Shown: one piece after another, positions 1 through 30,330 of the stretch
Position numbering within the stretch: the first letter of the stretch is position 1
How the letters are laid out: each line of letters opens with the position of its first letter
Virus record (IMG/VR): IMGVR_UViG_3300042527_000625
Location: 1-30,330 of that record
Origin: a virus
Direction: 5' to 3' (one strand)
DNA: 30,330 nucleotides
Translations under genes and position numbers: made by a program
The notes under the pieces: generated by a model
What the model was told of the DNA's origin: nothing
Databases searched by the model: none
The model's input: only the letters and a program-made list of their open reading frames with translations

Positions 1-548
1 CCCTCGTCGGTCGTGGTCGAGGCGCGGAGCATCGTCGGCACCGAGTGCACGCGCGCCGTGATGGTCGAGACGCCGATGGTGTCGATGCCGTCCGTGATGG
101 TCAGCGAGTGCGGCGAGGCGCCCGCGTCGTAATTGCCTCGCGTCCATGGGAGCGTGCCGACCACCTGCCGGTATCCCGAGACGAGAGACGCCGCCGTGGT
201 GCCCGTGGGCATGCCGTAGGCGTTGCCGGCCGTGGCGACGAGCGACCAGGCCCCGAGGCTCGCGTTCGGCACGCGGATTCGGACGCGGTCATCGGTCGTG
301 ATGTCGGCCTCCCACGCGAGAGTGCCGCCGCCCGCCGCTGCCCACGCGGTGATGATGTCGCCGGCGAGATGCCGCCCGGCCTGCGACCCGTAGCCGGTGA
401 GCCACGCGACCACGTCGGGATACCGGCCGCCGTCGTACATCGAGGCAGCCGCGGGGAGCGTGATGTTCGTGGCGCCTCGCGTGTACGGGATGAGCCCGGC
501 GAGCGCGGCGACGTCGCAGCCTGCGAGGAGTGCGGGGTAACGCGCCAT
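1..548 (-). CDS. Tail protein, probably distal tail (Dit) position; 3' end cut by window edge
   Basis: An open frame starts at the ATG whose first base is 548, overlapping the tape measure stop by 4 bases (ATGA), and runs without a stop for 182 codons and two bases to the left edge. Codons end almost always in G or C, as in the other real genes. The protein begins MARYPALLAGCDVAALAGL and is rich in small and beta-forming residues, with no motif I recognise. The gene directly after the tape measure normally codes for the distal tail protein linking tail tube to tip, so that role is inferred from position alone. The C-terminal part of the same gene may be the partial frame at the right edge (30091-30330). 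Confidence 0.75.
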   Translation of the reverse strand, partial: MARYPALLAGCDVAALAGLIPYTRGATNITLPAAASMYDGGRYPDVVAWLTGYGSQAGRHLAGDIITAWAAAGGGTLAWEADITTDDRVRIRVPNASLGAWSLVATAGNAYGMPTGTTAASLVSGYRQVVGTLPWTRGNYDAGASPHSLTITDGIDTIGVSTITARVHSVPTMLRASTTTDE

Positions 549-2251
549 CAGGCCACCGCCAATCGACCGCCAGAGAGACCACCCGCGCGAGCCTCGCGCC
601 GTGCACCATCGACGAGGACGGACGTGACCTGTTCGACGCCGAGCACGACGGTGACCATGACCGGCTGCGCGCCCCCGGGGCGACCCGAGGAGAGCGAGCC
701 TACGCGGTCACCGCCACCACCCGAAGCGCCGCCCGAGGACGGGCGCGCAGAGCCCCGCGAGGAGCCCGCGCCGAGAGCGCGCGCCGTGAGGCCGAGCGCA
801 ACGCCGGTGCCGCCCATGACCGCAGCGGCGCCGAGCAGTTGCGGGCCGCTGAATCCGAGGATGGTCGAGGCCGGACCCATGAGCGTTGCAGCGGCGCCGA
901 GCGCGCTCAGGAATACCGCATAGCCGAGCGCGGTCGCCGAGAGCGATGCGGCAACCTCGCCCGCGACTTTTCGCAGGCTCTTGCCCGTCGCGTCGCCGTC
1001 GATGATGAGGCTCGACAGCGCTTGACCGGCCTGCGCGGAGAACTGCTGGAGCGCGCCCACGCCGAGGGTCGAGAGGTCGGTCGCTGCCGTGAGCGTGCCT
1101 TGTAGCGCCTGCTCGGCCGCGGTCGCCTGCGGCACGATGCCCGCCGTAGGGTCGTCGGGCCCGAACGCATCTGCGCCCTGCGAGAGCACGTCAGCGGTCG
1201 AGCGGCTCGACGGGAACAGCCCGTCAGTCACCGGCACGCGGCCCGACTCCACGCCCGCGACGAGGCGCGCCGTGCGGGTGTCCTCACCTGCGCGCTTGAC
1301 GAGTGGGTCGATGGCCGTGAGTGCCTTGCGGAGCCCCTCGACGGACGATGTTTCCTCGCGTGTCGCCGCCGCCCGCGCCGTCGATGCAGCCGCAGCGCGC
1401 GTGCCCAGGCTGATGGTGTCGAGCGTGACCTCGTTGACGAGCCCGACCGTGCGCCGGCCCTGCTCGCGAGCGTTGGTCAGTGCGACCTCTCGCCGCTCCA
1501 GCGTGCTCGTCGTGGCCTCGATGAGCTTGCGCACCTCGAGGAGCTGCCCCTCGGCGTTGCTGATGTCGCGCCGCGCGAACTGCGCCGCGAGCGCGGCGTC
1601 TCGCACGCTGCCGTCGCCTGCCCCGCCGAGCCGAGCCCGGAGCGCGCCCTGTGTCGTGACCGCGCGCGCCCGCGCCGCCTCAATCTCCGACTGCGCCGCC
1701 GCCTCCTGCGCCACGAGCCGCTCAAGGTCGCGCCGCAGCGTCTCAATCTCACCCTCGATGCCGCCGACCGCCACGCCGGCGCGCACTGCTGCGACCCGGT
1801 TCGCCGCCGTGAGGTTGCCGCCCGCAGCAGCCGCGCTGGCCTTGCTCAACTCGTCGATGAGCGGGCGCGACACCCGCGCAGCGTCGCCGACTGCCCGAAT
1901 CTTGACGCCGAGCCGGTCGTAAGACGTGGTCATCAGGTCGGATTGAGAGATGGCCGTCCCGATGGCCTGCGCGAAGTCCCCGAACTGCCCAATCACGACC
2001 CCGAGCGGGCCCGCGAGCCCGACGCCGAGCGCCACCGATGCGATGTCGAGCGCCCCGTTGAGCGCGCGCATCGGCTTCTCGACGGCGTCGACCACACCGT
2101 CGAGCCGCTCGACCTGCGACGCGAACGACGCAGCCCCGCGGCCTGCCGACTGCGTGCGCCGCTCGGCCTGCACGGCAGCATCGCCGACGCGCCCGAGTGC
2201 ACGCTCGGCGACCTCTGCGCCGGTGACCGTGACGGGAAATGCGAGCGCCAT
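548..2251 (-). CDS. Tape measure protein
   Basis: A 567-residue protein that would set tail length and be carried inside the tail tube. After a short start (MALAFPVTVTGAEVAERALG) there is a long Ala/Arg/Glu-rich helical region with heptad character (roughly residues 15-330). A hydrophobic stretch near 80-105 and a strongly hydrophobic segment near 440-490 (including ALGYAVFLSALGAAATLMG) resemble the membrane-active segments of tape measures. A Gly/Ser-rich linker and a short tail follow. At about 1.5 angstrom per residue the tail would be short, near 85 nm. It directly follows the frameshifted tail chaperone pair, the standard siphovirus position. The start at 2251 follows the chaperone stop (2256-2258) within a few bases. 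Confidence 0.9.
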   Translation of the reverse strand: MALAFPVTVTGAEVAERALGRVGDAAVQAERRTQSAGRGAASFASQVERLDGVVDAVEKPMRALNGALDIASVALGVGLAGPLGVVIGQFGDFAQAIGTAISQSDLMTTSYDRLGVKIRAVGDAARVSRPLIDELSKASAAAAGGNLTAANRVAAVRAGVAVGGIEGEIETLRRDLERLVAQEAAAQSEIEAARARAVTTQGALRARLGGAGDGSVRDAALAAQFARRDISNAEGQLLEVRKLIEATTSTLERREVALTNAREQGRRTVGLVNEVTLDTISLGTRAAAASTARAAATREETSSVEGLRKALTAIDPLVKRAGEDTRTARLVAGVESGRVPVTDGLFPSSRSTADVLSQGADAFGPDDPTAGIVPQATAAEQALQGTLTAATDLSTLGVGALQQFSAQAGQALSSLIIDGDATGKSLRKVAGEVAASLSATALGYAVFLSALGAAATLMGPASTILGFSGPQLLGAAAVMGGTGVALGLTARALGAGSSRGSARPSSGGASGGGGDRVGSLSSGRPGGAQPVMVTVVLGVEQVTSVLVDGARREARAGGLSGGRLAVA

Positions 2252-2255
2252 CAGG

Positions 2256-3067
2256 TCACCGCCTCGCCGCCGCGTCCTGCCGCACCGCGTCGGTCTCCCA
2301 CGCCTCTGCCGCCTGTACCTCGCGCATCAGCACGAGCACGCCGTCGACCACCGCACACGTCGGCTCCGGTGCCACGTCCTCGATGCGCCCGCCCATCTTG
2401 AGCCACTGATACGCGTCGATGATGACGCGCGCCCACGGCGCCCCGGCCTCGCAGGTCGGGCACACCAGGCACGCGAGGTCGTCGCGCTGGATGATGGGCT
2501 CCACGAGCCACGTCAGCCCGTCCCGCTCGTCGCGGTCCCACTCGCCGCCGGTGCCGTCGCATCCGTCGCAGGCGTGGTGACTGCGGCCCTGTCGCTGGCA
2601 GGAGCCTCGCCACGCTGCGAGGGCGAGGACTGCGCGGGCGCTTTTGGGAGGCTGCTCACCGCCTCGATATGCCACGCGATTTCGCGGACGATGAGGCCCG
2701 CCGATGCGTGCGCCGCGAGGGCCTCCCACAGCGCCGCGATGGGGTATCCGTCCGGTCCGCGCGTCAGGTGCGGCAGGTCGCTGATGCTCTCGACGCAGGC
2801 CGCGATGATGGCCTCGGCGTGCATGAGCTCACGGTCCTCGCCCTGCGCTGTGTGCGCCCCGGTGCGCCCCTCGATGAGCGCGACCGTTCGCCGGTCCATC
2901 GGCTTTGCCGTGACCCACGAGGCATCCGCCGGGATGTCGAGCCCGGCAGGGTCGCGCGTCGCGTAGTAGTGACGCAGGTCGGCGAGCGGCAGACCGCTCA
3001 GCGCCGGGTCGGTCGCGAGCACGAACCGCGTCGAGACGAGCGCCGATGTGGACACGGCGAGGGCCAT
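2256..3067 (-). CDS. Tail assembly chaperone, -1 frameshift extended form (GT-like)
   Basis: Predicted 270-residue product made when ribosomes reading the 2513-3067 gene slip back one base at 2642-2648. It keeps the first 142 residues, then reads 128 residues in the -1 frame to a stop at 2256-2258. The second frame has G or C at nearly every third codon position, so it is coding, yet it has no convincing start of its own after the first gene's stop. The extension holds two Cys pairs that look metal-binding: CDGCDGTGGEW, and CLVCPTC about thirty residues on. In lambda and many siphoviruses the G and GT pair bind the tape measure and tail tube protein during assembly. The slip site, frame relation and position before the tape measure all fit. 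The Cys motifs are less usual. Confidence 0.85.
2513..3067 (-). CDS. Tail assembly chaperone, short form (G-like)
   Basis: A 184-residue protein beginning MALAVSTSALVSTRFVLA, starting at the ATG that overlaps the tail tube gene stop (ATGA at 3067). The first 140 residues are an ordinary mixed helical domain. The part after the slip site is Ala/Thr/Pro/Ser-rich and looks disordered, as expected for the normally terminated form. Lying between the tail tube and tape measure genes, with a second frame reached by slippage, it matches the G protein of siphoviruses, a chaperone absent from finished virions. Confidence 0.88.
   Translation of the reverse strand: MALAVSTSALVSTRFVLATDPALSGLPLADLRHYYATRDPAGLDIPADASWVTAKPMDRRTVALIEGRTGAHTAQGEDRELMHAEAIIAACVESISDLPHLTRGPDGYPIAALWEALAAHASAGLIVREIAWHIEAVSSLPKAPAQSSPSQRGEAPASDRAAVTTPATDATAPAASGTATSGTG
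2605..2648 (-). promoter_or_regulatory. Programmed -1 ribosomal frameshift site: slippery heptamer plus stem-loop
   Basis: Read on the minus strand, 2648-2642 is C CCA AAA in the zero frame, a canonical X XXY YYZ slippery heptamer. A perfect 7-base-pair stem (CCTCGCC at 2628-2622 pairing with GGCGAGG at 2611-2605, 10-base loop) begins 13 bases downstream, rather further than usual. Slipping back one base joins the short chaperone to the open -1 frame ending at 2256. Confidence 0.85.
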
Positions 3068-4374
3068 CAGGACACGACCGCCAGAAAGCACCATGCGCCC
3101 TTGGCCGCGGTCGGCGTGCCGGTCGTGTCGGCGATGTCGGCCGAGCCACCGCGGATGGTGACCGTGGAGAAGCTCCGAGACTCCTCGATGGTGTCGGGGT
3201 CGAGGTCGGCGAGGTAGCCGCCCGGGATGATGAGCGCCGCGCCCGTCGCCGCCGTGCCTTGCAGCGGCAGAACCCAGGTCGAGCGCGTCTGCCCGCGCAG
3301 CCGAGCCATGAGGGCGCTGCGCTGCGTGTCCGCGAACGTGATGCGGGCCTCGACGAGCACGCGCGTGATTTCCTCGTCGGTCCGCTGGAGCACCGACGTC
3401 GTCGCGCTGCCCACCGGCTCCGTGTCCACGGTGATGGTGGCCTCCCAACTCTGCACCCCGAACACAGTGCGCGCGCCGGCTTCGGGAGCCGAGCCGCTCA
3501 GAGCGCCGGAGATGACCGAGCCGTACCGCCGCGCCGTGACGCCACCGCCGACTGCCGAGCCTGCACTCGGGGTCGCGCCGCTGATGTCGCCGCGGAACGG
3601 GCCGGAGAACCGCATCCGCGCCTCGGCCGTGGAGTTGGACGCGCCGCCGAATCCGATGGCGAGTTCGCGAAGTCGCGACCCGGTGACCACGATGCCGCGC
3701 GCCGCGTCTCGATACCGCCACGAGAGCGAGGTGGCGCCGCGGGCCCCAATGACCGGGTAGGCCACGGAGCACTTGCGCACGAGGTCGTTGACCTGCGGGG
3801 CCGCGCTGAATGCCGGGTGCACTGTCACGCGATTGGTGCCCGTGTTGACGCTCGTCACACAGGCGAATTCCATGGCTCCGACTGCGTTGGACCACGCGAC
3901 GACGTCGCCGGGATTGACTTCGCCGATTTCGCCGGCGCCGACTCCGTACACCGTCGTCGAGACCGCGCCCGTGACCGTCTGATACGTGCCCACCGCGGTG
4001 CCGAGCAGACCGAGCGAGCTGGCGACCATCTGCCCCATGGCGGTGCTCGCAAACGCCGTCGAGCCCGGCAGCCGGAAGGGCACAGACACCGGCAGGTCAC
4101 CGCGTGAGATGCCGACCGGCAGCGAGTCGCTCGGGGAGTAGGGCGCGTCCACCTCGGGAGGCTGCCCCGCGCCCGACGTCGAGACCAGCGGCTCCTCGTA
4201 GAGAGGCACCGCGCCCTGTCCGACCAGCTCGGCGATGGGCGCGCGGATGCAGTTGATTCGGCTGTAGCTCAGGCCGCTCACGTCCACCGTGGTGTAGTCG
4301 GTCGTGCTCGGCGAACCGAACGTCGATTCGACGGCGAGGGCCAGTTCCTGCCCCGCCAAAAGCCCTGCGCTCAT
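3067..4374 (-). CDS. Major tail (tube) protein
   Basis: A 435-residue protein beginning MSAGLLAGQELALAVES, a typical opening for tail tube subunits, followed by beta-rich sequence high in Gly, Ser, Thr and Val. Start at 4374 overlaps the preceding stop (ATGA), with GAGG about ten bases upstream. It sits just before the chaperone pair and tape measure, where the tube gene normally lies. At 435 residues it is longer than many tube proteins, so an extra surface domain is possible. No single motif proves the assignment. Confidence 0.82.
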   Translation of the reverse strand: MSAGLLAGQELALAVESTFGSPSTTDYTTVDVSGLSYSRINCIRAPIAELVGQGAVPLYEEPLVSTSGAGQPPEVDAPYSPSDSLPVGISRGDLPVSVPFRLPGSTAFASTAMGQMVASSLGLLGTAVGTYQTVTGAVSTTVYGVGAGEIGEVNPGDVVAWSNAVGAMEFACVTSVNTGTNRVTVHPAFSAAPQVNDLVRKCSVAYPVIGARGATSLSWRYRDAARGIVVTGSRLRELAIGFGGASNSTAEARMRFSGPFRGDISGATPSAGSAVGGGVTARRYGSVISGALSGSAPEAGARTVFGVQSWEATITVDTEPVGSATTSVLQRTDEEITRVLVEARITFADTQRSALMARLRGQTRSTWVLPLQGTAATGAALIIPGGYLADLDPDTIEESRSFSTVTIRGGSADIADTTGTPTAAKGAWCFLAVVS

Positions 4375-4844
4375 GCTGTCACCTCTGCCGTGATGCGGAC
4401 GCGCAGCACGCGCCCGATGACTCTGCCGTCGCCGTCGTCGAGCTCGACAATGGCGGTATCTGGATAGACCTCGAGGACGCTCGCGTCCGAGCCCCACACC
4501 GTCGCCGGTCTCAACGCCTCGACGAGCTGCACCGCGTCCTCGTAGGTCACGAGCCGGGCCAGGTCGCCGTCGTCAGACCACGCGAGATCAGAGTCTCGAT
4601 AGACCACGTGGAGCGTGATGTCGTGCCGCACCTCGTCGAGGGTCGAGGAGATGAGCAGCCCCGTGTCGATGGGCGGCCCGATGTCGAGCCACACCGAGCG
4701 CGTCGGCAGGCCCGGAAACTCCAGCGCGACGTCCTGCTCCGAGCGGATGCCACGGGCGCGCGTCCACGGGCACGACTGCACGCCGGTCGGCGTGAGGCCC
4801 GCGATGGTCGCGTAGAGCGCGTCGCGCAGAGTCGTGATGCTCAC
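4371..4844 (-). CDS. Probable tail terminator / tail completion protein
   Basis: A 157-residue protein (MSITTLRDALYATIAGLTP) starting at a GTG that overlaps the previous stop (GTGA at 4844-4841). An N-terminal helix is followed by alternating strands, including ITLHVVYRDSDL and a C-terminal RVLRVRITAEVTA. Size, alpha/beta pattern and position directly before the tail tube gene fit the terminator (gpU-like) family, which caps the finished tube. The family assignment is inferred from size and gene order. The conserved reading frame and codon use make the gene itself secure. Confidence 0.65.
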   Translation of the reverse strand: MSITTLRDALYATIAGLTPTGVQSCPWTRARGIRSEQDVALEFPGLPTRSVWLDIGPPIDTGLLISSTLDEVRHDITLHVVYRDSDLAWSDDGDLARLVTYEDAVQLVEALRPATVWGSDASVLEVYPDTAIVELDDGDGRVIGRVLRVRITAEVTA

Positions 4845-5419
4845 TTGCGCTGCTCCTCGACGAGCGCCGTGAGCAGTTCGCCGATGGTCTGGTCGACCTG
4901 CCCGCGGTCTTTGGGCGAGAGGCCGAACCATGGCCTCTTGGAGTTGACTCCCTCGGCGTAGGTCACTGCAGCGCCACGCACCGTGACGACGCATCGAGTG
5001 CGCAGGACCGCCGTGACGTCGAGCGACCGCGCGAGCTGTCCCGATGCCGTCAGGTCGACGAGCACGCCGCCCGAGCCGACGCCCTTCCGAGACGCGCGCT
5101 TATACTCGGCGTACCCGCCCTCATAGAGCCGCCCGATGATGGCACCGCGCCGCCCGTCAACCCCGCGCTGCGGGCCTCGTCGAGCATGCCACGGGGCGCC
5201 GCCCTTGGGTTTGAGGCGCTTGGCGATTTCGCTGCGGAAGTAGACCACGACGCGGTCCGTCGCATACGCCGCGTGCGCCCGGTCGTTGAGCCCGCGCCCC
5301 TCGCGAAAGGTGCGCTGCGCCATCTGCGTGGCGACCGCCTGCCCGATGGCGCGCATGGCCTCAGTCGTGACGACGCGCGTCGGCCAGCGCGAGAGGTCGA
5401 CTCGTGCGCCGACTGCCAT
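4841..5419 (-). CDS. Head-tail joining / tail completion-like protein
   Basis: A 192-residue basic protein starting at 5419 (ATGA overlap with the preceding gene). The C-terminal part contains NSKRPWFGLSPKDRGQVDQ, which resembles the R-P-F-L-G-L-S motif ending of Mu G / P2 S-type virion morphogenesis proteins. The N-terminal half is helical (TEAMRAIGQAVATQMAQRTF) and the middle is Gly/Arg-rich. Position between the adaptor and the probable terminator supports a role in head-tail joining or tail completion. The motif resemblance is from memory, not a search. Confidence 0.6.
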   Translation of the reverse strand: MAVGARVDLSRWPTRVVTTEAMRAIGQAVATQMAQRTFREGRGLNDRAHAAYATDRVVVYFRSEIAKRLKPKGGAPWHARRGPQRGVDGRRGAIIGRLYEGGYAEYKRASRKGVGSGGVLVDLTASGQLARSLDVTAVLRTRCVVTVRGAAVTYAEGVNSKRPWFGLSPKDRGQVDQTIGELLTALVEEQRK

Positions 5420-6456
5420 CAGCGGTCGTCCGTGACGCGGGTCCGCGTGACCTCGTAAGGCGCAGACGGGTCGGTCTCGTACCGCACGACCGAGAGGTCC
5501 GTGAACGTCGACCCGATGCCGGCCGTTGCGCGCCCCGTGGCGGCACCGATGGCGGTCTCCCCCGTGTCCACCACGCCATCCCCGTCGAGGTCGGCCCAAT
5601 CGACCAGCGCAAGCACCTGGTCGATGCTCTCGACCGCGCGCGCCCGGTAGTACGCCGCGAGGTCGGAGCGGTCAGCCCCGGCGCTTGAGGTGCCGTCGAC
5701 GATGGCGGCCGCCGTGAGGTAGGCATGCGCGCGCGAGAACTGCGAGCCCGGGAGCACGTCCTCGACCCGGGGCGCGATGCGAGACCGCACGAGGAGGACC
5801 AGGTCGTCGAGCGCTGCGTCGCGCTGCGCCCGCCACGAGCCCTGCCCCATCGGGCGACTGCGAAGGTCAGGGAACGCCGCGAGCACGTCAGCGTCAGAGA
5901 GCCCGGTCGAGAACGCCATCGCCACGATGTGCAGCACATCGCGGTCGCGCCGGTAGTCGACGGTGATGCCCTGCGTGGCTGCCGTGTAGTCGACGGACCA
6001 CCGCACGTTGCGGGTCGGGGTCGTGCCCACATCGCCGCTCGCGATGACCACCGACCGCTCGTGCCAGTGCAGCGTCAGTGTCGAGGCCGAGACGGTCACG
6101 GGATGCGGCAGCGGCTCGGCGAGCTCCACCGTACCGGACCCGCCACCCGAGGAGACCGCGCGCACGACGCGCACCGACGCCTCGACGGTGCCGATGCCGT
6201 AGAGCATCGCCGCTGCCGGGGAGTCGGGAGATGCCAGCGTGGTCGGCGCGCCCGAGGCGCCCCACGTCACCGTGAGCACGCGCCGGTCGGTCGAGATGGC
6301 AGTGACGGTGTCAGGCTCTCGAGCGAGCGCGAGCGTGTACGTCGTCGCGCCCGTGGGCCACGTAACCGTGAGAGTCGGCGACGACGCGATGACGCCGTCC
6401 GGCGGCCACCACCGGAACCGATGCGCCTGTCCCGTGTTGAGTTTGCGCGCGGCCAT
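5419..6456 (-). CDS. Probable head-tail adaptor
   Basis: A 345-residue protein beginning MAARKLNTGQAHRFRWWPPDG. The N-terminal half is beta-rich. The C-terminal half is helical (GLSDADVLAAFPDL, RAQRDAALDDLVLLVRSRIAP), recalling connector adaptor proteins that plug into the portal ring. A DLDGDGVVDTGE stretch near residue 290 matches an EF-hand-like calcium loop, seen at times in virion proteins. The function is inferred from position, first gene of the joining/tail block. The start at 6456 has no SD. Instead a -10-like TAGCCT ends 6 bases before the ATG in a box shared with the portal gene. Confidence 0.6.
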   Translation of the reverse strand: MAARKLNTGQAHRFRWWPPDGVIASSPTLTVTWPTGATTYTLALAREPDTVTAISTDRRVLTVTWGASGAPTTLASPDSPAAAMLYGIGTVEASVRVVRAVSSGGGSGTVELAEPLPHPVTVSASTLTLHWHERSVVIASGDVGTTPTRNVRWSVDYTAATQGITVDYRRDRDVLHIVAMAFSTGLSDADVLAAFPDLRSRPMGQGSWRAQRDAALDDLVLLVRSRIAPRVEDVLPGSQFSRAHAYLTAAAIVDGTSSAGADRSDLAAYYRARAVESIDQVLALVDWADLDGDGVVDTGETAIGAATGRATAGIGSTFTDLSVVRYETDPSAPYEVTRTRVTDDR

Positions 6457-6474
6457 GTGCGCAGGCTACCACAC
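6454..6474 (-). promoter_or_regulatory. Leaderless promoter box before the adaptor gene
   Basis: On the minus strand GTGTGGTAGCCTGCGCAC runs straight into the ATG. TAGCCT is a TANNNT -10-like hexamer followed by exactly 6 bases, which would put the transcript start at the start codon. TGTGG just upstream resembles an extended -10. The same box with one substitution precedes the portal gene (12352-12372), and a looser copy precedes the endolysin (18126-18146). No clear -35 is seen. Confidence 0.55.
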
Positions 6475-6494
6475 ACCGCGCGCGCGCGCACCGG

Positions 6495-6866
6495 TCAGCA
6501 GCCCGGCGGGAACAAGGCATCGCCCAACGCGCGCTCGACTGCCTTGACCATTCGGGTCTCGTGCTCTACGGCGCAGTCAGCCTCCCGCGCTGCATCGTGG
6601 GCGCTGATTGCGGCGCTCGTCGCGATACTCAGCGCGCCATGGCGCGCGTCTCGCAGCAGCACGAGCGCATCTTTCCGGGTCCGGGCGATGCAGACTGCGC
6701 GCATGTCGCATGCGCGCATCGACACACGCCTGCCGTCCGGGTCGGTCATGTAAAGCATCGACCCGGCCACAGTAGTTACGGTCATCGGCAGCACCTCCAC
6801 GGCTGCATGCGGCGTGGGAAAGCGCGCCCAATGCACAACGTCCCCGACCTTGACTGCGTCGCTCAT
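6495..6866 (-). CDS. Unknown small protein, moron-like insert with its own promoter
   Basis: A 123-residue protein I do not recognise. It begins MSDAVKVGDVVHWARF. The GDVV element and strands around it suggest a small beta-barrel, and a helical C-terminal half carries two Cys (ADCAVEHE and the final PPGC). Its N-terminus and a later G-x-RV...C..R...R-x-DA pattern resemble the 112-residue protein at 19880-20218, so the two may be paralogues. It interrupts the head gene block between the Mu F-like protein and the adaptor, and has its own promoter (6898-6925), a GAGG-loop hairpin (6878-6891) and GAGGAG five bases before the ATG. This is the arrangement of a moron. Confidence 0.8.
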   Translation of the reverse strand: MSDAVKVGDVVHWARFPTPHAAVEVLPMTVTTVAGSMLYMTDPDGRRVSMRACDMRAVCIARTRKDALVLLRDARHGALSIATSAAISAHDAAREADCAVEHETRMVKAVERALGDALFPPGC

Positions 6867-6877
6867 GCTGCCTCCTC

Positions 6878-6891
6878 GCGCTCCTCAGCGC
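6878..6891 (-). promoter_or_regulatory. Start-associated GAGG-loop hairpin
   Basis: Minus strand GCGCT-GAGG-AGCGC, a perfect 5-base-pair stem with GAGG loop, followed at once by GAGGAG, five bases and the ATG at 6866. One of twelve related hairpins in the window. Here it would lie at the very 5' end of the transcript from the promoter just upstream. Confidence 0.75.
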
Positions 6892-6897
6892 CGGCCC

Positions 6898-6925
6898 ACT
6901 ATGCCACACCCGCACCCCGACGCAA
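6898..6925 (-). promoter_or_regulatory. Promoter for the 6495-6866 gene
   Basis: Minus strand TTGCGT (6925-6920), 16-base spacer, CATAGT (6903-6898), with TGTGG before the -10. It lies in the 63-base gap between two genes and places the transcript start close to the leader hairpin. Two other gaps carry the same 16-base arrangement (13020-13047 and 21114-21141). Confidence 0.55.
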
Positions 6926-6929
6926 CAGG

Positions 6930-7766
6930 TCAGACTGCCGCGCGATTCGCCGCCTGCACGTCGGCCTCGGTCGCCTCGCGGTAGCCCCACCGGAGCGCCG
7001 TCGAGAGCGGTACCGCGAGCCACGAGTGCCGGCAGTTGTAGCCGCCGCCCGAGTCGAGCGGGTGCGGCAGGCCGTTGACGCCGTTGTCGAGCTTCGGCGC
7101 GAGGTCGCGCGAGACCCAAAGCCCCACGAGCGCGGCGCAGAACGGGCGCGTAAGGCCGTCCTCTGGGCCACCGTAGGCATACCCGAGGATGCCCGGCAGT
7201 TCGTCGGCGTAGGCCCCCGCCACGGCCCGCGCGTAGACCGCGGTCTGCGTGCGCGCCTCAGTCGCGGCCTTCTCCGTCGAGATTTCGAGGCGCTTCGCGA
7301 TGCGCTCCGACAGCTCGGTCAGGCTCTCGAGCCGGTACCCTTCGCGGAGCAGCGGCATGATGTCCGTAGCGACCGCGAGCGTCGAACCCCGGAAGGCGTC
7401 CCGCGCGTCACGCTTCGCGGCGTCGATGACCGCGGTCAGCGCCTCGACGTCGATGACCTCGCTCGGGTCGAGGCCGAGAGAGCGAAGGTGCGCAGGGGTC
7501 GCGCGCTCGACCGCCTCGAGGCCGTCGAGCCATGCGTCCTGCACCTCGCCCGTGAGCTCCGCGACTGCCGCCGCGACCTCGTCGAGCTGCACCGCGATGA
7601 TGCCCGCGCGCCAGTCGCCGTCGCCGGCCTGGTCGAGCAGCTCAAGCAGCCGCTCGCGCAGGGTCGCGCGGAGGCCGACGAGAGCAGCGGCGGTCCGCTG
7701 CCCTACGTCGTCAATGTCGGCCTGCCGCCGACGCAGTGCCGCCCGTATCGCTGCGGGCAGTGCCAT
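6930..7766 (-). CDS. Mu F-like minor head / head morphogenesis protein
   Basis: A 278-residue, mostly helical protein whose C-terminus carries the hallmark of the phage Mu F-like head morphogenesis family: TRPFCAALVG, then an NGVNGLPHPL region and GGGYNCRHSWLAV with the conserved N-C-R-H. Members are minor capsid proteins associated with the portal. The long Ala/Leu/Arg helices before it (residues 1-190) are usual for the family. Unusually it lies after the major capsid gene, whereas these proteins often follow the portal gene directly. Start at 7766, three bases after the preceding stop. Confidence 0.85.
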   Translation of the reverse strand: MALPAAIRAALRRRQADIDDVGQRTAAALVGLRATLRERLLELLDQAGDGDWRAGIIAVQLDEVAAAVAELTGEVQDAWLDGLEAVERATPAHLRSLGLDPSEVIDVEALTAVIDAAKRDARDAFRGSTLAVATDIMPLLREGYRLESLTELSERIAKRLEISTEKAATEARTQTAVYARAVAGAYADELPGILGYAYGGPEDGLTRPFCAALVGLWVSRDLAPKLDNGVNGLPHPLDSGGGYNCRHSWLAVPLSTALRWGYREATEADVQAANRAAV

Positions 7767-7769
7767 GCG

Positions 7770-7985
7770 TCAGCGGCGGGGCTTGCGCTTGGGCGCCTCG
7801 ACGGCATCGGAACTCTCCGGGGAAACCGGAGGGTTGGCCTCGGGCTCCACCGGGTCGAGGATGTGCACCGCACCGTCGCCGTACTGCGACCGAATCCACG
7901 CCACCTGGTCCGCGGTGAGGTCCGCGGTCCACGGGTGGTTGTTCTGTCCCATCGTGGGGACGCGCTTCGTGACGGTGCAGCGCAT
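7770..7985 (-). CDS. Small protein after the major capsid gene, unknown
   Basis: A 71-residue protein starting at 7985, overlapping the capsid gene stop (ATGA). The middle, WTADLTADQVAWIRSQYGDG, looks like a short helical domain. The C-terminal half is Pro/Glu-rich and ends in a basic KRKPRR. Small proteins in this position are often head completion or N-terminal connector-associated factors, but nothing in the sequence shows that. Codon use and overlap with the neighbour make the gene likely. Confidence 0.7.
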   Translation of the reverse strand: MRCTVTKRVPTMGQNNHPWTADLTADQVAWIRSQYGDGAVHILDPVEPEANPPVSPESSDAVEAPKRKPRR

Positions 7986-9052
7986 CAGGCGAGACAGTCG
8001 GTGATGGTGTAGCCGAGCTGCGCCATGAGGGCGACCTCGTCGGTGTAGACCTCGCCCTTGATGTAGACGCCGCGAGCGGAGAGGTTGGCGCTCTCCTCCT
8101 CGCGAATCGACATCGGGAGCACGAGGCCACCGCTGTTGACGCCGCCACCTTCCAGCGGGTCCTCGACGACGAGCAGGAACGCCGAGGGGCGCGCGAGCAC
8201 GTCGCTGCCGGCCGCCGTGACGCCGCTGCCGAGGCAGCCGAGCCACACGGTGTCAGTGAGCAGGTCGGCCGACGTGTGCGTGAGCCCGTCCGCCGAGGTC
8301 TGCCGCCGCGCGTCGCTGATGATGAGGTCGAGGCCGAGCTCACCCTTGAACGCCGAGATGAGGTACTCGTCGGAAGCGACCGCGCGAGCGATGGGCGCGG
8401 CGCCCGATGTCACGATGGCGAAGCCCCGGGCCTCGGCGGAGCGCGCCACGAAGGACGCGACCGCGCGGCTCATGATGACCGTGTCAGGACGGAGGCCGAA
8501 CGCCTGCGCCCGGAACACCTCGATGGCGGCCCGCAGGTCGCTCATCGGGGCGGCCGTGGCGACCGTCGACCACTGCACGCCCGCGCCGCCCGTGAGGGCG
8601 GTCAGGGCGGCCGTGCCGGTCCAGTTGCCAGTGGTCGAGAACGTGGTGAGGACCTTCGCCTCGACTGCGAGGGCGAGCGACCGCGCGAGGCTCACGGCCT
8701 CAAATTCCTTGATGCTCTCGGGCATCTGCGACCGCTCGAGGAGCCGGTACGGCAGGAGGTCCGACGCGAGCTTCATCTCGACGGTGCGGTACGTGACCGT
8801 CGTCGGGGCGCCGAGCGAGCGCTGCGGGTAGTCTGCCGCGAGCGCCGTCTCGAGCACCGCGGGGGAGCCGAGCATCGACGCCGAGGGCGCGACGAAGATC
8901 GTCCCCTGATGGTCGCGGGGGGCGACGCGGACGGTGTTGCGCGCGAGGCGCGGGAACACGAGTCCGCCCAGGTCCTGCATGGCGCCGATGACGCCTGCCG
9001 CCGAGAGGACCGGATTGACCGGCGCGAGCTGCGCCGTGGTGTAACCAGCCAT
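7985..9052 (-). CDS. Major capsid protein
   Basis: A 355-residue protein beginning MAGYTTAQLAPVNPVLSAAG. Features fitting an HK97-fold coat protein of the E / P22-like type are LVFPRLARNTVRVAPRDHQG near the N-terminus, a long helix (IKEFEAVSLARSLALAVEAK), the Gly/Ala-rich P-domain-like middle with RPDTVIMSRAVASFVARS, and a C-terminal strand pair (ANLSARGVYIKGEVYTDEVA). It has one of the strongest SDs in the window, AAGGAGG nine bases before the ATG, as expected for the most abundant virion protein. It sits after the protease and decoration genes in standard head order. Confidence 0.88.
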   Translation of the reverse strand: MAGYTTAQLAPVNPVLSAAGVIGAMQDLGGLVFPRLARNTVRVAPRDHQGTIFVAPSASMLGSPAVLETALAADYPQRSLGAPTTVTYRTVEMKLASDLLPYRLLERSQMPESIKEFEAVSLARSLALAVEAKVLTTFSTTGNWTGTAALTALTGGAGVQWSTVATAAPMSDLRAAIEVFRAQAFGLRPDTVIMSRAVASFVARSAEARGFAIVTSGAAPIARAVASDEYLISAFKGELGLDLIISDARRQTSADGLTHTSADLLTDTVWLGCLGSGVTAAGSDVLARPSAFLLVVEDPLEGGGVNSGGLVLPMSIREEESANLSARGVYIKGEVYTDEVALMAQLGYTITDCLA

Positions 9053-9065
9053 GAATCAGCCCTCC

Positions 9066-9470
9066 TTAGGCCACGAGGATGCGGATGCCGGAGAGCAGAA
9101 TGCTGCACACGGCGTCGTTGGCGGTCGCGCCGGTCGAGGACCGGCCGCCGAGCATGGTGCCGAGCCCGAAATCACCGGACGCAGCGGCCTTCACCTCGGC
9201 GTCCGCGGTGCACCCGATGGTGGTACCCGGGGCGATGGCGGCCGAGGCCACGGCGTAGTCCACGCGACCCTGCACGACCACGTCGATGAGGTCGCCGACC
9301 GCGGCAGCGGCGGTGCCCGCCACGCCCACGATGAGGTGACCCGTCGCGCTCGTGCCGTCCGTCGCCTGCGTGACGACCGGGATGCCGGTGGAGTAGGAGT
9401 TGAGGCGCACGAACCGACCGCGCGCAATGGCGGCCGACGCGATGCACGTGATGGTGACGGGCTGGCTCAT
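9066..9470 (-). CDS. Head decoration protein
   Basis: A 134-residue protein beginning MSQPVTITCIASAAIARGRF, starting at 9470 with an ATGA overlap. It is almost all short strands and Gly/Ala turns, with GRVDYAVASAAIAPGTTIGC and a final CSILLSGIRILVA. This matches the small beta-barrel pattern of DUF2190-type phage decoration proteins, which bind the outside of the mature capsid. Placement between the protease/scaffold and the capsid gene is the lambda-like order (C, Nu3, D, E). The family call is by pattern and position. Confidence 0.75.
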   Translation of the reverse strand: MSQPVTITCIASAAIARGRFVRLNSYSTGIPVVTQATDGTSATGHLIVGVAGTAAAAVGDLIDVVVQGRVDYAVASAAIAPGTTIGCTADAEVKAAASGDFGLGTMLGGRSSTGATANDAVCSILLSGIRILVA

Positions 9471-9865
9471 CGGGTGTGCTCCTTGCGGCCGAGCGCCGCA
9501 GCAATCAGTTCGTTCGCCTTGGCGACCGCGGCCTTTTCGGGCGTGGTCTCGGGCTTGGGCTCGGCGGCCCCGCCGTGACCCGCCGCGCTCCCGACCTGCG
9601 CCTGCGGCACCATGTCGGAGAGCATCGCGCGCACGTCGTCGAGGCCGATGCGGACGGCCCGCTCGACCCACGACGCACGCGACGCCTGCGGGATGCGGGT
9701 CTCGCGGATGGCGCCATCGACGATGGCCTCCGCGTCCCGCGTGCGGAGCGCGAGCTCCGCGGCATCGGCGCGCGCGGCATCAGCCTGCTGCGCACCCTTC
9801 AGACGCTCGACCTCTCGGGCGAGCGCCTCCAACTGTGCGGCCTGCGCCGCAACCTGCTCGCTCAT
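9467..9865 (-). CDS. Nested scaffold protein (Nu3-like) from internal start
   Basis: Within the protease gene the ATG of residue Met368 (first base 9865) is preceded by GGAGG with an 8-base spacing, a good ribosome binding site in the middle of a coding region. Translation from it gives a 132-residue protein made of the coiled coil MSEQVAAQAAQLEALAREV, an Arg/Ala/Asp-rich middle and a C-terminal helix rich in Ala and Lys. In lambda the scaffold Nu3 is made the same way inside gene C. The internal SD is seen. The separate product is inferred. Confidence 0.6.
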   Translation of the reverse strand: MSEQVAAQAAQLEALAREVERLKGAQQADAARADAAELALRTRDAEAIVDGAIRETRIPQASRASWVERAVRIGLDDVRAMLSDMVPQAQVGSAAGHGGAAEPKPETTPEKAAVAKANELIAAALGRKEHTR

Positions 9866-10966
9866 ATCGAGCGCCTCCGTACCGCCATCGAGAGACGCGA
9901 GCGCCGGGGCGGTCCGGACAGCGCGCGGGTAGTCGAGCGGCATGCGGCCGCCCATGAACATCCAGTCATCAGCGTCGGTCGCGATGCGGTCCACCAGGCC
10001 CCGCTCCACGGCGTCCTGCGCCGAGTAGACCGACCCATCGCCGAGCGCCTCGCGACTCACGCCACGACCGCGCGCGATGTCGTCGAGCATGACCTCGGCG
10101 AGCGCGTCGACCCGGCGCTGGAGCGCTGCGAGGTAGTCGCCGTCGTCGACCGACGCGCGCTTCGAAGGCGTCTGCGTCGAGACCACCTCGACGACATGCT
10201 CGGCGTCCTCGACGTAGAGGGTCACGACCACGCCCACGCCACCGACCTGCGCAGTGGGCGATGCGACAATCTCATCGGCGCCCGAGATGACCCACAGGGC
10301 CGCTGATGCCGCGGTGCCGTAGACGTAGGCGACGACGTAGACGCCTGCGGCCTGCGCCCGTGCGATGGCACGGCGCGTCTCGACGACACCAGAGACGTAA
10401 CCCCCCGGGGAGTCGACGTGGATGATGAGCACGGGGTGGCGCTCGGCCATCGCCTTGTCGGTCTCGTGCCGAGCAGCGCTGTAATCGTAGGGATAGAGCC
10501 CGCCCTCGAGGTGCATCGAGCCGACCGCACCATCGGGCAGCACACGCGCAGGTCGAGGCGCCGAGAGCGCCCGCGCATGCCCTGCGAGCACGGCCAGTTC
10601 CGCCGGCGCCATCGATGCGCCCGTGTTCTCGTCTCGCATCGCGTCGACCTCCTTGAGCCGCTCGACCCATCGCCGCCCGGGGTCGCCGCCCCACAGGAGC
10701 CACGCCACGAATCCCGGCGTCTCCTCGCCGTCCTGGTCATCGACACCGCGCTGGAAGTCGTCAGCGTGGCGCGCGAACCAGGCAGGAGCCTCGACGGTCG
10801 CCCACTGCTCCGACTGCGGCTCACCGTCCGCGATGCTGTTCGCGCGGCGCACGGTCTCGGGCTTGAGCCCGTCGCCGGACTTGCCGGCCTCGTGCAGCTC
10901 GACACCTCGGCGCGCGGCGTCCTGCACGGCCTCGGGCGGCGTCAGCTCGGCAGTCGTGAGCGCCAT
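9467..10966 (-). CDS. Capsid maturation protease, S49 (SppA / lambda C-like), with C-terminal scaffold region
   Basis: A 499-residue protein. Residues 1-110 form a domain often fused to phage head proteases, with GLKPETVRRA and FVAWLLWGGDPGRRW. Residues about 150-345 are an S49 serine protease core: VDSPGGYVSGV (184-194), YGTAASAALWVISGADEIVA with the likely nucleophile Ser221, and TPSKRAS with likely general base Lys269, about fifty residues later as in SppA. From residue 368 a coiled coil (AAQLEALAREVERLKGAQ) and acidic/Ala-rich tail form a probable scaffold. This is the lambda C/Nu3 arrangement. The start at 10966 overlaps the portal stop (ATGA). Confidence 0.9.
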   Translation of the reverse strand: MALTTAELTPPEAVQDAARRGVELHEAGKSGDGLKPETVRRANSIADGEPQSEQWATVEAPAWFARHADDFQRGVDDQDGEETPGFVAWLLWGGDPGRRWVERLKEVDAMRDENTGASMAPAELAVLAGHARALSAPRPARVLPDGAVGSMHLEGGLYPYDYSAARHETDKAMAERHPVLIIHVDSPGGYVSGVVETRRAIARAQAAGVYVVAYVYGTAASAALWVISGADEIVASPTAQVGGVGVVVTLYVEDAEHVVEVVSTQTPSKRASVDDGDYLAALQRRVDALAEVMLDDIARGRGVSREALGDGSVYSAQDAVERGLVDRIATDADDWMFMGGRMPLDYPRAVRTAPALASLDGGTEALDMSEQVAAQAAQLEALAREVERLKGAQQADAARADAAELALRTRDAEAIVDGAIRETRIPQASRASWVERAVRIGLDDVRAMLSDMVPQAQVGSAAGHGGAAEPKPETTPEKAAVAKANELIAAALGRKEHTR

Positions 10967-12354
10967 CAGAGACCGCCCGGCAGCGCGCCCGCAGGCGGCG
11001 TCATGGCGACCGTGCCCGCGACCCGCGCGCGCTCACTGCGCCCATCGGCGGCAGTCGAGGGCGGTGCAAGCTCGAGGGTGGCGCGGATGTGGCGCTCGTC
11101 GTCTGGCGACGGCGTCAGCGCGCCGGTGTTGAGCAGCGAGACCACGTCCGCGATGCGCTCGACCCACAGCGGGGAGCGGATGCCGGCGTAGGTCAGGCGC
11201 GGCAGCTCGGCGAGCGGGAGCGGACCGATGTTCAGCGCGACGATGGTGCGGACGTAGGGCGCGAGCCCCTCGGCCACCCACTGGCACAGGTCACCCGCGA
11301 GCTGCGCCGCTAGGTCCGCGTGCACCTGCGCCGTGGAGTACGACCCCGACGAGGACGCCGAGCCCATCGCGAGGTGTTGCACGTAGCAGGCTTGGAGGAT
11401 TTGCCGCTCGAGGTCGGCGACCACGCCCGAGAGCGGAGCGGCCGAGTCGGGGCGCCCCTCCCACGCGAGCGTTGCCCACGAGGGCATCACCAGCGCGGCA
11501 TCCTCGTGCGATGACCACTTGCGGGCGATGTCGAGGAGCGCAGTGCGCGCCGACTCGATGGCCGATACGTCAGGCGGTCCGCCATCGCTGCGAGCGCTTC
11601 GCCCGAGGGCCTCCTCGTCGATGCTGATGGTGGGCACGGGGACCGCAGTCCGCTGCATCGCGACCGCGCGCAGGCGCATCGTGGCCGTGTAGTCTGTGGC
11701 GAGCGGCTCGATGTGCCGCATGATTCCGAGCCCCTCGACGCCCGCAGCCGGCGAGGGGTAGACCAGGTGCACGAGCCGCTCGTAAGGGAGCCGCACCGAC
11801 GTCATCGACGACAGCCCGCCGGGCTCGCGTCGCCATTGGTCGACCGCGACCACGCGCCCGTCGCGGTCGTACACCCATTGACGCACGCTCGATTGGTCGC
11901 GCGGCTCTAGGTCGACGTAGGTGGTCCCCTCGTAGGGGTATGCCACCATCTCCGCGAGGCTGAACCCCATCAGCGCGCCGCGCAGGAGGTCGCGCAACCG
12001 CGACTCCCACGAGGGCAGCGCGATGATGCGCCCCTCCCATTCGATGACCGGGGAGCTCGCCCCGCCGAGACCAAGCACGCGCCGCACGACCGCCGCAGCG
12101 GCCTCCGACGCAGGCGAATCCGCCACCGGGGATACGTCCCACGTGGCCGAGGTCGCGAGGCCCGACAACGCCTGCCACCCGACCCGCACGGGCGCGCACC
12201 GCTCGGCGACCGAGTAGGCCCGGATGCGCTCCGACAGCACCGCGAACCGTCGCGCGTGCTCGCCATCCTGTGCCGCGAGAGAGTGCGCGCCGATGCCCCG
12301 ACCTGGTACGGCCTCGGGCGGGGTGTAGGCGGAGACGCGGACAGCCTGCGGCAT
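10966..12354 (-). CDS. Portal protein (DUF935 / Mu gp29-like)
   Basis: A 462-residue protein forming the probable dodecameric vertex through which DNA is packaged. It shows the usual portal course: an N-terminal arm, a core with LRDLLRGALMGFSLAEMVAYPY, a VYPSPAAGVEGLGIMRHIEPL segment typical of DUF935-type portals, the helical stem region and a wing near LERQILQACYVQHLAMGSA. It is followed by the protease gene with ATGA overlap. The start at 12354 has no SD; a -10-like TAGTCT ends 6 bases before the ATG in the shared leaderless box. Confidence 0.88.
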   Translation of the reverse strand: MPQAVRVSAYTPPEAVPGRGIGAHSLAAQDGEHARRFAVLSERIRAYSVAERCAPVRVGWQALSGLATSATWDVSPVADSPASEAAAAVVRRVLGLGGASSPVIEWEGRIIALPSWESRLRDLLRGALMGFSLAEMVAYPYEGTTYVDLEPRDQSSVRQWVYDRDGRVVAVDQWRREPGGLSSMTSVRLPYERLVHLVYPSPAAGVEGLGIMRHIEPLATDYTATMRLRAVAMQRTAVPVPTISIDEEALGRSARSDGGPPDVSAIESARTALLDIARKWSSHEDAALVMPSWATLAWEGRPDSAAPLSGVVADLERQILQACYVQHLAMGSASSSGSYSTAQVHADLAAQLAGDLCQWVAEGLAPYVRTIVALNIGPLPLAELPRLTYAGIRSPLWVERIADVVSLLNTGALTPSPDDERHIRATLELAPPSTAADGRSERARVAGTVAMTPPAGALPGGL

Positions 12355-12372
12355 GTGCGCAGACTACCACAC
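12352..12372 (-). promoter_or_regulatory. Leaderless promoter box before the portal gene
   Basis: GTGTGGTAGTCTGCGCAC followed directly by the ATG of the portal gene. The box differs at one base from that before the adaptor gene (6454-6474). TAGTCT lies exactly 6 bases before the start codon and no SD is present. GTGCAT lies 17 bases upstream of the hexamer as a weak possible -35. The box would restart expression of the head block after the inserted small gene 12405-12716. Confidence 0.55.
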
Positions 12373-12404
12373 GCCGTCAGTCGATGCACGCACGGTGCGT
12401 CAGG

Positions 12405-12716
12405 CTACTCGGCTGCGGTGTCTGCGGCCCCGGGCACGGGGGCTCCGTCGCGCAACACCGTCATACCGCCGCGCAGCGCATCCCACACGGCTTCGGACTC
12501 CGTGTCGAAACTCTCGCAAGCCTCCCACACAGAGCGGTCGGACGTGTAGGCGCGCTCCCAGTTCATCCGCTCAACGGCGATGCCGACTGCCTTGGCCAGC
12601 TCGGCAGCCTGCTTGATGTTGCTTTCGTCGTCGCGCAACACCGCTACGTGGTCCTTCATCGGCCCTGCATTGCACTCCCACAGAGTCCATATGCACACCT
12701 TGACACCGTCGCTCAT
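12405..12716 (-). CDS. Unknown small protein, moron-like insert before the portal gene
   Basis: A 103-residue acidic protein (MSDGVKVCIWTLWECNAGPM) that I do not recognise. The first codons (MSDxVKV) match the start of the 6495-6866 protein although the rest differs, suggesting a shared leader-plus-start cassette. I chose the ATG at 12716 over one at 12746 because the hairpin 12729-12742 and a GAGGAG with six-base spacing stand directly before it. The upstream ATG lies ahead of that hairpin. Helices (NIKQAAELAKAVGIAVERM, ESEAVWDALRGG) suggest a small globular protein. It sits between packaging and head genes. Confidence 0.75.
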   Translation of the reverse strand: MSDGVKVCIWTLWECNAGPMKDHVAVLRDDESNIKQAAELAKAVGIAVERMNWERAYTSDRSVWEACESFDTESEAVWDALRGGMTVLRDGAPVPGAADTAAE

Positions 12717-12728
12717 CTCATCCTCCTC

Positions 12729-12742
12729 GCGCCCCTCGGCGC
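12729..12742 (-). promoter_or_regulatory. Start-associated GAGG-loop hairpin
   Basis: Minus strand GCGCC-GAGG-GGCGC, perfect 5-base-pair stem, then GAGGAG, six bases and the ATG at 12716. The same 14 bases recur at 26171-26184 and 26587-26600. A weak promoter (GTGCAG, 17 bases, TGGAGT) ends six bases upstream of it. Confidence 0.72.
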
Positions 12743-12746
12743 TCAT

Positions 12747-12986
12747 CTACTCCACTAATTCCGCCGCCGGTCTGCACGTCGTAGTGAACCCCGCCGACGT
12801 GCAGTGATAGTCCACGCCCTTGCACCGCGCGTCCCACGTCCACGAGGCGTAGTGCATCTCCACCTCGCGGACCTCGACCTGCTGCTCCGTGCACGGCATC
12901 TGCGACACGCTCATCGCACGCGCCGAGGACTGCCACTGCGCCGAGCAACCTGCGGCGACGAACGCCACGAGGATGAACCTGCCCAT
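12747..12986 (-). CDS. Small putative lipoprotein
   Basis: A 79-residue protein beginning MGRFILVAFVAAGCSAQWQ: one basic residue, a short hydrophobic stretch and a VAAGC lipobox, giving a lipid-modified Cys14. The rest holds four more Cys (32, 55, 62, 71) and reads as a small, probably disulphide-bonded periplasmic domain. I chose the start at 12986 because AGGAGG lies five bases upstream, preceded by a GAGG-loop hairpin. It sits as an extra gene between the large terminase and the head block with its own probable promoter. Morons encoding envelope lipoproteins can change phage receptors or exclude other phages, but no such role is shown here. Confidence 0.75.
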   Translation of the reverse strand: MGRFILVAFVAAGCSAQWQSSARAMSVSQMPCTEQQVEVREVEMHYASWTWDARCKGVDYHCTSAGFTTTCRPAAELVE

Positions 12987-12997
12987 ATCGACCTCCT

Positions 12998-13011
12998 GCG
13001 GCCCTCGCCGC
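12998..13011 (-). promoter_or_regulatory. Start-associated GAGG-loop hairpin
   Basis: Minus strand GCGGC-GAGG-GCCGC, perfect 5-base-pair stem, followed by AGGAGG, five bases and the lipoprotein ATG at 12986. Confidence 0.72.
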
Positions 13012-13019
13012 ACCGTCAC

Positions 13020-13047
13020 GAGTAGCACGCGCCCGGACACCTCGCAA
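13020..13047 (-). promoter_or_regulatory. Putative promoter for the small lipoprotein gene
   Basis: Minus strand TTGCGA (13047-13042), 16-base spacer ending GGGCGCGTG, CTACTC (13025-13020). Spacing and the G-rich spacer end match the promoters at 6898-6925 and 21114-21141. The -10 match is weak. It lies in the 64-base gap after the large terminase and would start the transcript near the leader hairpin. Confidence 0.42.
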
Positions 13048-13050
13048 CGC

Positions 13051-14460
13051 CTACTCATGCCACGACCCCGGCGCCTCGTACCGCCTCGGCCCCTGCTGCG
13101 TCGGAGCCGGTGCCGTCGTCGGATGACCGGGCGGCGACCACAGCACGTGCCGCACGGCGTACCGCAGCGCGTCGGCGTGGTGGTCATGCGTCCCGTCCTT
13201 CGCGGGCCTGCCGGGTTGCCGCGCGTCCCATCGATACCCCGACAGCGCGCGGGCCAGGGTGCGCCGCCCTGCCGGAGCGCGCAGTCCGGCCTCGTAGAGC
13301 TGCCGCGCCACGGTCAGCGCGCCGCGCTCGAGGGCGAGGTCTACGCGCGTGCAGCCGCTCACAATGTCACGCCGCGCCGGGTCGCGCTCGATAATGGGCA
13401 CCATGCCGAGCCCCTGCGGATGCGCCGCGCGCACCAGGTCGAGGTCAGACGCCCCGGTCTGCGCCGACCGCGCAGCGCCTGCCGGGTCGACCACGACCAT
13501 GTCGAGCGGGATGCGCCGGTCGCCCGGGGTCCAGTGGCGCCGAGGCACGCAGTCGGCTGCGAGGCGCGCGAGCAGGTCGGGGAGCGCCTCGTCGTCGGGT
13601 GCCCACTCCCGCACGACGCACCAGCGGTTACGCCCGGTCTCTGCGAGGGCGAGGACCGCGGGGTGACGGAGGCCGAAGTCCATCGCGAGGAGGCACCGCA
13701 TCGTGCCCCAATCCGGCACCAGGTCGACGACGCAGCGCTCAGGCGCCCACGACCTGAACACGGACCCCGAGGGCGGCAGCGGCCGATTCTCCGCGAGCGC
13801 CGAAAAGTCCCGCTCGCCGAGCGTCTCGCGCATCCGGTCGAGCCACCCCGGCCCGAGGTGCGCCACGTTGTCCGCGCTCACCGGCAGGTACACCGCTCCC
13901 CCGACCTCGCGCGTCCGCTCGACCCACCACGCGGGCTCGACGGGGATGCCGCACGTGAGCACGATAGGCGCGCGGACGTGCCCGCCCTGCGTCATCGGCA
14001 CGCGAGCTCGAGAGCGCGCCACGTCGAGCACGTCGGGGCGCAGCGTCTGGCACTCGTCGATGAGCACGGCGTGCGCGTTGACGCCCTCGATGGGCGACTG
14101 CCCGAGCCCCGCGCCTGCCGGCGTGTCGAGGTGCGCGAGGATGAGCCGCGACCCGCTTGGCCACGCGAACGCCTGCTCGCTGATTTGGTGCGCGACCGTC
14201 GAGCCAGAGAGCAGGCCGTGAAGATGCGGGAGGTGCACGTCGCGGAGGCGCCGATGCGTGTCCATGCCCACGACCACAGTGGCGCCGGGTCGATGCTCCG
14301 CGATGAGGCACGCGAGCGCGCAGAGTGCGAGGCTCTTACCCGACCCGAGCCCGCCGCGAATCGCTGCGATGTCACCGGGCCAGTGACCCGAGAGCCCTGC
14401 GGCGAGCATGTCGGCCTGCCACGGCAGCGGGTCGAGGTCCGCGATGCGCGGCGTGGTCAT
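13051..14460 (-). CDS. terL: Terminase large subunit
   Basis: A 469-residue packaging motor with both expected domains. ATPase: Walker A GGLGSGKS (residues 36-43), Walker B with catalytic Glu at AVLIDECQ (131-138), and VLTCGIPVEPAWW as a probable coupling segment. Nuclease, RNase H-like: MDFGL (Asp261), VVVDPAG (Asp325) and DHHADALRY (Asp426/Asp430). The protein cuts concatemeric DNA and drives it through the portal. It overlaps the small terminase gene by 4 bases (ATGA). The window edges suggest a circularly permuted genome, consistent with headful packaging. Confidence 0.95.
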   Translation of the reverse strand: MTTPRIADLDPLPWQADMLAAGLSGHWPGDIAAIRGGLGSGKSLALCALACLIAEHRPGATVVVGMDTHRRLRDVHLPHLHGLLSGSTVAHQISEQAFAWPSGSRLILAHLDTPAGAGLGQSPIEGVNAHAVLIDECQTLRPDVLDVARSRARVPMTQGGHVRAPIVLTCGIPVEPAWWVERTREVGGAVYLPVSADNVAHLGPGWLDRMRETLGERDFSALAENRPLPPSGSVFRSWAPERCVVDLVPDWGTMRCLLAMDFGLRHPAVLALAETGRNRWCVVREWAPDDEALPDLLARLAADCVPRRHWTPGDRRIPLDMVVVDPAGAARSAQTGASDLDLVRAAHPQGLGMVPIIERDPARRDIVSGCTRVDLALERGALTVARQLYEAGLRAPAGRRTLARALSGYRWDARQPGRPAKDGTHDHHADALRYAVRHVLWSPPGHPTTAPAPTQQGPRRYEAPGSWHE

Positions 14461-14909
14461 GCCGAGCCCGAGCGCTCCGGGGCGGCGCGTGCTGCGATGC
14501 GCTCGAGGAGCGGCGCCGTCTCGACGCCCTGATGCACGTGCGTCGTGACGGTGACCGAGGGCTCGCGCGGGTACTCGTCAGGGTGGGCGCGCTCGAGGAG
14601 CCACGCGGCGGCGCGCCAATCCCCGCCGGCTGATGCGCCTCGAACTTGCTCGAGGAGCGTGGCATTCGCGCGCGCGCGCGCCTGCGCCCATCGGGCCGCG
14701 AACGTCGCGAACGGTTCCTCTCCGGCCTTGCCACGCAGCGCCCACTCGTCGACCGTGGACCGCGCCACGCCCGCGCGAGCGCATGCCGCGCCCACAAACC
14801 CGAGCGACTCCATCGCCGCGCAGAGGATGTCCATCGTCTCCGGCGTGCACTTCGTCGGCGCGCCCGTGTCGTGCGTCTTGGGCGGCAGACGAGGCTTGCG
14901 CGCGCTCAC
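14457..14909 (-). CDS. terS: Terminase small subunit
   Basis: A 150-residue protein starting at a GTG overlapping the previous stop (GTGA at 14909-14906). After a basic N-terminal tail comes a helix-turn-helix, FVGAACARAGVARSTVDEWA (about residues 38-57). Then follow a helical oligomerisation region (RWAQARARANATLLEQV) and the GDWRAAAWLLERAHPDEYPR segment common in small terminases. It recognises phage DNA and delivers it to the large subunit, whose gene overlaps its end. Confidence 0.88.
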   Translation of the reverse strand: MSARKPRLPPKTHDTGAPTKCTPETMDILCAAMESLGFVGAACARAGVARSTVDEWALRGKAGEEPFATFAARWAQARARANATLLEQVRGASAGGDWRAAAWLLERAHPDEYPREPSVTVTTHVHQGVETAPLLERIAARAAPERSGSA

Positions 14910-15337
14910 ACTGCCACCCGCTGCGGACCCACCGGCCACGCCGCCATCTGCTCCCGTGCGACCCGCGCCACCTCGAGGATGACGCTCGCCCGCTGCGCTG
15001 CGCCCCAATCGTAGACCACCGGCGCCCCGCCGACCGGCCCCGTCCGCGTCCACCGCCCGAGCAGCACAGCCGGAACGCCTCGGTCTCGCGCAGCTCGCAG
15101 CACATGGTCGTGGAGCAGTCGCGTCGGGTCGTCCTCGGCGGCGCTCATGCCCTCGCCCGTGTCCTCGGCGACGAGGAGCAGCGTCGGGGGCGGCTGCACG
15201 TCGAGCAGCCGCAGCACGTCGAGCGTGGTCGAGAGTGCGATGGTGACGTTGGCGCCGAGCGCCCGCGCCGCCGCGATGAGCAGCGCACGGGGCGCCTCGG
15301 TCTCGCCGTAGATGACGACGGTCATCGGCATGGTCAT
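14906..15337 (-). CDS. Unknown alpha/beta protein before the terminase
   Basis: A 143-residue protein not recognised. It starts MTMPMTVVIYGETEAPRALL at 15337 (ATGA overlap, GGAG four bases upstream). A second ATG six bases on is also possible. Alternating strands and helices (TVVIYG, ALLIAAARALGANVTIAL, PPTLLLVAED, VPAVLLGRW, PVVYDWG) suggest a Rossmann-like or receiver-like fold of about 120 residues. No phosphate-binding loop or catalytic motif is evident. It links the lysis-type cluster to the small terminase by 4-base overlaps on both sides. Confidence 0.75.
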   Translation of the reverse strand: MTMPMTVVIYGETEAPRALLIAAARALGANVTIALSTTLDVLRLLDVQPPPTLLLVAEDTGEGMSAAEDDPTRLLHDHVLRAARDRGVPAVLLGRWTRTGPVGGAPVVYDWGAAQRASVILEVARVAREQMAAWPVGPQRVAV

Positions 15338-15630
15338 CCGTCTCCCTGTGTCCCCGGGGCGGGCGGTATGCCCCCCAGGTGATGGATCATCGACTGCTGC
15401 GTCAGGTCGCGCCGAAGTCCGTGCATACGCTCCGAGCATACCCGCTGGCTCACCCGCTCGCCGTCGATTCGCTTGATGTCGGACTCACTGCGCTGGAAGT
15501 CGACCACGAGACGCTCGACCATCAACCTGGTCCTCTCCATCGCCGAGGCCATGCGCCACAGGATGCCGCCGAGCGTGACGGTCGCGCCGACGATGCCGAG
15601 CACCACAGCGACGGCCGGGGCGCTATCCAC
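15334..15630 (-). CDS. Membrane-anchored coiled-coil protein, candidate inner-membrane spanin
   Basis: A 98-residue protein from a GTG at 15630 with GGAG seven bases upstream. Residues 5-27 (PAVAVVLGIVGATVTLGGIL) form one membrane segment, followed by a helical coiled coil (SAMERTRLMVERLVVDFQRS and on to RDLTQQ) and a Pro/Gly-rich end. One N-terminal membrane anchor with a coiled-coil periplasmic domain is the plan of an i-spanin. XhlA-type haemolysin-like proteins share it. The nearby lipoprotein at 15981-16307 could be the outer-membrane partner. Confidence 0.65.
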   Translation of the reverse strand: MDSAPAVAVVLGIVGATVTLGGILWRMASAMERTRLMVERLVVDFQRSESDIKRIDGERVSQRVCSERMHGLRRDLTQQSMIHHLGGIPPAPGTQGDG

Positions 15631-15802
15631 GGGCGCACTCCGGCCCGAACACGGGTGAGCAGACCGGGGCGCGCGGGCGCTCAATGCACTGCGCCGCCCA
15701 TGCCCACCCGTGCGTCTGCGGAGGCAGCACGGCGCACGCGCCGAACCAGCCCGCGCGCTCGATGCGTGTCGGCCTGCGTCGGCGTCGAGGCACCAGCGGC
15801 AT
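15623..15802 (-). CDS. Unknown small Arg- and Cys-containing protein
   Basis: A 59-residue frame between the holin-like and spanin-like genes, starting at an ATG that overlaps the previous stop (ATGA at 15802) and overlapping the next gene by 8 bases. It opens MPLVPRRRRRPTRIERAGWF and carries four Cys. No domain or convincing membrane segment is seen. The 4-base overlap and the absence of another frame in this stretch support a real gene, but short length keeps confidence moderate. Confidence 0.5.
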   Translation of the reverse strand: MPLVPRRRRRPTRIERAGWFGACAVLPPQTHGWAWAAQCIERPRAPVCSPVFGPECARG

Positions 15803-15984
15803 CAGGCGCCCGGCCCGCTGTCACGCTGCGACATCGACCGCCCCGCGAGGATGGCGACGATGCCGGCAATCTGTGCGATGGCGCCCTCTACCGACCCGCC
15901 TGCATGGATGGCGAGTGCGGCGATGAGGCCCATACCCACGACGCCCGCGAGTAGCGTGCGGTATCCCCGCAGGCCGAGGTTCAC
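15802..15984 (-). CDS. Small two-helix membrane protein, candidate holin
   Basis: A 60-residue protein from a GTG overlapping the preceding stop (GTGA at 15984-15981). Two hydrophobic segments, LLAGVVGMGLIAALAIHAG and VEGAIAQIAGIVAILAG, separated by a short turn, fill most of the chain. A polar tail (SMSQRDSGPGA) follows. Size and two membrane spans fit a class II holin, which would make the membrane lesion that frees or activates the endolysin. It lies in the cluster with the endolysin and envelope proteins, but holins have no diagnostic motif. Confidence 0.62.
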   Translation of the reverse strand: MNLGLRGYRTLLAGVVGMGLIAALAIHAGGSVEGAIAQIAGIVAILAGRSMSQRDSGPGA

Positions 15985-16307
15985 GGGGCGAGGCCCGGGG
16001 GCGCATCCTCGGCTGCCGGGGGAACCGACTCCGGCGCGACGCTCGGCGCCACGACCGGGAGCGCCGCGTCGGGCGTCTCGGCGACCTGCCGCGAGCACCC
16101 CACGTCGACCCGCAGGCCGTCCGCCTCGAGGGTCGCGCGCAGTGCCACGAGCCGCACCGGCAGGCCCGTCAGCGACGGCACCGCGACCGGGACCGACGCG
16201 ACCGGCGTGGAGCAGACCCACACGTCGCGCTCGATGCTCGGCACGGTCGCCGAGCCGCAGGAGATGAGGAGCGCGAGAGCCGCGCAGAGGCCGATGATGC
16301 GCGTCAT
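15981..16307 (-). CDS. Putative Pro-rich lipoprotein, candidate outer-membrane spanin
   Basis: A 108-residue protein beginning MTRIIGLCAALALLISCGS. The basic, hydrophobic start ends in an LISC lipobox-like site (Cys17). Two further Cys follow, and the C-terminal third is Pro/Ala/Glu-rich (from about residue 80). Short Pro-rich lipoproteins next to a membrane-anchored coiled-coil protein are the classic o-spanin/i-spanin pair in Gram-negative hosts. At 108 residues it is longer than many o-spanins, so another envelope role is possible. Start at 16307, ATGA overlap. Confidence 0.65.
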   Translation of the reverse strand: MTRIIGLCAALALLISCGSATVPSIERDVWVCSTPVASVPVAVPSLTGLPVRLVALRATLEADGLRVDVGCSRQVAETPDAALPVVAPSVAPESVPPAAEDAPPGLAP

Positions 16308-17143
16308 GGTGACCCCCGCAGGATGCCCTCGAGCGTGTGGCTCGGAGGGGCGTTGTTGATGGAGCCGAACTTGATTTTGAACGACCGAATCTCGCTCACG
16401 ATGCCGGTCACGGCGGTCGCCGTGCCGATACGGATTTCGCCGGGGTTATTCGTGTCGGCGGTCATCGTCGAATAGACCTTCGTATCGATGAGGTCGCCGT
16501 TGCACCAGAACCTCACATATCCGGCCGTGCGCTGAATCGTCAGGATGTAATACGCGCCCGTGGCGATGGGGCGCGCCATCGATGCCGTAGTCGTCTCGAT
16601 GACGTGCCCCGACGAACTGGGGTAGACGCCGATGCGCTTCGTCCCGTCGCGGATGACGATGTAGTTATTCCCGTTCGCGCCCAGGGTGCTCGCCAGCATC
16701 TCGACGCGCGCCTCCCACTCCGTCTCCGTCGTCAGCTCCGAGAGTGTGCGCGACAAGTAGCCGGTCGACGACGTGCCGGTGACGATGCGGATGGACGTGC
16801 CCGTGCCGACCGTCGGATAGGTCACGGTCGCCGCGTTCGGCGACTGCGTGAGAGACCATCCCGAGGGCAGCGCGCCGCTCGGGTTCGCCCACTCGTAGGT
16901 CCACGAGTCGGCACTGTAGGCCGGGAGGTATGCCGTCGAGGCCGTCGTCGCCGCGGTGCCGAGACCGAGGTTGGTCCTCGCTGCCGCCGCGTCGCTCAGG
17001 TTCGAGAGCGTGGTATCCGCGCCCCCGCCTGACCCGCTGCTCGGGAGCGTGATGGTCGACCCCGCGCCCACGGCATAGGTCCCGATGCCCGCGATGCCGA
17101 GCGCGATGCAGACCCCGAGGAGTAGCAGGCGCGCGCCGCTCAC
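16304..17143 (-). CDS. Fibre-like protein with N-terminal hydrophobic segment and lectin-like C-terminus
   Basis: A 279-residue protein from a GTG overlapping the previous stop (GTGA at 17143-17140). Residues 4-28 (ARLLLLGVCIALGIAGIG and on) form a signal or anchor segment. A Gly/Ser linker leads to SNLSDAAAARTNLGLG, a motif common in phage tail fibres. From about residue 76 to 265 is a beta-sandwich-like domain resembling concanavalin/LamG folds (for example YIVIRDGTKRIGVYP and AGYVRFWCNGDLID). A fibre motif behind a membrane-targeting segment, inside the lysis cluster rather than the tail genes, is odd. It may be exported to the cell surface or be a virion fibre. Confidence 0.7.
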   Translation of the reverse strand: MSGARLLLLGVCIALGIAGIGTYAVGAGSTITLPSSGSGGGADTTLSNLSDAAAARTNLGLGTAATTASTAYLPAYSADSWTYEWANPSGALPSGWSLTQSPNAATVTYPTVGTGTSIRIVTGTSSTGYLSRTLSELTTETEWEARVEMLASTLGANGNNYIVIRDGTKRIGVYPSSSGHVIETTTASMARPIATGAYYILTIQRTAGYVRFWCNGDLIDTKVYSTMTADTNNPGEIRIGTATAVTGIVSEIRSFKIKFGSINNAPPSHTLEGILRGSP

Positions 17144-17595
17144 GGCTGCGTCCGATACGTGCCGCACACCTCGAGGTCAGCCGTCCCGCTCCCGACCGAG
17201 CGCAACGACACGGCCTGCGCCGTCACGCCGCCTGCGACCAGGCCACGCGTCGACCACACCCGAGCGCCGCCGGCCGCGATGCGGGGCGCGTGAGTCGTCG
17301 CGCCGCAGCCCGCCGATGCCCCCATGCACAGGACTGCGTCGTCCCCGCTGCCCGCCGTCTCGCGGCTCACGACGCTCACCTCCTGCAGATACAGCCCCGC
17401 CGCGAGCGCGGTGCCCGTGGCCGGGTCGTAGAGGTCGTCACTCGTGAGCTCGCCCCACGACCCGGTCGCAGCGGCGACCACGACACACCCGTAGCGCGTG
17501 CCGTAGACACCCTGCGAATCCTGCGCCTGCGCGCGGCTCATCAGCCCGCCATTGCACGCGATGAACGCGATGACCCACCAGAGAAACGCTCGCAT
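17140..17595 (-). CDS. Secreted protein of unknown function
   Basis: A 151-residue protein starting at 17595 (ATGA overlap with the endolysin gene). The N-terminus MRAFLWWVIAFIACNGGLMS ends in a probable signal peptidase I site after RAQA (about residue 24). Cys14 inside the hydrophobic stretch is a poor lipobox. The mature part is beta-rich with several Cys (YGCVVVAA, VLCMGASAGCG, LEVCGTY), consistent with an oxidised periplasmic or surface protein. I do not recognise the family. Confidence 0.7.
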   Translation of the reverse strand: MRAFLWWVIAFIACNGGLMSRAQAQDSQGVYGTRYGCVVVAAATGSWGELTSDDLYDPATGTALAAGLYLQEVSVVSRETAGSGDDAVLCMGASAGCGATTHAPRIAAGGARVWSTRGLVAGGVTAQAVSLRSVGSGTADLEVCGTYRTQP

Positions 17596-18128
17596 CAGCC
17601 GACCTCCATCCTTGTGCGGATTGCCTGCCGGGCGACCTGCGCCGCAGCCGTGACCCGCGCGTAATCTGCATCCGAGACGCCCGGCCCGCGCCACGTGGCG
17701 ACCCGGCCCCGATTGTCCAGGTGCGCGAACGCCGGGTACACCCCGACGCCACCTGCCGGAATGACGCCCTGCCCCATCAGCCGCAGCGCCAAGCACGCCA
17801 GCTCGGTCGCCGACATGAACGCCGTCGCGAGGTCCGCCGCTGCGTCGTCGCCGCGTTCGCGCGGGTCGGCCCGGTCCTCGGGCGGTACGTGCCTGCTGGA
17901 CTTCGCGGTCTTGCTGTGCGCGCGCTCGCCCGAGATGACGCGCACCTTGTCGCCGACCTCGTCGCGGATGCGCTGCACGCTGCCGGCGAGGAGTCGCAGG
18001 TACCGCGCGCGCGAGCCGGGGCGCAGCCATCGGCGGCCGTAGAGGCCCGGCCCGCTGCGGCGGTCCATCACCTCCCACGCTGCGTAGTTCAGCGTGAGTT
18101 GCTCGGTCGGTCCGTGGGGGTCGCTCAT
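17595..18128 (-). CDS. Endolysin, peptidase M15-type
   Basis: A 177-residue protein with the pattern of zinc M15-type cell-wall peptidases: RVISGERAHS (63-72), SSRH with ligand His80, a downstream Asp in DDAAADLA (94-101), and GGVGVYPAFAHLDNRG with His136 and Asp138, then TW at 145-146. These enzymes cut peptide cross-links or stem peptides. No signal peptide is present, so release by the nearby holin-like protein is expected. The start at 18128 has no SD but has TACGAT exactly 6 bases upstream in a box resembling those before the portal and adaptor genes. An M15 domain could also serve as a virion-associated hydrolase. Confidence 0.78.
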   Translation of the reverse strand: MSDPHGPTEQLTLNYAAWEVMDRRSGPGLYGRRWLRPGSRARYLRLLAGSVQRIRDEVGDKVRVISGERAHSKTAKSSRHVPPEDRADPRERGDDAAADLATAFMSATELACLALRLMGQGVIPAGGVGVYPAFAHLDNRGRVATWRGPGVSDADYARVTAAAQVARQAIRTRMEVG

Positions 18129-18146
18129 GTCGGGATCGTACAACAC
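18126..18146 (-). promoter_or_regulatory. Leaderless promoter box before the endolysin gene
   Basis: GTGTTGTACGATCCCGAC runs into the ATG. Aligned with the portal and adaptor boxes it keeps GTGT-x-GTA, the T ending the hexamer, and AC before ATG. TACGAT is a good -10 hexamer (4 of 6 to TATAAT) at the same 6-base distance. It falls in a 31-base gap. Confidence 0.5.
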
Positions 18147-18159
18147 GGCGACACCGGAA

Positions 18160-18834
18160 TCACCCGCCCCGCGCCGTCTCCGCCCGCTCGACGCGCGCCT
18201 GGTCGAGCGCGATGAGCCGCGCATCGCCCCGGTGCACCGCGCGCCCGAGGTGGTCATCGACAGTGGACGGAGGCGCCCTGCCCCGCCCGCCGCGCATCAG
18301 CCACGCGTCACGGGCGGCGCGCTCGCGGCAGAGCGCCAGGTGGCGCGCGACGTAGTCCACCGGGTCGGCCGTGCACTTGTGCGTGACCTTGCGGCCGTTC
18401 GGGTACGGCGCGACCGCAGCGCCGTCGAGCTCGGCGAGAGACGCCGCGATGGGCGCGTCTCGGCGCGAGTCGAGGAGCGCGGAGAGCGTCGCCTGCATCG
18501 TGCCCTCGTCGTCGCGCAGGTTCGCGGCGGTCAGCGCCGCACCCATCGCATGCGTCACGTGCAGGTCGAGACGCCCCGCCGGTTCGTGACTGCGGCGCGA
18601 CTGCACGACCTGCGTGCTCCGAAGTAGCGCAGCGCTCGCCCCTCGATGCGCGCGGAGGTGCGGCACCACGTACCCGAGCGCGCGCAGCGCCTCGGCGACC
18701 TCCTCGCGCACGACCTGCGCCCCGCTCCACATGCGCACGCCGTGAGCGGTCGCGGCCTGCCGGTCGGCTATCCAGTCGCGCTGCGCCATCGTGGGCCGGT
18801 AGATGACCCGCACGTCGAGACCCTCGCCCCTCAT
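18160..18834 (-). CDS. Unknown protein upstream of the endolysin
   Basis: A 224-residue basic, mostly helical protein starting MRGEGLDVRVIYRPTMAQRD at 18834 (ATGA overlap). Segments such as SGAQVVREEVAEALRALGYVV and GTMQATLSALLDSRRDAP are clear helices. The C-terminal quarter is Arg-rich (ARDAWLMRGGRGRAPP). KVTHKCTADPVDYVARHLALCRE holds two Cys and two His and could bind a metal. No family recognised. It closes the early operon and is separated from the endolysin by the leaderless box. Confidence 0.72.
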   Translation of the reverse strand: MRGEGLDVRVIYRPTMAQRDWIADRQAATAHGVRMWSGAQVVREEVAEALRALGYVVPHLRAHRGASAALLRSTQVVQSRRSHEPAGRLDLHVTHAMGAALTAANLRDDEGTMQATLSALLDSRRDAPIAASLAELDGAAVAPYPNGRKVTHKCTADPVDYVARHLALCRERAARDAWLMRGGRGRAPPSTVDDHLGRAVHRGDARLIALDQARVERAETARGG

Positions 18835-19073
18835 TTGCGCCACCCGCTGCGCTCAAGCGAGCGCTCCGCCGCCTTGCACGCGGCGGCATAGCTGTCGCTC
18901 TCGCCCATGTCGCCCATCGCCCACCAGACCCACCCCTCGTCTCCCGTCTCCGGCGACGGTTCCTCAGCGTACGACACGACGGCCTGCGGTTCGCCCTCGC
19001 CGGGCACAACCCACTCGCCGCCCACGTACTCAGACTTCAGCCTGCCGGCGCGCAGCAACTCCACATCGCTCAT
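18831..19073 (-). CDS. Unknown small acidic protein
   Basis: An 80-residue protein (MSDVELLRAGRLKSEYVGGE) starting at 19073, overlapping the RecU-like gene stop, with GGGAGG six bases before the ATG. The middle is acidic and ends in DEGWVWWAMGDMGESDSYAA, a Trp-rich segment, followed by a basic helix. Function unknown. Position right after the nuclease gene suggests an accessory early protein. Confidence 0.72.
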   Translation of the reverse strand: MSDVELLRAGRLKSEYVGGEWVVPGEGEPQAVVSYAEEPSPETGDEGWVWWAMGDMGESDSYAAACKAAERSLERSGWRK

Positions 19074-19636
19074 GCTCCGCCTCCCTTCATCGCGTCGACC
19101 CAGCGCGGCAGCGGCCCTGTAATGGGGCGCGCCCATGCTGCACACTCATCCTGGTCGACACTCGCCACGCCACGCCCGCGCAGCTCCGCGAGCGTCGCCC
19201 ACTCCCACAGCCACGCGCTCGACGAACGGCGAGGAGGCACCCAACACAGCGCCACGAGCGCGTGCGCGTCCATCTCGTGCGCGGCCTGAAGCGTCGACCA
19301 CTGCGGCCCGTTCGTTGCCGCGCCGAGGGCCTCGGCAAAGCGCCACCGCTCGGTCGTGCACACCTTGGCCTCGAGGTACACGGGCTCGGGCGCCACGTCG
19401 CGCACGACACTCCCGACGTAGTCCACGCTGGCCCGCGCTGCCCACGCCGCGGGAAACGTGGTGCGCCCCCGCGCATCCTTCCGCGTCGCGCCCATCACGA
19501 GCGCCTCGGTCGGCACCTGGACCATGAGCCCGGCCCGCGTGACCCGAAGGTGCGCGTGGTACGCGTCGAGCTGCGCCTGCCACGCGAGGCCGAGAGCACG
19601 GGATGTGCGCCCGGTCGAGGACTTGTCGCCGCTCAT
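19070..19636 (-). CDS. RecU-like Holliday junction resolvase / nuclease
   Basis: A 188-residue protein whose order of motifs fits the RecU branch of PD-(D/E)xK nucleases: SRALGLAWQAQLDAYHAHLR at the N-terminus, VDYVG with catalytic Asp72, YLEAKVCTTERWRF with Glu89 and Lys91 forming E-x-K, then PQWSTLQAAHEMDAHALVAL with Gln112 and a final strand CWVPP. RecU proteins cleave four-way junctions made in recombination and replication, fitting neighbours RecT, SSB and the helicase loader. AGGAGG stands five bases before the ATG. Confidence 0.78.
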   Translation of the reverse strand: MSGDKSSTGRTSRALGLAWQAQLDAYHAHLRVTRAGLMVQVPTEALVMGATRKDARGRTTFPAAWAARASVDYVGSVVRDVAPEPVYLEAKVCTTERWRFAEALGAATNGPQWSTLQAAHEMDAHALVALCWVPPRRSSSAWLWEWATLAELRGRGVASVDQDECAAWARPITGPLPRWVDAMKGGGA

Positions 19637-19887
19637 GGATCCCTCCTCATCGCGTCGAGGTCAGCCTCGGCCTCGCGCAGCATCGCCGCGCAGTGCGACT
19701 CCATCGCCCGCGCCACGCGTACCCGCATCGCGTCGACCCGCGCCAGACGCGCCGACTCGTCAGCCTGCGTCTCCGCATCGCGCGCCTCCTGCGCCGACTC
19801 CGCGAGCGCACGCCGTGCCGCGCTCACCTCGCGCCGCTGCCACTCGATGGCGATACGCCGCAGCGCTCGCCCGAGGATGTCATTCAT
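19633..19887 (-). CDS. Small coiled-coil protein, unknown
   Basis: An 84-residue protein (MNDILGRALRRIAIEWQRRE) starting at 19887 with AGGAGG nine bases upstream, overlapping its neighbour by 8 bases. It is almost entirely charged Ala/Arg/Glu helix with heptad spacing, so probably a coiled coil. No function can be named. It lies between the GDVV-domain gene and the RecU-like gene. Confidence 0.7.
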   Translation of the reverse strand: MNDILGRALRRIAIEWQRREVSAARRALAESAQEARDAETQADESARLARVDAMRVRVARAMESHCAAMLREAEADLDAMRRDP

Positions 19888-20218
19888 TGGCCGATTCCTC
19901 CTCAAGCGCAGCCTCGAGCGCCTCGACGTCATCGCGCATCTCCTCGAGCTTGCTTTCGGTGTCACGCACATCCCTGCGCGACAAATCCAGCAGGTCGGCG
20001 ACCGCGTCGCGCCTCGCCAGACGCGGAGGACGCACGCCGCAGCACGACAGCCACACCCGCGCACCGCCTGCCATCTCGCACAGCGCCTCGACAACATCCC
20101 CGTCGACTTCGCGCACGTCGCACACCAGCATCGCCGTGAAACGCACCCCGGCGTATCCCGTGTCCGGGTCATACGTAGCTTGATAGACCACATCGCCAGC
20201 CTTGATTCTCGCACTCAT
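19880..20218 (-). CDS. Unknown GDVV-domain protein, possible paralogue of 6495-6866
   Basis: A 112-residue protein beginning MSARIKAGDVVYQATYDPDT. The N-terminal 75 residues look like a small beta-barrel (RFTAMLVCDVREVDGDVVEA, ARVWLSCCGVRPP) and the C-terminal 40 form an acidic coiled coil (RDTESKLEEMRDDVEALEAA). The start MSxx[IV]K[AV]GDVV and the later G-x-RV...C..R...RxDA pattern are shared with the 123-residue protein at 6495-6866. Both genes have GAGG-loop hairpin leaders. The start at 20218 overlaps the helicase loader stop (ATGA), with AGGAG seven bases upstream. Confidence 0.75.
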   Translation of the reverse strand: MSARIKAGDVVYQATYDPDTGYAGVRFTAMLVCDVREVDGDVVEALCEMAGGARVWLSCCGVRPPRLARRDAVADLLDLSRRDVRDTESKLEEMRDDVEALEAALEEESANE

Positions 20219-20958
20219 GCTCGATCTCCTGCGCCCCCTCGAGCGCGCCTGTCTGGACCCACCATCTCCGCTCGCCTCGTCGCCCCGCGCAGCCTCGACC
20301 ACAGCCGGTCGCCGACGTGCTCGGCCAGCCCCGCGTCGTCGAGGTTCGAGGCGATGACCGTTGTCCGCCCGTCGTCGAGCCTGCCGCCGAGCACCTCGTC
20401 GAGGAGTTCCGCCGCGTACTCCGTCACCCGCTCGCGCCCGATGTCGTCGAGCACGACCACGTCAGGCGTCAGCACCCGCGACCTCATGCCGTGCTGGTCC
20501 ATCTCGCGCCCGATGGCGTCGCGGTACCGCCGCACCCACTCCGACCAGAGCACGTACCTCGCCGAGACGCGACGGTCGCAGAGCGCGCGGACCAGAGCGC
20601 ACGACCGATGCGTCTTGCCCGTGCCGGTCGGGCCGACGAGGCGCAGGCCCATCGACCTCGAGGTCCACGCATCGACCCACGCCGCAGCGGGGCCGCCCGG
20701 GTCGAGCGTCGCAGCGCGGTACGTCCACGGGATGCGGGCCAGCGTGAGACGTCGAGCGCGGGTCACGATGCCGGCGCAGAGGCACCGCACGCCGTCGACC
20801 GACTCGACCCCGACGCAGACGCCGCAGCGGGGCGCGACCCACTCGCAGAGGCCGTTAGCCTCGACGAGCGCGACGTCGGACCAGGTCAGCGGAGGGCGCG
20901 GCGCGTCGTCGCCATCGCCCCCGCCGAAGTCGCCGAGCAGGTCAGCGAGTGAATCCAT
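20215..20958 (-). CDS. DnaC-like helicase loader (AAA+ ATPase)
   Basis: A 247-residue protein. After an acidic start (MDSLADLLGDFGGG) comes a probable zinc-binding region with Cys at 38, 45, 48, 59 and 61. The AAA+ core has Walker A GPTGTGKT (109-116), Walker B VVVLDD (167-172) with IGRE, and a sensor I strand TTVIASNLD (199-207), as in DnaC/IstB-type loaders. It would load the host replicative helicase at the phage origin, working with the initiator encoded just upstream. The start at 20958 is set by AGGAGG five bases upstream behind a GAGG-loop hairpin. Confidence 0.85.
   Translation of the reverse strand: MDSLADLLGDFGGGDGDDAPRPPLTWSDVALVEANGLCEWVAPRCGVCVGVESVDGVRCLCAGIVTRARRLTLARIPWTYRAATLDPGGPAAAWVDAWTSRSMGLRLVGPTGTGKTHRSCALVRALCDRRVSARYVLWSEWVRRYRDAIGREMDQHGMRSRVLTPDVVVLDDIGRERVTEYAAELLDEVLGGRLDDGRTTVIASNLDDAGLAEHVGDRLWSRLRGATRRAEMVGPDRRARGGAGDRA
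20231..20246 (-). promoter_or_regulatory. Start-associated GAGG-loop hairpin
   Basis: Minus strand GCGCTC-GAGG-GGGCGC, 6-base-pair stem with one G-T pair, then AGGAG, seven bases and the ATG at 20218. It lies inside the last codons of the helicase loader gene, so it is kept within coding sequence. Confidence 0.65.
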
Positions 20959-20969
20959 GTCGACCTCCT

Positions 20970-20985
20970 GCGGCCCCTCGGCCGC
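20970..20985 (-). promoter_or_regulatory. Start-associated GAGG-loop hairpin
   Basis: Minus strand GCGGCC-GAGG-GGCCGC, perfect 6-base-pair stem, followed by AGGAGG, five bases and the helicase loader ATG. The same 16 bases recur at 23684-23699 and 26909-26924. Confidence 0.75.
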
Positions 20986-20993
20986 GATGAAGT

Positions 20994-21018
20994 GCCCCGG
21001 TATCGCCACCGCCGGGGC
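20994..21018 (-). promoter_or_regulatory. GC-rich stem-loop in the helicase loader leader
   Basis: GCCCCGG and CCGGGGC form a perfect 7-base-pair stem around an 11-base loop, just before the start-associated hairpin of the helicase loader. There is no T-run, so it is not a standard terminator. It may shape or attenuate the roughly 150-base leader. Confidence 0.4.
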
Positions 21019-21090
21019 ATCGGTGTAGGGACCGACCGACCACCGCGTGAGCGGGAGGAGCGGCCAGCCGGCTGCGCTGCGTAGCACCTC

Positions 21091-21106
21091 GCGACCCCTC
21101 GGTCGC
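21091..21106 (-). promoter_or_regulatory. Orphan GAGG-loop hairpin at the probable 5' end of the helicase loader transcript
   Basis: Minus strand GCGACC-GAGG-GGTCGC, perfect 6-base-pair stem, about 8 bases after the -10 of the promoter at 21114-21141. It is followed by GAGGTG but not by a proper SD-to-ATG spacing or a convincing gene. This copy therefore seems to stand alone. Confidence 0.6.
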
Positions 21107-21111
21107 TGTCG

Positions 21112-21351
21112 TCATAGTGCACGCCCCGGCAGCGCTGTCAACCGTCCGCACGCTCTGCGAATCGCATCGAGGCGCTCGCCCTCGGTCAGCTTCCGCCCCG
21201 CGACGAGGTCGAGCAGCGCGTCTCGAGCTCGCCGCCGTGCACACCCCTCGTCGCGGTCGCGCGTCGGGCGATTCGTCAGGATGGCGCGGCCATCGGGCGC
21301 CACGAGAATCGAGAGCAGCGCGTCGAGCTGTCCCGGGTCGATGCTCACCAT
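21112..21351 (-). CDS. Small protein after the replication initiator, unknown
   Basis: A 79-residue basic helical protein (MVSIDPGQLDALLSILVAPD) starting at 21351 with GAGGAGG seven bases before the ATG, overlapping the initiator stop. A GTG three bases on would give the usual GTGA overlap but a poorer spacing. Arg-rich middle (TRDRDEGCARRRARDALLDL) may contact nucleic acid. Its place between initiator and helicase loader suggests a replication accessory, which is inference only. Confidence 0.68.
   Translation of the reverse strand: MVSIDPGQLDALLSILVAPDGRAILTNRPTRDRDEGCARRRARDALLDLVAGRKLTEGERLDAIRRACGRLTALPGRAL
21114..21141 (-). promoter_or_regulatory. Promoter for the helicase loader operon
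   Basis: Consensus -35 TTGACA (21141-21136), 16-base spacer ending GGGGCGTG, and CACTAT (21119-21114) as -10, with TATGAC as an alternative slightly downstream. The -35 lies in the last codons of the 21112-21351 gene. The spacer end GGGGCGTG recurs in the promoter at 23734-23761. Confidence 0.55.
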
Positions 21352-22220
21352 CTCTCGCCCTCCTCGCTGGATTCCTGCACGTTCGCCCACGCGGCATTGA
21401 CGGACTTACGCCCTGCCGGGGCGCTACGGCCCCCGGAAGGCGCGCGGACGGGTCGAGGGCTGTCGTGTATGCCCTCGGCCACGATGCGGCCGAGAAGGGC
21501 CAGAGACGGCCCGCTGCCGCCTGCGACCTCTGCCGCCCGGTCGATGCACCTGGTCACGTACTCCGCACCCCGCTCATTCACTGCCGCCATGATGGCCTCG
21601 GCGTCGAGGCTGCCCACGACGAGCGGCGCAGCTCCGGACCTGCCACGCAGTGCGAGGCGCCATCGCTCGAGAGCTGCCGCGAGTCCGTCAGGAGGTGGCG
21701 CCGTCGCCGCTGCCTCGTGCGCGCGCCCCTGCGTGCGCGGGGGGGCCGCGTCAGCGGCGACCTGTGTCCTGTCCTGTCTTGTACTGTCTTGTACTGTTGT
21801 AACGGCAGGTAGCGTTACGCGTAACGGCTCCATAACGGTCGGCTCCGTTACGCGTAACGGCACCGTAACGGAATCACGCGTTACGGCCTCGCCCTTCGTC
21901 GCCTGTCGGTGCCGCTTCTGCCGCTCGGCATTCGTCGGATCGACCTGCGTCCGTCGCCAATCTTCGACGTCATACCCGTCGCCGTCCTCTCGCCGCGTCA
22001 ACATCCCGACGCGGATGAAGTGCTCGATGGCCGCGCTCCACGCATCGACCGTCGAGCCCCACAAGTGCGCGAGCTGCACCGGATTCGCTGCGAGTGCCGT
22101 CAGGTGCCCGGCGCGCGCCTTTGCCCGGGTGAGGATGGCGGGCCAGTAGAGAGCGTGGCCGGTGCACAGCAGGCGCTCGTCGGTGGGCACGTCGCAGTCG
22201 ACGCGAACCCAGGTGGTCAC
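21345..22220 (-). CDS. Replication initiator (lambda O-like), with origin inside the gene
   Basis: A 291-residue protein from a GTG overlapping the previous stop (GTGA at 22220-22217). The N-terminal part (TTWVRVDCDVPTDERLLCTG, VQLAHLWGSTVDAWSAAIEH, RVGMLTRREDGDGYDVEDWR) reads as a winged-helix domain like those of phage replication organisers. A low-complexity middle (residues about 110-150) encodes a block of repeated palindromes (21797-21886). A helical C-terminal domain follows. Initiators of this kind bind repeats within their own gene and recruit the helicase through a loader, here the DnaC-like protein downstream. The assignment rests on domain pattern, context and the repeats. Confidence 0.72.
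   Translation of the reverse strand: MTTWVRVDCDVPTDERLLCTGHALYWPAILTRAKARAGHLTALAANPVQLAHLWGSTVDAWSAAIEHFIRVGMLTRREDGDGYDVEDWRRTQVDPTNAERQKRHRQATKGEAVTRDSVTVPLRVTEPTVMEPLRVTLPAVTTVQDSTRQDRTQVAADAAPPRTQGRAHEAAATAPPPDGLAAALERWRLALRGRSGAAPLVVGSLDAEAIMAAVNERGAEYVTRCIDRAAEVAGGSGPSLALLGRIVAEGIHDSPRPVRAPSGGRSAPAGRKSVNAAWANVQESSEEGERW
21762..21886. repeat. Iteron-like palindromes: probable replication origin
   Basis: Within the initiator gene, GTAACGG and its complement recur at least eight times. There are two perfect palindromes with core CGTTACGCGTAACG (21813-21826 and 21845-21860, the second extended to 16 bases). Further single copies lie at about 21799-21804, 21832-21838, 21863-21871 and 21879-21886. 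A direct repeat of CTGTCTTGTA (about 21774-21793) flanks the block and is less GC-rich than its surroundings. Repeats inside an initiator gene are the lambda ori arrangement. Operator function is an alternative. Confidence 0.68.
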
Positions 22221-22423
22221 GCGTCACCGGCCGCGATGTGCGACGGTGTCTGGCGCTCGGCATCAGCCCACAGTCCGAGTCGGCGCAGCTTCTGCCGCAC
22301 GAGCGGGCTCGGCCGCGAGTCGGAGTGCAGCCACCTCCACGCCGTGGAGTAGCTGACGCCTGTCGCGTCGGCGAGTGCCTGCACCGTCAGGCCGGACGCC
22401 TCGAAGGATGAGCGCTGGAACAC
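22217..22423 (-). CDS. Small HTH regulator (Cro/CI-like)
   Basis: A 68-residue protein with a helix-turn-helix, LTVQALADATGVSYSTAWRW (residues 12-31), followed by a basic helix (LVRQKLRRLGL). I chose the GTG at 22423 because AAGGGGG stands four bases upstream and because the in-frame ATG at 22480 lies inside the promoter. It heads the replication operon, overlapping the initiator gene by 4 bases. Its own promoter carries a 20-base palindrome that it may bind, giving autoregulation of the operon. Confidence 0.78.
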   Translation of the reverse strand: MFQRSSFEASGLTVQALADATGVSYSTAWRWLHSDSRPSPLVRQKLRRLGLWADAERQTPSHIAAGDA

Positions 22424-22451
22424 GTTGCCCCCTTGTCTTGATTGCCGGGCC

Positions 22452-22480
22452 ACTCTATGCATTTGCTTAAGCAGATGCAA
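22452..22480 (-). promoter_or_regulatory. Promoter of the replication operon with operator palindrome in its spacer
   Basis: Minus strand TTGCAT (22480-22475), 17-base spacer, TAGAGT (22457-22452). The palindrome GCATCTGCTTAAGCAAATGC (22478-22459; 18 of 20 bases symmetric) fills the spacer and touches the -35, so a bound repressor would block RNA polymerase. The small HTH gene lies immediately downstream. Confidence 0.7.
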
Positions 22481-22493
22481 TGGGCGCGCGCAA

Positions 22494-22510
22494 CATTTCG
22501 CCCCTCGGCG
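22494..22510 (-). promoter_or_regulatory. Degenerate GAGG-loop hairpin with a nine-codon frame
   Basis: CGCC-GAGG-GGCG (22510-22499) keeps a 4-base-pair stem and is followed by AA and an ATG that opens only nine codons (MLRAPIASA), ending in the TAA within the operator. GAGGGG is four bases before this ATG. It may be a remnant of a leader cassette or a tiny leader peptide. Confidence 0.35.
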
Positions 22511-22511
22511 C

Positions 22512-23054
22512 CTACTCGCCCCGCTCGATGGCCGCCATGTCGGCGGTCATGAGCGCGGGCATGATGAACTGTGCAGCGTCCTCGACCAGCGGCGCGATGG
22601 CAAGCATGAGCCGCTCGGCCTCGGCGCCCCGGAGTTGCGCGTGCCCGGTGACACCCATCGGCAGACCGAGCGCACGCCACAGCGCGTCGACCATGCGCCC
22701 GGCGAGGATGTCGGCATCGGCGGCGAGGCCGAAGCCGGGGTCGCCTGTCGTGACGGTCGCGCCCAGGTGACGCCAGTGCACGGCACCGAGTTGCGACAGC
22801 GGCGTCATCAGCGGCGCCGCGAGCACTGCTCCGCGCACGTCGACACCCCGCGCCCTGACTTGGCACGGCCTCGTGACCCCGCCCTGCGTCGAGCGCCCCG
22901 CGGTCAACGGGTCAGGCATCGCAGGCGGGTCGCCGACCATGCCGCCCCGGCGCCACGCGGCGAGCTCGGCCTCGAACGCGACCCACTCCGGCCCGTGCTC
23001 GTAGGCATACTCCGCGCGGCGCTCTGGGCGCTCGTTGTCGCTCGTGGTGCTCAT
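22512..23054 (-). CDS. Unknown protein, last gene of the 23670 operon
   Basis: A 180-residue protein (MSTTSDNERPERRAEYAYEH) starting at 23054 with ATGA overlap. An acidic, basic-alternating N-terminus (EWVAFEAELAAWRRGG) leads into a mixed region with GVDVRGAVLAAPLMTPLSQL and a helical C-terminus (AERLMLAIAPLVEDAAQFIM). No motif recognised. Confidence 0.7.
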   Translation of the reverse strand: MSTTSDNERPERRAEYAYEHGPEWVAFEAELAAWRRGGMVGDPPAMPDPLTAGRSTQGGVTRPCQVRARGVDVRGAVLAAPLMTPLSQLGAVHWRHLGATVTTGDPGFGLAADADILAGRMVDALWRALGLPMGVTGHAQLRGAEAERLMLAIAPLVEDAAQFIMPALMTADMAAIERGE

Positions 23055-23437
23055 CGGCGGGACCCCATGGCAACGATGCGGTCATGCGTCGACGCCGCGA
23101 GCGACTCGACCTCGATGGTCGCCACGAGTCGCTCGGCGACGGCCTGCGCGATGCCGGACCCGACATGCTCGGAGCACGCGCCCATCAGTATGCTGATGAC
23201 CCGCTCGTCGTGCATGGCGGACCAGTACGAGCCCGCGATGATGGCAGATACGGGCGTCGGGCTCGGCCCGAGCGCGATGTGCAGGCCGGACAGCCATCGG
23301 AACCGGACATGCGTCCAGTGCGCCGACTGCATGTGTGCCATCGATAGCCCGCACGCGGCGAACCGCTCGCGGACCTCGGGCGTGGCGTGGGCCAGCACGA
23401 GGCCGACCCAATCGGGAGTGATGGACGCGGGAATCAT
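23051..23437 (-). CDS. Unknown early protein
   Basis: A 128-residue protein (MIPASITPDWVGLVLAHATP) with ATGA overlaps on both sides (23437 and 23051). Several His, Trp and Met residues cluster in GLSMAHMQSAHWTHVRFRWL. The C-terminal half is helical (GIAQAVAERLVATIEVESLA). No SD is evident, so it is probably translated by coupling to the preceding gene. Function unknown. Confidence 0.7.
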   Translation of the reverse strand: MIPASITPDWVGLVLAHATPEVRERFAACGLSMAHMQSAHWTHVRFRWLSGLHIALGPSPTPVSAIIAGSYWSAMHDERVISILMGACSEHVGSGIAQAVAERLVATIEVESLAASTHDRIVAMGSRR

Positions 23438-23670
23438 ACGGCAGCCGCCTGCGCAGCATGGTAGGCGAGACGCAGAGCGCGGCGCGCGAGCGCAGCGTCA
23501 TACACGCCATCCTCGTCACACGGCGACATGACGGCCTCGCCGCAGCCAATGTCGAGCCCGTCGACGGTCACCTCGATGATGCTCGGCTGCATCTCCTCGA
23601 GCCACTCACCGGCGAGACCGAAGCTGTCGACCGTCACGTTGCCCTTACACGACTCGATGCGGATTTCCAT
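23434..23670 (-). CDS. Small acidic protein, first gene after an early promoter cassette
   Basis: A 78-residue protein beginning MEIRIESCKGNVTVDSFGLA. The first 50 residues look like a small beta-sheet domain (PSIIEVTVDGLDIGCGE) and the last 25 an Ala-rich helix. An out-of-frame ATG lies five bases upstream. I chose 23670 because it gives the long frame with GAGGAG at a seven-base spacing. It is the first gene after one copy of the duplicated promoter-leader cassette, as expected for a strongly expressed early product such as a host-takeover protein, but no function can be named. Confidence 0.72.
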   Translation of the reverse strand: MEIRIESCKGNVTVDSFGLAGEWLEEMQPSIIEVTVDGLDIGCGEAVMSPCDEDGVYDAALARRALRLAYHAAQAAAV

Positions 23671-23683
23671 GGCATGTCTCCTC

Positions 23684-23699
23684 GCGGCCCCTCGGCCGC
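23684..23699 (-). promoter_or_regulatory. Start-associated GAGG-loop hairpin
   Basis: GCGGCC-GAGG-GGCCGC on the minus strand, perfect 6-base-pair stem, then GAGGAG, seven bases and the ATG at 23670. Identical to the copies at 20970-20985 and 26909-26924. Confidence 0.75.
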
Positions 23700-23723
23700 C
23701 TCATCACCGCGCCACTGCGGCCC

Positions 23724-23788
23724 GGTGAACAGACACTCTCACGCCCCGACGCGCCGGTCAATAGCGCACTTGCGCTTTTTGACACTTT
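23724..23788 (-). promoter_or_regulatory. Early promoter, copy A of a duplicated cassette
   Basis: TTGACC (23761-23756), 17-base spacer, GAGTGT (23738-23733), then GTCTGTTCACC around the expected start. Bases 23751-23788 match copy B (26984-27021) at 37 of 38 positions, and GGTGAACAGAC lies 27 bases away in both. The shared stretch upstream of the -35 includes TTTTTGACACTTT on the plus strand and may bind a regulator. A GTTGC..GCAAC stem follows at about 23800-23814. Confidence 0.6.
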
Positions 23789-23814
23789 GTTCCGAAGTCG
23801 TTGCGCGGCAACGA

Positions 23815-24120
23815 TTACAGCCGCGCGACAGTAACCCGCAACGAATCGCTACGCCGAACATCGACCATGCCCGGCACCTCGACCAGCGCGACCTCGTGCC
23901 CATCGAGCGGGCCAGAGCGCATGATACGCACCCGCCCGGCGTAGGCGTCGAGGCCGAGCCCCTCGCCGTGGGTGAGGGTCATGTGCCACGCCCCGCGCGA
24001 GAGGATGCGCTCCTCGCCGGGGCGCTGCGGCCGCTCGAGGGTGACGAGCGTGCGGGGTCCGTCGATGTGCACGGCGTCGAGGACGGACCAGACGCGGGCG
24101 TCAGAAGGGGATGGGGTCAT
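23815..24120 (-). CDS. Unknown small protein after ssb
   Basis: A 101-residue protein ([20 protein letters not shown]) starting at 24120 inside the last codons of ssb, with GGAGG eight bases before the ATG. It is strand-rich ([35 protein letters not shown]) with a central [20 protein letters not shown], suggesting a compact beta domain. Not recognised. It is the last gene before promoter cassette copy A. Confidence 0.7.
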
Positions 24121-24583
24121 CGCCGAAGCCTCCCCCCTGCGACCCGCCGAAGCCTCCCCCCTGCCCGCTGCCGCCCTGCGTCTGCCCGCCGCGCCATCCG
24201 CCGCCACCCGCACCCGTGCCGCCCGACGCGTTGCCGCGCTGCGGTCGCTCCTCGCCCCCGCCGAGGAACGTGACCTTGTCGGCGCGCACCTCCCACGCCT
24301 TCCGGTTGACGCCCTCCTTGTCGGTGTACTCACGGGTCCGGAGCGAGCCCTCGACGTAGACCGACCGGCCTTTCGCCAGGTACTGCCCGCACAGCTCCGC
24401 GGTCTTGCCCCACACGCTGATGGTGTGCCACTCGGTGCGCTCCTGCTTCGCGCCGGCCTTGTCGGTCCACTGCTCCGACGTCGCGAGACGCAGCTCGCAC
24501 ACGGGCTCACCGCCCTGCGTGTACCGCACCTCCGGGTCAGCCCCGAGGTTGCCGATGAGGATTACCTTGTTGACCGATGCCAT
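24101..24583 (-). CDS. ssb: Single-stranded DNA-binding protein
   Basis: A 160-residue bacterial-type SSB. The OB fold covers residues 1-110, beginning [20 protein letters not shown], with [19 protein letters not shown] and [21 protein letters not shown] Gly/Gln-rich linker follows, and the chain ends in the acidic tip DDPIPF that docks partner proteins. It coats ssDNA in replication and recombination, next to the RecT-like protein. AGGAGGG lies seven bases before the ATG, and a GAGG-loop hairpin (24601-24617) lies just upstream. Confidence 0.96.
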
Positions 24584-24795
24584 GCTCTCGCCCTCCTGAT
24601 GCGCACCCCTCGTGCGCGTGTCATCTCTCCGATGTGCGCGGTCAGGTCCACCACGGACCGCCGCGCGTCGTCTCTCTCCTCGAGCAGCCGCCGCACCTCT
24701 GCGCGCAGCCGCTCGACCTCCATCTCTGCCCGCTCCAGCCTCTCGGCCTGTATCGCCCGCGCGAGTGCGCGGGCCTCGTCGCGCTCAGTCCGCAT
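24562..24795 (-). CDS. Small coiled-coil protein overlapping ssb
   Basis: A 77-residue protein ([20 protein letters not shown]) that is one continuous charged helix with heptad spacing up to about residue 50, then a basic tail ending in the ssb start region (22-base overlap). Third codon positions are mostly G or C, and it overlaps the preceding gene by 11 bases. Function unknown. It might pair with the other small coiled-coil proteins of this region. Confidence 0.65.
24601..24617 (-). promoter_or_regulatory. Start-associated hairpin before ssb
   Basis: Minus strand GCGCAC-GAGGG-GTGCGC, perfect 6-base-pair stem with a five-base GAGGG loop, followed shortly by AGGAGGG and the ssb ATG. It lies inside the coding sequence of the preceding small gene. 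Confidence 0.6.
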
Positions 24796-25141
24796 CGGGG
24801 CCATCCATGTCCGGCTCGTGCCACACGTCGATGACCGGCTCGCGCCGCACCTTCGCACTCCGCAGCCGCTCCGATGCAGGGAGCGAGAGGACGCACCGGG
24901 TCGCGAGTTCCGTCAGTGCCGCCGCGTGCGCCATCGTCGCGGCCTCCGTGGCGTCATGCGCCGCCGTGCACTCGGCCCGCGCGTCGAGGTCCGCGGCCTC
25001 GCACTGCGCAGCGCACGCTGCCACTATGCGCGCCGATTCCTGCGCCATCGACTCGCCGGACCGGAGCGCGAGCACGCCGACTGCGATGGCCCCGAGCGCG
25101 GCGCCGATAACGAGGGAGGGCAGGTCCCATCGGTCACTCAT
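24785..25141 (-). CDS. Membrane-anchored Ala-rich protein
   Basis: A 118-residue protein starting MSDRWDLPSLVIGAALGAIA at 25141 (8-base overlap with the RecT-like gene). Residues 7-27 form one membrane segment. The rest is Ala/Glu-rich helix with three Cys (VAACAAQCEAADLDARAEC) and an acidic end. With one N-terminal anchor and a helical soluble domain it also resembles an i-spanin in outline, but it lies in the recombination gene group, so its role is open. Confidence 0.68.
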   Translation of the reverse strand: MSDRWDLPSLVIGAALGAIAVGVLALRSGESMAQESARIVAACAAQCEAADLDARAECTAAHDATEAATMAHAAALTELATRCVLSLPASERLRSAKVRREPVIDVWHEPDMDGPDAD

Positions 25142-25934
25142 GGTCACTCTCCCCCGGATACTCGACCGGCGCATTGAGTGCAGCCTCACGCTTCGCGCGC
25201 CATGCCTCGAGCGCGTCGGCCCCGCGCTGCGTGTCGAGGTAGGACGCTGCACCCACGACACGCCCAAGCGGCGCCGTGCCGAGGTCGAGGCCGTCGCGCT
25301 GGAGCATCTCCTCGATGTATTCCGCCGCGTCGTCGCCGTGCGCGAGGATGCGCGCCGTGGCGTCGCGTCGCTCGTCGGGAGACTCGGGCGCAGGGGGCGC
25401 AGTCGGCGCAGGTCGTGAGGCTGCCACGGGCGCGTCGGTGCCGGCGAGCTCGTCGGGGTCGTACACGCCCGCCACGAGGTCGGGATACACGATGCGCGCG
25501 AGAGCTGCGGCACACCGGGCCCGCAGCATCGCCTCGGGGTAGGTCTGCCACTGCCCTCCGCCGCGCACGAGGCCAGCGACCCGCGCTTGCTCCATCGTCC
25601 ATGTCAGCACTGTCGGTGAGGTGTCGCCGCGCCGGGTCGTGGAGTAGGTCGCGCGCTCGGCAGTCGACTCGACCATACGCCACTCGACGCACTGGTCGGA
25701 GCGGCGAACAAGGGCGATGGTCGCGTCGGCCGAGAGGGTCACGCGGCCACGAATGACCGTGACCATTCGCAGCGCCTGCATGGGACCGATGCCGAGTTCG
25801 CGCCCGGTCATGAGGACCAGGAGCGCGTCCTGCGGTTTGCCGCGCAGGGCCTCCGGGGCGAGGGACGACGAGGCGATGACGATGGCGGTCGGGCCGAGCG
25901 GGTCGGCCGCTGCGACGGTGTCTGCGATGCTCAT
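25134..25934 (-). CDS. RecT-family single-strand annealing protein
   Basis: A 266-residue protein matching RecT-type phage recombinases: ALLVLMTGRELGIGPMQALR (37-56), VIRGRVTLSADATIALVRRS (60-79), an ATYSTTRRGD strand pair, WTMEQARVAGLVRGGGQWQT with YPEAMLRARCAAALARIVYP (112-151) and the GVYDPDELA ending of the core. A Pro-rich linker and a helical C-terminus follow. It anneals ssDNA in recombination, together with SSB. No partner RecE-type exonuclease is seen in the window. GGAGG lies seven bases before the ATG. Confidence 0.85.
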   Translation of the reverse strand: MSIADTVAAADPLGPTAIVIASSSLAPEALRGKPQDALLVLMTGRELGIGPMQALRMVTVIRGRVTLSADATIALVRRSDQCVEWRMVESTAERATYSTTRRGDTSPTVLTWTMEQARVAGLVRGGGQWQTYPEAMLRARCAAALARIVYPDLVAGVYDPDELAGTDAPVAASRPAPTAPPAPESPDERRDATARILAHGDDAAEYIEEMLQRDGLDLGTAPLGRVVGAASYLDTQRGADALEAWRAKREAALNAPVEYPGESDHE

Positions 25935-26170
25935 TGCCGCGCCTCCTTCCAGCGCCGACGCGCCTCGGTAATCTCGACCCCGGCGAGCGCGCACAGGGTC
26001 CGCATGTGGCGCACGTTGGGGCGCGTGTGGCCGTTCGCCCACCGCGACACGGTGGCGGCGCGCACCCCGAGCACGGCTGCGAGTTGCGCGCCGCCGCCGC
26101 AGGACCCTGCGGCCTCGATGGTGACGTACGCCGGGACCGCCCCGGCTTCGATGGTGTCGAGGGAAATCAC
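25931..26170 (-). CDS. Small XRE-type HTH protein
   Basis: A 79-residue protein from a GTG overlapping the previous stop (GTGA at 26170-26167). The helix-turn-helix is clear: AQLAAVLGVRAATVSRWANG (residues 28-47) and then HTRPNVRHMRTLCALAGVEI. It is the right size for a Cro-like regulator. A GAGG-loop hairpin ends at the base before the GTG, leaving no room for a normal SD, so translation is probably coupled to the upstream gene. Confidence 0.78.
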   Translation of the reverse strand: MISLDTIEAGAVPAYVTIEAAGSCGGGAQLAAVLGVRAATVSRWANGHTRPNVRHMRTLCALAGVEITEARRRWKEARQ

Positions 26171-26574
26171 GCGCCCCTCGGCGCCGCAGTCACGGCGAGC
26201 ACTGCGGCAGCGAGCGATGCTGTCGCAGACCACGGCCTCGGCGTCTCACAGCGCAGCGCCTCAGCCACGAGGATCACCCGTCTGTCGTGGTTCGGTTGGT
26301 TGGCTGCCGCAGCCCACGCGCGTGCAGCGTCGCCCTGCCGCGTATTGGCCGCGCCCTCGTCGCGGACGGCGTCCAGCAAGCTGCCCAACTCCGCGGATGC
26401 AGCAGACGGAGCAACGCGCCCCGGCCCGATGTCGCCTGTTCCCTCGACCATCGGGATGTCCTCGCGCGCCACTCCGCAGGCCGCGATGGCGAGCGCGCGA
26501 GTCTCGACGCGCCCGTGTGGAAACACCGCAAAACACTCGCTGTAGTGGCTCCAGTGTCCGACCATGTAGCCCAT
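26167..26574 (-). CDS. Unknown early protein
   Basis: A 135-residue protein (MGYMVGHWSHYSECFAVFPH) preceded by a GAGG-loop hairpin and GAGGAG with six-base spacing. The N-terminal 50 residues look globular. The middle is Ala-rich helix (AELGSLLDAVRDEGAANTRQ), and the end (SATASLAAAVLAVTAA) is hydrophobic but short for a membrane span. Function unknown. It begins the operon that carries the XRE, RecT and ssb genes. Confidence 0.72.
   Translation of the reverse strand: MGYMVGHWSHYSECFAVFPHGRVETRALAIAACGVAREDIPMVEGTGDIGPGRVAPSAASAELGSLLDAVRDEGAANTRQGDAARAWAAAANQPNHDRRVILVAEALRCETPRPWSATASLAAAVLAVTAAPRGA
26171..26184 (-). promoter_or_regulatory. GAGG-loop hairpin abutting the XRE gene start
   Basis: GCGCC-GAGG-GGCGC on the minus strand, directly joined to the GTG at 26170. 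Unlike the other copies no GAGGAG follows. It lies in the last codons of the 26167-26574 gene. Confidence 0.55.
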
Positions 26575-26586
26575 CTCGTCCTCCTC

Positions 26587-26600
26587 GCGCCCCTCGGCGC
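26587..26600 (-). promoter_or_regulatory. Start-associated GAGG-loop hairpin
   Basis: GCGCC-GAGG-GGCGC on the minus strand, then GAGGAG, six bases and the ATG at 26574. Leader identical to that at 12729-12742 through the SD. The gap 26601-26694 upstream holds no gene. A GC-rich stem at about 26675-26690 is visible, but no clear promoter. Confidence 0.7.
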
Positions 26601-26694
26601 CGTGCCGTCATCAGTCGCCACCATGGCGTGCAGGTCGCGCCAGCGTGCAGGCTGACGGCGTGCGACCCATCGAGACGCCCCGGAGGGCGCGGTG

Positions 26695-26895
26695 TCAGAC
26701 GTCCGCCCCCAACTCCACGAGCACGCCATCGGGCCGGACCGAGCAGGCCCGACCGCTGACCTTTTTCGCGGCGCGTCGCGCAGCCGCCTCGGTGTGGTGC
26801 TGCGATGCCCGAACCGGGGCGTGCGCCTTGTCCACGATGACAGCGAACGGGAATCGGCCGGAGCGGCAGAGCGGGCCAGGTTGATAGGTGACCAT
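26695..26895 (-). CDS. Small basic protein, first gene after early promoter copy B
   Basis: A 66-residue protein beginning MVTYQPGPLCRSGRFPFAVI. It contains a short strand pair, an Ala/Arg helix (EAAARRAAKKVSGRA) and a final strand (PDGVLVELGADV). Not recognised; the basic helix might bind nucleic acid. It is alone behind promoter cassette B with a GAGG-loop hairpin and GAGGAG seven bases before the ATG. Confidence 0.72.
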   Translation of the reverse strand: MVTYQPGPLCRSGRFPFAVIVDKAHAPVRASQHHTEAAARRAAKKVSGRACSVRPDGVLVELGADV

Positions 26896-26908
26896 GTCTC
26901 ATCTCCTC

Positions 26909-26924
26909 GCGGCCCCTCGGCCGC
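26909..26924 (-). promoter_or_regulatory. Start-associated GAGG-loop hairpin
   Basis: GCGGCC-GAGG-GGCCGC on the minus strand, perfect 6-base-pair stem, then GAGGAG, seven bases and the ATG at 26895. Confidence 0.75.
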
Positions 26925-26956
26925 CTCTGCTGTTTTGCACCGTGGCACATCGCCTC

Positions 26957-27021
26957 GGTGAACAGACCATCGCACAGCCCATTGCGCCGGTCAATAGCCC
27001 ACTTGCGCTTTTTGACACTTT
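26957..27021 (-). promoter_or_regulatory. Early promoter, copy B of a duplicated cassette
   Basis: TTGACC (26994-26989), 17-base spacer, GATGGT (26971-26966), then CTGTTCACC. Bases 26984-27021 repeat 23751-23788 with one mismatch. Upstream a short GTTGC..GCAAC stem (about 27033-27045), also present in copy A, stands just after the tail hub stop and might act as a weak terminator, though no T-run follows. Confidence 0.6.
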
Positions 27022-27049
27022 CTCCGCGAGCCGTTGCCGCGCAACGCCA

Positions 27050-30000
27050 TCAGCCTACGTCGCGACCCCGTGCCGCCGCAGTCCCGAGCGTGTGCGCCGC
27101 ATCGCTCAGGTAGGCATACACCCGCGCCGCCGCGCTCGCGTCGTCGTAGTCTGCGTGGTCGATGTCGTCGCCCGACGCGAGGCCGTGAGCCCCGTTGAAC
27201 GTCACGGTGTTGCCCGCGATGATGGTAATGGTGACCTCGCCACCGCTCGCCCACGCGCCCGCAGGGATGCACCGCACCCGGTCGCCCACGCTGAAGTAGG
27301 CCAGCGACGTGCGCCCGATGTCGGTCTGCGCCTCGCCCGTGCGCGGGCAGACTGCGCTCGTGTACTGATTCGCGCTCACGACCACGACGGTCGGCGAGCT
27401 CACGGACGCGACCCGTAGCGACGGGGCCCACCCCGATGGTCGGAGGCCCGCTGCGCCGAGCGTCAGCCCGACGCGATTCCCGAGCCAATCCCGCTCGACG
27501 CCGAGCACGCGACACGGTTCCGAGGTCAGCCCCAGTGTCCCGTCGATGCCGACCGCCGATGCGCACGTCAGCGTGACCGTGTCGCCGACGCCGACCTCGA
27601 GCGCGCCGGGATGGTCCGCGCTGACCGCGACCTGGTACCGCACGCGAGGCACACCGGCCCGGCGTCGGAGATGCTGAATGACCGGGAGCAGCAGCACCGC
27701 AACGTCCGCGCCCCCGCCGTCGAGCCGGATGTGGCGCAGGTCGAGCGTCATCTGCTCGCCCGCGTCGCCTCCGGTCGCGTCCACCGCGTCGCTGTCCACG
27801 TAGGTCGTGACGCGCCCCGGCTCGCCGGCTGCGTCGTGGTCCGACTCGATGCGATACGAGCGCACCACGCGCCCGTCGACCGTGGAGACGCACTGCCCGT
27901 CCGCGAGGATGTCCGCGTCCGTGATGACCATCACCGCGTCGGCCGAGGGTGCCGGCCCGATGGGCGTGCACACGAGACGTTGCCGCCCATCTGCCCACCG
28001 CTGCACGACCGCCGCGCCGATGAGCGTCAGCACCCCGCCCATGACGTCGGCGAGGGTCGAGGAGCCCGACACGTCAGCCGAGACGCCGCGCAGTGGCTCA
28101 GGCATCGGCAGCGCCGAGAATGAGTCCTCGAGCATGTCGTCGTCGTCGAGGCCCGCGCCGTAGGGCAGGACGTCGTAGGCCCCGTGGACCTGCCCGCCGC
28201 CGCCCGACTGGAGTAGGCGCAGCAGGAGGATGCCCGGGTCGACGCCTTGTGACCGGGCCTGCGGCGTGACGCTGATAGGCGTGTTTCGGTCGATGATGTA
28301 GCGGTTCGGGTTGTCGACGTGCGCGACGGTCAGCAGGTAGCCGACGAGGTCGCCCGTGTCGGGGTCGTTGATTGCGCTCGATGCCGTCACCCCGACGTCG
28401 ATGGACCCACCCGCGCCGTTGCTCTCGTCGCCCCCGGAGAGCCGCAGCGTCTGCTGTTGCCCTGCGCCGGAGTACACGTCATCGGCGACGAGAAGCCGAG
28501 TCTCCGAGCCCTGGTACCACGCGAGCGCGGGGCCTCGGCACGGGATGCGGGCCAGAGCGCGCAGGTCGGCATCGGCAGAGACACGCTCGCGGCGGATGGC
28601 GACGGACTGCGCCTCGATGTCGACCAGCTTGCGGTCGTCATCGAGCGCGCGGAAATCGACCCCGACGCAGACTTGCTGACCTGGTTCCCATCGCAGCGAC
28701 AGCGGCGCGAACGCGGCCCCGCCGATGATGAGCCCGGCCCGCCAGAGCCATCCTGACCCATCCTGCGACAGTTCGACGCGCGCCCATCGACCGAGGCGTC
28801 CCTGCGTCGTGGCAATCCGCCACCGGTCGCAGTCGTGCCGCGCATCGTTCCATGTCACGCCCGCCGCGTAGGTTCCGGCGATGATTTGAAGCGCCCGCTC
28901 AGGCCAGCGCACGAGCTCGCCCGTTCCGGTCGGGTCGACGAGCTCGAGCGTGCACGGTTCCTCGAGGTACGGCGACGTCAAGAACCCAATCGTCGTGCCG
29001 AACGGCGCAGGCGCCACAGGGTCCGCAGTCAGCCGGTTAGACGCGCCGACGATGGCGCGCGCTGTGACTGCGTGTGTCGTGGCCGGTATGGCGCCCGTGT
29101 CGATGAGGAGCTGCCCGCCGCGCGGATGGTCAGAGTCGAGTGTGATGTCCGAGAGGCGCTCGTGCGCGCGGTAGCACTTGGCGTCGACCTCCGCAGTCCC
29201 CGCGACGACGACGTATTGCGATTGGTACGCCTCGCCGACCTCGAATATCTGGTCGTGCGTGACGCGCGAGCCCTGCCCCGGGACGATGTAGTGCCACCCC
29301 CGCACGAGGGTCGTGGACGTCGCGCCCGAGCTCAACCGCTGCCGCAGGAGTGCCGACAACGGGGCGATGCGCAGCTCGAGCGTGAGCCCGTCAGCGGCAA
29401 GGGATGGCTCGCGGTCGAGCACGCCGCGCCACACCTCGGCGTATGACCCGACGCGCACCCCGTGAGCGACCGGCGCAGCCTGCACGATGCACACGCGCCC
29501 GCGCCACGCCGTGACCTCGCGGGTCACCGCGGGCTGGTACCCGCGCGAGGGCTGCCACACGTGCCGAGCGATGCGCGTGTAGGCCACGCCGCGCGCTACG
29601 TCGAGGTCGAGCGCAGACCCGGTGCCGGCGCCGGTGACGTGGAGCGCTTCGAGGCCGCAGTGGATTAGGCCGGTCCACGCCGAGATGTCCGACGTGCACG
29701 TGATGACGGACGGCCCGGTCTCGCTGATGAGCGTCGCGCCGAGCGTGGTCCTCGACGTCGCGCCCCGGGGTCCAATGCGCCGCAGGGTAGAGAGCGGGTC
29801 AACGGTGCGCGCCGTGGTCGTGGCGTGGAGCGGCGAGAGCGCAGCCCCTCGGGCGAGGAGCCGCACCGACACCGGCGACTGCTCGACCGTGGCGTCGACC
29901 TCGTCCACACTGCACGACTCGGGACCGAGCGAGAGCACGGCATCGATGTCGCGGTACGTCATCGCGCCGCCCGTGCCCGGGATGTTGCCGGAGTCGGGAT

Positions 30001-30094
30001 GCGGCCCGGAGTAATAGCGGTCGGTCAGCCCGGCGACCGTGACCACGACCGCCCACTGACGCCCCCGCAGCACGTCGAGCGCGGCGACGGTCAC
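27050..30094 (-). CDS. Tail hub / tip attachment protein
   Basis: A 1014-residue protein, the largest in the window, from a GTG overlapping the previous stop (GTGA at 30094-30091). It begins with strands (VTVAALDVLRGRQWAVVVTV) and is beta-rich throughout. SYRIESDHDAAGEPGRVTTY, a helical VAVLLLPVIQHLRRRAGVPR and a beta-rich VGVGDTVTLTCASAVG occur in the last third, a pattern common in hub proteins whose rings close the tail tube. The final 120 residues (AYFSVGDRVRCIPAGAWASG and on) look like a separate small domain. If the window is circular, it follows the tape measure and Dit-position gene, the normal hub position. Confidence 0.75.
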   Translation of the reverse strand: MTVAALDVLRGRQWAVVVTVAGLTDRYYSGPHPDSGNIPGTGGAMTYRDIDAVLSLGPESCSVDEVDATVEQSPVSVRLLARGAALSPLHATTTARTVDPLSTLRRIGPRGATSRTTLGATLISETGPSVITCTSDISAWTGLIHCGLEALHVTGAGTGSALDLDVARGVAYTRIARHVWQPSRGYQPAVTREVTAWRGRVCIVQAAPVAHGVRVGSYAEVWRGVLDREPSLAADGLTLELRIAPLSALLRQRLSSGATSTTLVRGWHYIVPGQGSRVTHDQIFEVGEAYQSQYVVVAGTAEVDAKCYRAHERLSDITLDSDHPRGGQLLIDTGAIPATTHAVTARAIVGASNRLTADPVAPAPFGTTIGFLTSPYLEEPCTLELVDPTGTGELVRWPERALQIIAGTYAAGVTWNDARHDCDRWRIATTQGRLGRWARVELSQDGSGWLWRAGLIIGGAAFAPLSLRWEPGQQVCVGVDFRALDDDRKLVDIEAQSVAIRRERVSADADLRALARIPCRGPALAWYQGSETRLLVADDVYSGAGQQQTLRLSGGDESNGAGGSIDVGVTASSAINDPDTGDLVGYLLTVAHVDNPNRYIIDRNTPISVTPQARSQGVDPGILLLRLLQSGGGGQVHGAYDVLPYGAGLDDDDMLEDSFSALPMPEPLRGVSADVSGSSTLADVMGGVLTLIGAAVVQRWADGRQRLVCTPIGPAPSADAVMVITDADILADGQCVSTVDGRVVRSYRIESDHDAAGEPGRVTTYVDSDAVDATGGDAGEQMTLDLRHIRLDGGGADVAVLLLPVIQHLRRRAGVPRVRYQVAVSADHPGALEVGVGDTVTLTCASAVGIDGTLGLTSEPCRVLGVERDWLGNRVGLTLGAAGLRPSGWAPSLRVASVSSPTVVVVSANQYTSAVCPRTGEAQTDIGRTSLAYFSVGDRVRCIPAGAWASGGEVTITIIAGNTVTFNGAHGLASGDDIDHADYDDASAAARVYAYLSDAAHTLGTAAARGRDVG

Positions 30095-30330
30095 AGCGCC
30101 ACCCCCCACACCGGCAGCACGGCTACCGCGAGGATGCGGCACGAGGTCGAGGTCACACGCAGCACGGCGACCGAGCCGCGCACGTCACCCGCGGACGTGT
30201 TGGCTTCGAGCGCGCGTGGTCCGCTTGCGCTGCCTGCCGTCGCGAGGTCAGGCCGGCGAACGTCGCCCGACACCTGCCACGTGGGCACGATGCGCCGTTG
30301 TCCTGACGCCGCCGCAATGCGTATCTCGGG
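30091..30330 (-). CDS. Tail protein, 5' end cut by window edge; probable C-terminal part of the gene at 1-548
   Basis: An open frame enters at the right edge and gives 79 residues to the stop at 30091-30093, overlapping the hub gene start (GTGA). The visible part, including RRIVPTWQVSGDVRRPDLAT and CRILAVAVLPVWGVAL, is strand-rich. An internal GTG at 30288 could be read as a start, but the frame continues openly above it. By gene order this is the gene just before the tail hub, and on a circular map it meets the open frame at 1-548. Confidence 0.65.
   Translation of the reverse strand, partial: PEIRIAAASGQRRIVPTWQVSGDVRRPDLATAGSASGPRALEANTSAGDVRGSVAVLRVTSTSCRILAVAVLPVWGVAL

What the first reader, a model, noticed from the sequence alone, without database searches (positions are those of the whole stretch)
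21762..21886. Palindromic iterons inside the replication initiator gene: probable origin
At least eight copies of GTAACGG or its complement lie within about 90 bases, including two perfect palindromes with a CGTTACGCGTAACG core, next to a tandem CTGTCTTGTA repeat of lower GC. They are in the linker-coding part of the initiator gene, as in lambda O. The repeats force a repetitive protein segment (RVTEPTVMEPLRVTLPAV), so the DNA rather than the protein is likely under selection.
Basis: partly seen in the sequence, partly recalled or inferred. Interest (0 to 1): 0.7.

Follow-up and report, generated by a model that had tools for sequence, protein, structure and literature searches.

The report
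Phage origin with five-base repeat ladder
A bacterial virus appears to carry its DNA-replication start site inside the gene for its own starter protein, and next to the starter's binding sites lies a ladder of five-base repeats that I also found in the same place in many unrelated phage starter genes; this could be a general, so far undescribed, strand-opening element.

Summary
The initiator-like gene 21345-22220(-) carries seven GTAACG sites plus one ATAACG in 86 bases, with two perfect palindromes, followed by a tract repeating every 5 bases (ACANN, 7 of 8 units). The tract is the least stable 40-, 60- and 100-base segment of the 30-kb window. Synonymous recoding shows that the protein does not force either repeat, and the tract uses rare codons. 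All eight distinct relatives keep both elements in place. Two natural domain swaps show that the repeats follow the DNA-binding N-domain and not the C-domain. An intragenic origin, analogous to lambda ori in O or SPP1 oriL in gene 38, is therefore well supported, though not proven by experiment. It belongs to a widespread element: ladders of A[CG][AC]NN, always on the coding strand and downstream of variable iterons, in at least three further initiator families, in phages and prophages of several phyla. In 136 of 161 non-redundant genes the 5-base periodicity exceeds everything else in the locus; periods 4, 6, 7 and 8 are not enriched. Lambda shows only a trace; P22, D3, A118, TP901-1 and Sfi21 lack it. 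I found no description of it in the papers searched.

The parts
21345..22220 (-). Initiator gene (P0001, 291 aa, GTG start): winged-helix N-domain, disordered linker, helical C-domain
   Evidence: Translation; PHROG 186 DnaD-like helicase loader E=1.2e-4 over residues 4-119; no Pfam family; AlphaFold2 model; replication context SSB and RecT
21894..22187 (-). Coding part of the N-terminal winged-helix domain (residues 12-109), predicted iteron reader
   Evidence: pLDDT mostly 83-93 over residues 21-90; Foldseek neighbours are winged helices, including DnaD N-domain 2vn2 prob 0.89 but E=0.42
21799..21884 (.). Iteron array: GTAACG on + at 21799, 21821, 21854, 21865 and ATAACG at 21832; on - at 21813-21818, 21846-21851, 21879-21884; period 33 bp
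   Evidence: conserved in all relatives; not forced by the protein
21813..21826 (.). Perfect palindrome CGTTACGCGTAACG
21845..21860 (.). Perfect palindrome CCGTTACGCGTAACGG (16 bp)
21763..21797 (-).
   Evidence: Only place in the window with 5 or more of 8 A[CG]A units (7 of 8); least stable segment of the window; same element in relatives and unrelated initiators
22217..22480 (-). Small helix-turn-helix gene directly upstream on the same strand, possible regulator
   Evidence: Pfam HTH_23 E=6.7e-7
24101..24583 (-). Single-strand DNA-binding protein gene (replication module)
   Evidence: PF00436 E=1.5e-37
25134..26042 (-). RecT-like annealing protein gene (replication/recombination module)
   Evidence: phrog_561 E=5.2e-37

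Best explanation
This is the phage's theta-type replication origin, placed inside the gene for its own initiator. The winged-helix N-domain of the protein (21345-22220, minus strand) binds the GTAACG sites at 21799-21884 as a helically phased array, and the nucleoprotein complex opens the adjacent duplex at the five-base ladder (21763-21797). I infer that the ladder is more than an easy-to-melt stretch: its fixed three-base core (ACA here; ACC or AGA elsewhere) every five bases on one strand, at a near-constant distance from the last iteron, suggests that successive protein subunits (initiator, helicase loader or helicase) engage one repeat each on the opened strand, in the manner of DnaA on DnaA-trios, so that the host or phage helicase is loaded there. 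Shown here: position, conservation, DNA-level selection, iteron/N-domain association, lowest stability, generality of the ladder. Inferred: protein binding, strand opening, strand preference, which protein reads the ladder.
For: Array and ladder present at the same place in all relatives L004-L015. The last iteron starts 7 bases (N-type A) or 9-10 bases (N-type B) before the first ACA. Synonymous-recoding null rejected; Thr ACA codons 23/28 in the ladder v 12/129 outside, p=2e-14; Val GTA 12/17 v 24/193, p=4e-7. In type-B relatives the 10-bp-phased iterons run through all three reading frames. Domain swaps: window and L005 share 93% of the C part but 48% of the N-domain and differ in iterons (GTAACGG v GTCACG); L004 and L011 92% v 51%, likewise; window and L004 share N-domain (78%) and iterons but only 54% of the C part. 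L013, with a C part only 25% identical to the window's, keeps the ladder. Over 95 genes of another initiator family iteron similarity follows N-domain identity (partial r 0.33; among diverged pairs 0.18, against -0.007 for the C-domain). Least stable DNA of the window. Initiator-like protein, SSB and RecT nearby. Generality.
Against: No experiment; no marker-frequency data. The protein's assignment is weak (PHROG E=1e-4, no Pfam, no significant Foldseek hit). GC skew shows no inflection here. N-domain and iterons are adjacent, so co-transfer by recombination alone could produce part of their association. Model phages with mapped intragenic origins lack the ladder (lambda a trace only), so it is not required for every such origin. 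No helicase or loader gene was identified in the window.
Confidence: 0.8

Rival explanations
1. Ordinary iteron origin whose ladder is only a DNA-unwinding element: low stability is all that counts and the 5-base repeat is a by-product of replication slippage in a disordered linker.
For: The ladder is the least stable segment in this 71.5% GC window; linkers are disordered and tolerate repeats.
Against: The same core at 5-base period recurs in unrelated initiators, in genomes from about 30 to 73% GC; in the 30% GC locus L061 the ladder is not AT-richer than its surroundings. Periods 4, 6, 7 and 8 are not enriched, which slippage would not predict. Core always on the coding strand and downstream of the iterons.
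Confidence: 0.2
2. Operator or partition-type site: the array is bound by a regulator (for example the HTH protein 22217-22480 or the initiator acting as autorepressor) and does not start replication.
For: Palindromes fit a dimeric DNA-binding protein; an HTH gene lies directly upstream.
Against: Repeats lie about 340 nt inside the coding sequence of a replication-type protein, travel with that protein's N-domain, and are joined at fixed distance to a low-stability ladder.
Confidence: 0.07
3. Protein-level repeat: the linker peptide is selected and the DNA repeats follow.
For: Peptide TVQD/STVQ is recognisable in several members.
Against: Synonymous recoding destroys the repeats; rare codons concentrated in the ladder (Thr ACA here; Arg AGA 67/78 v 39/385 in the MAGDW family, p=5e-41); repeats run through all frames.
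Confidence: 0.03
4. The ladder is a run of primase start sites (CTG on the complementary strand) and not an opening or loading element.
For: ACAG units give CTG on the other strand.
Against: ACCNN and AGANN ladders, the majority, do not in general have CTG in the complement; only the 5-base spacing and the A[CG][AC] core are general.
Confidence: 0.05

Closest known systems
Bacteriophage lambda ori inside gene O
   Same: Inverted-repeat iterons in the middle of the initiator gene followed by a 40-bp A+T-rich region that opens (PMC5043065).
   Different: No detectable homology to O; 6-base sites with 33-bp or 10-bp phasing instead of 18/19-bp iterons; strict 5-base ladder, of which lambda shows only a trace directly behind iteron 4 (lag-5 score 19, equal to background).
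SPP1 oriL inside gene 38 (gp38 replisome organizer)
   Same: Direct repeats bound by the initiator within its own gene, next to an AT-rich unwinding element (PMC6316719). PHROG places our protein with DnaD-like loaders/organizers.
   Different: The SPP1 sequence was not in the collection, so ladder and homology could not be compared.
Basal unwinding system of bacterial oriC (DnaA-box, spacer, DnaA-trios)
   Same: Same layout: double-strand site, short spacer, short-period repeat on one strand (PMC8287927).
   Different: Period 5 instead of 3, core ACA/ACC/AGA instead of 3'-GAT-5', winged-helix protein instead of AAA+ DnaA, and inside a coding gene.
Strand-specific Rep/RctB motifs in the unwinding element of iteron replicons (RK2, F, V. 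cholerae ori2)
   Same: Initiator-specific short motifs on one strand next to iterons (PMC10797057).
   Different: T-rich 13-mers or ATCA-type motifs of single replicons; no shared 5-base ladder across unrelated initiators is described there.

Membership tests
Intragenic iteron origin (lambda ori / SPP1 oriL kind) | Array of repeated, phased sites inside the linker-coding part of an initiator-type gene | tested here: met
Intragenic iteron origin (lambda ori / SPP1 oriL kind) | Adjacent easily unwound region | tested here: met
   Least stable 40/60/100-bp segment of the window
Intragenic iteron origin (lambda ori / SPP1 oriL kind) | Initiator binds the repeats | not testable with these tools
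   Only indirect: iteron type goes with the N-domain
Intragenic iteron origin (lambda ori / SPP1 oriL kind) | Replication starts there | not testable with these tools
   GC skew uninformative
Lambda O protein family | Sequence kinship with O (Pfam Phage_rep_O / PHROG O-like) | tested here: not met
   No Pfam match; PHROG hits are 186 and 13246 only
DnaD-like helicase loader / replisome organizer (phrog_186) | Profile match | tested here: met
   E=1.2e-4 for P0001, 0.02 for L004, none for L005
DnaD-like helicase loader / replisome organizer (phrog_186) | DnaD-like N-terminal winged-helix fold | tested here: inconclusive
   Winged helix predicted; DnaD N-domain among hits but E=0.4
DnaA-trio basal unwinding system | Trinucleotide (period 3) repeat next to a DnaA box | tested here: not met
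   Period 5 enriched, period 3 not; the repeated sites beside the ladder are GTAACG-type iterons; a separate DnaA-box search was not made
DnaA-trio basal unwinding system | Box - short spacer - one-strand repeat layout | tested here: met
   Spacing 7-10 nt from start of last iteron to first ACA; coding-strand polarity
Phage 5-base ladder origins (group proposed here) | A[CG][AC]NN at 5-base period directly downstream of iterons in an initiator linker | tested here: met
   7 of 8 units ACANN at 21763-21797

The most novel reading that the evidence does not exclude
Tailed phages and prophages of several bacterial phyla share a general origin-opening code: initiator-specific, fast-changing iterons, a short spacer, then a conserved one-strand ladder of A[CG][AC]NN pentanucleotides read by a repeating protein assembly (initiator, loader or helicase), a phage counterpart of the DnaA-trio system with a 5-base step.
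Probability: 0.5. Interest if true: 0.88.

Novelty: new variant of a known kind. Interest (0 to 1): 0.74.

Why it matters
How iteron-type phage origins are melted, and what positions the helicase, is poorly known outside lambda. A sequence ladder that is constant while iterons and protein domains change points to a common step in that process and makes it directly testable with short DNA substrates. It also gives a simple way to find origins in unannotated phage and prophage genomes: an initiator gene with a 5-base ladder in its middle.

Tried and rejected
Reversed pattern GACANNACANGACATGACA as a negative control: rejected as a control, because ACA reads the same backwards and several of its hits (L149, L163) look like origins themselves. 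Cumulative GC skew: no inflection. Close DNA or protein relatives in annotated phages: none. First genome-contig scan with the window's own family: no relative. Structure search: only weak winged-helix matches. Core type v downstream loader: within the MAWIESHQ family a DnaC-like AAA+ gene follows AGA ladders in 7 of 14, ACC in 8 of 58, ACA in 4 of 19; suggestive but confounded by kinship and based on a crude motif test. Ladder in model phages: P22 gene 18, D3 orf73, A118 gp49, TP901-1 rep, Sfi21 ori negative; lambda O at background level but exactly at the end of iteron 4; Rac ydaU negative. SPP1 not in the collection. Literature searches for pentanucleotide/5-bp/pentamer repeats in phage origins gave nothing relevant.

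Full report
THE OBSERVATION. The window is a whole IMG/VR record of 30,330 bases, 71.5% GC. On the minus strand 21345-22220 encodes a 291-residue protein. In the middle of the gene lie seven GTAACG sites and one ATAACG in 86 bases (21799-21884), both orientations, with spacings 14-11-8 repeated (period 33 bp), including the perfect palindromes 21813-21826 and 21845-21860. GTAACG occurs only once elsewhere in the window. Directly beside the array, on the coding strand, follows ACAGT ACAAG ACAGT ACAAG ACAGG ACAGG ACACA: ACA every five bases, 7 of 8 units, the only such place in the window. Nearest-neighbour energies make this the least stable 40-, 60- and 100-base segment of the window (starts 21762, 21759, 21758).

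THE PROTEIN. PHROG 186 (DnaD-like helicase loader) matches residues 4-119 at E=1.2e-4; Pfam gives nothing. AlphaFold2 with nine aligned sequences predicts a winged-helix domain (residues about 12-109), a disordered linker (110-173) and a helical C-domain (180-249). Foldseek hits are mostly winged helices, DnaD's N-domain among them, none significant. The replication context is SSB (24101-24583) and RecT (25134-26042); head genes occupy the first half of the window. The linker is exactly the part that carries array and ladder.

DNA, NOT ONLY PROTEIN, IS SELECTED. Recoding each gene synonymously with its own codon usage leaves 1.1 GTAACG on average in the window gene against 7 observed (p=0.0005) and a lower 5-base periodicity (15.9 v 23, p=0.0015); the relatives behave alike, with L009 (p=0.09) the one exception for periodicity. 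Thr is written ACA in 23 of 28 cases inside the ladder and 12 of 129 outside; Val GTA 12/17 v 24/193. In relatives with 10-bp-phased sites the same 6-mer is read in all three frames.

RELATIVES AND NATURAL SWAPS. Twelve related viral loci, eight of them distinct, were found. All have an array of GT(A/C/G)ACG sites at the same place and a ladder after it; the start of the last iteron precedes the first ACA by 7 bases in the window and L004, by 9-10 in the others. Window and L005 are 93% identical after the ladder but 48% in the N-domain, and differ in site type (GTAACGG v GTCACG); L004 and L011 show the same (92% v 51%); window and L004 share N-domain (78%) and site type but only 54% of the C part. 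L013, only 25% identical in the C part, keeps the ladder. So the array goes with the N-domain and the ladder with neither. The caveat is that array and N-domain are neighbours and could be co-transferred; a second family supports the link, with iteron similarity tracking N-domain identity even among diverged pairs (r=0.18) and C-domain identity not at all (-0.007).

THE LADDER IS GENERAL. A scan for ACAGTACAGNACANNACAG gave 106 stretches in viral contigs. Many lie in linkers of quite different replication initiators (phrog_9474, 270, 2509, 2447, 2562; Pfam Phage_rep_org_N, Lin1244_N), each preceded by its own repeats such as GGGACAGTCCC, GGACGTCC, GCACGT, CTCCGAGC or GGGGAATCCCCC. Others are plainly chance hits in unrelated genes. 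I then collected initiators by protein similarity alone: MAWIESHQ family from viral contigs (62 non-redundant) and from GTDB genomes (65; Firmicutes, Verrucomicrobia, Chloroflexi, Actinobacteria, Fibrobacteres, Armatimonadetes), and MAGDW family (34). Self-similarity at a shift of 5 over 35 bases has a median of 23, 24 and 25 in these genes, against 14.5-19 for shifts 4, 6, 7 and 8; in 49/62, 54/65 and 33/34 the gene beats the whole rest of its locus, whereas about 6-7% would be expected from length. By motif, 119 of 161 have at least 6 of 8 A[CG][AC]NN units; dominant cores are ACC 63, AGA 36, ACA 20; the ladder starts in all three codon phases; repeated 6-mers (3 or more copies) are found in the 110 bases before it in 80% of genes, against 23% after it and 25% in the N-terminal part. 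Synonymous recoding removes the periodicity here too (p<0.05 in 85-100% of genes), and Arg in MAGDW ladders is AGA in 67 of 78 cases against 39 of 385 outside (p=5e-41). A further family (WESGFE, 11 non-redundant) has it in 11 of 11. Annotated carriers include Faecalibacterium phage Lagaffe, phage nd4, Xanthomonas phage Usaquen and Pseudomonas phage phiPSA1, where the gene is annotated as replication initiation protein and is followed by a DnaC-like loader. Caveat: most seed proteins of these families were first noticed through the ladder, so the families are not a random sample of initiators, and kinship among members was not corrected for beyond removing near-identical linkers.

WHERE IT IS ABSENT. 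P22 gene 18, D3 orf73, A118 gp49, TP901-1 rep, Sfi21 ori and the Rac gene ydaU have no ladder; lambda O has its best 5-base periodicity exactly behind iteron 4, but at background strength. That the classical model phages lack it may explain why I found no description.

HOW IT PROBABLY WORKS. Known precedents are lambda, where O bound to iterons opens a neighbouring 40-bp A+T-rich region inside gene O (PMC5043065), SPP1, where gp38 binds repeats of oriL inside gene 38 (PMC6316719), and the DnaA-box/spacer/DnaA-trio system, where a DnaA oligomer grows from the double-strand site along a one-strand repeat (PMC8287927). The present layout, iterons - short spacer - one-strand ladder, resembles the last most closely, with a 5-base step. 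I take it that the initiator on the iterons opens the ladder and that a repeating assembly reads one unit per subunit to fix the strand and load the helicase. As unrelated C-domains share the ladder, a common partner (helicase, loader, or a host factor) is as likely as the initiator. A mere low-melting element is the main rival; against it stand the fixed core, the sharp period, the fixed strand, and a ladder in an AT-rich phage where it is not AT-richer than its surroundings (L061).

VERDICT. Filed as a new variant of a known kind (intragenic iteron origin).

Noticed in passing
L032:7256-7356 and L082:9002-9102: Arrays of ACAGC/ACAGT pentamers with CAGTAACGCAACAGTACAGC repeats outside any long initiator ORF in two related metagenomic contigs; possibly an intergenic version of the same element.
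   Followed up: no
L136, L150, L161, L169: GACNN repeats with a 5-base period, not in a long sense ORF, in unrelated viral contigs, found through the reversed pattern; nature unknown.
   Followed up: partly
MAWIESHQ-family loci (L182-L261, L343-L422): AGA-type ladders seem to be followed by a DnaC-like AAA+ gene more often than ACC-type ladders (7 of 14 v 8 of 58); could mean that the loader reads the core.
   Followed up: partly
L179:1612-1660: Lambda's A+T-rich region directly behind iteron 4 has the best 5-base periodicity of gene O (ACA/AGA mixed), but at background strength.
   Followed up: partly
window 7985-14460: Head module with a Mu-type portal (PF06074), S49-like head protease and major head protein beside a terminase; no close relative of the replication region in the annotated phage collection.
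   Followed up: no
window 12001-13500 and 18501-20500: Stretches of strongly negative GC skew (-0.15 to -0.19) unrelated to the origin position.
   Followed up: no
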